DNA of 50,885 nt from an uncultured Oscillospiraceae bacterium (lineage in GTDB: Bacteria > Bacillota > Clostridia > Oscillospirales > Oscillospiraceae), in NCBI GenBank assembly GCA_947629245.1, contig CANRDC010000009.1, positions 1 to 50,885 of the forward strand, read 5' to 3'. A model generated the notes under the pieces. The model ran no database searches and had not been told where the DNA came from. It saw nothing but the letters and a program-made list of their open reading frames with translations. This document shows positions 1-50,885 of the stretch, piece by piece (within the stretch, counting starts at the first letter, position 1; each line of letters opens with the position of its first letter). Made by a program: the position numbers and the translations under genes.

Positions 1-1308
1 CGGGCGCTGCTGTGGCCGCTGGTGGTGGAGCAGGTGCTCACGGGGCTGATGGGCGTGGCGGACACGTTCATGGTCTCCAACGTGGGGGAGGCGGCCATCT
101 CCGGCGTGGCGCTGGTGGACTCTCTGAACGTGCTGGTGGTCAACTTCTTCTCCGCCCTGGCCGCCGGAGGCACCATCGTCTGCTCCCAGTACATCGGCCA
201 GGAGGACCGGGACCGGGCCAACCTGGCCTCCAACCAGGTGATGGGCGCGTCGCTGGCGCTGGCGCTGGTATGCTGCGGGGCGCTCGTCACCCTGCGCCGA
301 CCCGTGCTGGGCCTGATCTTCGGCAAGGTGGAGGCCGCCGTCATGGACGCGGCGGACGTGTATCTGCTGGTCACCGCCCTGAGCTATCCGTTTTTGGCCC
401 TGTACTCCGCCAGCGCGGCCCTGTTCCGGGCCACGGGCGACTCCCGGCGGCCCATGGTCGTGGCGCTGATCGCGGACATCCTGAACATCATCGGCAACGC
501 CGTTTTGATCTTCGGTTTCGGCCTTGGGGTGCTGGGGGCGGCGCTGGCCACGCTGGCCAGCCGGATCGTCAGCGCCGTGGTCATGCTCCGGTATCAGGCC
601 CGGCCCGGCCAGGTCATCTCTCTGGGCGGCATACGCGGCTATCTGCCCGACTGGGCCATGCTCCGGCGGATCATGCGGGTAGGGCTGCCCTCCGCCATTG
701 AAAACGGCATGTTCCAGTTCGGCAAGCTGGTGGTCCAGTCCACGGTCTCCATCCTGGGCACCACCGCCATCGCCGCCCAGGCCATCGTCGCCACGCTGGA
801 CTCCTGCGAGGGCATGCCTGGCCAGGCCATCGGCATCGGCCTCATCACCGTGGCGGGCCAGTGCATGGGCAAGGGCCGCCCCGACGAGGCCAAGCGGTAT
901 ATGCGCCTGTTCACCCGCATCTCCCTGGTCGTGGCCCTTGTGATGAGCGGGGCTGTCGGCGCCGCCGTGCCTGTCATCACCCGCCTCACCGCCCTGACCG
1001 CCGAAGGCCGGGTGCTGGTCTGCCAGCTCACCTGGTTCGTGTCGGTCATGCGGGTTCTGTTCTGGCCTCCCGCCTTCACGCTGCCCAACGGCCTGCGGGC
1101 GGCGGGGGACGTGTCCTACACCATGTGGATCGGCACGGCCAGCATGTGGGGCCTGCGGGTGGCGCTGAGCTGGTATCTGTGCCGGTACACGCCGGTGGGC
1201 CTGTGGGGCATCTGGATCGGCTGGTGCTCGGACTGGGTCCTCCGGGCGGTCTGCTTCCGCCTCCGCCTCCGGGGCGACAGGTGGCAGACGCACAATGTAC
1301 TGCGATAG
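1..1308 (+). CDS. MATE family multidrug/cation antiporter, 5' end outside window
   Basis: The reading frame is open from base 1, so the N-terminus lies outside the window; about 435 residues are visible. The product is a very hydrophobic polytopic membrane protein. It opens with a segment containing GLMGVADTFMVS, the typical first-helix region of MATE exporters, followed by repeated long hydrophobic segments and the family-like stretch SQYIGQ. MATE proteins expel drugs, dyes or metabolites in exchange for Na+ or H+ across the cytoplasmic membrane. The visible length is close to a full MATE protein (about 440-460 residues), so only a few residues are missing. Substrate cannot be told from sequence. 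A GTG at base 22 is in frame, but the homologous sequence continues upstream of it, so it is not taken as the start. Confidence 0.85.
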   Translation, partial: RALLWPLVVEQVLTGLMGVADTFMVSNVGEAAISGVALVDSLNVLVVNFFSALAAGGTIVCSQYIGQEDRDRANLASNQVMGASLALALVCCGALVTLRRPVLGLIFGKVEAAVMDAADVYLLVTALSYPFLALYSASAALFRATGDSRRPMVVALIADILNIIGNAVLIFGFGLGVLGAALATLASRIVSAVVMLRYQARPGQVISLGGIRGYLPDWAMLRRIMRVGLPSAIENGMFQFGKLVVQSTVSILGTTAIAAQAIVATLDSCEGMPGQAIGIGLITVAGQCMGKGRPDEAKRYMRLFTRISLVVALVMSGAVGAAVPVITRLTALTAEGRVLVCQLTWFVSVMRVLFWPPAFTLPNGLRAAGDVSYTMWIGTASMWGLRVALSWYLCRYTPVGLWGIWIGWCSDWVLRAVCFRLRLRGDRWQTHNVLR

Positions 1309-1310
1309 TC

Positions 1311-1444
1311 GATCAAATGCGAGCATTTGATCGAGAAGGCTTCGGCCCGCCGCAGCGCATAAATCCCCCGTCTATCAGACGGGGGATTTCCACGTTTGCG
1401 GGCCGCAAAGTATGATTTCCGACGTACACGCCGCCGGAAATCAT
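1311..1444. repeat. Nested hairpin cluster
   Basis: Four inverted repeats lie between the MATE gene and the XRE gene. They are GATCAAATGC/GCATTTGATC (1311-1332), GGCCCGC facing GCGGGCC and enclosing a terminator-like stem, the terminator at 1361-1389, and ATGATTTCCG/CGGAAATCAT (1412-1444). No open frame is supported here. The cluster separates convergent genes and could end transcription from both sides; it may also be a repeat element present once in this window. Confidence 0.5.
1361..1389. terminator. Bidirectional intrinsic terminator
   Basis: AAATCCCCCGTC and GACGGGGGATTT form a 12-bp stem with a 5-base loop. It lies between the MATE gene and the convergent XRE gene, with an A/T pair run at the stem base. 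Confidence 0.6.
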
Positions 1445-1492
1445 GATCCAACTTGATCCGGCTCTGCGGAGCCGAACTCTGCGAGGCTGCTT

Positions 1493-2272
1493 TTAGGACC
1501 CGCTGTTTTTATATTTTCTTCCCGGCACATAGATCGCCGCGAGAAGCCCCGCCAGAGACCCCATGGGCAGATACGCCGCGAGGACGCCCGGACCGAACAG
1601 CCATTTTGCCAGCGCGCACACCGCCCCGCTCAACGCCATGGTCGCGAGAGCCCACACCCGAAGGCCCGTCAGCATACAGGGCCAAGTGCGGTTATTGAAG
1701 CGCACGCCGGGCATGTTGATGCGCAGCGGGCCGTCATGATAAAAGCCGATATCATCCGCGTCGTAATACCAGGGCAGCCTCGTCCGGGCGAACAGGCAGA
1801 AGTAGAGCCCGAACCCGGCGGCCAGGGCCGTCATCAGCGCCGCGGGATAGTATGTGACCCAGTGGTCGCCGTCCCGCGCCATCCCGGTCATGAGCCACCA
1901 CAGGGAGACCGCCGCCGGGATCAGGCACAGCGCGTACCGTATCCCCCACTTCCTCCGGTCCGGCCCGCCACGGGACGGTCCCTCCCCGGACAGGGTCAGT
2001 ACCCGCCGCACCAGCGCCTCCGCCTCGACCGCGCTCACGGTTGTCTCCGCCGCCGTCCGGCGGCCCTGCAACAGCTCCGTCACCGTCACGTCCAGGGCCT
2101 CCGCCAGGGGGATGAGAAGGGTGATATCCGGCAGCCCCGCGGCCCGCTCCCACTTGCTCACCGCCTTGTCGGACACATGGATGCGCTCCGCCAGTTCCTT
2201 TTGGGTCAGTCCCTTTTCCTTCCGCAGCTGGGCCACGAACGCCCCGAACCGCTCCCGGTCTATCCCGTCCAT
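1493..2272 (-). CDS. XRE-family regulator with C-terminal membrane domain
   Basis: Residues about 8-62 form a helix-turn-helix of the XRE/Cro type (KGLTQKELAERIHVSDKAVS, then KWER), the DNA-binding motif seen in many clostridial regulators. From about residue 105 there are four hydrophobic segments, with a charged stretch containing WYYDADDIGFYHDG between the second and third. The protein therefore looks like a membrane-anchored repressor or a sensor of membrane state. I chose the ATG at 2272 because GAGGTG lies about six bases upstream; an in-frame TTG six codons earlier lacks a site. Its target and signal are unknown. A second regulator with the same architecture is at 13647-14249. Confidence 0.8.
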   Translation of the reverse strand: MDGIDRERFGAFVAQLRKEKGLTQKELAERIHVSDKAVSKWERAAGLPDITLLIPLAEALDVTVTELLQGRRTAAETTVSAVEAEALVRRVLTLSGEGPSRGGPDRRKWGIRYALCLIPAAVSLWWLMTGMARDGDHWVTYYPAALMTALAAGFGLYFCLFARTRLPWYYDADDIGFYHDGPLRINMPGVRFNNRTWPCMLTGLRVWALATMALSGAVCALAKWLFGPGVLAAYLPMGSLAGLLAAIYVPGRKYKNSGS

Positions 2273-2353
2273 ACCATCACCTCGCCGCAATTGTACCGCC
2301 GGATGAGGCGCCTGACAACCGACGGAGCGTAGAGTCCCGCGTTTTCCGGCCGT

Positions 2354-3124
2354 CTATGGCCGGTTCAGCGCCTCCACGTGGGCCAGGTCCCTGGCCGTCA
2401 GTTCCACCCAGGCGGGACGGAAGCCGCACTTGAGGGCGTTGCGGACGCTCTTCAGATTGCACCAGGCCGCGCAGTAGAACGGGACCTTCCCCCTCTCGAA
2501 CACCTCCAGGGCCAGACGGCTGGTCAGGGCCGAGGCCACGCCCCGGCGGCGGTACCCCGACAGCACGTCCACGCCGATCTGCCACATGCCCTCGCAGTCG
2601 GCGGACACCCCCGCCAGACCCACCAGCTTTTCCCCGTCATAGGCCCCCAGGGCCAGCATGTCCCGCTCCCGCCGGTGCGCGCACAGGGCGTTGCTCCACT
2701 CCGGCTTATACAGCCCCGCGAAGTCCGCCGGACCCAGCAGCCGCAGGGTGTACGGGCACTCCAGCGCCCGCAGCGCATTTACGTCCGGCAGAAAATATTC
2801 CGCCATGTAGCAGACCGCCAGCCCGAAGGGCTCCAATGCCCGGTCAAGCACATACAGGTGCGGCGTCTCAAAGGCAAAGCTGGCCGGGTAGGCGTTCACA
2901 TAGCCCGTCACCGCCTCCCGGACCCGGTCGCTCACCTGGGCCACCACGTTGCTGCCATAGCTCACCAGATCGCACTCCACGGGCCGGGGCAGATACACCC
3001 TGGCCCGTGGGTCGGCATTGGCGGCGGCGATCACATTTTCCGTGCGCAAAAAGTCCTCCGGCTCACAGTTGCAGTCGATGGCCGACTGCTCCAGCGCCAC
3101 GCGCCAAATTTCCTCGTTCGTCAT
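2354..3124 (-). CDS. GNAT family N-acetyltransferase
   Basis: A 256-residue protein whose C-terminal half carries the GNAT fold: a segment with VGLAGVSADCEGMWQIGVDV followed by the acetyl-CoA binding motif YRRRGVASAL (consensus Q/R-x-x-G-x-G/A) around residues 190-200, then a region like the family's motif B (CNLKSVRNALKCGF). The N-terminal half is extra and of unknown role, as in several clostridial GNAT proteins of about 250 residues. It probably transfers an acetyl group to a small molecule or amine; the substrate cannot be inferred. GAGGTGAG sits just before the ATG. It ends 81 bases before the XRE gene start and begins 9 bases after rsmG, so rsmG and this gene are likely co-transcribed. 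Confidence 0.8.
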   Translation of the reverse strand: MTNEEIWRVALEQSAIDCNCEPEDFLRTENVIAAANADPRARVYLPRPVECDLVSYGSNVVAQVSDRVREAVTGYVNAYPASFAFETPHLYVLDRALEPFGLAVCYMAEYFLPDVNALRALECPYTLRLLGPADFAGLYKPEWSNALCAHRRERDMLALGAYDGEKLVGLAGVSADCEGMWQIGVDVLSGYRRRGVASALTSRLALEVFERGKVPFYCAAWCNLKSVRNALKCGFRPAWVELTARDLAHVEALNRP

Positions 3125-3133
3125 AGTCTCACC

Positions 3134-3841
3134 TCACCCCAGCAGGGGTCTTTTCTTGATCTGGGCCCAGCGGCGGGGGTACTGGGGCGGGGTGGGCTTG
3201 ATCTTCTCGATCACCACCACCGCGTGGGTCACGTCCGCGCCGGCGATCTCGTAGCGCCGGACCTCCCGGACCCGGCCCCCCAGGGCATTTATGGCGAACG
3301 CCCCCCGGACGGTCTCCTCGTCGCAGTCGGGGTTTTTCATGGCCAGGAAGAGCCCGCCCACCTTCGCCAGCGGCAGGCACAGCTCCGCCAGCAGGTGCAA
3401 TTCCGCCACTGCCCGGCTGGTCACGATGTCGAAGCTCTCCCGCAGCTCGGCCATTTCCTCCGCCCGGCCCCAGAGGCACCGCACGTCCTCCATGCCCAGG
3501 GCGGCGCAGCTTTCCCGCACGAAATCCATTTTCTTGCCCACGCTGTCCAGACAGGTGAGCCGGATACGGGGCCGCAAAATGCGCAACGGCACCCCCGGAA
3601 AGCCCGCGCCGGACCCCACGTCCGCCACGGACTTGTCCCCGGAAAAGTCCGCCACGGTCAAAAGCGCGGCGCTGTCCAGAAAATGCAGCCGGGCCGCGGC
3701 GGCCGGGTCCCGGATGGCCGTCAGATTCGTAGTCTCGTTTGCCCGCAGCAGCAGCTCGCCGTACGCCGCCATGGCCAGGACCTGCTCCGGCGTCGCCGGG
3801 ATGCCCATTGCCTCCAGTCCCTCGCGAATGATCTTCTCCAT
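3134..3841 (-). CDS. rsmG: 16S rRNA (guanine527-N7)-methyltransferase RsmG
   Basis: RsmG (GidB) methylates N7 of G527 in 16S rRNA using S-adenosylmethionine; its loss gives low-level streptomycin resistance in several bacteria. The SAM-binding motif DVGSGAGFPGVPL is at about residues 73-86. It is preceded by the family pattern NLTAI and followed by SVGKKMDFV and TSRAVAEL. The 235-residue length is normal. I chose the ATG at 3841 because GGAG is six bases upstream; an in-frame TTG four codons earlier overlaps that ribosome binding site. rsmG often sits beside mnmG near the replication origin, but no mnmG, parA or dnaA is seen here, so this copy is away from that setting. Confidence 0.93.
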   Translation of the reverse strand: MEKIIREGLEAMGIPATPEQVLAMAAYGELLLRANETTNLTAIRDPAAAARLHFLDSAALLTVADFSGDKSVADVGSGAGFPGVPLRILRPRIRLTCLDSVGKKMDFVRESCAALGMEDVRCLWGRAEEMAELRESFDIVTSRAVAELHLLAELCLPLAKVGGLFLAMKNPDCDEETVRGAFAINALGGRVREVRRYEIAGADVTHAVVVIEKIKPTPPQYPRRWAQIKKRPLLG

Positions 3842-3904
3842 GACTGTCTCCAAACAAAACAGGCGCGTTCAAAGCGCCCTTCGTGAGTTATGGCCCAACG
3901 ACGC

Positions 3905-4618
3905 TCAGCTTAAAATCGGCAAATGATCCAAACAGGCCGGTAAATGCATCATATGATGGTCTGTTATGGGCGTTAAGATCATACCGCCTCTTGTCAATCG
4001 TCCCCAAAACACCAGCAGCCAAACGGAGCGAAGATCCGTAGTCACCCCACCGACCTCCAATATTTCCATGACCCATTCTTCGGGGACCATCGACCGTATT
4101 TCCTCCAGCGTCAACCGCTCGATGATCTTTCGGGTATTTTTACCAACGGCGATCATATACTCCCGCAAAGCGTCCACATGTATGCTCTTTCCAAACGCGA
4201 CCGCCTGTTCGTATTCCAACGCGTTGCCGGTATCTGTGATAGAGGCTCCTATTTTCCTTTGCCATTCTGGATCGAAGATCTGCTCCTGATGGGCCATCAG
4301 GATATTGCCGACCAGATCCTCAATGCGATACGTATGCCAGAACTGCCAGCACATCGGCACAGTTCCGGTCCCCGCGTAGTGCAGATCCGTATCCCATTTC
4401 TGCCTTGGTACCGGAGCGTTTTGATGGTCGTCCATCATATAGTCCAAAACATAGTCGGCGATCGTCTTATCCTGTCTGCCGGAAATCTCCGCGGGATGTA
4501 CCATAGCGTGAACATCCAGCGTCAATTCTTTTATCCGGTCCAAATCGTTTTTTGTCAACGCAAGCTTCAATTCTTCATATCTGCTTTCGAATGACGAATA
4601 TAACTGTTCTTTTGTCAT
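3905..4618 (-). CDS. DinB-like/DUF helical-bundle protein
   Basis: About 237 residues beginning MTKEQLYSSFESRYEELK. The pattern resembles small DinB/YfiT-type proteins that form a four-helix bundle and often bind a metal through histidines: HAMVHP near the N-terminus, WQFWHTYRIEDLVGNI in the middle, and HHMMHLPACLDHL at the C-terminus. I identify the family by this layout only; the biochemical role is unknown. GGAGGG seven bases upstream sets the ATG at 4618. Base composition is less GC-rich than the neighbours, which could mean later acquisition. A gap of 63 bases separates it from rsmG. Confidence 0.65.
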   Translation of the reverse strand: MTKEQLYSSFESRYEELKLALTKNDLDRIKELTLDVHAMVHPAEISGRQDKTIADYVLDYMMDDHQNAPVPRQKWDTDLHYAGTGTVPMCWQFWHTYRIEDLVGNILMAHQEQIFDPEWQRKIGASITDTGNALEYEQAVAFGKSIHVDALREYMIAVGKNTRKIIERLTLEEIRSMVPEEWVMEILEVGGVTTDLRSVWLLVFWGRLTRGGMILTPITDHHMMHLPACLDHLPILS

Positions 4619-4727
4619 GGGAAAACCCTCCAATAAAATACCGATCCGTACGGCTCCTTGCCCCCGATCGCGGCGTTTGCCCCGGATCGGCTCCGTCTCT
4701 TTTCAGTCAAATCACATAAACCGGGGG

Positions 4728-4753
4728 GAGACGCCTTGCTTACAAGGCGTCTC
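4728..4753. terminator. Strong hairpin, probable terminator
   Basis: GAGACGCCTTG and CAAGGCGTCTC form an 11-bp stem with a 4-base loop, 46 bases after the stop of the SleB-like gene. On the minus strand it is followed by C-rich sequence with no U tract, so termination strength is uncertain. No gene is seen elsewhere in 4619-4798. Confidence 0.45.
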
Positions 4754-4798
4754 TCTCCGGCGCGTCTGTTCATTTTTGGTTCACGCCTTACGGCAGTA

Positions 4799-5728
4799 TC
4801 AAGCTTCTCTGTAGAATCGGAGATCCCCGAACGCGGCTACCTGTTCATAGCCCTCGCCCATATCGTTCCGGGCCACATAATCGGCGCCGCCCGCCACGTC
4901 GCAGCCGTCCAGGGCCAGCTTGGCGGCCAGGACGGACGTCTCGTCCGGCTGCACATAGATCATGCCGTTGGTCACCACGCTGAACTGGTTCTTGGCGAAG
5001 ATCACCTCATAGATATTGTCCTGCCCGGCAAAGCGGGCGTTCCCGATCCGGTTGACGCACACGCTGCCCACGGCCACCTGGGCCTCCAGAGGCTGCTCGG
5101 CGGCCAGGGCATAGATGAGGCGGCTGAGCCAGAACACGTCCGCCTCGTCATAAAACTCGCCGCCGGACGTCAGGGGCTTCACCTCCGTGCCGTCCACGGT
5201 CAGGTCCCAGTTCACCCGGTCCCAGTAAGCCGTCAGGCCCATGCACTTGACCAGATCCTCCACCGGCAGCGCCACCGTTCCGTCCACGGTCTGAGGACCG
5301 TTCTCCAGATAGATGTACCGGTCGTTGCAGTTGAAATAGGCTTGTCCCATCTGGGCGGTCATCACGAGCCCGTCCATGGCCATGGAGACCGCGCTGCCAT
5401 TGTCGATGACCTGGGCGTCCAGCTCCAGGGCCCGGCAGAAGCCCGTCACGCTCATATAGGGCTCGCCGCCGATCATGGCGCACTGGCCCACCAGCTCCTC
5501 ATGGGCATACACGGGAAGCGTGGTCCGGTTATCCGTGACCTCCGGCTCGGGGGTCGCCTCGTCACGCTCACCGCTCAGGACCACAAAGGTGGCCTCCGGC
5601 TCCTCCGCCACATAGGCGTCCTTCTCCTGTGCATCGTCTCTTGCAAATACGCTCTGGCTCATCACGCCCATGGCAAGGCAGAGCGCACAGACGATCGCCG
5701 CGATCTTCGCCAACCACCGACTCTTCAT
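4799..5728 (-). CDS. Secreted SleB-like cell-wall hydrolase with copper-amine-oxidase-like N-terminal domain
   Basis: The 309-residue product starts with a signal peptide (MKSRWLAKIAAIVCALCLAM, cleavage likely near FARD). Residues about 65-180 resemble the copper amine oxidase N-terminal-like repeat found in many clostridial surface proteins (YAHEELVGQCAMIGGEPYMS, ALPVEDLVKCMGL). The C-terminal 120 residues match the SleB/CwlJ hydrolase family: LIYALAAEQPLEAQVAVGSV, VCVNRIGN, YEVIFAKNQFSVV. SleB-type enzymes cut spore-cortex peptidoglycan during germination; CwlJ-like homologues with other N-termini also occur in vegetative cells, so the exact timing is open. The ATG at 5728 follows GGGAGG by eight bases. 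Confidence 0.85.
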   Translation of the reverse strand: MKSRWLAKIAAIVCALCLAMGVMSQSVFARDDAQEKDAYVAEEPEATFVVLSGERDEATPEPEVTDNRTTLPVYAHEELVGQCAMIGGEPYMSVTGFCRALELDAQVIDNGSAVSMAMDGLVMTAQMGQAYFNCNDRYIYLENGPQTVDGTVALPVEDLVKCMGLTAYWDRVNWDLTVDGTEVKPLTSGGEFYDEADVFWLSRLIYALAAEQPLEAQVAVGSVCVNRIGNARFAGQDNIYEVIFAKNQFSVVTNGMIYVQPDETSVLAAKLALDGCDVAGGADYVARNDMGEGYEQVAAFGDLRFYREA

Positions 5729-5802
5729 TCGGACTGCCTCCCTTTCGCTTCGGTACCGGAATTGCAGGAACAAACGCCCCATAATTCATTTTCGGTATCC
5801 TT

Positions 5803-5832
5803 ATTATATCGAAAAGAAAACAGCCAAAACAA
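5803..5832 (-). promoter_or_regulatory. Probable vegetative-type promoter of the SleB-like gene
   Basis: On the minus strand TTGTTT (5832-5827) and TATAAT (5808-5803) are separated by 18 bases, about 75 bases before the start codon. The surrounding 5780-6060 stretch is AT-rich, holds no supported gene, and contains an inverted repeat TGTGGA/TCCACA near 5894-5909. Confidence 0.45.
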
Positions 5833-6061
5833 TTGGCATTGTGTCAAAAAGACGGCGATTCAAATTGGAAGTTGTAACAACCGCACAATAAATTGTGGAA
5901 AAAATCCACAAAATCGCTGAAAATCCTGCAATATCTTGTGTCAAAGGATTGGAAATTTATGGAATGTGCCCAAAAATTCGACAGATATTTCCAAAAAACC
6001 GGTCGCTCCCCGGCCTCCCCCGAACTGATTATGTCTACAAAAACGCAATTTTTCTTTCAGA

Positions 6062-6304
6062 TTATGTTAACTGTTTCAGGGCCTGCGCCAGCTGGTCCGG
6101 GCAGGACGTATCCTTCATGCCGCAGCGGATGCCGTCCAGCCTGGATATGGCGTCTTCCACGCGCATCCCCTCCACCAGCCGGGTGATTCCCTGGAGATTT
6201 CCGTTGCAGCCCCCCACTACTTCCACACTTTTTATGACGCCGTCCTCGGCCTCCACGCGCATCAGGCGGGAGCACACGCCCTTGGGCTGATAGGTCACTT
6301 CCAT
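6062..6304 (-). CDS. TIGR03905-type TSCPD domain protein
   Basis: An 80-residue protein that fits the small TSCPD-domain family. It has EVVGGCNGNLQGITRLVEGM in the first half and the ending GMKDTSCPDQLAQALKQL, which includes the name-giving T-S-C-P-D residues. The conserved cysteines (GGC and SCPD, plus CGM) suggest metal or thiol chemistry. The TSCPD domain also occurs at the C-terminus of some class II ribonucleotide reductases, but the stand-alone clostridial proteins have no known function. It is divergent from spoIIP, with 131 bases between the start codons. Length is normal for the family. Confidence 0.85.
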   Translation of the reverse strand: MEVTYQPKGVCSRLMRVEAEDGVIKSVEVVGGCNGNLQGITRLVEGMRVEDAISRLDGIRCGMKDTSCPDQLAQALKQLT

Positions 6305-6348
6305 TTTTATGTTTTCTCCTTCCGTTATAAATTATTTTTTCAATTTCA

Positions 6349-6378
6349 GGTATATCCTCCCGGTGGGAAACATATACT
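6349..6378 (+). promoter_or_regulatory. Candidate sigma-E promoter of spoIIP
   Basis: GGTATATCC (6349-6357) and CATATACT (6371-6378) with a 13-base spacer resemble the Bacillus sigma-E pattern (about GTCATATT, 13-15 bases, CATACACT). The site would give a leader of about 50 bases. spoIIP is sigma-E controlled in Bacillus subtilis. This is a by-eye match only. Confidence 0.4.
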
Positions 6379-6435
6379 TCATTGATACATATATGTGTCA
6401 CGGCAATTCCCATACGCCAGAAAGGGGGCATCCGC

Positions 6436-7671
6436 TTGAAGTTCAAGCTGTTATCCGCCGTGCTGCTGTTGGCCTGTTTTGTGTTTCTCGGGGTCCTGTC
6501 CGGGGCGATCCCCGTGACGGAGCTGACCGGGGACGTAGCCGCGGGCCTGTTTCGGGGCGTCGCCTCTGAGCCCTCGCCGGAGCCGTCCGCCGCGGTCCGA
6601 ACGCCGGGAACCGCCCCGTCCTCCGTCCCGACGGAGGCGCCGGACGGGACAGCGCCGACCGCCGGGGCCGCGGCGCTTCCCGCGCCGAAGGTCGCGCCCA
6701 CGAAGGCGCCCTACGCCGCGCCGTCGCCCACATTCCCGCCGGTAGTCCCTAAAAAGACGGACGCGCCCGTCCCGCCGTCCGCGCCGCCGCCCTCCGCCGT
6801 CCCGGAGCCCACATCCGCGCCGGAGCGGACGGCCATGCCGGAGCCCTCGCCCACACCGGAACCCACGCCCATTCCGGAGGCTGCGCCGGAACCCGATCTC
6901 TGGGAACCGGCGGCGGCGGTGATCTCCACCACCATTACCTGGAAGAACGATCCCATTCAGAACGACACCGATTACGCCGTGGACGGCGCGTCGCTGCTGG
7001 GCCGGATGCCGGACCTGGAGCTGCCCGCTGAGGGGTATCAGATCCTCATCATCCACACCCACGGCTCGGAGGCGTACACCCCCTCCGGGGAGGACCAGTA
7101 CGAGGCCACCAGCGACTACCGCACCACGGACCCGGACCACAGCATCATCCGGGTGGGACAGGCTCTGGGGGACGCGCTGGCGTCTTACGGGCTGAACGTG
7201 CTGGTGGACACGGGTCTGTACGACTGGCCCAGCTATGACGGCGCGTATGCCCGCAGCGGGGCGGCCGTCCAGACGTATCTGGAGCAGTACCCCACCATCC
7301 GGGTGGTCATCGACCTGCACCGGGACGCGCTGGGGGACGACGCGACCACATACAGGACCGTCTCGGACCAGGTCCAGCCGGACGCGGCCCAGATCATGTT
7401 CGTGGTGGGCACGGACGTCAACCTGGCCCATCCGGCCTGGCGGGAGAATCTGGCCATTGCCATGGGCCTGCAGGGGCTGGTGGAGGACAAGTACCCCCAT
7501 CTCATGCGCCCCACGCTGCTGTGTCCCTACCGGTACAACCAGCAGCTGACGACGGGCAGCGTGCTTCTGGAGATCGGCACCGCGGGCAACACGCTGGAAG
7601 AGGCTCTGACCGCAGCGGAGCTGTTCGCGGAGGTAGCGGGTCCGGCGCTCGCCGCCCGGATCGGGGAATAA
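6436..7671 (+). CDS. spoIIP: Stage II sporulation protein P (SpoIIP)
   Basis: SpoIIP is the amidase/endopeptidase of the DMP complex (SpoIID-M-P) that thins septal peptidoglycan during engulfment of the forespore. The 411-residue product has an N-terminal membrane anchor (FKLLSAVLLLACFVFLGVLS). It then has a proline/alanine/threonine-rich linker of about 120 residues, and the SpoIIP catalytic domain from about residue 200: ILIIHTHGSEAYTPSG, VVIDLHRDALGDD, FVVGTDVNLAHPAW and a C-terminal LLEIGTAGNTLEEA. His and Glu residues in these motifs fit the zinc amidase fold. The start is a TTG at 6436, seven bases after AAAGGGGG; no ATG nearer fits. The linker is unusually long and rich in PEP/PSP/APE repeats. 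Confidence 0.92.
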   Translation: MKFKLLSAVLLLACFVFLGVLSGAIPVTELTGDVAAGLFRGVASEPSPEPSAAVRTPGTAPSSVPTEAPDGTAPTAGAAALPAPKVAPTKAPYAAPSPTFPPVVPKKTDAPVPPSAPPPSAVPEPTSAPERTAMPEPSPTPEPTPIPEAAPEPDLWEPAAAVISTTITWKNDPIQNDTDYAVDGASLLGRMPDLELPAEGYQILIIHTHGSEAYTPSGEDQYEATSDYRTTDPDHSIIRVGQALGDALASYGLNVLVDTGLYDWPSYDGAYARSGAAVQTYLEQYPTIRVVIDLHRDALGDDATTYRTVSDQVQPDAAQIMFVVGTDVNLAHPAWRENLAIAMGLQGLVEDKYPHLMRPTLLCPYRYNQQLTTGSVLLEIGTAGNTLEEALTAAELFAEVAGPALAARIGE

Positions 7672-7757
7672 AACGCCCGCAGTTCGGGCATACTGTTTCT
7701 GACCGCCGGTTACATAGGACCGCTTTGCGGCTCAATTATAGCACAGGGGGGCAGAAA

Positions 7758-8186
7758 ATGAAAGTAGCGGACATCATGACCGGCCATGTGGTCACGGTCA
7801 ACCAGAAGGACCCGGTCGCGGCGGCGGCCCGGCTGATGAAGCGGCACAACCTGGGGGCGCTGCCGGTATGCGACGACGCGGGAAAGCTGCGGGGCCTGGT
7901 GACGGACCGGGACATCGTGACCCGGTGCGTCGCCATGGACTACGACCCCGCCGACACCATGCTCCGGGAGATCATGACCCGCGGGCTTCTGACCTGCCGG
8001 GGCACGGACGACGTGGAAAAGGCGGCCGCGGCCATGGGCCGGGAGCAGGTGCGCCGGATACCGGTGACGGAGGACGGAAAGCCGGTGGGGATGCTCTCTC
8101 TGGCGGACATCGCCCGGCGGGAATTTTACTGCATGGAGGCGGCCGCCGCCCTGGGCGGTATCTCCTCCAACATCCGCAGAGGCTAA
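7758..8186 (+). CDS. CBS-domain pair protein
   Basis: A 142-residue protein made of two CBS motifs, which form one Bateman module that binds adenine nucleotides such as AMP, ATP or SAM. The first CBS starts at the N-terminus (VADIMTGHVVTV) and ends with LRGLVTDRDIVTR. The second has REIMTRGLLTC and ends with PVGMLSLADIAR. Both carry the usual G-x-x-T/S-x-x-D/A end motif. There is no fused catalytic domain, so it may regulate another protein or sense energy state. AGGGGGG lies six bases before the ATG. It is 86 bases after spoIIP; a small hairpin (GCCCG/CGGGC, 7675-7689) in the gap is only a weak terminator candidate. Confidence 0.88.
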   Translation: MKVADIMTGHVVTVNQKDPVAAAARLMKRHNLGALPVCDDAGKLRGLVTDRDIVTRCVAMDYDPADTMLREIMTRGLLTCRGTDDVEKAAAAMGREQVRRIPVTEDGKPVGMLSLADIARREFYCMEAAAALGGISSNIRRG

Positions 8187-8279
8187 AGCCTTTGCGCCCG
8201 TGGGCGCATAAGACCCCCGCCGCAAGCGCGAACGCCGTCCCGGCGGACGCGTCCGGCGGCAGCCCCGAGGAACAGTCAG

Positions 8280-8309
8280 AAAAAGGCGCGTTGAAAAACG
8301 CGCCTTTTT
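8280..8309. terminator. Bidirectional intrinsic terminator
   Basis: AAAAAGGCGCGT and ACGCGCCTTTTT form a 12-bp stem, giving a U tract in both directions. It lies between the CBS gene and the convergent hydrolase gene. Confidence 0.85.
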
Positions 8310-8315
8310 CCATGT

Positions 8316-8975
8316 TCACAGCATACTTTTGAACCACTCGAATACGGCTCGGCCGTCGGCGGTGTCGGGCCGGGCGAAGCGGAAGGCCATCCGCTCCGGG
8401 TGGAACTGGACGGTGAGGATGGGCAGCGAGACGTGCTCCGCCGCCTCGACCACCCCGTCCGGGGCCCAGGCCGCGGCCCGCAGGTCTCGGCCCATGGCCG
8501 CAAGAGCCTGGTGATGGGCGCTGTTGACCGTCATAGACCGCCCGTACAGCCGGTATAAGACGCTCCCCGGCTCGTTCCGCGCCGGATGGACGCTGTCCGC
8601 GTGGTCATGGGCCATGTGGCTTTCGGCGGTGGGCAGGTCCTGGATGAGACCGCCGCCGAAATATACGTTCACCACCTGGTGGCCCCGGCAGATGCCCAGA
8701 ACCGGCTTTCGCCCCGTCTTTACGAAGGCGTCCAGGGCTGCCAGCTGCGCCGCGTCCAGGGCCGGGTCGATGTCCCGGGAGCCCCGGTCCTCCTCCCCGA
8801 ACCGGGCCGGGTCCATGTCCCCGCCTCCCGGCAGCAGCAGTCCGTCGCAGGCCGCCGCCTCCGCCGGGGACAGGGTCGTCACGGGCCTCACGCCCACCGC
8901 CTCCAGGGCGGTGATATAGTTGAGCGCGTTCTTCTCATAGCCCACGATGGCCGCCGTTTTTCGCTCAGAGATCAT
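8316..8975 (-). CDS. Class I amidotransferase-like gamma-glutamyl hydrolase (peptidase C26)
   Basis: The 219-residue product has the peptidase C26 / PuuD layout. LLLPGGGDMDPARFGEE comes first, then the nucleophile elbow LGICRGHQVVNVYFGG (Cys near residue 98), and the His-Glu pair QFHPER near the C-terminus, completing a Cys-His-Glu triad. Such enzymes hydrolyse gamma-glutamyl bonds, for example gamma-glutamyl-GABA or folate polyglutamate; the substrate here is unknown. The start ATG at 8975 overlaps the lysA stop by 11 bases, so translation is likely coupled. A pairing with DAP decarboxylase could suggest a role in a cell-wall peptide or diaminopimelate-containing gamma-glutamyl peptide, which is inference from position only. 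Confidence 0.82.
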   Translation of the reverse strand: MISERKTAAIVGYEKNALNYITALEAVGVRPVTTLSPAEAAACDGLLLPGGGDMDPARFGEEDRGSRDIDPALDAAQLAALDAFVKTGRKPVLGICRGHQVVNVYFGGGLIQDLPTAESHMAHDHADSVHPARNEPGSVLYRLYGRSMTVNSAHHQALAAMGRDLRAAAWAPDGVVEAAEHVSLPILTVQFHPERMAFRFARPDTADGRAVFEWFKSML

Positions 8976-10263
8976 AGGCCGCCACGTCCTCCAGCGTCTC
9001 CCGCCGGACGATGAGCCGGGCCTGGCCGCCACGCAGCGCCACGATGGGCGGTCTGGGCACCCGGTTATAGTTGGACGCCATGGAGTAATTATAGGCCCCG
9101 GTGGTCAGCACGGCCACCGTGTCCCCGGTCCGGGGCGTCTGCAGCGCCACGTCCTCCCCGATCAGGTCCCCGCTCTCGCAGCACCGGCCCGCCAGGGTCA
9201 CGGAGCAGGTCTTATCCTCTCCGGCCCGGTCCGCCACCACGGCGCTGTGCCGGGCGCCGTAGAGGGCGTAGCGGGGATTGTCCCCCATGCCCCCGTCCAG
9301 GGCCACATAGCGCCGACCGCCGGGGACGTCCTTCACGTTCTGCACCGTATAGAGCGTCACGCCCGCCGCGGCCACGATCCCCCGGCCTGGCTCCAGCAGC
9401 ACCGCCGGAGCGGGATAGCCGTACGCCTGGCACCGCTCCTCCAGCCGCTGGCCGATGGCCCGGATCATCCCGGCGCAGTCGGGGGCGGCGTCCGCCTCCT
9501 CATAGGCCACGGCAAAGCCTCCGCCCAGATCCAGTATCCCGGCGGTATAGCCGGTCTTTTCCCGGACCTGGGCCAAAAACGCCGTCATCACGTCCACCTC
9601 CAGCAGGAAGGGGCCCGCGTCGAAGATCTGGGAGCCGATGTGGCAGTGAAACCCCGCCAGGTCGATGTTTTCCAGCCCCAGCGCCCGCTCCGTCACAGCC
9701 AGGGCCTGGCCCGTGGGGATGGGCACGCCGAACTTCACGTCCACCACCCCCGTATTCACCGCCGCGAAGGTGTGGGGGTCGATGCCGGGCGTCACCCGCA
9801 GCAGCACCCGCGCTCGCGCGCCCAGCGCCCCGGCGATACGGTCGATACGGATAAGCTCCTCCTCACCGTCGGCGGCGATGAGCCCCACGCGGTCGGCTAT
9901 GGCGCAGCGGATGTCCGCCTCGGTCTTGGCGTTGCCGTGGAGGCATATGTCCGCCGGGGGAAAGCCCGCCGCCAGGGCGGTGTACAGCTCCCCGGCCGAC
10001 ACCGCGTCCAGCCCCATGCCCTCCTCCTTCGCCATCCGGCACAGGGCCTTGCAGCACAACGCCTTACCGGCGTAATAGGGCCCGCTCCCGGCGGGGAGGT
10101 ATCGCCCCATGGCGCTCACATAGAGCCCCATCCGCTCCCGGACCATATCCTCGTCCAGCACGTACAAAGGCGTGCCGTATTCCCTCGCCAGGTCAAGCGT
10201 ATCCACGCCGCCCACGGCCAGATGCCCGGCGGCGTTCACGGTCAGATTCTTCTGGTGCAGCAT
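8965..10263 (-). CDS. lysA: Diaminopimelate decarboxylase
   Basis: LysA removes the carboxyl group at the D centre of meso-diaminopimelate to give L-lysine, with pyridoxal phosphate bound in a TIM-barrel (fold type III). Seen in the 432-residue product: the PLP lysine in YYAGKALCCKALCR (near residue 67), HGNAKTEADI, the histidine motif AGFHCHIGSQI, the glycine-rich LDLGGGFAV, EPGRGIVAAAGV and the dimer/active-site cysteine motif GRCCESGDLI. Length is typical. AAAAGGAG precedes the ATG. The only other diaminopimelate enzyme in the window is the epimerase domain fused to carB. The gene starts 114 bases from the divergent formate/nitrite-type channel gene, with inverted repeats between. Confidence 0.96.
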   Translation of the reverse strand: MLHQKNLTVNAAGHLAVGGVDTLDLAREYGTPLYVLDEDMVRERMGLYVSAMGRYLPAGSGPYYAGKALCCKALCRMAKEEGMGLDAVSAGELYTALAAGFPPADICLHGNAKTEADIRCAIADRVGLIAADGEEELIRIDRIAGALGARARVLLRVTPGIDPHTFAAVNTGVVDVKFGVPIPTGQALAVTERALGLENIDLAGFHCHIGSQIFDAGPFLLEVDVMTAFLAQVREKTGYTAGILDLGGGFAVAYEEADAAPDCAGMIRAIGQRLEERCQAYGYPAPAVLLEPGRGIVAAAGVTLYTVQNVKDVPGGRRYVALDGGMGDNPRYALYGARHSAVVADRAGEDKTCSVTLAGRCCESGDLIGEDVALQTPRTGDTVAVLTTGAYNYSMASNYNRVPRPPIVALRGGQARLIVRRETLEDVAAYDL

Positions 10264-10279
10264 GCGGTCTCCTTTTCTG

Positions 10280-10347
10280 TAGACAAAATGAGCATAAAAA
10301 TGCTACAATAGCATTATCAAACATATTACAGCGCATTTGCCTGTAAT
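10280..10347. promoter_or_regulatory. Divergent promoter region with two operator-like palindromes
   Basis: Toward the channel gene TAGACA (10280-10285) and TACAAT (10304-10309) lie 18 bases apart. The -10 sits inside a perfect palindrome AATGCTA-CAA-TAGCATT (10299-10315). A second one, ATTACAG-9 bases-CTGTAAT (10325-10347), follows. Their placement between divergent genes suggests binding of one or two repressors; the factor is not recognised. Confidence 0.5.
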
Positions 10348-10377
10348 GCAAGATTTTTCGCGGGAGGACCCTCTATT

Positions 10378-11148
10378 ATGAACGCACCCAAGGACATTGC
10401 CCGAAGCTACGTCGACGTGGGCGCGGCCAAGGCCGCCCTGCCCATCCCCAAAATGTTCCTGCTGGCGGTGCTGGCGGGGGCCTACATCGCCCTGGCGGGC
10501 GTGGCCGCCACCATCGGCACGTCCCTGGCGGGGCGCATCGCCGGGGCGTGCATCTTCCCGGCGGGGCTGGCCATGGTGGTCGTGGCCGGAAGCGAGCTGT
10601 TCACAGGCAATAACCTGATGGTCATCTCCCTGCTGGCAAAGCGCGTCTCGGCGGGACGGCTCCTGCGGGCCTGGGCGGTGGTATACCTGGGCAACCTGGC
10701 GGGAGCCGTGCTGGTGGCGGCGCTGGCCGTAGGCGGCGGCAGCCTGGACGCTTTCTCGGAGCAGGTCCTGTCCACGGCGGCGGCCAAGTGCTCGCTGGCC
10801 TTCTCCGACGCGCTGGTGCGGGGCGTGCTGTGCAACGTGCTGGTGTGCGCGGCGGTGTGGATGGCCATGGCCTCCGCCAGCGCCGGAGGCAAGCTCCTGT
10901 GCCTGTACCTGCCGATCATGACCTTCGTGCTGTGCGGCTTCGAGCATTGCGTCGCCAATATGTTCTACATCCCCGCGGGCCTGTTCATGGCCCTGCGGCA
11001 GGGCGGCGGCCCGGAAACGCTTGGCTGGGGCGCGTTTTTCCTGAAAAACCTCCTGCCCGTCACCCTGGGCAATATGCTGGGCGGCGTGGGCCTGGGCACG
11101 GCCCTCTGGGCGGCCTACCGCCCGGCGGAAGAGGTCATAAAGTTCTGA
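10378..11148 (+). CDS. Formate/nitrite transporter family channel
   Basis: A 256-residue membrane protein of the FNT family, pentameric channels that pass formate, nitrite, hydrosulfide or lactate. The pattern is clear: six hydrophobic segments, GAYIALAG in helix 1, PAGLAMVVVAGSELFTGNN in the conserved filter region of helix 2, and GVLCNVLVCAAVWM in the helix 5a/5b region. FEHCVANMFYIPAGL follows, where the central His of the filter is expected. FocA, NirC and HSC subtypes cannot be separated by eye. In a fermentative anaerobe formate is a likely substrate, but no pyruvate-formate lyase is present here. GGAGG is nine bases before the ATG. Confidence 0.9.
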   Translation: MNAPKDIARSYVDVGAAKAALPIPKMFLLAVLAGAYIALAGVAATIGTSLAGRIAGACIFPAGLAMVVVAGSELFTGNNLMVISLLAKRVSAGRLLRAWAVVYLGNLAGAVLVAALAVGGGSLDAFSEQVLSTAAAKCSLAFSDALVRGVLCNVLVCAAVWMAMASASAGGKLLCLYLPIMTFVLCGFEHCVANMFYIPAGLFMALRQGGGPETLGWGAFFLKNLLPVTLGNMLGGVGLGTALWAAYRPAEEVIKF

Positions 11149-11193
11149 CAGCCCTTGCGCGGGAATTACATCGCTGAAAGCGATACCAAATTG

Positions 11194-11342
11194 AAAGCCT
11201 CCCCTGTGTAAGGGGAGGTGCCGAGCGACAGCGAGGCGGAGGGGTTGATTGATAGAGATGTACGTTTCAACGCACCTGGTCTATCAATCAATCCCCCCTG
11301 GCGGCTCCGCCGCCTTCCCCCCTTTACACAAGGGGGGCTTTT
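11194..11342. repeat. 149-bp palindromic dispersed-repeat-like element
   Basis: Two long imperfect arms face each other. AAAGCCTCCCC...AGGGGAGGTGCCG...GGTTGATTGATAG is mirrored by CTATCAATCAATCCCCCC...GGCGGC...AAGGGGGGCTTTT. It is non-coding and ends in a run of T. It resembles the palindromic, transposase-less repeats (MITE-like) common between genes of Clostridia; only this copy is in the window, so dispersal cannot be shown here. It may also act as terminator for the channel gene. Confidence 0.6.
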
Positions 11343-11404
11343 GGCTGGCAATTATTCTGAATCGGCGGGACCGACGGTCCCGCCGCATACCATTTAAAAA
11401 TTTC

Positions 11405-11433
11405 GCCGGACAGGGGGGATACCCCTGCCCGGC
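11405..11433 (-). terminator. Terminator of the queuosine-precursor transporter gene
   Basis: On the minus strand GCCGGGCAGGGG and CCCCTGTCCGGC pair, followed closely by AAATTTTT. It lies just after the stop at 11445. A further GGCGGGACC/GGTCCCGCC hairpin is at about 11363-11383. Nothing else is seen in 11343-11444. Confidence 0.6.
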
Positions 11434-11444
11434 TTTTCCGCCGG

Positions 11445-12161
11445 TCACGTCCGAATGGGCGTGGCTTTCTGGTGATCGTGTATCCTCCGGGCCAGATACA
11501 CCACCGGGGTGTCCAGCAGACTGGTCACCACATAGATGGCGTAGCCGGAGAAGATGATGCTCGTCAGAAGCGCGGGCGTATACCCCTCCACGCCCGCGAA
11601 GGCGCCCAGGTTGAACAGCACCGTGTTCACGAACTGGCTGATAAGGGTGGAGCCGTTGTTCCGCAGCCACAGAAACCTTCGATGGTCGCCGTACTTCTTC
11701 TCGGTGAAATCCCACCACTTGTGGTACAGCCACACGTCCAGAAGCTGGCTCACCGCGTACACCGTCATGCTGGCCAGCACCAGCCGGGGCGTGGTGGAGA
11801 ACACCGTCCGGATGGAGGGCATCACCCAGTCGCTGTCCGCCGGATGGTACAGCATCCAGCTGGCCGTCAGAAGCGCGAAGAACGCCGACGCGAAAATGCC
11901 CAGAAACACCGCCCGGTTGGCCGCCTTCTTGCCGGAGTTCTCACTGAGGATGTCCGTGATGAGGAATGTCGCCGCGAACAGCACGTTCCCCAGCGTCTGC
12001 TCCATGCCGAAGGCCACCACCAGGATCAGCACCTCGATGTTGGACAGGATGGTCACCGCCACCGTCATGCCGTACAGGCCCGTGTCGCCAAAAAACCGGT
12101 ACGCCAGCAGCACCGCCCCGAAGATGAATACCACCGAGGCCGCCAAGATCAACTCATTCAT
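11445..12161 (-). CDS. Queuosine precursor transporter (YhhQ/DUF165 family)
   Basis: A 238-residue protein with about six membrane segments in the layout of the queuosine precursor transporter family (YhhQ). Seen: LSNIEVLILVVAFGMEQTLGNVLFAATFLITDILSE with the conserved TDILSE end, ASMTVYAVSQLLDVWLYH in the middle, and LRNNGSTLISQFVNTVLFN near the C-terminus. These proteins import preQ0, preQ1 or queuine, the precursors of the wobble base queuosine in tRNAs with GUN anticodons. The leader carries a preQ1-I-type riboswitch with a terminator, which supports preQ1 as the sensed and probably imported compound. No queuosine synthesis gene is nearby, so the cell may depend on salvage, an inference limited to this window. 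Confidence 0.92.
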   Translation of the reverse strand: MNELILAASVVFIFGAVLLAYRFFGDTGLYGMTVAVTILSNIEVLILVVAFGMEQTLGNVLFAATFLITDILSENSGKKAANRAVFLGIFASAFFALLTASWMLYHPADSDWVMPSIRTVFSTTPRLVLASMTVYAVSQLLDVWLYHKWWDFTEKKYGDHRRFLWLRNNGSTLISQFVNTVLFNLGAFAGVEGYTPALLTSIIFSGYAIYVVTSLLDTPVVYLARRIHDHQKATPIRT

Positions 12162-12183
12162 TCAATTGTCCTTCCCGGGACAG

Positions 12184-12270
12184 AAAAAACCGGGGCGCTC
12201 ACTACGCCCCGGTACTGTTCTCTCCCTCGCCGTAGTTTTGTTTATAGACAGGATGGTCACGAACTGTCTC
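12184..12270 (-). promoter_or_regulatory. preQ1-I riboswitch with transcription terminator
   Basis: On the minus strand stem AGACAG/CUGUCU (12269-12248) closes a 12-base loop UUCGUGACCAUC. An A-rich tail AUAAACAAAACUACGG follows, much like known preQ1-I aptamers. Loop CGUG can pair with tail UACG as the P2 pseudoknot. Downstream, CCGGGGCG...CGCCCCGG plus UUUUUU (12212-12184) is an intrinsic terminator. The tail ACUACG is complementary to CGUAGU in the terminator loop side, giving an antiterminator that excludes P2. Ligand binding should therefore switch the transporter off. Confidence 0.78.
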
Positions 12271-12421
12271 TGCCGAAATGGTCTTTTTTTCCGATACTTC
12301 GTTGGTCCGCCTTACCATACACAAAGTATGGCCGCGGCGGCCCGCCTCGTCTCGGGAAAAAATCCCTATTTCGCCTCTATGAATTTAACCTTTCACACTA
12401 TAAAGCAAAAAAGCGCGTTTG

Positions 12422-12541
12422 TCAAGAGGCATCTTCCTCGCCGTCGGCCATAAACTCATAGTACTCCGCCTCGCCGGAGAACAGCATGTACCGTCCGTCC
12501 ACCAGTCCGTAATAACCCGCTCCCGTAAAATATCCGCGCAT
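12422..12541 (-). CDS. 39-residue conserved-looking small protein
   Basis: A short frame beginning MRGYFTGAGYYGLVDGRYML and ending in an acidic tail (ADGEEDAS). AAAGGAGG lies nine bases before the ATG, as strong as any site in the window. The composition is rich in Tyr, Gly and acidic residues, with no membrane segment. It resembles, from memory, a family of unannotated clostridial proteins of 30-40 residues with a G-Y-x-G-x-V-D-G-x-Y-M-L-F core; I cannot confirm this by search. Function unknown. It reads toward the queuosine transporter leader, 152 bases before the riboswitch, and could share its transcript. Confidence 0.65.
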   Translation of the reverse strand: MRGYFTGAGYYGLVDGRYMLFSGEAEYYEFMADGEEDAS

Positions 12542-12611
12542 GCTCAGCGCCTCCTTTCAGCATGCTCAGGATACCGAAAAGAAAGTCCTATAAACCGGAC
12601 AGCCAAAGGGC

Positions 12612-12640
12612 TTTACGAACACGATTCAATGGAGTATAAT
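12612..12640 (+). promoter_or_regulatory. Promoter of the lipid kinase gene
   Basis: TTTACG (12612-12617) and a perfect TATAAT (12635-12640) are 17 bases apart, 38 bases before the start codon at 12679. Confidence 0.55.
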
Positions 12641-12678
12641 ATTTAAAAATTGGAAGACCGCAGAGAAAGAGGGACGCC

Positions 12679-13527
12679 ATGATCTACATTCTGTTCAATC
12701 CCCTGTCCAACAACGGCAAGGGCACGGAGGGGCTGGACGCGGTGATCGCCGCCGCCGGGCAGCGCTGTCCGGGCCGGACGCCGGAGCTGGTGGATGTGAC
12801 GAAGCGGGACGAGGCGGCGCTGCTGATGGGCCTTTCCCCGGCTGACGAGGCCATCGTCTGCGGCGGAGACGGCACCCTCCACTACCTGGTCAACGCCCTG
12901 GACGGGGCCGTGCCCGCCGCGCCGGTCTACCTCTGGCGGATGGGCACCGGCAACGACTTTCTCCGGGACGTGCTGGGCAAGGAGAAAAAGCAGGCGGTCC
13001 GGCTGAACGAGTACATAAAGGACCTGCCCGTGTGCGAGGCGAACGGCCAGCGCCGCCGGTTCCTGAACAACGTCAGCTTCGGTCTGGACGGCCAGGTCTG
13101 CGAGCTGGGCGAGCAGGAGAAGGCACGCCTGGGCCGGTCCGTGAACTATATCGGTCTGGCTCTGCGGCTGGTGCTGCGGGACTACCGGCCCGTTCGCGCC
13201 CGCGTCACCGTGGACGGCGAGACCAGGACCTACGACCGGGTCTGGGTCGCCTCCGCCTTCAATGGCCGGTATGTGGGCGGCGGAAAAAAGCTGGCACCGG
13301 ACCAGGACCGGACCGGAGATAAGCTGTGCTGCGTGGTGCTGCACGACCTGAGCCGGGGCAGGGCCCTTTTGAATCTCCCCAAGACCTTTGGGGGCAGCCA
13401 TGTGAAGATACCCCAGTGCGACGTGCGCTTCGGCCACGATATCACCGTCACCGTGGACAGGCCGACCGCCATCAATCTGGACGGCGAGCCTCTTACCCGC
13501 GTCACCGCCTATCACGCGGTAAAATGA
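12679..13527 (+). CDS. Diacylglycerol/sphingosine kinase-like lipid kinase (DagK family)
   Basis: A 282-residue soluble kinase of the YegS/DgkB family. It has FNPLSNNGKG at the N-terminus (the phosphate-binding NP-x-S/A-x-x-x-G), the nucleotide motif VCGGDGTLHYLVNAL (GGDGT, near residue 62), RMGTGNDFLRDV, and a C-terminal beta-sandwich with ASAFNGRYVGGGKKLAPDQD and INLDGEP. Such enzymes phosphorylate diacylglycerol or related lipids at the inner membrane face to recycle them into phospholipid. The true lipid substrate cannot be read from sequence. A purine-rich GAGAAAGAGGG lies before the ATG. It stands alone, with its own promoter and terminator. Confidence 0.88.
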   Translation: MIYILFNPLSNNGKGTEGLDAVIAAAGQRCPGRTPELVDVTKRDEAALLMGLSPADEAIVCGGDGTLHYLVNALDGAVPAAPVYLWRMGTGNDFLRDVLGKEKKQAVRLNEYIKDLPVCEANGQRRRFLNNVSFGLDGQVCELGEQEKARLGRSVNYIGLALRLVLRDYRPVRARVTVDGETRTYDRVWVASAFNGRYVGGGKKLAPDQDRTGDKLCCVVLHDLSRGRALLNLPKTFGGSHVKIPQCDVRFGHDITVTVDRPTAINLDGEPLTRVTAYHAVK

Positions 13528-13537
13528 ACCGTTGAAA

Positions 13538-13560
13538 GGTCTCCCGGTCGGGAGGCTTTT
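13538..13560 (+). terminator. Terminator of the lipid kinase gene
   Basis: CTCCC/GGGAG stem with flanking AGG/GCTTTT and a T-rich tail, 11 bases after the stop codon. Confidence 0.6.
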
Positions 13561-13585
13561 CGTTTCAGCCGCGCCCCGTTCGCCC

Positions 13586-13614
13586 TTGCGAAAGCGGCGG
13601 GGGTGTGCTAAAAT
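13586..13614 (+). promoter_or_regulatory. Promoter of the second XRE gene
   Basis: TTGCGA (13586-13591), 17 bases, then TAAAAT (13609-13614), which has a TG extension one base before it (TGCTAAAAT). The start codon is 33 bases further. Confidence 0.5.
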
Positions 13615-13646
13615 AGATTTTCCGGAACGGAAAGGGGGCGTAGGCG

Positions 13647-14249
13647 ATGGACGAACTGAAGCTGGTCGTGGCCAGCAACCTCATCAAGCTGCGGCAAAAG
13701 GCTGGCATGACCCAGGCGGAGCTTGGCGAAAAGCTCAACTATTCCGACAAGACCGTGTCCAAGTGGGAGCGGGGCGAGTCCATTCCCGACGCATACAGCC
13801 TGCTCCGGCTGGCGGAGATCTACGGCCTGACGGTGGACGACCTGCTCCACGGCGACAGCGGCTGGCAGGACCCGGCGGCAAAGGCCCGGGCGGAGGAGAA
13901 GGCCGCCGCGCCCACCTTCAGCAGCGGCATGGTTACCCTGGTGGCCATCATGGGCATCTGGACCATGGCGGTCATCATGTTCGTGGTGTGCTGGATGGTC
14001 CTGGACCAGGTGCTGTGGCTGATCTTCGCCAGCGCCGTGCCGGTGAGCCTCATCACCCTGCTGGTGCTCAACTCCGTCTGGAACAAGGGGCGGCACAACA
14101 TGATCATCGTCATGCTGCTGGTGGCCGCGATCGTGACGCTGGTATTTCTGTTCCTGCTCAAGCGCAATCCCTGGCAGCTTTTTCTGATCCTCCTCCCCGC
14201 GGAGATATTGGTGGTGCTCTGCTTCCACATCCGCCGCCGCAAGCCCTGA
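13647..14249 (+). CDS. XRE-family regulator with C-terminal membrane helices
   Basis: The 200-residue product has an N-terminal helix-turn-helix (KAGMTQAELGEKLNYSDKTV, then SKWERGESIPDA) over residues about 8-65. A short polar linker rich in Ala and Glu follows, then four hydrophobic segments (starting at MVTLVAIMGIWTMAVIMFVV). The same DNA-binding plus membrane layout occurs in the protein encoded at 1493-2272, but the membrane parts are not alike. Clostridia carry many such regulators; some control adjacent exporters, yet no exporter gene follows this one. Its TGA stop overlaps the first bases of the seven-hairpin repeat. AAAGGGGG lies nine bases before the ATG. Confidence 0.82.
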   Translation: MDELKLVVASNLIKLRQKAGMTQAELGEKLNYSDKTVSKWERGESIPDAYSLLRLAEIYGLTVDDLLHGDSGWQDPAAKARAEEKAAAPTFSSGMVTLVAIMGIWTMAVIMFVVCWMVLDQVLWLIFASAVPVSLITLLVLNSVWNKGRHNMIIVMLLVAAIVTLVFLFLLKRNPWQLFLILLPAEILVVLCFHIRRRKP

Positions 14250-14440
14250 TAATGATTATCTGATGGCGAAACGCCGCAAGGCGTTGCGCCGAGCCGCTTT
14301 GCGGCTCAGCAAAACAGCGCGGCTGTTTTGCCATATATTCATTGCAATAAGCATCGCGCAAATGATCCTTGGATCATTTGCCGCCAAACGTGTCGTTTGG
14401 CGGCGAAAATATTCGTTTTTGCCTTGCGATGATCATTATA
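14248..14440. repeat. Seven-hairpin repeat element, copy 1
   Basis: Bounded by GATAATGATTATC on the left and GATGATCATTATA on the right (imperfect terminal inverted repeats). Inside are consecutive stems: AACGCC-GCAA-GGCGTT, GAGCCGC/GCGGCTC, CAAAACAGC/GCTGTTTTG, a decayed ATATTCAT/ATAAGCAT, CAAATGATC/GATCATTTG, GCCAAACG/CGTTTGGC and a decayed GCGAAAAT/GTTTTTGC. Copy 2 at 44947-45140 is mostly identical. No transposase or long frame is present. Confidence 0.85.
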
Positions 14441-14473
14441 AACGGGGATTCTCCATTTCGTAGAACCGATCGA

Positions 14474-14512
14474 CCGGGACGTAGAGCCTCTCTACGCCCC
14501 GGCTCTTCTTTT
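14474..14512 (+). terminator. Terminator-like hairpin before degV
   Basis: CCGGGACGTAGAG and CTCTACGCCCCGG form a 13-base stem with one mismatch and a 3-base loop, followed by CTCTTCTTTT. It would stop transcription arriving from the XRE gene through the repeat. Confidence 0.65.
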
Positions 14513-14538
14513 GGAGAGGCCATCCCTCGGACAGTAGG

Positions 14539-14567
14539 TTGCTCCGGACCGGGGCAGACTGTAAAAT
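14539..14567 (+). promoter_or_regulatory. Promoter of degV
   Basis: TTGCTC (14539-14544), 17 bases, TAAAAT (14562-14567); the start codon is at 14599 after ACAGGAGG. Confidence 0.5.
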
Positions 14568-14598
14568 GTCTCCATACGATCCACAGGAGGACTCGATC

Positions 14599-15486
14599 AT
14601 GAGCGATTATATTCTGAGCTGCTGCTCCACCGCGGACCTGACCAGAGAGCATCTGCAGGCCCGTGACATCCAGTATGTCTGCTTCCACTACTTTCTGGAC
14701 GAGAAGGAGTACCCGGACGACCTGGGCCAGACCATGCCCTTTGACAAATTCTATCAGGCCATGGCCGACGGGGCCATGACCAGGACCGCCCAGGTGAACA
14801 TCTCCGAGTATCTGGCCTACTTCACCCCGTTTCTGGAGCAGGGCAGGGACATCCTGCACCTGACCCTCTCCTCCGGCATCTCCGGCTCCTACAACTCCGC
14901 CGTGAACGCCGCCGCCATCGCCAAGGAGCGCTATCCGGACCGGAAGATCTACATCGTGGACTCTCTGGCCGCCTCCTCCGGCTACGGCCTTTTGATGGAC
15001 GGCCTGGCGGACAGGCGCGACGAGGGGATGGATATCGACCAGCTGCGGGATTGGGCGGAGGAGAACCGTCTGCGGCTGAACCACTGGTTCTTCTCCACGG
15101 ACCTGACGTTTTTCGTCCGGGGCGGCCGCATCTCCAAGGCGGCGGGGGTGTTCGGCGGCGTGCTGAACATCTGCCCGCTGATGAACGTGGACTATATGGG
15201 CCGACTCATCCCCCGGGAAAAGATCCGCACCAAGAAAAAGGTCATCCGGGCCATCGTGGACAAGATGGAGAAGTGCGCGGACGGGTGCCTGGACTACGAC
15301 GGCAAGTGCTATATCTCCAACTCCGCCTGCCTGGAGGACGCCCAGGAGGTGGCGCGGCTGGTGGAGGAGCGGTTCCCGAAGCTGAACGGCAGGGTGCTCG
15401 TCAACTCCATCGGCACCACCATCGGCGCCCACACCGGCCCCGGCACCGTGGCGCTGTTCTTCTGGGGCAAAAAGCGCGTGGACTGA
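14599..15486 (+). CDS. DegV family fatty-acid-binding protein
   Basis: A 295-residue DegV protein. The N-terminal signature is SCCSTADLTREHL, followed by the serine-containing LSSGISGSYNSAVNAA that contacts the fatty acid carboxylate. Then come YIVDSLAASSGYGLLMDGLA and, in the C-terminal domain, FFVRGGRISKAAGVFGGVLNI and IGAHTGPGTVALFFWG. DegV/FakB proteins bind fatty acids and, with FakA, hand them over for acyl-phosphate formation; no fakA is near, and some DegV proteins have other roles. The ATG at 14599 follows AGGAGG by seven bases. A decayed second DegV gene is at 18371-18722, suggesting past duplication or redundancy. Confidence 0.92.
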   Translation: MSDYILSCCSTADLTREHLQARDIQYVCFHYFLDEKEYPDDLGQTMPFDKFYQAMADGAMTRTAQVNISEYLAYFTPFLEQGRDILHLTLSSGISGSYNSAVNAAAIAKERYPDRKIYIVDSLAASSGYGLLMDGLADRRDEGMDIDQLRDWAEENRLRLNHWFFSTDLTFFVRGGRISKAAGVFGGVLNICPLMNVDYMGRLIPREKIRTKKKVIRAIVDKMEKCADGCLDYDGKCYISNSACLEDAQEVARLVEERFPKLNGRVLVNSIGTTIGAHTGPGTVALFFWGKKRVD

Positions 15487-15500
15487 GCGCGTCGTTTTGC

Positions 15501-15530
15501 TTGACAGGATCGGGGCAAAAGGATTATAGT
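15501..15530 (+). promoter_or_regulatory. Promoter of the tRNA-Pro gene
   Basis: A perfect TTGACA (15501-15506), 18 bases, TATAGT (15525-15530). The expected start is near 15537, right where a terminator-like hairpin begins. Confidence 0.65.
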
Positions 15531-15536
15531 ATAGAG

Positions 15537-15562
15537 GCCGCCGCGATCCGCGGCGGCTTTTT
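15537..15562 (+). terminator. Terminator-like hairpin in the tRNA leader
   Basis: GCCGCCGCG-ATC-CGCGGCGGC, a 9-bp GC stem, is followed by TTTTTAT and ends two bases before the tRNA. It may end the degV transcript, but it is downstream of the only visible tRNA promoter. Confidence 0.55.
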
Positions 15563-15564
15563 AT

Positions 15565-15640
15565 CCGGGTGTAGCGCAGTTGGTAGCGCGGGTGGTTTGG
15601 GACCACCAGGCCGCAGGTTCGAACCCTGTCACTCGGACCA
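15565..15640 (+). tRNA. tRNA-Pro (anticodon UGG)
   Basis: A complete cloverleaf can be drawn: acceptor CCGGGTG/CACTCGG (one G-U pair), D arm GCGC/GCGC with AGTTGGTA loop, anticodon stem GGTGG/CCACC with loop TTTGGGA giving anticodon TGG, T arm GCAGG/CCTGT with TTCGAAC loop. Discriminator A and an encoded CCA follow. Reads proline codons CCN, mainly CCA/CCG. The bases 5' of the gene hold a promoter and a hairpin. Confidence 0.95.
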
Positions 15641-15649
15641 ATCCATGAT

Positions 15650-15694
15650 AATCCGAACTGCATCTTCCAAATCGGGGATGTGTTCGGATTTTTC
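15650..15694 (+). terminator. Terminator after tRNA-Pro
   Basis: AATCCGAAC pairs with GTTCGGATT, with extra pairing between TGCATC and GATGT inside, followed by TTTTC. A second hairpin AAGGGCGGG/CCCGCCCTT is at 15722-15745. Confidence 0.75.
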
Positions 15695-15743
15695 ATTCCC
15701 ATTGAGCGCATCCTGTGAACGAAGGGCGGGCATTGTCCCGCCC

Positions 15744-15772
15744 TTGCGCTTTCATGCTGCCTGGGGTATAAT
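15744..15772 (+). promoter_or_regulatory. Promoter of the zinc-ribbon membrane protein gene
   Basis: TTGCGC (15744-15749), 17 bases, perfect TATAAT (15767-15772). The start codon is 53 bases further. Confidence 0.5.
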
Positions 15773-15824
15773 GGCTGGCAAGAGAAGTGGACAACGCGAC
15801 GAATCGGGAGGTGGGATAAACTAT

Positions 15825-16064
15825 ATGAAGAAGATGAATCCGGCAAAAGTAAGAATCGTTGTTTGGTGCCTGTTTGCTATCGCTGTGGTTTTTTGCCTTG
15901 TTGGTGAGTGTACAGAAATCCGAGTGTTGACGGTCGTAGGTGTAATCGTGCTGATAGGAGGTCTTGTGTCCCATCTTATTTTCTATAAATGTCCCCATTG
16001 TGGAATATTCCTTGGCCGAAGCGGAGGTGATTATTGCCCCTATTGCGGAAAACGATACCATTAG
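15825..16064 (+). CDS. Small two-helix membrane protein with zinc ribbon
   Basis: A 79-residue protein with a basic start (MKKMNPAKVR), two hydrophobic segments (VVWCLFAIAVVFCLV and LTVVGVIVLIGGLVSHLIF), and a C-terminal zinc-ribbon half pair CPHC...CPYC separated by about a dozen residues. The cysteine pairs probably bind one zinc ion on the cytoplasmic side. I know of many such proteins in Clostridia, none with a firm function. GGGAGG lies about eleven bases before the ATG. Base composition is distinctly less GC-rich than the genes upstream of the tRNA, as in the acetyltransferase that follows, so both may have arrived together. Confidence 0.7.
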   Translation: MKKMNPAKVRIVVWCLFAIAVVFCLVGECTEIRVLTVVGVIVLIGGLVSHLIFYKCPHCGIFLGRSGGDYCPYCGKRYH

Positions 16065-16120
16065 CTTCCCATTTATCAGGGAGACGTTAGAACAGCAAAT
16101 CGGGAGTTGTGGGGGGCGGC

Positions 16121-16591
16121 ATGAAAGAAATATCCCTTTGTATTATGACAAGAGAACTTTGCCATCAGTTTTTTCGTGAGCATGAAAGTGACCCGGCTGT
16201 GTACGAGGACGAAAGCCAGTTTCAACCCTATGTGTATAGCGAGGAGACTGCCGACAACTTTTTTAAATGCAAGCAAGTACCTGGCAGGTTAGAATTGCTG
16301 GCAATTATGGACGGACGGACTATCGGGCACGTTCAACTGAAAAACATCGACACTGAAAAGCGGGAATGCGAGTTTGGCTTCCATATGCAGAACGATTCTG
16401 TCAAGGGCCTGGGGTACGGCACACAGATAGCTCGGCTGGCGCTGGAATATGCCTTTGAGAACCTGGATGTAGATGCGGTGTACGCCTATACGCTTGTGAA
16501 GAATACCCGCAGTCAGCATGTACTTGAGAAGGCAGGATTTCAGTTCATTGATGAAAAGGACGGATTCAAGTATTATCGGTTTGTGCGATAA
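16121..16591 (+). CDS. GNAT family N-acetyltransferase (RimJ/RimL-like)
   Basis: A 156-residue single-domain GNAT. It has an N-terminal region ending in IMDGRTIGHVQLKNID, ECEFGFHM, then motif A as KGLGYGTQIARLALEYAF (the Q/R-x-x-G-x-G/A pattern) and the C-terminal VYAYTLVKNTRSQHVLEKAGF with the usual NxxSxxVxxKxGF layout. This is the RimJ/RimL or SpeG-like subgroup that acetylates protein N-termini, polyamines or small molecules; the substrate is unknown. The ATG at 16121 was preferred over an in-frame GTG at 16109 because the G-run before the ATG can serve as ribosome binding site. Composition is AT-richer than the host genes, suggesting transfer. Confidence 0.82.
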   Translation: MKEISLCIMTRELCHQFFREHESDPAVYEDESQFQPYVYSEETADNFFKCKQVPGRLELLAIMDGRTIGHVQLKNIDTEKRECEFGFHMQNDSVKGLGYGTQIARLALEYAFENLDVDAVYAYTLVKNTRSQHVLEKAGFQFIDEKDGFKYYRFVR

Positions 16592-16669
16592 CTTCCCGTT
16601 TGTGTGAAAGATGACCAGGGCGGGAGCATCGGTAGGATGCTCCCGTCCTGTGGTTTGTTTTGCGTTTTC

Positions 16670-16824
16670 CTACGCTTGATGTTGGGCCTTCCACTCTGCA
16701 TACTCCCGCTGCCCTTCCTCCCTCTCAAAAAAGCTTGCATCTCCGGGAGCAGGATGCGGGCCAGGGCCTCGACCTCATGGGGAGGGATACCCGTTCCGTA
16801 GTCGTTTGGTTTTTTCTTGCTCAT
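16670..16824 (-). pseudogene. Frameshifted small protein of a conjugative element
   Basis: The frame starts MSKKKPNDYGTGIPPHEVEA and runs to MQAF, then shifts at a run of six T (plus-strand A run 16727-16732). In the alternative frame it continues FEREEGQREYAEWKAQ and stops at 16670. The shifted reading gives a compact acidic helix that fits the first part, while the unshifted reading becomes basic and random and runs on to 16573. One lost T explains both. Small proteins starting MSKxKPNDYG occur beside FtsK-like genes of clostridial conjugative elements (from memory). It begins 13 bases after the translocase remnant. A hairpin GGCGGGAGCATC/GATGCTCCCGTCC lies at 16619-16647. Confidence 0.7.
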
Positions 16825-16837
16825 AGGTCACGCTCCG

Positions 16838-17910
16838 TTATAGATCGTTCTCGTCAAAGAGAAACGCCTGAAACACCGTGCCGTCCCCGGTGATGAAGCG
16901 GCCACGGGCGTCCTTGGGGATTTGGTCAGCCGCCGCCGTGCTGTCAAGGATGATCTGCGACAGAACATTATCAGCACGTCCACACACTCGGAAATCAAGG
17001 TTGTTTTTGATTTGACCGGGGATGACCGCCGCGTCCGGGCGCTGGGTGGCAAGGATGAGATGGATCCCAAAGGCCCGGCCCTGCCGGGCGATGGTGGACA
17101 GCTTGTTCTCTATCTGGCTGACAAGTTCCTTCTGCTCTTTGGTCAGACCTGTCTTGTCCAGCATTTCCGCGACCTCGTCACAGGCGAATACATAGCGGGG
17201 AAGGTCAGTCCATTCCACTTTGTTGTACTCGTCGATGTTGGCCGCGCCGGAAGCCCGGAAACGCTCCTTGCGCCGTTCTAACTCGTCCACAAGCCCGGTG
17301 AGCAGTCAAGCAGGTCATCCTCCGTGAAGCACATCCGGCATTTTTGGTGCCAGACGGCGGGAAAGTCTACTCCACCCTTGAAATCGGCTATGTAGACCTC
17401 CGCGCCTTTTTGAAGCGCCTGCATGAGCAGCAACTTCAACAGCACGCTTTTCCCGCTGCCCGTAGAGCCGCCCAGCAGGATATGGGGGACGTGGGCCAGA
17501 TTGACAGTCACAGGCCCGGTGATGCCCTCGCCTAGAACAAGCTCAAAACTCTTTCTGGACAGATACTTGTCCTGCCATGGGAGCAGCGCGGGCAGATCGC
17601 CAACGGCAGGGACGGCATACACCCGGATGATTCTTCGGCCCTCGGCCCATGCCATTTTGGCGATCGTGATGTTAAGCGCACCCTCGATGCTCGTCTGTTT
17701 GGTCTGCCAGACCTCCAGCGGTATCTTGTTGGGGTCAAACTCCCAAATCGTAACACGGGGGTTATGAGCGTCTTTATACTTTGCCAGTAAAAGCGGCGCA
17801 TCTCCGCCGTGGTTCGTCAGTCCGGCGGTCCACAGGGCTTCATAGGCCCGACGGCTGCCTCGCGGTGTTCCAATCGCGGCTATGACAAAGAACAGCCCGC
17901 CAAGCCTGTC
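16838..17910 (-). pseudogene. FtsK/SpoIIIE-type translocase of a conjugative element, truncated and frameshifted
   Basis: Two overlapping frames together form one gene. The upstream part (from about 17880) has EALWTAGLTNHGGDAPLL, EFDPNKIPLEVW, and Walker A in HILLGGSTGSGKSVLLKLLL, then VYIADFKGGVDFP. At about 17303-17315 a single base is missing; the downstream frame continues LVDELERRKERF, YVFACDEVAEML (Walker B region), RQGRAFGIHLILATQRPDA and ends DENDL. This is the coupling/translocase ATPase of ICE-type elements (Tn916 Orf21-like). The 5' end is cut: the frame runs into a terminator-like hairpin (17908-17938), and the usual N-terminal membrane part is missing. It cannot make a functional full-length protein. 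Confidence 0.85.
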
Positions 17911-17945
17911 CCGCCCCATTACCCCTGGGGCGGGACTTTTTTACA
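17908..17945 (+). terminator. Terminator-like hairpin at the cut end of the translocase remnant
   Basis: GTCCCGCCCC/GGGGCGGGAC stem followed by TTTTTT on the plus strand. No plus-strand gene leads into it now. It marks the deletion junction or an old gene end. A further stem AAGGCACAGA/TCTGTGCCTT is at 17982-18024. Confidence 0.5.
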
Positions 17946-18025
17946 AGTAAAATCGGAATGGCAAAGACAAAATGTAGCAAGGCACAGAAACGGAGTCGAC
18001 ATCTCTCCATCTCTGTGCCTTGTTT

Positions 18026-18115
18026 CTGTTGTATGCCCGCGGGTTCGCCGGTTTGCGCGTCCAGCTCCCGCTTTTTCCCCTTCGAGAGCTTGGCATACGG
18101 TATGAACTTTTCCAT
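18026..18115 (-). pseudogene. Remnant of a small conjugative-element protein (MEKFIPY type)
   Basis: The frame begins MEKFIPYAKLSKGKKRELDA, a start that I recognise from short basic proteins in clostridial integrative elements. After residue 20 the expected family sequence (an Arg/Trp/Asn-Pro-rich stretch) is replaced by unrelated residues, and the frame then enters a hairpin at 17982-18024. AAAGGA lies upstream of the ATG and the gene follows the XRE fragment by 15 bases, so order and strand match an element operon. Taken as a 3'-truncated remnant. Confidence 0.55.
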
Positions 18116-18130
18116 GATGTTCCTTTCTAT

Positions 18131-18364
18131 TTATCCAGCTGTGGACAGCATTTCAATGGTAATGGACAGCCGCCCGCCAAGGGCGGTCGCGATGCGTTCC
18201 GGTGTCGCCACGGATGGGTTCGCCACGCCCCGCTCGATCTTGGAGATGTCGGACTGGTCGATGTCGGTCAGGTCTGCCAGCTGCTTCTGCGACATCCCCG
18301 CCAGCGCTCGGGCAGACGCGACGGCGTGGGAGGACGCGTGCTGTATGGGGGGATACAAGAGCAA
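18131..18364 (-). pseudogene. XRE/HigA-like helix-turn-helix gene, probably 5'-truncated
   Basis: 77 codons with a clear helix-turn-helix: AGMSQKQLADLTDIDQSDIS, then KIERGVANPSVAT and the ending GGRLSITIEM. This pattern is typical of antitoxins of HigBA-type pairs and small element regulators. The only upstream start is a TTG without a ribosome binding site, and the frame begins six bases from the stop of a decayed DegV gene, so the true start is likely lost at this junction. No toxin gene is next to it. The HTH part itself is intact and could still fold. Confidence 0.6.
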
Positions 18365-18370
18365 CGCAGG

Positions 18371-18722
18371 TCATCCCTCGAAGCCGATCATCAGACCGCC
18401 GGATTCGGCGTAGAAGGAGCCCAGCCCGCGGGTGGGAGCGATCTGTACGTCCGCTCCCGGCCAGGCGTCCAGAAGCATGAAACGGAGCATGTCTGCGCCC
18501 TCCCGGGCCTGGCAGTGGGCGATGCGCACCCGGCCCCCGGCATAGCCCCGCTCCGCCATGCTGCGCAGAACGGTATCCAGCGCGGAACGCTGTCCCCGGC
18601 TCTTGCGCAGCAGCTCCAGCGTGCCGTCGTCCGTATACTCCGCCTCTGCCGTCACGATCTTCAGCGGCACGCAGGCAAAGCGCACGCCCTGCAGCGACAG
18701 CAGATCGGCGGCGTAAGGCGGC
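18371..18722 (-). pseudogene. DegV family pseudogene with large internal deletion
   Basis: The visible frame has the early DegV segment LPPYAADLLSLQGVRFACVP followed by EYTDD. It joins directly to the late C-terminal segment (LELLRKSRGQRSALDTVL, RVRIAHCQAREGADML, IAPTRGLGSFYAESGGLMIGF). Normal DegV proteins have about 150 residues between these two parts, including the fatty-acid serine. The N-terminal VAS before LPPY is followed in frame by TGA, so the S-T-A-D signature has also been destroyed. It sits between the element remnants and the 18737-19005 repeat, and only about 115 codons remain of about 280. Confidence 0.75.
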
Positions 18723-18736
18723 AGTCACGACGCAAC

Positions 18737-19005
18737 AGGCCCGCTGCAAACGCAGTTTGCAGCGGGCCTTGAGCTTGTCAAAGAAAGCGGGGATGTCGGT
18801 CGCGCAAGGGGGAGCTCGAGGGGGACGAAAGTCCCGCCTCGAATGGGATAAATAGCCGCCAAGCGCCTGCGGTGCAGGCGTTTGGGGAGCGCAGCGACGT
18901 TTTTTGCGGCGGCTTGCCGCCGGGAAAAATACGGCGTTTTCAGGCTGTCAAAAATCCTTTTTTGACAGCCTGAGGCCCGCTGCAAACGCAGTTTGCAGCG
19001 GGCCT
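18737..19005. repeat. Hairpin-rich element bounded by identical palindromes
   Basis: The same 33-base palindrome (AGGCCCGCTGCAAAC-gca-GTTTGCAGCGGGCCT) occurs at 18737-18769 and 18973-19005. Between them are GGGAC-GAAA-GTCCC, CGCCTGC/GCAGGCG and a perfect 15-bp stem TCAGGCTGTCAAAAA/TTTTTGACAGCCTGA (18941-18973). The right part probably terminates icd transcription. No gene is supported in the interval. Confidence 0.7.
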
Positions 19006-19020
19006 TGTTCTTTTGCGTCT

Positions 19021-20208
19021 TTACAGCGCCTGTTCCAGCTGATCTCGCACGGCGGCGATGAAGCCATCGGTGTCCGTGACCGTGCCCCGGCCCAGCAGCT
19101 GGGCGATGTCCCCGGTGACCATACCGGCCCGGATGGCGTCCAGAGCGGCGTCCTCCAGCTTCTGGGCGAAGGCGGCCAGGTCCTCCAGAGCGTCCAGCCG
19201 GCCCCGCTTGCGCAGCGCGCCGGTCCAGGCGAACAGGATGGCCATGGGGTCGGTGCTGGTCCGCTCTCCTGCCTGCCGCCGCCGCCAGTGGCGGGTGACG
19301 GTGCCGTGGGCGGCCTCGTACACGGTCCGGCCCGTGGGGGAGATGAGCACGCTCTTCATCAGCGCCAGCGACCCGAAGGCCGCGCCGATCATGTCGCTCA
19401 TCACGTCCCCGTCGTAGTTCTTCAGCGCCCACACGAAGCCCCCCGACGAGCGCATGCAGCGGGCCACCGCGTCGTCGATGAGGGTGTAGAGATACTGTAT
19501 GCCCGCCTTCCGGAAGGCGTCGGCGTACTCCTGGTCGTACACCCGCTGGAAAATGTCCCGGAACCGGGCGTCGTAGGTCTGGCTGATGGTGTCCTTACAG
19601 GAGAACCACAGGTCCTCTCCCCGGTCCAGGGCGCAGGCAAAGCAGCTGCGGGCGAAGGCCTCGATGCTCCTGTCGGTGTTGTGCATGGCCAAAGCCACGC
19701 CGGGGCCCTGGAAGGCGAACACGGTCTTCTCCTCCGTCCCGCTCACCAGGCGCACCGTCTGGCCAGCGTCCGCGGCCAGCTCCACGCCCTTATATACGTC
19801 CCCGTACCCGTGGCGGGCCACGGTGATGGGTTTCGTCCACGTGGGCACCAGGGGCGTGGCCCCCGGCAGCAGGATGGGCGAGCGGAAGATGGTCCCATCC
19901 AGGGCCGAGCGCAGGGTGCCGTTGGGGCTGGGGTACAGCCGGGGCAGGTCGTACTCGACCTTACGCTGGGCGTTGGGGGTGATGGTGGCGCACTTGACGC
20001 CCACCCCCAGACGGTCCACCGCCCTGGCCGCCTCCATGGTGACGGCGTCGTCCGTGTCCCTGCGGCTGGGCAGGCCCAGGTCGTAATACTCCGTTTTCAG
20101 TTCCACGAAGGGCTCCAGCAGCTCCCGCTTCACCATCGCCCACATCAGGCGGGTCATCTCGTCGCCGTCCATCTCCACGATGGGCGTGGTCATTTTGATC
20201 TTATCCAT
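19021..20208 (-). CDS. icd: NADP-type isocitrate dehydrogenase
   Basis: Converts isocitrate to 2-oxoglutarate and CO2. The 395-residue product follows the eukaryotic-like homodimeric (type II) family: PIVEMDGDEMTRLMW at the N-terminus, CATITPNAQRKVEY, SPNGTLRSALDGTIFRSPI with the substrate serine, KDTISQTYD, KNYDGDVMSDMIGAAFGSLALM with the metal aspartates, and EAAHGTVTRHW with STDPMAILFAW, the cofactor loop. Type II enzymes mostly use NADP. The ATG at 20208 has GGGGGAG five bases upstream and overlaps the hydratase stop by 8 bases, so the two are translated together. With citrate synthase across the divergent promoter they form the oxidative branch toward glutamate. Confidence 0.95.
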   Translation of the reverse strand: MDKIKMTTPIVEMDGDEMTRLMWAMVKRELLEPFVELKTEYYDLGLPSRRDTDDAVTMEAARAVDRLGVGVKCATITPNAQRKVEYDLPRLYPSPNGTLRSALDGTIFRSPILLPGATPLVPTWTKPITVARHGYGDVYKGVELAADAGQTVRLVSGTEEKTVFAFQGPGVALAMHNTDRSIEAFARSCFACALDRGEDLWFSCKDTISQTYDARFRDIFQRVYDQEYADAFRKAGIQYLYTLIDDAVARCMRSSGGFVWALKNYDGDVMSDMIGAAFGSLALMKSVLISPTGRTVYEAAHGTVTRHWRRRQAGERTSTDPMAILFAWTGALRKRGRLDALEDLAAFAQKLEDAALDAIRAGMVTGDIAQLLGRGTVTDTDGFIAAVRDQLEQAL

Positions 20209-22219
20209 TGCCGCTCCCCCTATGGGCCCGGTACCAGTTGATGAGGCACCCATCCAGCAGTATCTGCCGCTCCTTTTCCGTGAGCGCGCCCAGGCCCAGC
20301 GTCACGGGCGTGTCCCCGATAAAGCCCTGTACCTGCTCCGCGCTGGCCGCCAGCGACGCGCGGATGCCCGGCACCCGCAGCGTATCCCCCGGCTGCCAGG
20401 AAAAATCTCCGTCGTAGGTGAAGGGGACGATGCCCCAGTTGATGAGGTTGGCCCGATAGCGGCGGGTGGCGTACTCCCTGGCCACGTTGGCCGCGCCCCC
20501 CAGCACCCGCTGGCAGGAGGCGGCCTGCTCCCGTGCCGAGCCGTCCCCAGGCTTGACCGCGTAGATGGCGCTCTGCTTCCCCTCGGCCTGCAGGGCCCGG
20601 CACCGGGGCACGTACTCCGGCGCCCGGCGGCCCAGGGCGAAACCGGCCAGTTTCAAGGGATTGGATCGGTAACTGGAGGTCTCTCCGGAGGGGATCAGCT
20701 CGTCGGTGGTGGTCACCGGGTCCTGGATGACGGCGGCAAAGGTGACGGTCAGGTCCTCGGGCATGGCGGGGATCTCCGGCCAGGGCTGGATATTGGGCCC
20801 GTAGCGCAGCGGCTCGTCGGGCAGGGGGCTGCCGATGCCCCGGTACACCCGGCGCCGGTAGGGCGCGTCGTCGAAGCTGTCGGCTGGCTCCGGCATGTCG
20901 TAATCCATCTCTGTGGCCGGGGTGATGACGCCCCCGTTGGCGGCGGTGGCGGCGATGGACCGGGCGTCCATCAATATCACCTGGGCGCTCTGGCCCTGGG
21001 CGGGCTGGGAGCCCTCCCGGTTGGGGAAGTTGCGGGTGGTGTGGCGCAGGCTCACCGTGTCGTTGGCGGGCACGTCCCCCGCGCCGAAGCAGGGCCCGCA
21101 GAAGCAGGGCTTTACCACGCCGCCGGCGGTGATGATGGTCTCCAGCGCGCCGCTGCGCATGGCCGCCAGCTGCACCGGCATGCTGGCCGGATACACCGAC
21201 AGGCCGAAGTATCCGCTGCCCACGCTTCTGCCCTTCAGGATGGCCGCGGCTTCGGCGATGTTCTCCAACAGGCCCCCGGCGCACCCGGCGATGACGCCCT
21301 GCCCGGCTAGCTTTCCAGCCAGCTGAGACACCGGCACCGCCTTGGATGGATGGTAGGGCAGCGCCGCCATGGGCTCCAGCGCGGACAGGTCCACGGTCAC
21401 CAGAGCGTCGTACAGCGCCCCCTCCGCAGGATCCATCCGCTTATAGTCCCCCAGACGGCCCCGCAGGGCCAGCCAGGCTTCCGTCTTTTCATCTGTCTGC
21501 CAGATACTGGACAAGCAAGCCGTCTCCGTGGTCATCACGTCCAGGCCCATCCGCCAGTCCATGGACAGGTTCTTCACCCCCGGCCCGGCGAACTCCAGCA
21601 CCGCGTTTTTCACCAGCCCCTCGGGGAACACCGCCCCGCACAGAGCCAGGGCCGCGTCGTGGGGACCCACCCCCTGCCGGGGGGAGCCGGTGAGGTACAC
21701 CAGTATCACCCGTGGCGCGGGCAGCTCATAGGTATCGCCCAGCAGCTGCTTGACCAGCTCCGGACCGCCCTCGCCCACGCCCATGGTACCCAGCGCGCCG
21801 TAGCGGGTGTGGCTGTCGGAGCCCAGGAGCATCTTCCCGCACCCGGCCAGCCGCTCCCGTGCGTACTGGTGGATGACCGCCAGGTTCGCAGGCACATACT
21901 CGCCGCCGAACCGCCGGGCGGCGGACAGGCCGAAGACGTGGTCGTCCGCGTTGATGGTGCCGCCCACCGCGCACAGGCTGTTGTGGCAGTTGGTGAGAAC
22001 ATAGGGCAGCTCGAACCTGGTCATGCCCGAGGCCATGGCCGTCTGGATGATGCCCACATAGGTGATGTCGTGGCTGATGAGGCCGTCGAAGCGGATGCGC
22101 TCGCCCCCGTGGGCCGCCAGCACCCCCGCCGCCATGGTCCCGGACCGGTCGGCCTTCTCTGAGGGCGCTGTGGGCGCGCCCGCATGCCACATGACCTTCT
22201 CGCCGCTGAATGTGATCAT
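20201..22219 (-). CDS. Aconitase-family hydratase (probable aconitate hydratase)
   Basis: About 672 residues of the aconitase superfamily, with the three cluster cysteines expected: LTNCHNSLCAVGGTIN near the start, TETACLSS region, and GPCFGAGDVPANDTVSLRHT with FCGPC. Further signatures are LGSDSHTRYGALGTMGVGEGG, NREGSQPAQGQSAQV and a swivel-domain end. It belongs to the shorter branch usually labelled only hydratase (YbhJ-like), but its coupling to icd and position opposite citrate synthase argue for citrate/isocitrate isomerisation. I prefer the ATG at 22219 (AGGTGG five bases upstream). The longer start at 22252 has no ribosome binding site and lies on the expected transcription start of the only good promoter. 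Confidence 0.88.
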   Translation of the reverse strand: MITFSGEKVMWHAGAPTAPSEKADRSGTMAAGVLAAHGGERIRFDGLISHDITYVGIIQTAMASGMTRFELPYVLTNCHNSLCAVGGTINADDHVFGLSAARRFGGEYVPANLAVIHQYARERLAGCGKMLLGSDSHTRYGALGTMGVGEGGPELVKQLLGDTYELPAPRVILVYLTGSPRQGVGPHDAALALCGAVFPEGLVKNAVLEFAGPGVKNLSMDWRMGLDVMTTETACLSSIWQTDEKTEAWLALRGRLGDYKRMDPAEGALYDALVTVDLSALEPMAALPYHPSKAVPVSQLAGKLAGQGVIAGCAGGLLENIAEAAAILKGRSVGSGYFGLSVYPASMPVQLAAMRSGALETIITAGGVVKPCFCGPCFGAGDVPANDTVSLRHTTRNFPNREGSQPAQGQSAQVILMDARSIAATAANGGVITPATEMDYDMPEPADSFDDAPYRRRVYRGIGSPLPDEPLRYGPNIQPWPEIPAMPEDLTVTFAAVIQDPVTTTDELIPSGETSSYRSNPLKLAGFALGRRAPEYVPRCRALQAEGKQSAIYAVKPGDGSAREQAASCQRVLGGAANVAREYATRRYRANLINWGIVPFTYDGDFSWQPGDTLRVPGIRASLAASAEQVQGFIGDTPVTLGLGALTEKERQILLDGCLINWYRAHRGSGNG

Positions 22220-22254
22220 TTCCGCCACCTGCCGTCTCGTTGTCGTTGCCATTT

Positions 22255-22283
22255 ATTATACAGTCTGCACGCAGGATAGTAAA
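22255..22283 (-). promoter_or_regulatory. Candidate promoter of the hydratase-icd operon
   Basis: Minus strand TTTACT (22283-22278), 17 bases, TATAAT (22260-22255). Transcription would begin near 22248, about 30 bases before the ATG at 22219. Confidence 0.5.
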
Positions 22284-22407
22284 GGGCCGTTTCGCCAAAA
22301 ATCACAACAAAAATGTAAAATCCATTGTGATAAGTTGCAAAAATAGCGAGCTCTTCCCAAAATTATCGGGCATATTTCATCAATTTTGAAAGACTCAAAA
22401 AAGAAAC

Positions 22408-22436
22408 TTGCAAAACTATGGCACTGTGTGTATAAT
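22408..22436 (+). promoter_or_regulatory. Promoter of citrate synthase
   Basis: TTGCAA (22408-22413), 17 bases, perfect TATAAT (22431-22436). The start codon is at 22482. The leader contains a tandem ATGATCATC motif (22447-22466). Confidence 0.65.
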
Positions 22437-22481
22437 ATCAAATCATAATGATCATCAATGATCATCGCAAGGAGACACGGC

Positions 22482-23831
22482 ATGAACGGCGACACCTTTG
22501 TGATCGACAAATATATGAACGTCCTGTGTGCGGACGCGGCGGAGCGCTACGCCATCGACCCGGCCTATTTCGCCCGCACCCACCGGGGCCTGCGCAACGA
22601 TGACGGCACCGGCGTGCTGGTGGGCGCCACCCGTATCGGCAGCGTGCTGGGCTACTATATGCAGGACGGGGAACGGGTGCCCATGGATGGGCGGCTTCTG
22701 TACCGGGGCATCTCGGTGGAGGACATCGTCCAGAGCCACTGGGAGGATGGCACCTTCGGCTACGAGGAGGTGGTCTACCTGCTGCTGCTGGGGCGGCTGC
22801 CCAACTGGCGGCAGCTGGAGATGTTCTCCGCCATGCTCTCGGAGGCGCGGCCTCTTCCTCACGGCTTTTTCGACGACATGATATTGAAAAACCCCAGTCC
22901 GGACGTGATGAACGGCCTGGCCCGGAGCGTGCTGGCCCTGTACGCCTACGACCACGACCCCGACGGCCGGTCTGTGGAGAACCTGATGCGCCAGTCGGTG
23001 GGGCTCATCGCCCGGCTGCCGGTGATCGTGGCCCAGACCTACGCCGTCAAGCGGCACGTGTACGAGCAGTCCAGCCTGTACATCCACCACCCCAAGGACG
23101 AGCTGAGCCTGGCGGAGAATTTCCTGCGCATGGCCCGCAAGGATAAGAGCTACACCCCCCTGGAGGCCCGCATTCTGGACCTGATGCTCATTCTCCACGC
23201 CGAGCACGGCGGCGGCAACAACTCCACCTTCGTCTGCCGGGCCATGTCCTCCTCCGGCACGGACACCTACGCCGCCATCGCCGGAGCCATCGGCTCGCTG
23301 AAGGGGCCGCTGCACGGCGGGGCCAACGCCAAGGTGCGCCAGATGCTCTCGGCCATCGGCCAGCGGGTGGACGCGGACAGCTCCGACGACGCCATCCGCG
23401 CCTGTCTGGCGGACGTGCTGGCCGGGCGGCTGGGCGACGGCTCCGGCAAGCTCTACGGCCTGGGCCACGCGGTGTACACCCTGTCCGACCCACGGGCGGT
23501 GGTCATCAAGCGCTACGCCGGGGCCCTGGCCCAGGAGAAGGGCCGCCAGGCGGAGATGGACCTGATGGAGCGCATCGAGCGCATCGGCATCGAGCTGGTG
23601 GCGGAGAAAAAGGGCGCCTGCTGCGCCAACGTGGATTTCTATTCCGGGTTCGTGTACGACATGCTGGGCATCCACCCGGAGCTGTACACCCCCCTGTTCG
23701 CCGTGGCCCGCATCGCGGGCTGGTGCGCCCACCGGATGGAGGAGGTGCTCACCGGCAACCGCATCATGCGCCCGGCCTACCGGGCTGTCAACGAGCCGGG
23801 TGGCTATATCCCTATGCCCCAGCGGCAGTGA
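22482..23831 (+). CDS. gltA: Citrate synthase
   Basis: Condenses acetyl-CoA with oxaloacetate. The 449-residue product has GRLLYRGISVEDIV, the histidine motif LILHAEHGGGNNSTFVCR, the region GSLKGPLHGGANAKV with the second active-site His, GLGHAVYTLSDPRA with the third, and NVDFYSGFVYDMLGIHPELY with the catalytic Asp. RIAGWCAHRMEE follows, the arginine that binds the substrate carboxylate. The N-terminal extension of about 60 residues is normal for this clostridial subgroup of si-type synthases. AAGGAG seven bases upstream fixes the ATG at 22482; an in-frame ATG at 22458 precedes that site. It is divergent from the hydratase-icd pair and has its own terminator. Confidence 0.94.
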   Translation: MNGDTFVIDKYMNVLCADAAERYAIDPAYFARTHRGLRNDDGTGVLVGATRIGSVLGYYMQDGERVPMDGRLLYRGISVEDIVQSHWEDGTFGYEEVVYLLLLGRLPNWRQLEMFSAMLSEARPLPHGFFDDMILKNPSPDVMNGLARSVLALYAYDHDPDGRSVENLMRQSVGLIARLPVIVAQTYAVKRHVYEQSSLYIHHPKDELSLAENFLRMARKDKSYTPLEARILDLMLILHAEHGGGNNSTFVCRAMSSSGTDTYAAIAGAIGSLKGPLHGGANAKVRQMLSAIGQRVDADSSDDAIRACLADVLAGRLGDGSGKLYGLGHAVYTLSDPRAVVIKRYAGALAQEKGRQAEMDLMERIERIGIELVAEKKGACCANVDFYSGFVYDMLGIHPELYTPLFAVARIAGWCAHRMEEVLTGNRIMRPAYRAVNEPGGYIPMPQRQ

Positions 23832-23842
23832 TATTCTCCTTT

Positions 23843-23882
23843 GAAGCAGCAGCGGAGACCGTTTGGCCTCCGCTGCTGCTTC
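23843..23882. terminator. Terminator between citrate synthase and carB
   Basis: GAAGCAGCAGCGGAG and CTCCGCTGCTGCTTC form a perfect 15-bp stem with a 10-base loop, 11 bases after the citrate synthase stop. It can serve the convergent carB transcript too; 23883-23931 holds nothing else. Confidence 0.75.
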
Positions 23883-23931
23883 AACTGTCCTGAGCATAAA
23901 CGCTATATTTATTATCCCGGCTATCCCAGCG

Positions 23932-26900
23932 CTAATACGCAAAGCTGCCGTCGTATACCTTCACGACCGCGCCGGTGAGGATGACGTTTTCGCCGGTATA
24001 GCGGACGGTCAGGTCCCCGCCGGGGAGGACCACCTTGATATCCCGGTCCCGGTCGCAGAAGCCGTTTTCCACCGCCGCCGCCACCGCCGCGCACGCGCCG
24101 GTGCCGCAGGCCAGAGTGGCGCCGATGCCCCGCTCCCAGACCCGCACCCGCAGGGTAGTGCGGTTCACCACATGCACGAACTCCGCGTTGACCCGCTCCG
24201 GGAACAGGGGCGCGTACTCAAAGGCCGGTCCCAGCTTTTCCAGCTCCAGACGCTCCAGAGCGTCCGTGAACACCACACAGTGTGGATTGCCCACGTTGAC
24301 GCAGTTGATCTGCCAGTCCTCGCCGCCGACGCGGGCGGGATAGCAGATCATCCGCTCGCTGTCCGCCGCCGCGGGGATATCCGCCGAGCGCAGACTGACC
24401 TTTCCCATGTCCACGGACACGGAGCTGACCTTCCCGTCTCGGGTAAAGAGATGGGCTGTCTTGATGCCGCTGGCTGTCTCCACGGTGACGCGCTCGCTGT
24501 GGACAAGGCCCTTGTCGTACAGGTACTTCGCCACGCAGCGGACGCTGTTGCCCGCCATACGGCCCTCGCTGCCGTCCCGGTTGAAGCTGCGCATCTTCAC
24601 GTCCGCTATGTCGGACCTCTCCATCAGCACCAGCCCGTCGCTGCCGATGCCGAAGTGGGCGGGGCAGAGGCTGACGCACAGGGATTCGGGGCTCGTGATG
24701 GCCCCGTTAAAATTCTCCACGAAGATATAGTCATTGCCGCAGCTCTGCATCTTGGTAAAGGCCGCGGTACGGCGCTGTTTTCGCATGGCGTTGATGTCCA
24801 CCAGCTCCGTGTTCTCCTGGCTGAAGCGGCTGGCGATCATGTCTGCCAGGGCGTTTGCGGTGTCCAGAGAGGTGAGGCAGGGGATGCCCAGCTGCATGGC
24901 CTTCCGGTGCAGGGCGATATAATCGCCCATGGTGGCGTCCTTGACCGCCCCGGTGTATACGATATAGCAAAGGCGGCCGCTCTCCATGAGCCGGTGTATC
25001 CGGTCGCTCTCGGTGGCGTTGGGCACTTCTGACACCTCCACGCCCAGCGACGCGATAGCCGCCGCCGTGCCGGGGGTGGCGTAGAGCTTCAGACCCAGCT
25101 CATAAAACTGGCGGGCCAGGGTCAGGACCTCCTGATAGTCCCCGGTCTCCACGCTTAAAAGCACGCCCGCGTCCGTCAGAGTCCGGGGCGGGACCTTGAA
25201 TCCGGCGGCGGTGAGTCCCTTGAACATGGCTTCTGCCAGCGTTGCGCCGATGCCCAGCACCTCGCCGGTGGATTTCATCTCCGGACCCAGGATGGAGTTG
25301 GCGTCGTTGAGCTTCTCAAAGGAGAACACCGGTACCTTGACCGCGAAATAGGGCGGCGCGGGCGCGAGGCCCGGCGCATACCCCAGGTCCTTAAGCTTTG
25401 CTCCCAGCATGATCCGGGATGCCAGATCCACCATGGGCACGCCCGTCACCTTGCTGATATAGGGCACTGTCCGGGACGCCCGAGGGTTCACCTCGATGAC
25501 GTACAGCTCCCCGTCGTAGATGAGATACTGGATGTTCACAAGACCCTTGGTGCCCAGGGCCAGGGCCAGCTTCTCCGAGCAGTCGCAGATCCGCTCCAGC
25601 TGCTGGTCGTTCAGGTTGTAGGGCGGATAGACGGCGATGGAGTCGCCGCTGTGCACGCCCGCCCGCTCGATATGCTCCATGACGCCGGGGATGAGCACCT
25701 GCTCTCCGTCGGAGAGCACGTCCACCTCCAGCTCGATGCCGGGCATGTACTTGTCCACCAGCACCGGGTTTTCGATGCCGCCGGACAAAATGGTCTTCAT
25801 GTACCGCTCAGTCTGGGCCCGGTCCCGTGATATGGTCATGTTCTGTCCGCCGATCACATAGCTGGGCCGCAGCAGCACCGGGTAGCCCAGCTCCTCTGCC
25901 GCGCTGAGGGCCTCTTCCAGTCCGTTCACGCCCCGGCCCCTGGGCCTGCTGATGCCGAAGCGCTCCAAAAGCGCGTCGAAGCGGGCCCGGTCCTCCGCCA
26001 TGTCGATGCTGTCGGCGGAGGTGCCCAGGATGGGGATGCCCAGCTTATCCAGAAACTGGGTCAGCTTGATGGCCGTCTGGCCGCCGAAGGCTACTACCAC
26101 TCCGATGGGCTTTTCCACCCGGATGATGTTCAGCACGTCCTCCCGGCACAGGGGCTCAAAATACAGCCGGTCGGCGGTGTCATAGTCGGTGGACACCGTC
26201 TCCGGGTTGTTGTTGACGATGACCACGTCGTAGCCCATCTCCCGCAATGTCCAGACGCAGTGGACAGAGCTGTAGTCGAATTCGATGCCCTGGCCGATGC
26301 GGATGGGACCGGAGCCCAGCACCATCACCACCGGTCTGCCGCTGCGGGGGAAGGACTCCGCCTCGCACTCGGCGTCAAAGCCGGAATAGAAATAGGGCGT
26401 CTCCGCGTCAAACTCCGCGCCGCAGGTGTCCACCATCTTGTAGCGCATGGGCATGCCTGGGGTCTTTTCCGCGCCGCTCAGACGGCACAGGGCCTCATCC
26501 GTATAGCCCAGGAGCTTGCCCTCCCGGTAGTTATCCGCCGTTAGGCCGTCCCGGACCAGCTCCCGCTCGAATCGGGCGAGATTTGCGATCTTATACAAAA
26601 ACCACTTGTCGATCTTGGTGATATCGTGGATCTCCTCCACGCTCACGCCGGTCTTTAGGGCCTCGAAAACGGTGAACAGCCGCCGGTCGTTCTGCTCCGC
26701 CAGCCGCTCCCGGACCGGGGCGGCGGACAGGGGAGGGGCGTTCAGGGTGTCCAGGGATATCTCCGCGCCCCGGACGGCTTTCATGAGGGCCATCTCAAAG
26801 CCGGAGGCGATGGCCATGACCTCCCCGGTGGCCTTCATCTGGGTGCCCAGCTGGCGGCTGGAGCCGGAGAACTTGTCAAAGGGCCACTTGGGCAGCTTGA

Positions 26901-27963
26901 CCACCACATAGTCCAGCGCGGGCTCAAAGCAGGCGCAGGTCTTGCCGGTGACCTCGTTTTTTACCTCGTCCAGGGTGTAGCCCAGAGCGATCTTGCAGCT
27001 CAGCTTGGCGATGGGATAGCCCGTGGCCTTGCTGGCCAGGGCCGAGGACCGGGAGACACGGGGGTTGACCTCGATGACGGCGTATTCAAAGCTGTCCGGG
27101 TTCAAAGCGAATTGGCAGTTGCAGCCGCCCTCGATGCCGATGGCCGTGATGATGTCCAGGGCCGCCGTGCGCAGCATCTGGTATTCCTTGTCGCTGAGGG
27201 TCAGGGCGGGCGCCACCACGATGGAGTCGCCGGTGTGGATGCCTACCGGGTCCAGGTTCTCCATGGAGCAGACGGCGATCACGTTGCCCGCTCCGTCCCG
27301 CATGGTCTCGAACTCGATCTCCTTCCAGCCGGAGATGCACCGCTCCACCAGGACCTGACTGATAGGGGACAGATCCAGGCCGCTTCTGGCGATGAGCCGC
27401 AGTTCCGCCTCGTCCTTGGCGATACCGCCGCCGGTGCCGCCCAGGGTATAGGCCGGGCGGACGATCACCGGATAGCCGATCTCCCCGGCGATGGCCAGAG
27501 CGCCCTCCAGATCCGTGGCCGTGGCGGAGGGGATCACCGGCTGGCCGATGGCCTTCAGCGTCTCGCGGAACATCTCCCGGTCCTCGGCCTTCTCGATGGC
27601 CTCGATGGACGAGCCCAGAAGACGGACGCCGTATTTTTCCAACGTCCCGTCCCGGCTCAGCTGCATGGCGATGGTCAGGCCGGTCTGGCCGCCCAGACCC
27701 GCCAAAAGTCCGTCCGGCCGCTCCTTGGCGATGATACGGCGGACCGTGGCGGCGGTGAGGGGCTCCAGATAGATCTCATCGGCCAGATCCTTGTCGGTCA
27801 TGATGGTGGCCGGGTTGGAGTTGACCAGCACGGTGTTGATCCCCTCCTGCCGCAGGACCCGGCAGGCCTGTGCGCCGGCGTAGTCGAACTCCGCGGCCTG
27901 GCCGATCACGATAGGGCCGGAGCCGATGACCAATACTTTCCGTATGCCGCTGTCCTTAGGCAT
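23932..27963 (-). CDS. carB: Carbamoyl-phosphate synthase large chain fused to a diaminopimelate epimerase domain
   Basis: One uninterrupted 1343-codon frame. Residues 1 to about 1065 are a complete CarB: two ATP-grasp halves (GSGPIVIGQAAEFDYAG near 14 and GSGPIRIGQGIEFDYSS near 550, with VNPRVSRSSALASKATG and VNPRASRTVPYISKVTG) and a C-terminal MGS-like allosteric domain. Residues 1072-1343 are a complete DapF-type domain starting MQSCGNDYIF, with GNPHCVVF and the second catalytic cysteine in ERGIGATLACGTGA (Cys1286). The first catalytic cysteine position, normally M-C-G-N, reads M-A-G-N (Ala1137). CarB makes carbamoyl phosphate for arginine and pyrimidines; the role of the altered epimerase domain is unknown. 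Start overlaps carA by 8 bases; GGGAGGG precedes the ATG. Confidence 0.95.
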   Translation of the reverse strand: MPKDSGIRKVLVIGSGPIVIGQAAEFDYAGAQACRVLRQEGINTVLVNSNPATIMTDKDLADEIYLEPLTAATVRRIIAKERPDGLLAGLGGQTGLTIAMQLSRDGTLEKYGVRLLGSSIEAIEKAEDREMFRETLKAIGQPVIPSATATDLEGALAIAGEIGYPVIVRPAYTLGGTGGGIAKDEAELRLIARSGLDLSPISQVLVERCISGWKEIEFETMRDGAGNVIAVCSMENLDPVGIHTGDSIVVAPALTLSDKEYQMLRTAALDIITAIGIEGGCNCQFALNPDSFEYAVIEVNPRVSRSSALASKATGYPIAKLSCKIALGYTLDEVKNEVTGKTCACFEPALDYVVVKLPKWPFDKFSGSSRQLGTQMKATGEVMAIASGFEMALMKAVRGAEISLDTLNAPPLSAAPVRERLAEQNDRRLFTVFEALKTGVSVEEIHDITKIDKWFLYKIANLARFERELVRDGLTADNYREGKLLGYTDEALCRLSGAEKTPGMPMRYKMVDTCGAEFDAETPYFYSGFDAECEAESFPRSGRPVVMVLGSGPIRIGQGIEFDYSSVHCVWTLREMGYDVVIVNNNPETVSTDYDTADRLYFEPLCREDVLNIIRVEKPIGVVVAFGGQTAIKLTQFLDKLGIPILGTSADSIDMAEDRARFDALLERFGISRPRGRGVNGLEEALSAAEELGYPVLLRPSYVIGGQNMTISRDRAQTERYMKTILSGGIENPVLVDKYMPGIELEVDVLSDGEQVLIPGVMEHIERAGVHSGDSIAVYPPYNLNDQQLERICDCSEKLALALGTKGLVNIQYLIYDGELYVIEVNPRASRTVPYISKVTGVPMVDLASRIMLGAKLKDLGYAPGLAPAPPYFAVKVPVFSFEKLNDANSILGPEMKSTGEVLGIGATLAEAMFKGLTAAGFKVPPRTLTDAGVLLSVETGDYQEVLTLARQFYELGLKLYATPGTAAAIASLGVEVSEVPNATESDRIHRLMESGRLCYIVYTGAVKDATMGDYIALHRKAMQLGIPCLTSLDTANALADMIASRFSQENTELVDINAMRKQRRTAAFTKMQSCGNDYIFVENFNGAITSPESLCVSLCPAHFGIGSDGLVLMERSDIADVKMRSFNRDGSEGRMAGNSVRCVAKYLYDKGLVHSERVTVETASGIKTAHLFTRDGKVSSVSVDMGKVSLRSADIPAAADSERMICYPARVGGEDWQINCVNVGNPHCVVFTDALERLELEKLGPAFEYAPLFPERVNAEFVHVVNRTTLRVRVWERGIGATLACGTGACAAVAAAVENGFCDRDRDIKVVLPGGDLTVRYTGENVILTGAVVKVYDGSFAY

Positions 27964-29029
27964 GCCCGTTCCCTCCCATCATCATGGCCAGAAACCGGTC
28001 GAAGAGAAATTCCGTATCGTGGGGCCCGCCGCTGGCCTCCGGGTGGAACTGGACGGTGAAGCAGTTGAGGTCCGGGTAATCCAGGCCCTCGCAGCTGCCG
28101 TCGTTGGCGTTGACGTAGCTGAGCTCCGCCAGAGCCTCCATGCTCTCGCTGCGCACGGCGTAGCCATGGTTCTGGCTGGTGATGTAGCAGCGGCCGGTGG
28201 CGAGGCAGCGGACGGGCTGGTTGGCGCCCCGGTGGCCGTACTTGAGTTTGACCGTCTCGCCGCCCGCGGCCAGGGCCGTGAGCTGATGCCCCAGGCAGAT
28301 GCCGAAGATGGGGAGAGCGCCCAGGAGCTTTTTGAGCTGTTCGACGCAGTAGACGTTCTCCGCCGGATCGCCGGGGCCGTTGGACAGCATGAGCCCGTCC
28401 GGATGAAGCGCCAGCACATCCTCCGCCGGAGTATCATAGGGCAGCACCGTCACCCGGCAGCCCCGCTTCGTGAGATTGCGGACGATGTTCCCCTTGGCGC
28501 CGTAGTCCAGCAGGGCCACGGAGAATCTCTCCTGCCCCTGGGCGGGGATAACGGAGGCGGCGCGGCAGCTGGCGGCCGCCACCGCGTTTTTGACCGCGTA
28601 AGCGGCGATGTCGCTCCGGTCGGCCGGGACCGCCGAGCAGATCTTGGCGTTCATGACCCCCTGGGTCCGGATCATTTTCGCCACGGCACGGGTGTCGACG
28701 CCGCAGATGCCGGGCACGCCCCGGTCCTTCAAAAACCGGTCCAGCTCGTACTGGCAGCGGAAATTGGAGGGCTGCTCGCACAGCTCCCGGACCACATAGC
28801 CCCTGGCGAGGCACTGGCCCTCGAAATCCGACTCGATGACGCCGTAGTTGCCGATGAGGGGAAAGGTCTGCAGGATGATCTGCCCGGCATAGCTGGGGTC
28901 GGTCAGTGTCTCCAGATAGCCCTCCATGCCGGTGGTGAACACCAGCTCTCCCAGGCCGTCGCCGTCCGCGCCGATGCGTCGGCCCTCGAACACGGCGCCG
29001 TTATTCAGTACAAGATAGGCTTTTCCCAT
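27956..29029 (-). CDS. carA: Carbamoyl-phosphate synthase small (glutaminase) chain
   Basis: CarA hydrolyses glutamine and channels ammonia to CarB. The 357-residue product has the N-terminal CPSase_sm domain (VFEGRRIGADGDGLGELVFT, TTGMEGYLETLTDPSYAGQI) and the class I glutaminase domain with nucleophile elbow FGICLGHQLTALAAGG, SQNHGYAV and the His-Glu pair QFHPEASGGP. Length is normal. It lies 18 bases after argF and overlaps carB by 8 bases, placing carAB at the end of the arginine operon rather than in a pyrimidine operon. AGGGA lies shortly before the ATG. This carAB may serve both pathways if no second copy exists elsewhere. Confidence 0.97.
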   Translation of the reverse strand: MGKAYLVLNNGAVFEGRRIGADGDGLGELVFTTGMEGYLETLTDPSYAGQIILQTFPLIGNYGVIESDFEGQCLARGYVVRELCEQPSNFRCQYELDRFLKDRGVPGICGVDTRAVAKMIRTQGVMNAKICSAVPADRSDIAAYAVKNAVAAASCRAASVIPAQGQERFSVALLDYGAKGNIVRNLTKRGCRVTVLPYDTPAEDVLALHPDGLMLSNGPGDPAENVYCVEQLKKLLGALPIFGICLGHQLTALAAGGETVKLKYGHRGANQPVRCLATGRCYITSQNHGYAVRSESMEALAELSYVNANDGSCEGLDYPDLNCFTVQFHPEASGGPHDTEFLFDRFLAMMMGGNGHA

Positions 29030-29047
29030 GCGTGTCCCTGACTTCTC

Positions 29048-30052
29048 TTATACAAGGGTGGCCGCCATGACGGCCTTGATGGTGTGCATCCTGTTCTCGG
29101 CCTCGTCGAAGACGATGGACTGGGGCCCCTCGAACACACCGTCAGAGACCTCCATGCAGTCCAGGCCGAATTTCTCGTGGATATCCCCGCCGATCTGCGT
29201 CTGCAGGTCGTGGAAGGCGGGCAGGCAGTGCATGAACCGGCACTGGGACCCCGCCTGGGCCATGAGGGCCTCGTCGACCCGGTAGGGGCGCAGGTCCTGT
29301 ATCCGCTGGGCCCAGACCTCCTCCGGCTCGCCCATGGACACCCACACGTCGGTATACAGCACGTCCGCGTCCTTCACGGCGGCCATGGGGTCCGTCTCAA
29401 AGGCCAGCTCCGCGCCGGTTTGGGCGGCGATGGCGCGGCATTGGGCCACAAGCGCTCCGTCCGGGAAATAGGCCTCCGGGGCGCAGGCGGTAAAGCGCAT
29501 ACCCATCTTGGCGCAGCCCACCATGAGGGAGTTGCCCATATTGTAACGGGCGTCCCCCAGATAGACGAGCTTCCGCCCGGCCAGGGAGCCGAAGTGCTCC
29601 CGGATGGTGAGAAAGTCAGCCAGGATCTGGGTGGGATGGGACTCGTTGGTCAGGCCGTTCCAGACGGGCACGCCAGCATAGGCGGCCAGCGCCTCCACCC
29701 GCTCCTGGCCGAAGCCCCGGTACTCGATCCCGTCAAAGATGCGGCCCAGGACCCGTGCCGTGTCGGCGATGCTCTCCTTTTTCCCAAGCTGAGAGGACTT
29801 CGGGTCCAGATACACGGCCGTCATCCCCAGATCGGCGGCGGCCACCTCAAAGCTGCACCGGGTGCGGGTGCTGGTCTTCTCAAAGACCAGCGCTATATTT
29901 TTGCCTGGGCAGAGGCGGTGGGCCACGCCCTTTTTCTTCTCGTCCTTCAGCCGGGCCGAAAGATCCAGCAGCGCGGCGATCTCCGCGGGGCTGCAGTCCA
30001 GCAGCTTCAGAAAGCTGCGGCCCTTGAGCTCGATATTTCCGTTCAGCTTCAT
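29048..30052 (-). CDS. argF: Ornithine carbamoyltransferase
   Basis: Transfers the carbamoyl group from carbamoyl phosphate to ornithine to form citrulline. In 334 residues are visible: the carbamoyl-phosphate loop [15 protein letters not shown] (STRTR), [14 protein letters not shown] with the HPTQ motif, [23 protein letters not shown] and the ornithine-binding HCLP in [10 protein letters not shown]. Length matches anabolic enzymes. AGGAGGAG precedes the ATG. The gene lies directly before carA, which makes its substrate, and 13 bases after argD. Its position in a biosynthetic cluster argues against a catabolic (arcB) role. Confidence 0.97.
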
Positions 30053-30065
30053 CCCTGTCTCCTCC

Positions 30066-31232
30066 TCAGACCAACTCTTCCTTTATGCGTGACACCGCCT
30101 GCATCAGCAGCTCCTCCGGGATGTTCAGCGCTGGCAGGAGCCGTATTTTGTCCTTGGCTGTGAGGCACAGTACGCCCTTGCCGATCAGCGCCCGGACAAC
30201 GTCCCCTGCCGCCTTTTCGGCGGGTTTTATGCCGATCATCAGGCCCAGTCCGGTGACAGCCTCCACCCCCGGCGCGCCCTCCAGGGCCTGACGGACCAGG
30301 TCCCCCTTGCGGGCCACCGACCCAAGAAACGCCTCGTCCAGCCGCCCGATGACGCTCAGCGCGCCCGCGCAGCAGACCGGGTTGCCCCCAAAGGTGGAGC
30401 CGTGGTCCCCGCTGCCCAGGACATATTCCACTTTTTCCCCCAGCAGCGCCGCCCCCAGGGGCAGACCGCCGCCCAGGCCCTTGGCCGTGGAGACCACGTC
30501 CGGCGTCACGCCGTAGTGCATATAGGAATAGAGCTTGCCCGTGCGGCCGTTGCCGGTCTGGACCTCGTCCACCATGAACACGATGTCCTCCTGCTCGCAG
30601 AAGGCGGCCACGGCCTGGACATATCCCTTATCCAGCACGTGTACGCCGCCCTCGCCCTGCACGCACTCGATGAGCACGCCCGCCGCCTTGTTTTGCAGCG
30701 CCGCGGCCTTCAAAGCTTCCATGTCGTTGGCGGGTACATGCACAAAGCCGGGGGTCAGGGGTTGGAAGAGCGCGTGGAAATGGTCCTGGCCGGTGGCGGC
30801 CAGGGTGGTCAGGGTCCGGCCGTGGAAGCTGTTTTCCAGGGTGACGATGGTATAGTGGTCCGGGCCCTTCTTCTCGGCGGCGTACTTCCGGGCGGCCTTC
30901 ACGGCGCATTCGTTGGCCTCGGCGCCGGAATTGCCGAAAAAGACCTTCTTCATCCCGGTCCTCTCGCACAGAAGCTGGGCAAGCCGCGCGCAGGGCTCGG
31001 TGTAGTAGAGGTTGGACATGTGCTGCACCTTGTCCAGCTGCTCCGTGACCGCCGCCCTCCAGGCGTCGTCCGCCACGCCGAAGGCGGTCACGCCGATGCC
31101 GCTGCCCAGGTCGATATACTCCCGGCCCGTCTCGTCATAGACAAGAGAGCCCTTCCCGCGGACGATCTCCACCGGGAACCGGGCGTACGTATTGGCTACA
31201 TATTTTTTGTCGATCGCTTTTAAATCAGGCAT
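30066..31232 (-). CDS. argD: Acetylornithine aminotransferase
   Basis: A class III PLP aminotransferase that converts N-acetylglutamate semialdehyde to N-acetylornithine with glutamate as donor. Features in 388 residues: [33 protein letters not shown] (phosphate loop), [32 protein letters not shown] with the aspartate that contacts the ring nitrogen, and the PLP lysine in [25 protein letters not shown] follows. Its ATG overlaps the argB stop by 8 bases (ATGCCTGA), so it is translationally coupled. It may also act in lysine synthesis as succinyl-DAP aminotransferase, as ArgD does in some bacteria. Confidence 0.96.
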
Positions 31233-32106
31233 CTTCTTCCTCTCCTTTTACGACCATGGTCCCGGCGCCCTCGTCGGTCAAAAGCTCCATCAGGATGGAG
31301 TGAGGCACGCGCCCGTCCATGATGATAACGCTCTCCACGCCCCGGTAGATGGCGTCGATGCAGCAGTCCACCTTGGGGATCATCCCCCCGGTGATCACGT
31401 CCTGCCGGAACAGCTCCGTGGCCTGCCGGATCGTAAGGCGGTCCACCAGCGTCTCGGGCCGGTCCTTGTCCAGCAGGACACCGGCGATGTCTGTCATCAG
31501 GATCAGCCGGTGAGCGTGCAGGGCCCCGGCGATGCAGGCCGCCGCCGTGTCCCCGTTGATGTTGTAGACGCCGCCTGCCTCGTCACGGCCCACAGTGGAG
31601 ACGACAGGGATATAGCCCTTTTCCAGAAGATCCATGACCGGTCGGATGTCCACCCCTTCGATGCTGCCCACATAGCCCAGCTGGGGATTTTTCATTTTGG
31701 CCCGGATGAGGCCGCCGTCCACACCGGACAGGCCCATGGCCCGGCCGCCCTTGACCTCCAGCAGATTCACGAGGGATTTGTTGACCTTACCCGCCAGGAC
31801 CATCTGTACGATGTCCATGGTCTCCTGGTCCGTGACCCGCAGGCCGTTCACGAACTGGGGTTCCTTCCCGAGCCTGGCCATCATCTCGCTGATCTCCGGA
31901 CCGCCGCCGTGGACCAGCACCACCTTTACGCCCACCAGGCTCAGAAGGACGATATCCTCCATCACCTGCTGCTTGAGCTGTTCGTTCACCATGGCGTTCC
32001 CGCCGTATTTGACCACGACGATCTGGCCGTTATACTGTTTGATATAGGGAAGGGCCTGGGTGAGCACCTGGGCCCGCTGGGCATTTGAAAACTGCAGTTG
32101 TTCCAT
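31225..32106 (-). CDS. argB: Acetylglutamate kinase
   Basis: Phosphorylates N-acetylglutamate, usually the feedback-controlled step of arginine synthesis in organisms with cyclic acetyl recycling. The 293-residue product has the amino acid kinase fold: VVVKYGGNAM, VLVHGGGPEIS, EPQFVNGLRVTD, YNINGDTAAACIAGAL, LMTDIAGVL and GGMIPKVDCCIDAI. A basic/aromatic N-terminal helix (FSNAQRAQVLTQALPYI) matches the arginine-sensitive hexameric type, in which that helix links dimers. GGAG lies six bases before the ATG at 32106; ATG codons at 32118 and 32121 overlap or precede that site and were not used. It starts 17 bases after argJ. Confidence 0.95.
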   Translation of the reverse strand: MEQLQFSNAQRAQVLTQALPYIKQYNGQIVVVKYGGNAMVNEQLKQQVMEDIVLLSLVGVKVVLVHGGGPEISEMMARLGKEPQFVNGLRVTDQETMDIVQMVLAGKVNKSLVNLLEVKGGRAMGLSGVDGGLIRAKMKNPQLGYVGSIEGVDIRPVMDLLEKGYIPVVSTVGRDEAGGVYNINGDTAAACIAGALHAHRLILMTDIAGVLLDKDRPETLVDRLTIRQATELFRQDVITGGMIPKVDCCIDAIYRGVESVIIMDGRVPHSILMELLTDEGAGTMVVKGEEEDA

Positions 32107-32123
32107 CGGCTTCTCCATCATTA

Positions 32124-33338
32124 TCAGGTGCGGTAATCTCCGTTGATCTTCACATAGTCGTAGGTCAGGTCGCAGCCCCAGGCGGTGGCGGAGGCCGCTC
32201 CGTCTCCCAGAGAGACCAGGATCTCGATCTCGTCCTCCAGCAGGACCTTCTTGGCCTCCTCCTCGGAAAAGTCCACTCCGGCCCCGTCCCGGCAGACCTC
32301 CACGCAGCCCGCCGCGGAGCGGAAGCTTACGCCCACCTTGTTCACATCCAGGTCCGCGCCGCTGTAGCCCAGCGCGCACAGGACCCGGCCCCAGTTGGCG
32401 TCCGCGCCGAACATGGCCGCCTTCACAAGGCTGGAGCAGATCACGCTCTTGGCGGCGGTCCGGGCCGCCGCCAGATCCCTGGCCCCGGTCACGGAGCACT
32501 CCAGAAGCCTGGTGGCCCCCTCGCCGTCCCCGGCGATGGCCCGGCACAGAGCCACGGTCACACTGTTCAGGGCCTCCATGAAGGCGGTGAATCCGTCGCC
32601 CTCGGCCGTGATCTCGGCGTTGCCCGCAAGACCGTTTGCCAGGACGCAGACCATGTCGTTGGTGGAGGTGTCCCCGTCGATACTGATCATGTTGAATGAA
32701 TTGGCCACGTCGCCGGACAGGGCCTTTTGCAGCATGGCGGGGGAGATTGCCGCGTCGGTGGTGAGAAAGACCAGCATGGTGGCCATGTTGGGATGGATCA
32801 TGCCGCTGCCCTTGGCGATGCCCCCCAGCCGACAGGTCCTGCCATCCAGCTCAAACTCTACCGCCGCCTGCTTGGGATGGGTGTCGGTGGTCATGATGGC
32901 CTCGCAGGCGTCGGTGCTGCCGTCCGCAGACAGGTCCGCCGCCAGAGCGCCGATCCGGTCCCGGACCGGGTCCAGGCTCAGCCTCTGGCCGATGACGCCG
33001 GTGGAGGCCACGATCACGTCCTCCGCCGGGATATCCAGCGTCCGCGCCGCCAGCTCCGCCATGCCACGGGCGATCTGCGGCCCGTCGGCGTTGCAGGTGT
33101 TGGCGTTGCCGCTGTTGCAGATCACGGCCTGGGCCATGCCGTCGGCCAGGTGTTCTCTGGTGACGGTCAGGGGCGCGCCCTTGACCAGATTGGTGGTGTA
33201 TACAGCCGCGGCGGCGGCCCGTTTTTCGCTCACGATCAGGGCCAGATCCTTCTTGCTGCGGTTGTGCCGGATGCCGCAGTGGATGCCCGCGGCCCTGAAT
33301 CCTCTGGCGGCGCAGACGCCGCCGGAAATACTCTTCAT
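32124..33338 (-). CDS. argJ: Bifunctional glutamate N-acetyltransferase / ornithine acetyltransferase
   Basis: ArgJ moves the acetyl group from N-acetylornithine to glutamate, giving the cyclic route; many homologues also use acetyl-CoA. The 404-residue precursor cleaves itself at an Ala-Thr bond, and the site is visible as KGSGMIHPNMATML (Thr as N-terminal nucleophile of the beta chain). Further signatures are ICNSGNANTCN and VASTGVIGQRL in the alpha part, SIDGDTSTNDMV and GANWGRVLCALGYSGA in the beta part. With argC, argB and argD it completes the cyclic pathway; no argA or argE is needed or seen. Ten bases separate it from argC. Confidence 0.96.
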   Translation of the reverse strand: MKSISGGVCAARGFRAAGIHCGIRHNRSKKDLALIVSEKRAAAAAVYTTNLVKGAPLTVTREHLADGMAQAVICNSGNANTCNADGPQIARGMAELAARTLDIPAEDVIVASTGVIGQRLSLDPVRDRIGALAADLSADGSTDACEAIMTTDTHPKQAAVEFELDGRTCRLGGIAKGSGMIHPNMATMLVFLTTDAAISPAMLQKALSGDVANSFNMISIDGDTSTNDMVCVLANGLAGNAEITAEGDGFTAFMEALNSVTVALCRAIAGDGEGATRLLECSVTGARDLAAARTAAKSVICSSLVKAAMFGADANWGRVLCALGYSGADLDVNKVGVSFRSAAGCVEVCRDGAGVDFSEEEAKKVLLEDEIEILVSLGDGAASATAWGCDLTYDYVKINGDYRT

Positions 33339-33348
33339 ATGTCCTCTC

Positions 33349-34263
33349 CTACAGATTCAACCCCGTGGTCTCGTCCAGACCCAGGAGGATATTCATGTTC
33401 TGAATGGCGGCGCCGGAGGCGCCCTTGCCAAGATTGTCGAAGGTGGAGATGAGCAGGATGCGCGCATCGTTCCCCGCTACGGTCACGCTCATGCCGTCGC
33501 TGCCGCTCAGGGCGTTGGCGGCCAGCATCCCATCGGGGCAGGGCTCATAGCGGACCACCGGTCCCGTGTACACGTCCCGGTACAGGGCCTTCACGTCCTC
33601 TATCCCGCCCCTGAGCTGGGAGGCAAAGACCGGCACCGTCACCTGCATGCCGCTGGTAAAATCCGCCACCACCGGGCAGAACGCCGGGGCCCTGTCGAGC
33701 CCGCACACGGCGGCCATCTCCGGAAGATGCTTGTGGGCCTGGGTAAGGCCGTACTGCCGGGGGCTGTCATAGGCCGCCGGGCGGTCCGCCGCCTCGTACT
33801 CGCCGATCATCTTCTTTCCGCCGCCGGAGTAGCCCGTCAGGGAGAAGCATGTCAGCTCCGCGTCCTTTGCCAGCAGCCCCACCCGGACCAGCGGCTCCAC
33901 CAGCGAGATAAAGCCGCTGGCGTGGCAGCCGGGATTGGCGATGCGGCGGCTGGCGCGGATGCGCTCCCGCCGGGACCCCAGCTCCGGGAAGCCGTACTCC
34001 CAGCCGGGAGCCGTCCGGTGGGCGGTGGAGGTGTCGATCACCGCCGTATCCCCGTGGACCAGGGCCGCCGCCTCGCTGGCGGCGTCGTCCGGCAGACAGA
34101 AAAAGGCGATGTCCGCTTCATTGATGGCCTCCTCCCGGGCCCGAGGGTCCTTGCGCCGGTCCTCGGGCAGGGCGATCAGCTCCAGCTCCGGCCGGGAGGT
34201 CAGCCGCTCCCGGATGCGCAGGCCGGTGGTACCGGCGCTGCCGTCGATAAATATTTTCGTCAT
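33349..34263 (-). CDS. argC: N-acetyl-gamma-glutamyl-phosphate reductase, short (type 2) form
   Basis: Reduces acetylglutamyl phosphate to the semialdehyde using NADPH. At 304 residues it belongs to the shorter type 2 family. Seen: IDGSAGTTGLRIRERL (nucleotide-binding), DIAFFCLPDDAASE, VIDTSTAHRT, the catalytic cysteine in IANPGCHASGFI, and LTGYSGGGKKMI. KHLPEMAAVCGL and a C-terminal STFDNLGKGASGAAIQNMN complete it. AAGGAG ten bases upstream sets the ATG at 34263; that ribosome binding site lies inside the last codons of the arginine-rich leader ORF, so initiation may depend on its translation. The frame stays open far upstream, but that sequence shows no homology and overlaps argG. Confidence 0.95.
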   Translation of the reverse strand: MTKIFIDGSAGTTGLRIRERLTSRPELELIALPEDRRKDPRAREEAINEADIAFFCLPDDAASEAAALVHGDTAVIDTSTAHRTAPGWEYGFPELGSRRERIRASRRIANPGCHASGFISLVEPLVRVGLLAKDAELTCFSLTGYSGGGKKMIGEYEAADRPAAYDSPRQYGLTQAHKHLPEMAAVCGLDRAPAFCPVVADFTSGMQVTVPVFASQLRGGIEDVKALYRDVYTGPVVRYEPCPDGMLAANALSGSDGMSVTVAGNDARILLISTFDNLGKGASGAAIQNMNILLGLDETTGLNL

Positions 34264-34267
34264 GCTT

Positions 34268-34345
34268 TCAAAAACTCCTTGATCTACGCGATCTGCGCCT
34301 CCACCGAGGCCAGAGAGGCGCCTCCTCGGAAACGCGCTTTTCCAT
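34268..34345 (-). CDS. Arginine-rich 25-codon leader ORF before argC
   Basis: On the minus strand GGAGG lies five bases before ATG. The peptide is MEKRVSEEAPLW followed by PRWRRRSRRSRSF. Eight of 25 codons are Arg, seven of them in the last 12, and five different Arg codons are used (CGC, CGG, CGT, AGA, AGG). The stop is four bases before the argC start, and the argC ribosome binding site is inside its last codons. Three GAGGCGC/GCGCCTC segments (34348-34354, 34315-34321, 34295-34301) allow mutually exclusive stems. This is the layout of a leader peptide that senses charged tRNA-Arg, but chance in GC-rich DNA is possible and no U-tailed terminator follows. Confidence 0.45.
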   Translation of the reverse strand: MEKRVSEEAPLWPRWRRRSRRSRSF

Positions 34346-34372
34346 ACGCGCCTCCGTCTTTTACGCAGAATT

Positions 34373-34400
34373 CCTGCACGGGCCCCAGAGCCCGTGCAGG
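34373..34400 (-). terminator. Strong hairpin between argG and the argC leader
   Basis: CCTGCACGGGC and GCCCGTGCAGG form an 11-bp stem with a 6-base loop, 20 bases after the argG stop. The downstream minus-strand bases are AATTCTG, a poor U tract, so it may only reduce readthrough or protect the argG mRNA end. Confidence 0.5.
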
Positions 34401-34420
34401 ATCTGAATCTTGAATCCCTT

Positions 34421-35638
34421 TTATTCCTTCCCGTCCACCAGCGCCTGGACCTTGATAGGCAGACCGAAGAGGTTGATGAAGCCCTGGGCGTCCTTCTGGT
34501 CGTAATCGCTCTCGCCGAAGGTGGCAATCTTCTCGGAATACAGGCTGTAGGGGCTCCAGACCCCGGCGTTGATCATGTTGCCCTTATAGAGCTTCAGCCG
34601 CACCTTGCCGGTGACCCGCTCCTGGGTCTTGTCCACAAAGGCGCTGAGGGCCTCCCGCAGGGGTGTGAACCACTGGCCGTTGTACACCAGCTCCGCGAAG
34701 GTGATGGAAAGCCGCTGCTTCTCATGGGCGGTCATCTTGTCCAGACACACGCTCTCCAGCACCGAGTGTGCCTTGTAGAGGATCGCGCCGCCCGGCGTCT
34801 CGTATACGCCCCGGCACTTCATGCCCACCAGCCGGTTCTCCACGATGTCCAAAAGGCCGATGCCGTTGGCTCCGCCCAGCTCGTTGAGCTTGAGGATGAT
34901 GTCCTTGGCGCTCAGCTTCTCGCCGTTCAACGCCACGGGCACGCCCTGTTCAAAGTCCAGGGTTATGTAGGTGGGCTTATCCGGGGCCTGGAGGGGGCTC
35001 ACGCCCATCTCCAGAAAGCCGGGCTTTTCATACTGGGGCTCGTTGCCGGTGTCCTCCAGGTCCAGACCCTCGTGGCTCAGGTGCCACAGGTTCTTGTCCT
35101 TGGAATAGTTGGTCTCCCGGTTGATGCGCAGGGGCACGTTATGGGCCTCGGCGTAGTCTATCTCCTCCTCCCGGCTTTTCAGGGACCACTCCCGCCACGG
35201 GGCGATGATGGGCATGTTGGGGGCGAAGTGCCTGATGGCAAGCTCGAAGCGGACCTGGTCGTTGCCCTTGCCGGTGCAGCCGTGGACGATGGCGTCCGCG
35301 CCCTCCTTCAGCGCCACCTCCACCAGGCCCTTGGCGATGCAGGGCCGGGCGTGGCTGGTGCCCAGCAGATATTCCTCGTACACCGCCCCGGCCTTCATGG
35401 TGGGGATGATGTAATCGTTCACATATTCCTCCGTCAGGTCCAGCACGTACAGCTTGGACGCGCCGGTGGCCAGGGCCTTTTCCTCCAGCCCCTCCAGCTC
35501 GTCCGCCTGGCCCACGTTCCCGGCCACGGCGATGACCTCGCAGTTATTATAGTTCTCCTTCAGCCAGGGGATGATGATGGACGTGTCCAGCCCCCCGGAA
35601 TAGGCAAGCACTACCTTTTTGATGTCTTGCTTGTTCAT
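34421..35638 (-). CDS. argG: Argininosuccinate synthase
   Basis: Joins citrulline and aspartate with ATP. The 405-residue product has the N-type PP-loop [15 protein letters not shown] at the N-terminus, [43 protein letters not shown] and the C-terminal tetramer region GEFxx-like [16 protein letters not shown]. Length and motifs are canonical. It is the first gene of the arginine segment and has its own consensus promoter with ArgR-like boxes. argH, which would finish the pathway, is not in the window. The start ATG follows AGGAG by seven bases. Transcription probably continues past a hairpin into argC. Confidence 0.97.
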
Positions 35639-35668
35639 GCTGTTTACTCCTGTTTTTCATCGGATGAT

Positions 35669-35683
35669 CATGAATAATTATGC
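35669..35683 (-). promoter_or_regulatory. ARG box (ArgR/AhrC operator) near argG transcription start
   Basis: CATGAATAATTATGC matches the AhrC/ArgR half-site pattern (CATGAATAAAAATKCA) at most positions and is palindromic (GCATAATTATTCATG on the other strand). It lies just downstream of the -10, at the expected transcription start. Confidence 0.6.
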
Positions 35684-35687
35684 GGAA

Positions 35688-35716
35688 ATTATAGGGTCTT
35701 ATTCTGAAAATGTCAA
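35688..35716 (-). promoter_or_regulatory. Consensus promoter of argG
   Basis: Minus strand TTGACA (35716-35711), exactly 17 bases, TATAAT (35693-35688). A fully consensus housekeeping promoter, about 50 bases before the argG start, flanked on both sides by ARG-box-like palindromes, which fits strong but repressible expression. Confidence 0.8.
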
Positions 35717-35742
35717 TGAATATTCACTATAATATTCATTAT
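35714..35742 (-). promoter_or_regulatory. Tandem ARG-box-like palindromes upstream of argG
   Basis: ATGAATATT-CACTAT-AATATTCAT (35716-35739), including the 10-base palindrome TGAATATTCA (35717-35726). It overlaps the -35 hexamer, where a bound ArgR hexamer would block RNA polymerase. Confidence 0.6.
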
Positions 35743-35832
35743 TGACAAATGTTTGGTGATGTTGGCGAAAGCGTCCCGCCCCGTGCGGGCCGTTCTTGGT
35801 CAATCTGCCGTCGTCCGAGGGGCATGAAGCGT

Positions 35833-35863
35833 CCGGACCCGGCCCTCATGGGGCCGGGTCCGG
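35833..35863 (-). terminator. Hairpin at the end of the trp operon
   Basis: CCGGACCCGGCCC and GGGCCGGGTCCGG, a 13-bp GC stem 24 bases after the trpA stop. It lacks a U tract on the minus strand. The remaining part of 35639-35886 holds the argG control region only. Confidence 0.55.
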
Positions 35864-35886
35864 GGCGAGTCCGATCCGCGCGGCGC

Positions 35887-36660
35887 TCAAGGCCGCAGGG
35901 CCTCCGTCATGGTCCGCACGTACGCGCCCACGCGCTCCGGCGCGTCCTTGCCGTATTGGGCCAGCAGCTTGATGATGGCGGAGCCCACGATTGCCCCGTC
36001 GGAGAGGTCGGCCATTTTGACTGCCTGCTCCGGCGTGGAGATGCCAAAGCCGATGGCGCAGGGTATGGCTGTGTTGGCCCGGACCACCTTCACGATGGAG
36101 GCCAGGTCTGTGGTGATCTCGCTGCGGGTGCCGGTCACGCCCAGGCTGGAGACGATGTAGAGGAACCCCTCCGCCTCCCTGGCGATCATGGCGATGCGCC
36201 CCGCCGAGGTGGGGGCCACCAGGGAGATCAGGTCCACGCCGTACTGCTGGCACAGGGGCAGGAACTCCCCCTTTTCCTCGAAGGGCAGGTCGGGCAGGAT
36301 GAGCCCGTCGACGCCGATGTCCCGGCAGGCGGAGATGAACCGCTCTGCGCCGTAGGAAAAGACCACGTTGGCGTAGGTCATGAACACCATGGGCACGGTC
36401 ACGTCCCGGCGCAGGTCCCGGACCAGGCCGAATATCCTGTCCGTGGTGATCCCGCCGGTGAGCGCCCGGAGGTTGGCCGCCTGGATGACGGGACCCTCGG
36501 CGGTGGGGTCGGAGAAGGGGATGCCCAGTTCGATGAGGCTGGCCCCGTTTGCCACGCAGGCGCGGACGCAGGCGGCGGTAGTCTCCAGGTCGGGGTCGCC
36601 GCAGGTGATGAACGGGATGAACGCCTTGCCGCGGGCAAAGGCGTTGGCGATGTTACTCAT
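35887..36660 (-). CDS. trpA: Tryptophan synthase alpha chain
   Basis: Splits indole-3-glycerol phosphate into indole, which is channelled to TrpB, and glyceraldehyde 3-phosphate. The 257-residue TIM barrel shows [12 protein letters not shown], the catalytic Glu in [19 protein letters not shown] (Glu near 49 and Asp in the loop), [34 protein letters not shown] and GFGISTPEQ. The start ATG at 36660 overlaps the trpB stop by 8 bases, giving coupled translation suited to a 1:1 complex. GGAGG-like sequence lies in the end of trpB. Last gene of the trp operon. Confidence 0.97.
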
Positions 36661-37837
36661 GGATATCCTCCCCTCTGTAGCGGGCGATGGCCGCGCAGTC
36701 CTTGTCCCCCCGGCCGGAGATGGTGATGACGACGATCCGGTCCTTTCCCATGGTCGGGGCCAGCTTTTGCGCATAGGCCACCGCGTGGGCGGACTCAATG
36801 GCGGGGATGATGCCCTCCGTCCGGGCCAGATATTCAAAGGCGTCCACCGCCTCGTCGTCGGTGATGGGGACATACTCCGCCCGGCCGGTATCGTGCAGCC
36901 AGGCGTGCTCCGGGCCGATGCCGGGGTAGTCCAGCCCCGCGGAGATGGAGTATACCGGGGCGATCTGGCCGTATTCGTCCTGGCAGAAGTAGCTCTTCAT
37001 GCCGTGGAAGATGCCCAGCCGCCCCGTGGCGATGGTGGCGGCGGTCTCAAAGGTGTCCACGCCCCGTCCGGCGGCCTCGCAGCCGATGAGCCGCACGGAG
37101 GGCTCCGGGATGAAGTGGTAAAAGCTGCCGATGGCGTTGGACCCGCCGCCTACGCAGGCGATCACCGCGTCGGGCAGTCGGCCCTCCTTCTCCTGAAGCT
37201 GCTGCTTGATCTCACGGGAGATCACCGCCTGGAAATCCCGGACGATGGTGGGGAAGGGGTGAGGACCCATGACGGAGCCCAGGCAGTAGTGGGTATCGTC
37301 GATGCGGCGGGTCCACTCCCGCATGGCCTCGGATACCGCGTCCTTCAGCGTGGCGGTGCCGGTGGTCACGGGCACCACCTCCGCCCCCAGAAGCCGCATC
37401 CGGTACACGTTCAGGGCCTGGCGCTTTGTGTCCTCCTCGCCCATGAACACCACACACCGCATCCCCATGAGGGCGGCGGCGGTGGCGGTGGCTACGCCAT
37501 GCTGACCGGCGCCGGTCTCCGCGATGAGGCGGGTCTTGCCCATCTTCTTCGCCAGCAGCGCCTGGCCCAGGACGTTGTTGATCTTGTGGGCGCCGGTGTG
37601 GTTGAGATCCTCCCGTTTGAGGTAGATCTTCGCGCCCCCCAGGTCCTGGGTCATCTTCTCCGCATAGTACAGCCGGGAGGGGCGGCCCGCGTACTCGTTG
37701 AAAAGATAGGTCAGCTCCCGGTCAAAGTCCGGGTCGTTTTTGAAATGCTCATAGGCGGCCTCCAGCTCGATGACCGCGTTCATCAGCGTCTCCGGGATAT
37801 ACTGTCCGCCGTGGATGCCAAAGCGTCCGTTGGACAT
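36653..37837 (-). CDS. trpB: Tryptophan synthase beta chain
   Basis: PLP enzyme that condenses indole and serine. The 394-residue product is a classical TrpB1: [16 protein letters not shown] at the start, [13 protein letters not shown], the PLP lysine in [18 protein letters not shown] (HTGAHK), [13 protein letters not shown], and the phosphate loop [28 protein letters not shown] and [13 protein letters not shown] follow. I chose the ATG at 37837 because AAAGGA is nine bases upstream; an ATG at 37846, which overlaps the trpF stop, is too close to that site. TrpB1 type fits pairing with TrpA encoded next. Confidence 0.97.
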
Positions 37838-37842
37838 GGCGT

Positions 37843-38448
37843 TCATTCCTTTCGTGCGGCGGCCACAGCCGCCTTGATCTTGTCAAAGTCTTTTGCTTTC
37901 TCCGTCTCCACGCCGCTGGAGATGTCCAGGCCGTAGGGCCGGAGCCGGACTATGGCGTCGGGGATATTCTCCGGGGTCAGCCCGCCAGCCAGAATATAGG
38001 GCCGGGTCACGCCCTGGGTCAGGGACCAGTCAAAGGTCTCGCCGGTGCCGGTGCCGTTGTCCAAAAGGACCATATCGGCGGCGGAGGCGTTGGCGGCAGC
38101 CAGGTCCGCGGGGTCGCGGACCTTGAAGGCCTTCCAGACCGCGCAGCCGGGAGCCAGGGCCCGGAGAGCGGCGATAGTGCCGTCGTCCTCGCTGCCATGG
38201 AGCTGGGCCACGGCGATGGTGCCGTCGTTCAGCAGGGCCGCCACATCCTCCACGGGGCTGTTCACAAATACACCCACAGGGGTGATGCCGGGGGCCAGTC
38301 CCGCCCGCAGGGTCCGTACCTGGTCCGGGGCAAGGTTCCGGTGGCTTTTGGGGAAGTTGATGATGAAGCCGCACCAGTCCGGTCGGGCCGCGTTGACGTA
38401 TTCGACGTCCTGGGGCCGGTAAAGACCGCAGATCTTGATCTTTGTCAT
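37843..38448 (-). CDS. trpF: Phosphoribosylanthranilate isomerase
   Basis: Performs the Amadori rearrangement of phosphoribosylanthranilate. The 201-residue TIM barrel has the catalytic cysteine in [13 protein letters not shown] at the N-terminus, [48 protein letters not shown] with the catalytic Asp, and [34 protein letters not shown] closes the phosphate site. The ATG overlaps the trpC stop by 4 bases. As a separate protein it is typical of Firmicutes, unlike the fused TrpCF of enteric bacteria. A long frame upstream of the ATG is only the antiparallel composition of trpC. Confidence 0.96.
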
Positions 38449-39233
38449 TGCGCCGCCTCCCGCATGGCCGCCAGCAGCGCCGCCTTGTCCCGCGCGCGCA
38501 TGAGGACCTCGCCCATGAGGACCGCGTCGGCCCCCAGCCTTCGCAGCGCCGCCGCGTCCGCCGGACCGGTCACGCCGCTCTCCGCCACGTATACCGCCTC
38601 CGGCGGGATAAGCTCCCGCAGCCGGGCGGCGTTGGAGAAGTCCACGGTAAAGTCCTTCAGGTTTCGGTTGTTCACGCCGATGATCCTGGCTCCGGCGCTG
38701 AGGGCGGAGCGTATCTCCGCCTCGTCGTGGGTCTCTACCAGGGCGGCCAGCCCCAGCCGGTCGCATATGTCCAGGTATTTGGCGACGGTGGCCGTGTCCA
38801 GAAGCGCGCAGATGAGAAGCACCGCGTTGGCGCCCATGACCTTGGCCTGGTAAAGCTGGTACTCGTCCACGGTAAAATCCTTGCGGAGCATAGGGAGCGA
38901 TATCGCTTGTCGGATGTCACGAAAGATGTCGTCCGACCCTAAAAACCACTTGGGCTCCGTCAGGCAGGATACCGCGTCCGCCCCGGCGGCCTCGTAGGAG
39001 CGGGCGATGTCCAGGTAGGGAAAGTCCGGCGCGATGAGCCCCTTGGAGGGGGAGGCCCGCTTCACCTCGCAGATGAAGCTGAGGCCCGGCTTTTTAAGCG
39101 CGGCCACGAACGACTGCCCGTCGGCAGGACCGCCCCGGGCGGCCAGCTCCCGCATGGCCGCCGGGTCGATACGGGCCTTGTCCGCCGCTACCCGTTCCCG
39201 GGCGTGGGCGGACAGTTGGTCCAGGATGGTCAT
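38445..39233 (-). CDS. trpC: Indole-3-glycerol-phosphate synthase
   Basis: Closes the indole ring from CdRP with loss of CO2 and water. The 262-residue TIM barrel shows ICEVKRASPSKGLIAPDF (catalytic Lys and Glu), AVSCLTEPKWFLGSDD, LPMLRKDFTVDEYQ with the catalytic Lys, GANAVLLI, GVNNRNLKDFTVD and YVAESGVTGPADA. Length is normal. The ATG at 39233 follows GGAGG, which lies at the very end of trpD, one base after its stop. Translationally coupled to trpF by a 4-base overlap. Confidence 0.96.
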   Translation of the reverse strand: MTILDQLSAHARERVAADKARIDPAAMRELAARGGPADGQSFVAALKKPGLSFICEVKRASPSKGLIAPDFPYLDIARSYEAAGADAVSCLTEPKWFLGSDDIFRDIRQAISLPMLRKDFTVDEYQLYQAKVMGANAVLLICALLDTATVAKYLDICDRLGLAALVETHDEAEIRSALSAGARIIGVNNRNLKDFTVDFSNAARLRELIPPEAVYVAESGVTGPADAAALRRLGADAVLMGEVLMRARDKAALLAAMREAAQ

Positions 39234-39234
39234 C

Positions 39235-40260
39235 TCACGCCTCCGGCCGGTTGGAGACCTCGATGAACCTGGCAAGCGTCTCGGCGGCCTTGCCGCTGTC
39301 GATGAGCTCCGCCGCCAGAGTCACGCCCTCGGTCCAGCTTGCCGCCTTGCCGCCGATGTAAAGGGCCGCGCCCGCGTTCAGCAGCACCGCGTCCCGCTTG
39401 GGACCGGGGGCGCCCGCCAGGATATCCCGGACGATCTGGGCGTTCTCCGCCGGGGCGCCGCCCGTAAGGTCGCTCTTTTCGCAGCGGGTCAGGCCGAAGT
39501 CCTCCGGCGTCACCGTATAGGACTTGAACCAGCCGTCCTTGAACTCGCACACGGCGGTGGGGGAGGACAGGGATATCTCGTCCAGCTTGTCCTTGCCGTA
39601 GACCACCATGCCCCGCTCCACGCCCAGGCTGATGAGCACCTGGGCCAGAGGCTCCACCAGGTACTCGTCATACACGCCCAGAAGCTGCGTCTTGGGGCTG
39701 CCGGGGTTGGTCAATGGTCCCAGGATGTTGAACACCGTCCTAAAGCCCAGCTCCTTGCGGATAGCGCCCACATATTTCATGGAGGTGTGATATTTCTGGG
39801 CGAAGAAGAAGCACATGCCCGCCTCATTCAGAAGTTCTACGCACCGCTCCGGGCTCTGCTGGATGTTGACGCCCAGGGCCTCCAGGCAGTCGGCGGTGCC
39901 GCACTGGGAGGAGGCGGCCCGGTTGCCGTGCTTGGCCACCTTGATGCCCCCGGCGGCGGCCACCAGCGCGGAGGCGGTGGAGATGTTGAAGCTGTGGGCT
40001 CCGTCGCCGCCGGTGCCCACGATCTCGAATACGGGGAAGGGAACGCTCACCTTCGTGGCGTGGTCCCGCATGGCCGCGGCGCAGCCCGCGATCTCGTCGC
40101 TGGTCTCGGCCTTGGCGCTCTTGGTGGACAGCGCCGCGAGAAACGCGGCGTTTTGGGTCTGGGTGGTCTCGCCGGACATGATCTCGTTCATGACGGCGTA
40201 TGCCTCCTCGTAGGTCAGGTCCTCCTTGGAGACGATCTTCGCAATGGCTTCTCTTATCAT
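39235..40260 (-). CDS. trpD: Anthranilate phosphoribosyltransferase
   Basis: Attaches phosphoribosyl from PRPP to anthranilate. In 341 residues are seen the alpha-helical N-terminal domain with [15 protein letters not shown], the PRPP-binding [16 protein letters not shown] (GTGGD), [45 protein letters not shown] and [13 protein letters not shown] with the metal-binding Asp-Glu. Length is canonical and TrpG is a separate gene, so there is no trpGD fusion. AAAGGAG lies before the ATG, 29 bases after trpG. Confidence 0.96.
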
Positions 40261-40289
40261 GGTGGGAACTCCTTTCCTTTTATGACAGA

Positions 40290-40859
40290 TTATGACAGAT
40301 GGATAAAGTTTCGCAGCATGGCCCGTCCGTCCGGGGTCATGATGGACTCAGGGTGGAACTGGACGCCGAAAACGGGGTATTCCCTGTGCCGGACCGCCAT
40401 CACCTCTCCGTCCTCGGTGCGGGCGGTGACGGCGAGGCACTCCGGGATGGTGTCCGGGTCCGCCGCGAGAGAGTGATACCGGGCCACGGGCGCGCTCTCG
40501 GGACAGCCCGCGAACAGGGGGCAGTCAAGGTCGAAGCGGACCGTGGACTGCTTGCCGTGCATGAGCTTTTTGGCATAGGTGACCGTGGCCCCATAGGCGG
40601 CGCAGATGGCCTGGTGGCCCAGACAGACCCCCAGCATGGGGATGGTCGGGCCCAACGTGCGCACCGCCTCCATGGTGACGCCCGCGTCCTCCGGCCGTCC
40701 AGGGCCGGGGGAGAGGATGATGCGGTCCGGGCCCAGGGCGCCGATCTGGGCCACGGTCAGCTCATCGTTGCGGATGACCCGGATGTCCGGGTCCAGCGCC
40801 CCCACCAGCTGGTAGAGGTTATAGGAAAAGCTGTCGTAATTGTCGATGAGAAGGATCAT
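40290..40859 (-). CDS. trpG: Anthranilate synthase component II (glutaminase)
   Basis: Supplies ammonia from glutamine to TrpE; in many Firmicutes the same protein also serves para-aminobenzoate synthesis (PabA). The 189-residue product has [15 protein letters not shown] at the start, [13 protein letters not shown], the nucleophile in [23 protein letters not shown] and the His-Glu pair [10 protein letters not shown]. Length is normal for a free glutaminase subunit. The ATG overlaps the trpE stop by 4 bases (ATGA). No pabB or pabC is near. Confidence 0.95.
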
Positions 40860-42322
40860 AGGTCTTCCTCCTGGGCCAGCTTCAGGGCGTTCACGACGGC
40901 CTGGGCCTTGTTGATACACTCCTGGTACTCCTTCTCCGGCACAGAGTCGGCCACGATGCCCGCGCCGGACCGGACGAACACCCGGCCGTTCTTCTTGTAG
41001 GCGATGCGGATGGCGATGCAGGTGTCCATGTTGCCGGTGAAGTCGATGTAGCCGATGGCTCCCCCGTAGATGCCCCGCTTGTTGTCCTCCAGCGCTCCGA
41101 TGAGCTGGCAGGCGCGGATCTTCGGCGCGCCGGAGAGGGTCCCCGCCGGGAGCACCGCCGCGATGGCGTCCAGCGCGTCGAACTCCGGGCGGATCTCGCC
41201 CCGGACCGTGGAGCCGATGTGCATGACGTGGGAATAGCGCTCGACGGTGTGCAGCCGCTCCACCTGGACTGAGCCGAACCGGCTGATCTTCCCCAGGTCG
41301 TTGCGGCCCAGGTCCACCAGCATGTTATGCTCGGCAAGCTCCTTCTCGTCCGAGAGAAGCTCCGCCTCCAGGGCGGCGTCCTCCTCGTCGGTCCGACCGC
41401 GGGGCCGGGTGCCCGCCAGGGGGAACGTGTGCAGCACGCCGTTTTCCAGCTTCACCAGGGTCTCCGGGGAGGCCCCGGCCACCTCCACGTCCGTGCCGGA
41501 GAAGTAGAACATGTACGGGGAGGGGTTCACGGTCCGCAGGACCCGGTAGGTATTCAGCAGGCTGCCCTCAAAGGGCGCGCTGAGCCGGTTGGACAGGACG
41601 ATCTGGAAGATATCCCCCTCCCGGATGTGATGCTTGGCCCGCTCCACCATGGCGCAGTAGGCGTCCCGCCCGAACAGGGCCGTCACCTCTCCGGTGAGGC
41701 GGCCGCCGGGCTCGTTCTTCTTCGCGCCGCTGCGCAGCAGGTCCCGCATGTGCGCCAGGGCCAGGACCGCCTGGTTGTAGCCCGTCTCCGGATCGGTCAG
41801 GGGCATGTTGGCGATGAGGATGATCTTCTGGGTGACGCTGTCAAAGGCGATGACCCGGTCGAAGAGCATCAGGTCCACATCCTTGAACGATTCCGTGTCT
41901 CTTGCTCCCGTGCGGACGGCGGGTTCGCTGTAGCCAAGATAGTCATAGGAGAAATATCCCACCAGCCCGCCGGTGAAGGAGGGGAGGTAGTCGAACCGGG
42001 GGCTTACGTACTCCGCCAGGATCTGCCGCAGCTCCGCCGAGGGATCGTCCGTGTGGAAGCGCACGTCTCCCGCCTTCATCACCCCGTCGGTGCAGGTGAT
42101 CTCCATCCTGGGCTCGAAGCCCAAGAAGGTATAGCGGCCCCATTTCTCCCGCTCGGCCACCGATTCCAACAGGAAACAGTGGGTGGAGACATTTTTCAAT
42201 ATCTTCATCGCCTCGATGGGTGTGCAGATGTCCGACAGCATCTCACAGCTCACCGGCAGGACCTTGTACCGGCCCTGGGCGGCGATGGCCTTGACTTCCT
42301 CCAAACTGGGTCTTACGACCAT
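40856..42322 (-). CDS. trpE: Anthranilate synthase component I
   Basis: Makes anthranilate from chorismate. The 488-residue product has the N-terminal regulatory domain with LPVSCEMLSDICTPIEAM and FLLESVAEREKWGRYTFLG (the LLES motif that binds feedback tryptophan). The chorismate-binding domain follows: GDIFQIVLSNR, NPSPYMFYF, GASPETLVK, PLAGTRPRGRT, HNMLVDLGRNDLG, LPAGTLSGAPKIRA and RSGAGIVADSVPEKEY. Tryptophan feedback is thus likely at the protein level in addition to the T-box. AAGGAGG precedes the ATG at 42322 by eight bases. Upstream sequence in the same frame belongs to the leader terminator. Confidence 0.97.
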   Translation of the reverse strand: MVVRPSLEEVKAIAAQGRYKVLPVSCEMLSDICTPIEAMKILKNVSTHCFLLESVAEREKWGRYTFLGFEPRMEITCTDGVMKAGDVRFHTDDPSAELRQILAEYVSPRFDYLPSFTGGLVGYFSYDYLGYSEPAVRTGARDTESFKDVDLMLFDRVIAFDSVTQKIILIANMPLTDPETGYNQAVLALAHMRDLLRSGAKKNEPGGRLTGEVTALFGRDAYCAMVERAKHHIREGDIFQIVLSNRLSAPFEGSLLNTYRVLRTVNPSPYMFYFSGTDVEVAGASPETLVKLENGVLHTFPLAGTRPRGRTDEEDAALEAELLSDEKELAEHNMLVDLGRNDLGKISRFGSVQVERLHTVERYSHVMHIGSTVRGEIRPEFDALDAIAAVLPAGTLSGAPKIRACQLIGALEDNKRGIYGGAIGYIDFTGNMDTCIAIRIAYKKNGRVFVRSGAGIVADSVPEKEYQECINKAQAVVNALKLAQEEDL

Positions 42323-42371
42323 AAAACGCGCCTCCTTGTGTGGTGGTCCGGGAATATTCCGCCAGGGCATG

Positions 42372-42644
42372 AAAAAACGCCCTTGACAGAAACTTCCTTT
42401 TCTGTCAAGGACGAATAAAAGCCTTATCCGCGGTGCCACCTTGATTCACGGCCGTGAAGCCGCGCGCTTGGCAGGATACCTGCATATCCCCGGCAACTGA
42501 CGTATGCCCACACGTCGCGCATTACCGCGCCCTCAGCGGTCCATTTGACGGCTTGTTTCCCACCCCGATCTCAGCTCAGGGGGCTCTCTGTGCGGGCATC
42601 ACCGCCGTTATCTCCGCGTCAACGGTTTAGTGTTTTAAATTATT
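42372..42644 (-). promoter_or_regulatory. Tryptophan-specific T-box riboswitch with terminator
   Basis: The minus strand carries the T-box sequence AAGGTGGCACCGCG (42442-42429), whose UGGCA-type core pairs with uncharged tRNA. Upstream, in the stem I layout GUCAAAUGGACCGCUGAG, the specifier codon is UGG (42543-42541), which means tRNA-Trp. Downstream, CCTTGACAGAAA/TTTCTGTCAAGG followed by GCGTTTTTT (42413-42372) is the terminator. Uncharged tRNA-Trp should stabilise the antiterminator and turn on trpEGDCFBA. Confidence 0.92.
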
Positions 42645-42650
42645 GGCGCT

Positions 42651-42679
42651 ATTCTAGCACGCCCAGGTCCATTTGTCAA
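42651..42679 (-). promoter_or_regulatory. Promoter of the trp operon
   Basis: Minus strand TTGACA (42679-42674), 17 bases, TAGAAT (42656-42651); transcription starts near 42644, at the T-box 5' end. No strong terminator separates it from the his operon, so readthrough is possible. Confidence 0.75.
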
Positions 42680-42710
42680 AGGTTTTTTTCAGAAGCTGTC
42701 TTTCTCTCGG

Positions 42711-43526
42711 TCAGAGCGGCTCCGGGACGAATCCGCTGCCGTCGAAGCTCCACAGCTCTCGGAAGCCGATGTCCCGAAGCCATGATCCCGTTTCCGGAAA
42801 GGCATAGGTCAAATGCTCGGGCCGATGCGCGTCGGAGCAGAGCGTTACGCGCCCTCCAAGGGCGTGAAGGCGGCGGAGCAGGGGCAGGGAGGGATAAGGC
42901 TCCGTGCGATACCCCCTGGCCATGGCTCCGGTGTTGACCTCAAAGATCTTGCCAGCGGATATCAGCGGCTCCATGGCCTCCGCCGCCAGGTCCAGCAGCC
43001 AGTGGGCGTGGGCGTCGAAGAGCCCCGCCGTCTCGGAGAACTTGGTGAGAAGGTCAAAGTGACCCACGACGTCTATCCGGGGGTCGTCCGCCAGGGCGGC
43101 GTATTGGGCAAAGTACGAGCGGGCCATGGCCCGCTCATCCCCGCCGAAGCGGTCCCGGAGAATGGTCCGTGTGATGTCGGCGGAGCAGTCCACGGAGGCG
43201 TCCTCGCCGCCGGGGGCGAGGGTATGCACCGAGCCGATCACATAGTCAAAGCCCTCCGGCGCCAGCGAGGACAGGCTGTCCCACTCGATCCCGCCGTAGA
43301 CGTCCAGCGTTCCGCGAAACGCCTCCCGGACCGCGGCGATCTCCGCCCGGTAGGCGCCCAGCCGGTCCTCCGGAATGGTCCAGTCATTGTCCCAGGGCAG
43401 GGGACTGTGGACGGAAAAGCCCAGGGAGGCCAGCCCCGCGGCCACGGCGGCCCGGGCCATGTCCAAGGGGGACGCCGCGCCGTCGTCCCATGTGGTATGG
43501 GTGTGCAGATCCTGACGGTGGCTCAT
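42711..43526 (-). CDS. PHP-type histidinol-phosphatase
   Basis: Removes phosphate from L-histidinol phosphate, the step before HisD. The 271-residue PHP-domain protein has the metal-binding start RQDLHTHTTWDDG, FSVHSPLPW, YGGIEWDS, YVIGSVHTLAPGG, VVGHFDLLTKF, a C-terminal FEVNTGAMARGYRTEPYPS and LCSDAHRPEHL, where the His and Asp residues build a trinuclear metal site. This is the HisK/HisJ type of Firmicutes, unrelated to the HisB-N phosphatase of enteric bacteria. It overlaps hisIE by 4 bases and is the last his gene. Confidence 0.92.
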   Translation of the reverse strand: MSHRQDLHTHTTWDDGAASPLDMARAAVAAGLASLGFSVHSPLPWDNDWTIPEDRLGAYRAEIAAVREAFRGTLDVYGGIEWDSLSSLAPEGFDYVIGSVHTLAPGGEDASVDCSADITRTILRDRFGGDERAMARSYFAQYAALADDPRIDVVGHFDLLTKFSETAGLFDAHAHWLLDLAAEAMEPLISAGKIFEVNTGAMARGYRTEPYPSLPLLRRLHALGGRVTLCSDAHRPEHLTYAFPETGSWLRDIGFRELWSFDGSGFVPEPL

Positions 43527-44170
43527 CGCATCTTTTCCTGCTTGACCTTGTGGTCGATGACGTGGCGGGAGGCCAGCTCCGCCTTCACGTCCTCCAGACC
43601 GATGCCCATCTCCGTCATAAGCACCATGGCGTGATAGGCAAGGTCCGCCAGCTCGTAGACCGTGTTGGGCCTGTCGCCGTCCTTGGCGGCGATGATCACC
43701 TCCGTGGCCTCTTCGCCGATCTTCTTGAGGATCTTGTCCGTGCCCTTTTCAAAAAGGTAGGAGGTGTAAGACCCCTCCTGCGGGGTCTCCTTCCGGCCCC
43801 GGAGCAAGTCCATCAGACCCTGATACTGGAAGGCGGGAGGGGTGTCCCCCTGATAGACCAGGTCGTTGAAGCAGCTGTCCGTGCCCAGATGACAGGCTGG
43901 GCCGTCCTTCTGCACCTCTACCACCAGCGCGTCCCGGTCGCAGTCGGCGGTGATGGACACGATGTGCTGGAAATTCCCGCTGGTCTCGCCCTTGAGCCAG
44001 AGCTCCTGGCGGCTGCGGCTGAAAAAGCAGGTCAGCCCCTTCTCCATGGATATGGCAAGGCTCTCCCGGCTCATGTAAGCCAGCGTAAGCACCTTTTTGC
44101 TGGCGGAATCCACCACGACGGCGGGAATGAGGCCCTTTTCGTCGAATTTCAGGCTGTCGATATCGAGCAT
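43523..44170 (-). CDS. hisI: Bifunctional phosphoribosyl-AMP cyclohydrolase / phosphoribosyl-ATP pyrophosphohydrolase
   Basis: A HisIE fusion of 215 residues. HisI (about 1-110) has LIPAVVVDSASKKVLTLAYM, TCFFSRSRQELWLKGETSGN and the zinc/metal motif DCDRDALVVEVQKDGPACH with GTDSCF. HisE (about 115-200) has SYTSYLFEKGTDKILKKIGEEATEVIIAAK and the acidic metal-binding ELADLAYHAMVLM. It carries out steps 2 and 3 of histidine synthesis. The fusion order I-E is the usual one. GGAG lies ten bases before the ATG and only 6 bases separate it from hisF. Confidence 0.95.
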   Translation of the reverse strand: MLDIDSLKFDEKGLIPAVVVDSASKKVLTLAYMSRESLAISMEKGLTCFFSRSRQELWLKGETSGNFQHIVSITADCDRDALVVEVQKDGPACHLGTDSCFNDLVYQGDTPPAFQYQGLMDLLRGRKETPQEGSYTSYLFEKGTDKILKKIGEEATEVIIAAKDGDRPNTVYELADLAYHAMVLMTEMGIGLEDVKAELASRHVIDHKVKQEKMR

Positions 44171-44176
44171 GGTCTC

Positions 44177-44935
44177 TTATCTCCTTACAAGGATATTGTT
44201 TGCCGCCAGCGCGGCCTTCAGGTCCGGGATGGACACCTCCCCGAAGTGGAAGATACCGGCGGCCAGGCCCGCGTCCACCTTGGGCAGGGTCTTGAAAAGG
44301 GTGACGAAGTCCCCGATGCACCCGGCCCCGCCGGAGGCGATCACCGGCACATTCACCGCCCGGCACACCGCGTCCAGCATGGGCAGATCGAAGCCGCCCC
44401 GGACGCCGTCCGTGTCGATGGAGTTGAGCACGATCTCCCCCGCGCCCATGTCCACCCCCCGGCGGATCCACTCGATGGCGTCCAGACCCGTGTCCTCCCG
44501 GCCGCCCTTGGCAAAGACCCGGTAACCGTCCCCCACGCGCTTGGCGTCCACGGACAGGACCACGCACTGGCTGCCGTAGCGCTTGGCGGCGTCGGAGATG
44601 AGCCCAGGCTCCGCCAGGGCCCCGGAGTTGACGCTGACCTTGTCCGCGCCGCACTTGAGCACTCGGTCAAAGTCGGCAACGGAGCGGATGCCGCCCCCCA
44701 CGGTCAGGGGGATGAACACGGTGGAGGCCGTCCGGCGCAGGATGTCCGTGAAGAGTTCCCGGCCCTCGGCGGAGGCTGTGATGTCGTAAAAGACCAGCTC
44801 GTCCGCGCCGCAGCGGGAGTAATATTCTGCCAGGGACACCGGGTCCGACACGTCCGCCAGGCCCTGGAAGTTGACCCCCTTGACCACCCGGCCGTCCTTC
44901 ACGTCCAGGCAGGGGATGATGCGTTTCGTTATCAT
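44177..44935 (-). CDS. hisF: Imidazole glycerol phosphate synthase, cyclase subunit
   Basis: HisF, with ammonia from HisH, makes imidazole glycerol phosphate and AICAR. The 252-residue TIM barrel begins KRIIPCLDVKDGRVVKGVNF with the catalytic Asp11-type residue, and has DELVFYDITASAEGR, PLTVGGGIRSVADF, ADKVSVNSGAL, GEIVLNSIDTDGVRGGFD with the second catalytic Asp, and PVIASGGAGCIGDF. I chose the ATG at 44935: GAGGTGG is four bases upstream and the length fits the family. The frame continues upstream into the seven-hairpin repeat, but those codons belong to the repeat, not to HisF. Confidence 0.96.
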   Translation of the reverse strand: MITKRIIPCLDVKDGRVVKGVNFQGLADVSDPVSLAEYYSRCGADELVFYDITASAEGRELFTDILRRTASTVFIPLTVGGGIRSVADFDRVLKCGADKVSVNSGALAEPGLISDAAKRYGSQCVVLSVDAKRVGDGYRVFAKGGREDTGLDAIEWIRRGVDMGAGEIVLNSIDTDGVRGGFDLPMLDAVCRAVNVPVIASGGAGCIGDFVTLFKTLPKVDAGLAAGIFHFGEVSIPDLKAALAANNILVRR

Positions 44936-44946
44936 TTCGCCACCTC

Positions 44947-45140
44947 GATAATGATTATCTGATGGTGAAACGCCGTAAGGCGTTGCACCGAGCCGCTTTG
45001 CGGCTGAAGCAAAACAGCGTAGCTGTTTTGCCAGATACTCATTACAATGAGTATCGCGCAAATGATCCTTGGATCATTTGCTGCCAAACGTGTCGTTTGG
45101 CGGCGAAAACATTTGTTTTCGCCTTGCGGTAATCATTATC
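44947..45140. repeat. Seven-hairpin repeat element, copy 2, inside the his operon
   Basis: Terminal inverted repeats GATAATGATTATC and GGTAATCATTATC enclose seven stems in the same order as copy 1, here all intact: AACGCC-GTAA-GGCGTT, GCCGC/GCGGC, CAAAACAGC/GCTGTTTTG, ATACTCAT/ATGAGTAT, CAAATGATC/GATCATTTG, GCCAAACG/CGTTTGGC, GCGAAAACA/TGTTTTCGC. It lies between the hisF ribosome binding site and the hisA coding end, and supplies the hisA stop codon. Confidence 0.88.
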
Positions 45141-45835
45141 GCTTTTCTCAGGTCCACGGCCCCGGTGTAGTACGCCTTGCCCAGGATGGCCCCGGCCAGG
45201 CCCATGTCCCGCAGCGCCGCCACGTCCTCCAGACTGGACACCCCGCCGGAGGCCACCACTTGCATGTCCAGGGCGGCGGTTAGGGTCCTGTATAGAGCCC
45301 GATTGGTCCCGGCCATGGCCCCGTCCCTGGCGATGTCCGTGCAGATGACGGCGGCCACTCCGGCGGCCTGGAGTTTCCGGCAGAAGTCCAGACAGGGCAG
45401 GGCGCTGGTCTCCCGCCAGCCCTTGATAGCCACATAGCCGTCCCGACAGTCCACCCCCGCGGCCAGGCGGGGACCGTATTTGGCGGCCATGGCGGTAAAA
45501 AAGTCCCAGTCCGTGACGGCGGCGGTGCCCAGGATCACCCGGTCCACCCCCGCGTCCAGATACCGGCGTATCACGTCCTCGCTGCGCACGCCTCCGCCGA
45601 TCTCCACCTTCAGGGAGGTGTGGGCGGCCACGGCGGCCACCACGTCAAAATTCGGCGTGGTCCCGTCCCGCGCCCCGGCCAGGTCCACCATGTGGACGTG
45701 CTCCGCCCCGGCGGCGGCGAAATCCCCGGCCACGGCCAGGGGGTCGTCGCTGTAGACGGTCATCCGGTCATAGTCGCCCCGGAAAAGGCGCACGGCTTTG
45801 CCGTCGTACAGATCGATCGCTGGATAGATGTACAT
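45074..45835 (-). CDS. hisA: ProFAR isomerase, C-terminus replaced by repeat sequence
   Basis: HisA isomerises ProFAR by an Amadori rearrangement. The 253-codon TIM barrel shows YPAIDLYDGKAVRLFRGDY with the catalytic Asp8-type residue, EHVHMVDLAGARDG, KVEIGGGVRSEDVI, DRVILGTAAV, VICTDIARDGAMAGTN with the second catalytic Asp, and VVASGGVSSLEDV. The family normally ends soon after YYTGAVDLRKA; here the last roughly 20 codons (MITARRKQMFSPPNDTFGSK) are encoded by the seven-hairpin repeat, which also provides the stop. All catalytic parts are intact, so activity is likely kept. It starts nine bases after hisH. Confidence 0.94.
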   Translation of the reverse strand: MYIYPAIDLYDGKAVRLFRGDYDRMTVYSDDPLAVAGDFAAAGAEHVHMVDLAGARDGTTPNFDVVAAVAAHTSLKVEIGGGVRSEDVIRRYLDAGVDRVILGTAAVTDWDFFTAMAAKYGPRLAAGVDCRDGYVAIKGWRETSALPCLDFCRKLQAAGVAAVICTDIARDGAMAGTNRALYRTLTAALDMQVVASGGVSSLEDVAALRDMGLAGAILGKAYYTGAVDLRKAIMITARRKQMFSPPNDTFGSK

Positions 45836-45844
45836 GCTCTCTCC

Positions 45845-46453
45845 TTATAATTCACAAAACGCCCTGAGGATGCCCAGCCCCACCGGGCCGCTCTTCTCCG
45901 GGTGGAACTGGCAGCCCAGCACGTTGTCCCGGGCCGCCGCCGCGGTGAGCGCGGGGCCGTATTCCGCTGTAGCGAGCACGGCCTTCTCGCATCGGTCGGC
46001 ATAGAAGCTGTGGACGAAATATACGCAGTCCCCCTCCTTGACATAGCGGAACAGGGGGTGAGGCCGGGTGAAGCGCAGGGCGTTCCAGCCAATGTGGGGG
46101 ACCTTGTACCCGGCGGGCACCACCGGCGTCATATCCACCACATCCCCGGCGATCAGGCCAAGACCGGCGTGCTCGCCAAACTCAAAGCTCCTGTCGAACA
46201 GCAGCTGCATCCCCAGGCAGATGCCAAGGATGTATTTACCGGCCTCGGCCTGCTCCAGCAGGACCCGATCCAGGCCCGCGGAGCGGAGCTTATCCGCCGC
46301 GTCGCCAAAGGCGCCCACCCCAGGGAGGACCACCTTGTCCGCTGCGGCGATCCGCTCCGGGTCCGCTGTGACAGCTGCCTCTGCCCCCACGGCCTCCAGG
46401 GAACGCCGGAGGGAGAACAGGTTGCCCACGCCGTAGTCGATGACGGCGACCAT
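45845..46453 (-). CDS. hisH: Imidazole glycerol phosphate synthase, glutaminase subunit
   Basis: HisH releases ammonia from glutamine for HisF. The 202-residue class I amidotransferase has AVIDYGVGNLFSLRRSLE, VLPGVGAFGDAADKL, the nucleophile elbow LGICLGMQLLFDRSFE and the His-Glu pair QFHPEKSG near the C-terminus, with PHIGWNAL and YFVHSFYA as HisH-specific motifs. The ATG at 46453 overlaps the hisB stop by a single base (TGATG), a classical coupling arrangement. A longer open frame upstream is the shadow of hisB. Confidence 0.96.
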   Translation of the reverse strand: MVAVIDYGVGNLFSLRRSLEAVGAEAAVTADPERIAAADKVVLPGVGAFGDAADKLRSAGLDRVLLEQAEAGKYILGICLGMQLLFDRSFEFGEHAGLGLIAGDVVDMTPVVPAGYKVPHIGWNALRFTRPHPLFRYVKEGDCVYFVHSFYADRCEKAVLATAEYGPALTAAAARDNVLGCQFHPEKSGPVGLGILRAFCEL

Positions 46454-47040
46454 CAGAGCACGCCTTTCGTGGAGGGCACAGCCCCGGCGCTGGCCGGGTC
46501 CATGCTCACGGCCTGGGCCATGGCCCGGCCAAAGCCCTTGAAGGCGGCCTCCAGGATGTGGTGGGTGTTGGTCCCGTCCAGCTGCTGCAGGTGCAGGGTG
46601 ATGCCTGCGGCGCGGGTGAAGGCGGTGAAGAATTCCTCCGCCAGCTCCGTGTCGAAGTCGCCCACACGGGGGGAGGGAAGCTGGAACTGCCAGCGCAGAC
46701 AGCTCCGGCCGGAGATGTCCACGGCGCAGAGCGCCAGCGCCTCGTCCATGGGCAGCAGGATGTGGCCGTAGCGGCGGATGCCCCGCTTGTCGCCCAGGGC
46801 CTGGGCAAAGGCCGCGCCCAGGGCGATGCCTATGTCCTCCGTGGTATGGTGGCCGTCCACATAGGTGTCGCCCCGGCATGTCATGGCCAGGTCGAACCGA
46901 CCGTGGGCGGCGAACAGGGTCAGCATGTGGTCCAAAAAGCCGATGCCGGTGTGGATCTCCGCCTTGCCCGTGCCGTCCAGACACAGGGACAGGCGGATGT
47001 CGGTCTCGGCGGTCTTGCGTTCTATAACGGCGCTGCGCAT
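46453..47040 (-). CDS. hisB: Imidazoleglycerol-phosphate dehydratase
   Basis: Dehydrates imidazole glycerol phosphate to imidazole acetol phosphate using a di-manganese site. The 195-residue monofunctional HisB has [40 protein letters not shown] (the HHTxED repeat 1), and the second repeat [18 protein letters not shown] with [15 protein letters not shown] between. No phosphatase domain is fused; that activity is the separate PHP enzyme at the operon end. It starts 2 bases after the hisC stop. Confidence 0.96.
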
Positions 47041-47042
47041 AG

Positions 47043-48113
47043 TCAGGCACCCCTTTCGTCGTTCAGTATGCTTTTCGTCGCGGCCAGCAGCGCGTCCATC
47101 TGCTCCCGGCTGCCTATGGTGATGCGGAGCCAGTCCCGGATACGGGGCTTGTCGAACCAGCGGACCAGCACGCCCCGGTCCTTCAGCGCTCTGTACAGGA
47201 CCTGTCCCGTCACGGCCGGATGGGCCGCAAAGAGAAAGTTTGCCTTGGAGGGGAGCACCCGAAAGCCCATATCCTCCAGGGCTTTGGAAGTATGTTCCCG
47301 GTTCTCCGCGATCCGGCGGCAGTTTTCCAGGGTGTAGTCCTGGCAGGCAATGGCGGCGATGCCGGCGGCCTGGGTCATGCGGTTGACGTTATAGGGATTG
47401 GTGGAGAACTTGACGGTGTTGAGATCGTCGATCAGGGCCGTATTCCCCAATGCGAAGCCCAGCCGGGCACCGGCCAGGGAACGGGACTTGGAAAAAGTCT
47501 GCACCACCAGAAGGTTTTCATATTTTCCGATGAGCGGCACGCAGCTCTCGCCTCCGAAGTCCACATACGCCTCGTCCACGATGACCACGTTATCCGGATT
47601 GGAGAGAAGGATCTTCTCGATGTCCGACGGGGACAGAGCCAGACCGGTGGGGGCGTTGGGGTTGGCCAGGACAATGTTTTCATGCAGGCCGCGGTAATCA
47701 GCCGGGTCCAGGGAGAAGTCCTCCCGGAGAGGGATGATGTGCTCAGGCGTGCCGGTCATGGCGGCGAACACGGGGTAGAAGCCGTAGGTGATGTCCGCGA
47801 AAGCCATGGGGCGCGCCGGACCGCAAAAAGCGGTGAAGGCAAAATAAAGCGCCTCATCCGAGCCGTTGACCGGCAGGATGTTCTCCGGGGCCAGACCATA
47901 AAGCGCCGCCGCCGCGGCCCGGAGCTGGGCGCACTCCGGATCGCAGTACAGGTTGAGCTTTCCCGCCTCCTCTGCCACGGCCTGAAGCACCGCCGGGGCC
48001 GGGGGGAAGGGGGACTCGTTGGTGTTCAGCTTCACATACTTCATGTCCCGTGGCTGCTCGCCGGGCACATAGGGATCCAGGGCGGCAAGCTTTTCGCTGG
48101 AAAACCGGTTCAT
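47043..48113 (-). CDS. hisC: Histidinol-phosphate aminotransferase
   Basis: A fold type I PLP enzyme that transfers an amino group from glutamate to imidazole acetol phosphate. The 356-residue product has [61 protein letters not shown] with the ring-binding Asp and Tyr, and the PLP lysine in [35 protein letters not shown] lies near the C-terminus. It overlaps the hisD stop by 4 bases. Aromatic amino acids may be secondary substrates, as known for HisC of other Firmicutes. Confidence 0.95.
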
Positions 48114-49393
48114 GATACGACCTCCCTGTCAAACCGCACCAGAGCGGAGCGGGCGTGCGCCTCCAGGCCCTCCGACCGGGCAAACAGGGCGATGTCGCCG
48201 CTGACGGCGGCAAGGGCCTCCCGTGTGAAGCGGGTATACTGTGTCCGCTTTACGAAATCCTCCACGCCCAAAGGGCTGGAGAACCGGGCCGCGCCACAGG
48301 TAGGCAGCGTGTGGTTTGGCCCTGCCAGATAGTCCCCCAGGGCCTCGGGGGTATATTTGCCCAGAAATACCGAACCGGCGTTTTGCACCAGGTCCAGCAG
48401 GGGCATGGGATCGTCCACACACAGCTCCAGATGCTCCGGGGCCAGGGCGTTGGCGGCCCGGACCGCCCCGGCCAGGTCGTCCGTGACGATGATCTTGCCG
48501 TTCGTCTCCACGGACGCGCGCGCTATATCCTCCCGTGGCAGGAGGGCCAATTGCCTGTCCACCTCCGCGCTGACGGCCAGGGCCAGCGCTTCGCTGTCGG
48601 TGACGAGCACGGCGGAGGCCAGCACATCGTGCTCCGCCTGGCTGAGAAGGTCCGCCGCCACCACCGCGGGGTCGTTGGCGCTGTCCGCCACCACCAGGAT
48701 CTCGCTGGGACCGGCGATCATGTCGATGTCCACCCGGCCGAACACCTGCCGCTTGGCCTCGGCCACATAGGCGCTGCCGGGTCCCACGATCTTGTCCACC
48801 CTGGGCACGCTCTCGGTGCCGAAGGCCAGGGCGGCCACGCCCTGGGCCCCGCCGACGCGGAACACCCGGTCTACCCCGGCGATCCTGGCCGCGGCCAGGA
48901 TGGCGTCGGGCTGCTTTCCGTCCGGTCCGGGCGGGGAGATCATCACAAGCTCCCTGCATCCGGCGATCCTGGCCGGGATGGCGGTCATCAGCACAGTGGA
49001 GGGATAGGCCGCCGTGCGGCCGGGCACACACAGCCCCACCCGCTCGATGGCCGTGACCTTCACGCCCAGCACCGAGCCGTCCGGCCGGTCCAGCTGAAAG
49101 CCATGAGGCATCTGATGGGCGTGAAAGGCCCGGATGTTCTCTGCGGCCCGCTCCAGGACCCGGATGAGGGCCGGGTCCACCCGGCTGTACGCCCGGTCGA
49201 TCTCCTGCCGGGACACCTCCAGAGCCTGCAGCTCCGCCCCGTCGAACCGGCGGGCATAGTCCAGCAGCGCCGCGTCGCCTCTTTGCGCCACGTCCGCGAT
49301 GATGGCCCGCACCGCCTCCGACACGCCGGAGGTCTCCACGGTGCGGATGAGAAGGTCCTCCAGGGGGACCTGTCCGTAACGGTATATCTTCAT
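48110..49393 (-). CDS. hisD: Histidinol dehydrogenase
   Basis: Zinc enzyme that oxidises histidinol to histidine in two NAD-dependent steps. The 427-residue product has HQMPHGFQLDRPDGSVLG, VGLCVPGRTAAYPSTVLM, VGGAQGVAALAFGTESVPRV, KIVGPGSAYVAEAKRQVFG, DMIAGPSEILVVAD and AADLLSQAEHD with the zinc ligands. PEHLELCVDD and GPNHTLPTCGAARF follow. The ATG at 49393 overlaps the hisG stop by 4 bases; the frame upstream of it is the shadow of hisG. Length is normal. Confidence 0.97.
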   Translation of the reverse strand: MKIYRYGQVPLEDLLIRTVETSGVSEAVRAIIADVAQRGDAALLDYARRFDGAELQALEVSRQEIDRAYSRVDPALIRVLERAAENIRAFHAHQMPHGFQLDRPDGSVLGVKVTAIERVGLCVPGRTAAYPSTVLMTAIPARIAGCRELVMISPPGPDGKQPDAILAAARIAGVDRVFRVGGAQGVAALAFGTESVPRVDKIVGPGSAYVAEAKRQVFGRVDIDMIAGPSEILVVADSANDPAVVAADLLSQAEHDVLASAVLVTDSEALALAVSAEVDRQLALLPREDIARASVETNGKIIVTDDLAGAVRAANALAPEHLELCVDDPMPLLDLVQNAGSVFLGKYTPEALGDYLAGPNHTLPTCGAARFSSPLGVEDFVKRTQYTRFTREALAAVSGDIALFARSEGLEAHARSALVRFDREVVS

Positions 49394-50031
49394 TTGCCGT
49401 GCTCCTGTTCTCTGATGGCAGCAACGCGCTGGCACAGGGTGTCGATGCGCTCGCCCACGAATTTGGACCGGGCCTTGTTGGCGATGAGCCTGGCGCTGAT
49501 GGGGGCCACCTCCGCCAGGGGCGCCAGACCGTTTTCCAGCAGGGTCTTGCCCGTCTCCACGATATCCACGATCACGTCCGAGAGCCCCACGATGGGGGCC
49601 AGCTCGATGGAGCCGTTCAGGTGGATGATGTCGATGGGCCGGCTCTGGGCGGCGTAATAGTCCCGTGTGATGTTGGGGAATTTCGTCGCCACCCGCAGCG
49701 TGCGGGCGCCGTCGTCCCGGAACCCGGCAAAGCCCGCCACGCACATGCGGCACCGGCCAAGCCCCAGATCCAGCAGCTCATATACGTCTGGCGTATACTC
49801 CATCAGGATGTCCTTGCCAGCCACGCCGATGTCCGCCGAGCCGCGCTCCACATATATCGCCACGTCCGAGGGCTTGGCCCAGAAATATCGGACCGCGGCG
49901 GCCTCGTTTTCAAAGATCAGCTTCCGGTTGGGCTCCAGCAGCGCCGGACAGTCGTACCCGGCGGCCTGGAACAGCTCATATACCTTTTCTCCCAGACGCC
50001 CCTTCGGCAGGGCGATATTCAGCATTTCCAT
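49390..50031 (-). CDS. hisG: ATP phosphoribosyltransferase, short (HisZ-dependent) form
   Basis: Catalyses the first step of histidine synthesis, ATP plus PRPP. At about 213 residues it is the short HisG that needs the regulatory subunit HisZ, which is encoded just upstream. Motifs: LNIALPKGRLGEKVYELF, DVAIYVERGSADIGVAGKDIL, VATKFPNITRDYY, HLNGSIELAPIVGLSDVIVDIVETG and the PRPP region nearby. The C-terminal ACT-like domain of long HisG is absent. The start may be ATG 50031 or a GTG at 50037, which overlaps the hisZ stop (GTGA); AAGGAG is closer to the GTG. Confidence 0.95.
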   Translation of the reverse strand: MEMLNIALPKGRLGEKVYELFQAAGYDCPALLEPNRKLIFENEAAAVRYFWAKPSDVAIYVERGSADIGVAGKDILMEYTPDVYELLDLGLGRCRMCVAGFAGFRDDGARTLRVATKFPNITRDYYAAQSRPIDIIHLNGSIELAPIVGLSDVIVDIVETGKTLLENGLAPLAEVAPISARLIANKARSKFVGERIDTLCQRVAAIREQEHGK

Positions 50032-50033
50032 GG

Positions 50034-50885
50034 TCACGTCATCTCCTTGCCGTCCGGGCGGACGCACCGGCCATAGGTGACGGCGGTCTCCCCGGCCAGC
50101 TGGGCACGCACGGTCCTGCCCTGGGCGATCTCCGCCTGGACGGCGGCGATCACGGCGGCCGGGTCGTCGCCGGGACCGTATACCAGGAGCGTGTCCACGT
50201 CCCGGTCGGAGGGCTGGGTCAAAAACCGCTCCAGCTCATTCAGATACACCGCGAAACCGATCGCGCCGCCCCGCTTGCCCATCCGGTGGATGAGACTGTC
50301 GTAGCGCCCGCCGGTCAGCACCGGCGCCGCCACGCCGTCCACATAGCCCCGGAAGAGCAGGCCGTTATAATAGTCCGTGTCGTTGATGAGCGACAGATCG
50401 ACGGTCGCGTTATACGGTCCGAACAGCCCCAGCAGTCCGGTGAGCTGATCCAGCTCCACGGCGGCCTGCTTTGCGGTGGGAGGCAGGGGCAGGGAGAGCA
50501 GCTCCTCCACGGCCAGCCGGGCCGTGCCGGAAAGGCGGCAGAGCCGCTCCAGAAGCGCGGCGTCCGCCCCGTCCACGCCCGCCCCGGCGCAGACCGAGGC
50601 CAGACCGTGGGCATTTTTCGCCTCAAAGGCGGCCAGGATCGCCTCCGCAGCCCCGGCGGGCACTGCCAGAGAGTCCAGCACACCGGTCAGGATGCCCATG
50701 TGGGACAGCTCCAGTACATACCGGGGACTGACCGCCTCCAGGGACCGGGCCGCCAGCATCAGCACCTCTCCCATGGCGTACAGGTCCACCGTTCCCAGCA
50801 TCTCCAGACCGGCCTGCATGATCTCCTGAAAGCCGCCGCCCCCGCGGGGCACCCGGTATACGTTCTCCGTGTACCAGACCTTCCG
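50034..50885 (-). CDS. hisZ: ATP phosphoribosyltransferase regulatory subunit, 5' end outside window
   Basis: The frame is open to the end of the window; 283 codons remain of an expected 380-420. HisZ is a catalytically dead relative of histidyl-tRNA synthetase that forms an octamer with short HisG and carries histidine feedback. Visible: WYTENVYRVPRGGGGFQEIMQAGLEMLG, where HisRS motif 2 is degenerate, then VDLSLINDTDYYNGLLFRGYVDG and VLTGGRYDSLIHRMGKRGGAIGFAVYLNEL, which correspond to the HisA-type histidine-binding motifs. It overlaps the start of hisG and is probably first in the operon. Confidence 0.92.
   Translation of the reverse strand, partial: RKVWYTENVYRVPRGGGGFQEIMQAGLEMLGTVDLYAMGEVLMLAARSLEAVSPRYVLELSHMGILTGVLDSLAVPAGAAEAILAAFEAKNAHGLASVCAGAGVDGADAALLERLCRLSGTARLAVEELLSLPLPPTAKQAAVELDQLTGLLGLFGPYNATVDLSLINDTDYYNGLLFRGYVDGVAAPVLTGGRYDSLIHRMGKRGGAIGFAVYLNELERFLTQPSDRDVDTLLVYGPGDDPAAVIAAVQAEIAQGRTVRAQLAGETAVTYGRCVRPDGKEMT

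Follow-up and report, generated by a model that had tools for sequence, protein, structure and literature searches.

DAP epimerases of the DapF family (TIGR00652, PF01678) use two catalytic cysteines, and their active-site signature in PROSITE, as quoted in PMC8225329, reads N-x-(DN)-(GS)-(SENGFT)-x(4)-C-(GI)-N-(GA)-x-R. For CgDapF, PMC5296763 reports that changing either cysteine to alanine (C83A and C221A) removes almost all activity, and that alanine at the equivalents of N11, N64, N75, N157, N190, E208, R209 or T219 nearly abolishes it. DapF relatives can change jobs: in the model of PddB, a 2,4-diaminobutyrate racemase with the DapF fold, N64, N157, N190 and R209 are replaced and N11, G74, N75, G218 and S219 are kept (PMC8225329, in part). 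The fold can also act by contact alone, since E. coli DapF with the inactivating changes C73A/C217A continues to bind RppH and to activate it (PMC4227774, in part). Fungal CPS II is a carbamoyl-phosphate synthase (CPSase) fused to an active or inactive dihydroorotase (PMC6022934, in part).

The CarB-DapF fusion described here lies in a 50,885-nt stretch of DNA (the window) and resembles each of these systems in part. Its tail shares with DapF the second catalytic cysteine, the fold (TM 0.90 to 9mro) and all eight of the DAP contacts tested, but it has Ala at the first cysteine, is fused to CarB and occurs in a genome with another DapF. PddB kept catalysis and lost the distal DAP contacts; judged by its residues, the pocket of the tail follows the reverse pattern. 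As with RppH, a DapF fold without its catalytic cysteines may regulate a partner, although in E. coli the two are separate proteins, DapF is a working epimerase and the partner is a different one. As in fungi, a CPSase is fused to a fold without its chemistry, but dihydroorotase belongs to the CPSase's own pathway, whereas DAP belongs to lysine and cell-wall synthesis. Cys-intact CarB-DapF proteins (for example L108 of Ruminococcus sp. FC2018, L041 and L043) share the fusion, the clade and the short junction, but have both cysteines. No report of a CarB-DapF fusion was found among the literature matches listed.

The fusion gene and its arginine operon

The fusion gene (23932..27963, minus strand, as are all features below) is a single open frame of 1343 aa from ATG to TAG. 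Residues 1-1046 (24826..27963) form a CarB with two synthetase halves, an oligomerisation domain and an MGS-like regulatory domain (residues 946-1031, 24871..25128; PF02142, 42.7 bits). Curated profiles match this part at full length (TIGR01369, residues 2-1041, 1383.6 bits against a cut-off of 1027; NF003671, residues 1-1046, 1419.7 bits), and residues 1-1051 of E. coli CarB (1bxr) align with fusion residues 1-1040. A short junction (residues 1047-1067, 24763..24825) leads to the DapF domain (residues 1068-1341, 23941..24762), which scores 267.7 bits with TIGR00652 against an equivalog cut-off of 114.65; naming the tail DapF by this score alone would assign an activity that is very probably absent. 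These profile matches confirm the preliminary description, made from the letters alone and giving no strand, in which a full-length CarB and a DapF domain share one frame of 1343 codons, and Met1072, Ala1137 and Cys1286 are located as it claimed.

The Ala1137 codon (24553..24555; EGRMAGNSVR) occupies the position of catalytic Cys73, and the Cys1286 codon (24106..24108; ATLACGTGACA) that of catalytic Cys217, which is kept; the H. influenzae numbers used for DapF positions were assigned by motif. Read by eye, the tail (NRDGSEGRMAGNSVR) does not match the PROSITE signature, with A for C and S for G/A. All eight DAP contacts (N11, N64, N75, N157, N190, E208, R209, S/T219) are present, and the tail thus also departs from a PddB-type racemase, which has both cysteines and replaced distal contacts. 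We infer that the domain is a pseudo-epimerase lacking the first cysteine (hereafter Cys-less). Its AlphaFold2 model (pLDDT 95.4, pTM 0.92) superposes on the ligand-bound DAP epimerases 9mro and 3ejx with TM 0.90-0.91, and the C-terminal 800 aa of the fusion are predicted to fold with pTM 0.86. A separate DapF made from an internal start was considered and is not supported: Met1072, just past the junction, gives way to Leu in 42 of the 174 fused relatives and so is not a conserved start, and no ribosome-binding-like stretch was seen by eye before it.

Upstream of the fusion gene lies an arginine operon. carA, for the CPSase small subunit (27956..29029; TIGR01368, 424.8 bits), overlaps carB by 8 nt; further upstream, in this order, lie argF, whose ornithine carbamoyltransferase uses carbamoyl phosphate (29048..30052; TIGR00658, 409.1 bits), argD (30066..31232; TIGR00707, 425.8 bits), a frame holding argB in its residues 177-409 (31225..32547; TIGR00761, 258.4 bits, cut-off 151.3), argJ (32124..33338; TIGR00120, 464.1 bits), a frame holding argC in its residues 90-384 (33349..34527; TIGR01851, 316.3 bits, cut-off 229.85) and the argininosuccinate synthase gene argG (34421..35638; TIGR00032, 463.3 bits). 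Of 80 fused loci whose flank measured 1200 nt or more, 66 had carA no further than 400 nt upstream. The surroundings differed between the two kinds of tail: argF was found upstream at 20 of 50 Cys-less against 0 of 21 Cys-intact loci (2300 nt of flank), and dapL within 1.5 kb downstream at 11 of 49 Cys-intact against 3 of 110 Cys-less loci, both counts being lower bounds from short flanks and unthinned loci (L071 and L093, for example, are one genome). At the three Cys-less loci a standalone two-cysteine dapF sits between the fusion and dapL.

Distribution and ancestry of the fusion

The CarB-DapF fusion is widespread, occurring in many clostridia, and a minority of the fused proteins have both cysteines. 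At least 39 of 200 family genomes, the window's not counted, have it, as do at least 80 of the 297 genomes from the order. A sequencing or assembly error at the junction, the first of which the preliminary description had named as a possible cause, is rejected by the recurrence of in-frame fusions, mostly of 1315-1430 aa, in many separate assemblies. We gathered 174 fused domains (53 on named contigs and 121 in the window and the genome set, with some genomes present twice), having dropped before counting the duplicate loci L001, L002, L004, L023, L032 and L076, a contig-cut fused piece in L020 and domains below 200 aa. Thinning to less than 85% mutual identity left 143, and tabulating the M-x-G-N position over these, as had been proposed, gave A, G, S, F or Y in place of the first cysteine in 108; the position is A in L262. 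Domains labelled standalone have Cys there in 58 of 59, and the lone exception, L112, runs off a contig end and groups with fused sequences. In an unbiased count, a CarB-only search of 61 family genomes returned 21 full-length matches of at least 63% identity, of which 20 were fused (15 Cys-less, one with Cys, four not read). Unfused frames in G022, G074 and G089 match at 64% over CarB residues 1-535 only and lie outside the CarB tree.

The trees are consistent with one fusion and an intact ancestor. On the DapF-domain tree (198 rows, built with the cysteine column masked), one group (support 90, not starred) holds all 143 fused rows plus L034 and L112, both cut by contig ends, and stands among two-cysteine standalone DapFs. 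The CarB tree (100 rows) has a clade of 82 rows (100*), 81 of them fused; these rows were picked for being fused, so the tree gives no count of tail losses. None of its 19 unfused CarBs falls inside the Cys-less subclade, and the single unfused member of the fused clade, L243, lies on the Cys-intact side and ends exactly at the junction. The best DapF tree shows nine switches between Cys and non-Cys, the CarB tree seven.

Other sources of meso-DAP in the same genomes

We compared 120 genomes, 93 with a Cys-less tail and 27 with the cysteine kept, counting as another DapF any further match to PF01678 or the A1 profile; the PF01678 search was applied to all 44 genomes marked as having none. Another source of meso-DAP was present in 90 of the 93 Cys-less genomes against 13 of the 27 Cys-intact ones. 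The 90 comprise 71 with a non-fused DapF frame and 19 with only the bypass enzyme Ddh. Such a frame was confirmed in 71 of the 72 Cys-less genomes marked as having another DapF; in G129 the second match is another fused Cys-less gene, which moves this genome to the Ddh-only group and leaves the total unchanged. Both cysteines were read in 69 of the 71 non-fused copies (the motif did not match the second in G306 and the first in G139). Among the 17 genomes with neither another DapF nor Ddh, 14 keep the cysteine, and a Cys-intact fused copy is the only DapF found in 23 of the 27. This association ignores relatedness; a test on independent pairs, of which there are 2-4, has no power to reach significance with so few. 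A strict rule, by which the cysteine is kept if and only if there is no other DapF, was too simple, as 21 of 94 Cys-less rows have no other DapF match; Ddh is present in 18 of these 21.

Given that 90 of 93 have another source and 14 of 17 with neither keep the cysteine, it is very probable that the Cys-less tail does not serve the cell as its epimerase, and this genomic association argues against LL-DAP epimerisation by the window's tail. A second, stand-alone dapF with both cysteines, which the preliminary description had proposed looking for, is present in the window's genome (G000:C37); it has V at the ligand contact N157, and its role as DAP epimerase is therefore rated only as likely. 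Neither another DapF nor Ddh was found in four Cys-less genomes: G420 (99% complete), G121 (71%), G081 (92%) and G041 (99%, outside the 120-genome table). The three of these that were tested have dapB over its cut-off, but lysA is below its cut-off in G420, G121 and G081, so the need for meso-DAP by the DapF route is unsure there.

Selection on the tail and its possible role

The Cys-less tail is under purifying selection, which bears out the earlier view that the rest of the domain is selected. Median dN/dS over the 22 of 31 Cys-less pairs that could be computed was 0.105 for the tail and 0.072 for CarB, and the tail in Cys-intact pairs gave 0.068. Among the 108 thinned Cys-less domains, N157, N190, E208, R209 and G218 are each present in 108, N64 in 107, C217 in 106, G74 in 105, N75 in 104 and T219 in 104 (Ser in the other four). 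N11, at the reactive end, is kept in 78 and is D, A or S in 30, and G76, beside the first-cysteine position, also drifts. At the level of residues, the pocket gripping the distal, L-configured end of DAP is thus retained. Judged on the 61 columns that are at least 97% conserved in Cys-intact domains, it is as well kept as the framework and not clearly better (in Cys-less domains, mean 0.964 for 11 pocket columns and 0.945 for 49 others).

The reading we favour, which is just short of an even call, is that the Cys-less tail is a pseudo-epimerase on the CPSase of the arginine operon that binds DAP or a similar amino acid and tunes or stabilises the CPSase. One fusion, as far as the trees show, would have joined a working DapF to CarB, and the first catalytic cysteine would have been lost in cells that had a different supply of meso-DAP, in keeping with the association above. 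With that cysteine gone the tail would no longer epimerise, as the genomic data and the published C-to-A mutants suggest, while the distal pocket was kept. The tail would still bind DAP, or an amino acid much like it, and in doing so would go from open to closed as DapF is known to do; this movement could pass to the adjoining MGS domain or the oligomer, so that CPSase would be tuned or stabilised in step with DAP/lysine supply. The preliminary suggestion that the domain racemises nothing and binds DAP as a sensor is favoured by the comparative data in that cysteine loss tracks other meso-DAP sources and the distal residues are nearly invariant while N11 drifts. More tentatively, the tail may be a new allosteric module, in which a retired DAP epimerase senses DAP and governs how fast carbamoyl phosphate is made for arginine, placing arginine synthesis in many clostridia under the control of cell-wall/lysine precursor status, and which derives from a bifunctional CarB-DapF with surviving intact descendants. 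If the DAP-sensor reading is true, peptidoglycan and lysine precursors would be directly linked to arginine synthesis in a large group of bacteria that has been little studied. Between an enzyme that probably still carries out both functions and one with a pseudoenzyme tail, the fusions form a natural series, and as many lineages stand on each side one can test why a dead domain is kept. We counted against the favoured reading a pocket not clearly better kept than the framework, the drift of N11, the four exception genomes, an association that ignores relatedness, the 13 of 27 Cys-intact genomes with an alternative source, the tail-less CarB of L243, the unfused frames in G022, G074 and G089, and the V at N157 in the window's second DapF.

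Alternatively, the tail could be a structural pseudo-domain with no important ligand that keeps the CarAB oligomer assembled or lends CarB stability, which we regard as unlikely but worth serious weight. Such a holding or stabilising role has been proposed for the inactive dihydroorotase domain of the fungal pyrimidine CPSase. Purifying selection and retention of the tail (20 of 21) fit equally well, and because the pocket is not clearly better kept than the framework, fold or dimer constraints could explain its retention. DapFs are dimers (PMC5296763, in part), the fungal fusions offer an architectural precedent (PMC6022934, in part) and the effect of inactive DapF on RppH (PMC4227774, in part) needs no catalysis. 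However, the columns of N64, N157, N190, R209 and E208 rank with the least variable, although relatives do change N64, N157, N190 and R209 (PddB; PMC8225329, in part) and N157 (type-2 DapFs). Since L243 ends exactly at the junction, its CarB can do without the tail.

A different chemistry, with Cys1286 as the sole base of a one-base reaction on a DAP-like substrate (elimination or proton exchange), is improbable. In proline-racemase relatives a Cys-to-Thr change accompanies dehydratase activity, the fold search with the DapF domain also returns 3-hydroxyproline dehydratases, though far below the DapFs, and the Cys217 position is kept in nearly all Cys-less domains. However, L056 and L060 have Ser there too and still retain the tail, N11, which would hold the reactive amino group, drifts, and the varied replacements of the first cysteine (A, G, S, F, Y) are unlike a new catalytic residue. 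We likewise give little credence to a slowly decaying relic that is hard to shed because it is fused to CarB: the Cys-less tail has a higher dN/dS than both the Cys-intact tail and CarB, and at least one member of the Cys-intact side (L243) has lost the tail, but although a stop codon would be enough to shed it, 20 of the 21 full-length CarBs keep it, its dN/dS is far below 1 and its pocket is conserved. The idea that the Ala form still epimerises DAP, using water or some other residue in place of the missing base, would suit the four genomes without another DapF or Ddh, with dapB over cut-off in the three tested, but is very improbable given the near-inactive CgDapF C83A and C221A (PMC5296763, in part), the other sources in 90 of 93 genomes, lysA below cut-off in three of the four exceptions, and the drift of G76, next to the first-cysteine position, and of N11 at the reactive end.

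The fused gene, its surroundings and its distribution

The carB-dapF fusion is encoded on the minus strand of the window (27963 to 23932) as a single frame of 1343 codons from ATG to TAG, comprising a complete CarB (residues 1 to about 1046) and a complete DapF (residues 1068-1341). In the DapF domain, alanine (Ala1137) occupies the position of the first catalytic cysteine (Cys73; H. influenzae numbering for pocket positions throughout), and the second is present (Cys1286). AlphaFold2 predicted a confident DapF fold for this domain (pLDDT 95.4, pTM 0.92), and the model matched two structures with bound DAP analogues, 9mro (TM 0.90) and 3ejx (TM 0.91). The C-terminal 800 residues of the fusion protein gave a pTM of 0.86, a figure that does not establish packing of the tail on CarB.

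On the minus strand, the genes argG, argC, argJ, argB, argD, argF and carA precede the fusion, which ends the series and is overlapped by carA by 8 nt. The diaminopimelate decarboxylase gene lysA lies on the same contig, about 14 kb away (8968-10263, minus strand; TIGR01048, 423.9 bits), and the genome also carries an unfused full-length carB on contig C46 plus two partial carB matches (C117, C58). Adjoining the arginine operon at 19021-23831 is a citrate-to-oxoglutarate set, encoding isocitrate dehydrogenase (NADP), an aconitase-family hydratase (NF008503) and citrate synthase, the last on the opposite strand from the fusion and convergent with it.

At least 40 fused genes from at least 39 genomes were found among 200 genomes of the family, 176 of which contain PF01678, and at least 80 more came from 297 sampled genomes of the order. 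Oscillospiraceae, Ruminococcus and Clostridia are among the titles of the named relatives with the fusion, which include Ruminococcus sp. FC2018 (locus L108) and Mobilibacterium timonense (L124), the latter with tyrosine at the Cys position. When 61 family genomes were searched with CarB only, 20 of the 21 full-length matches at ≥63% identity were fused (the window counted) and none of those at ≤61% was; of the genes that matched over only part of the query, the one in G038 was fused, whereas three frames (in G022, G074 and G089) were unfused. The only unfused CarB of the 21 (L243, genome G010) terminates exactly at the junction. Two fused genes per genome were seen in G011, G103, G113, G129 and G178, with both copies read as Cys-less in G129 and G178. 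No description of a CarB-DapF fusion was found among the matches listed in open-access papers; the sequences themselves are public. As a metabolic enzyme with a probable pseudoenzyme domain attached, the protein would belong to a kind already known, and not to a new class.

Cysteine loss and other sources of meso-DAP

In CgDapF, changing either cysteine to alanine removes nearly all activity (PMC5296763). We assessed how loss of the first cysteine associates with other sources of meso-DAP in 120 genomes with the fused gene, scoring the bypass enzyme Ddh as a TIGR01921 match over its cut-off. Among genomes that kept the cysteine, 14 were without another DapF or Ddh and 13 had one, against 3 and 90, respectively, where it was lost (Fisher p = 1.4e-8, ignoring relatedness; a relatedness-corrected test was without power). 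The 90 comprised 71 with a non-fused DapF (both cysteines read in 69) and 19 with Ddh only. Four genomes (G420, G041, G121, G081) have a Cys-less tail, yet genome searches found no other DapF or Ddh; G041, the fourth exception, stands outside the 120-genome table. In the other three, dapB was over its cut-off but lysA was below.

The preliminary description had suggested looking for a second DapF with both cysteines in the window's genome, and one was indeed present (G000:C37:16929-17768), the only two-Cys DapF found there. It retains N64, N190, E208 and R209 but not N157. DapFs of this type occur in 11 of 24 other genomes searched; among its members (L263-L274 and the C37 copy), most have an insert at the GNPH loop, and the Asn157 position is N, D, S, R or V, with a gap in L269. 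Ddh had no match in the window's genome (87% complete), and the sole dapB match in this incomplete assembly was partial (G000:C76:12742-13146; 103 bits against a cut-off of 122).

History of the fusion

In a FastTree phylogeny of DapF domains (198 rows, Cys column masked), fused domains formed one group (support 90) amid two-Cys standalone DapFs. The 143 fused rows required nine changes between Cys and non-Cys, and the cysteine was absent throughout a subtree of 89 rows (support 100). The CarB tree contained a fused clade of 82 rows (support 100) with L243 as its sole unfused row, on the Cys-intact side; none of the 19 unfused CarBs entered fell within the Cys-less subclade of 38 rows. Since the fused rows of this tree were chosen for being fused, the claim of retention rests on the CarB-only search of 61 genomes (20/21).

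The product of dapL makes the substrate of DapF. Cys-intact fusions look older than Cys-less ones because dapL within 1.5 kb downstream is commoner there (11/49 loci) than at Cys-less loci (3/110). The dapL of L108 was recognized by TIGR03542 (491.3 bits, cut-off 364.7) and the remainder by similarity to it. In all three Cys-less loci with dapL (L065, L067, L068), a separate two-Cys dapF stands between the fusion and dapL. Tandem pseudo and working copies, with a Cys-less carB tail followed directly by two-Cys dapF and dapL, were observed in these loci and in L020. The carB-dapF-dapL neighbourhood also occurs outside the fusion clade: standalone dapF and dapL adjoin the end of a different type of CarB, without fusion, in L005, L006, L009 and L019. 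Two fused tails (L056 in G166, L060 in G098) are full length despite loss of both catalytic cysteines (Gly and Ser).

Conservation and putative function of the Cys-less tail

In the thinned set of 108 Cys-less domains, N157, N190, E208, R209 and G218 were invariant (108/108 each), followed by N64 (107), C217 (106), G74 (105), and N75 and T219 (104 each, the remaining four having Ser at T219); N11 (78) and G76 (8) were drifting. According to PMC5296763 and PMC8225329, the distal carboxylate of DAP is bound by N64, N157, N190 and R209 and the distal amino group by E208 (both amino groups in CgDapF), and N11, G74, N75, G218 and S219 hold the reactive end. In a model of PddB, whose substrate is a different one, the conservation pattern is the reverse (PMC8225329). 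Across 61 columns conserved at ≥97% in Cys-intact domains, mean conservation in Cys-less domains was 0.964 for 11 pocket columns (Cys73 excluded) and 0.945 for the 49 others. By this comparison of sequences, the pocket is kept as well as the framework, not clearly better, which alone is no proof of ligand binding.

The most probable identity of the window's CarB tail is a pseudo-epimerase with retained binding of DAP or a similar compound. The best reading as a whole, to which we give roughly even chances, is that such a tail binds a DAP-like ligand and tunes or stabilises an arginine CPSase. Where the flank was long enough, argF lay upstream at 20/50 Cys-less and 0/21 Cys-intact loci (p = 3e-4, uncorrected for relatedness or duplicates), which fits a CPSase dedicated to arginine. 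Tentatively, the tail may be an allosteric module that senses DAP and sets carbamoyl-phosphate synthesis for arginine, derived from a bifunctional CarB-DapF. Since DapF closes upon its ligand (PMC5296763) and regulation of a partner is possible for a catalytically dead DapF (PMC4227774), ligand-gated contact of the tail with the adjoining MGS regulatory domain or the oligomer would be a plain mechanism.

The main rival is a purely structural tail, for which fungal CPS II with its inactive dihydroorotase offers a likeness (PMC6022934); we consider it unlikely. Median dN/dS was 0.105 for Cys-less tails and 0.072 for their own CarB (22 of 31 pairs computable), against 0.068 and 0.051 in Cys-intact fusions (13 of 17 pairs). 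It is very improbable that the tail is a relic passenger fused to CarB and slowly decaying.
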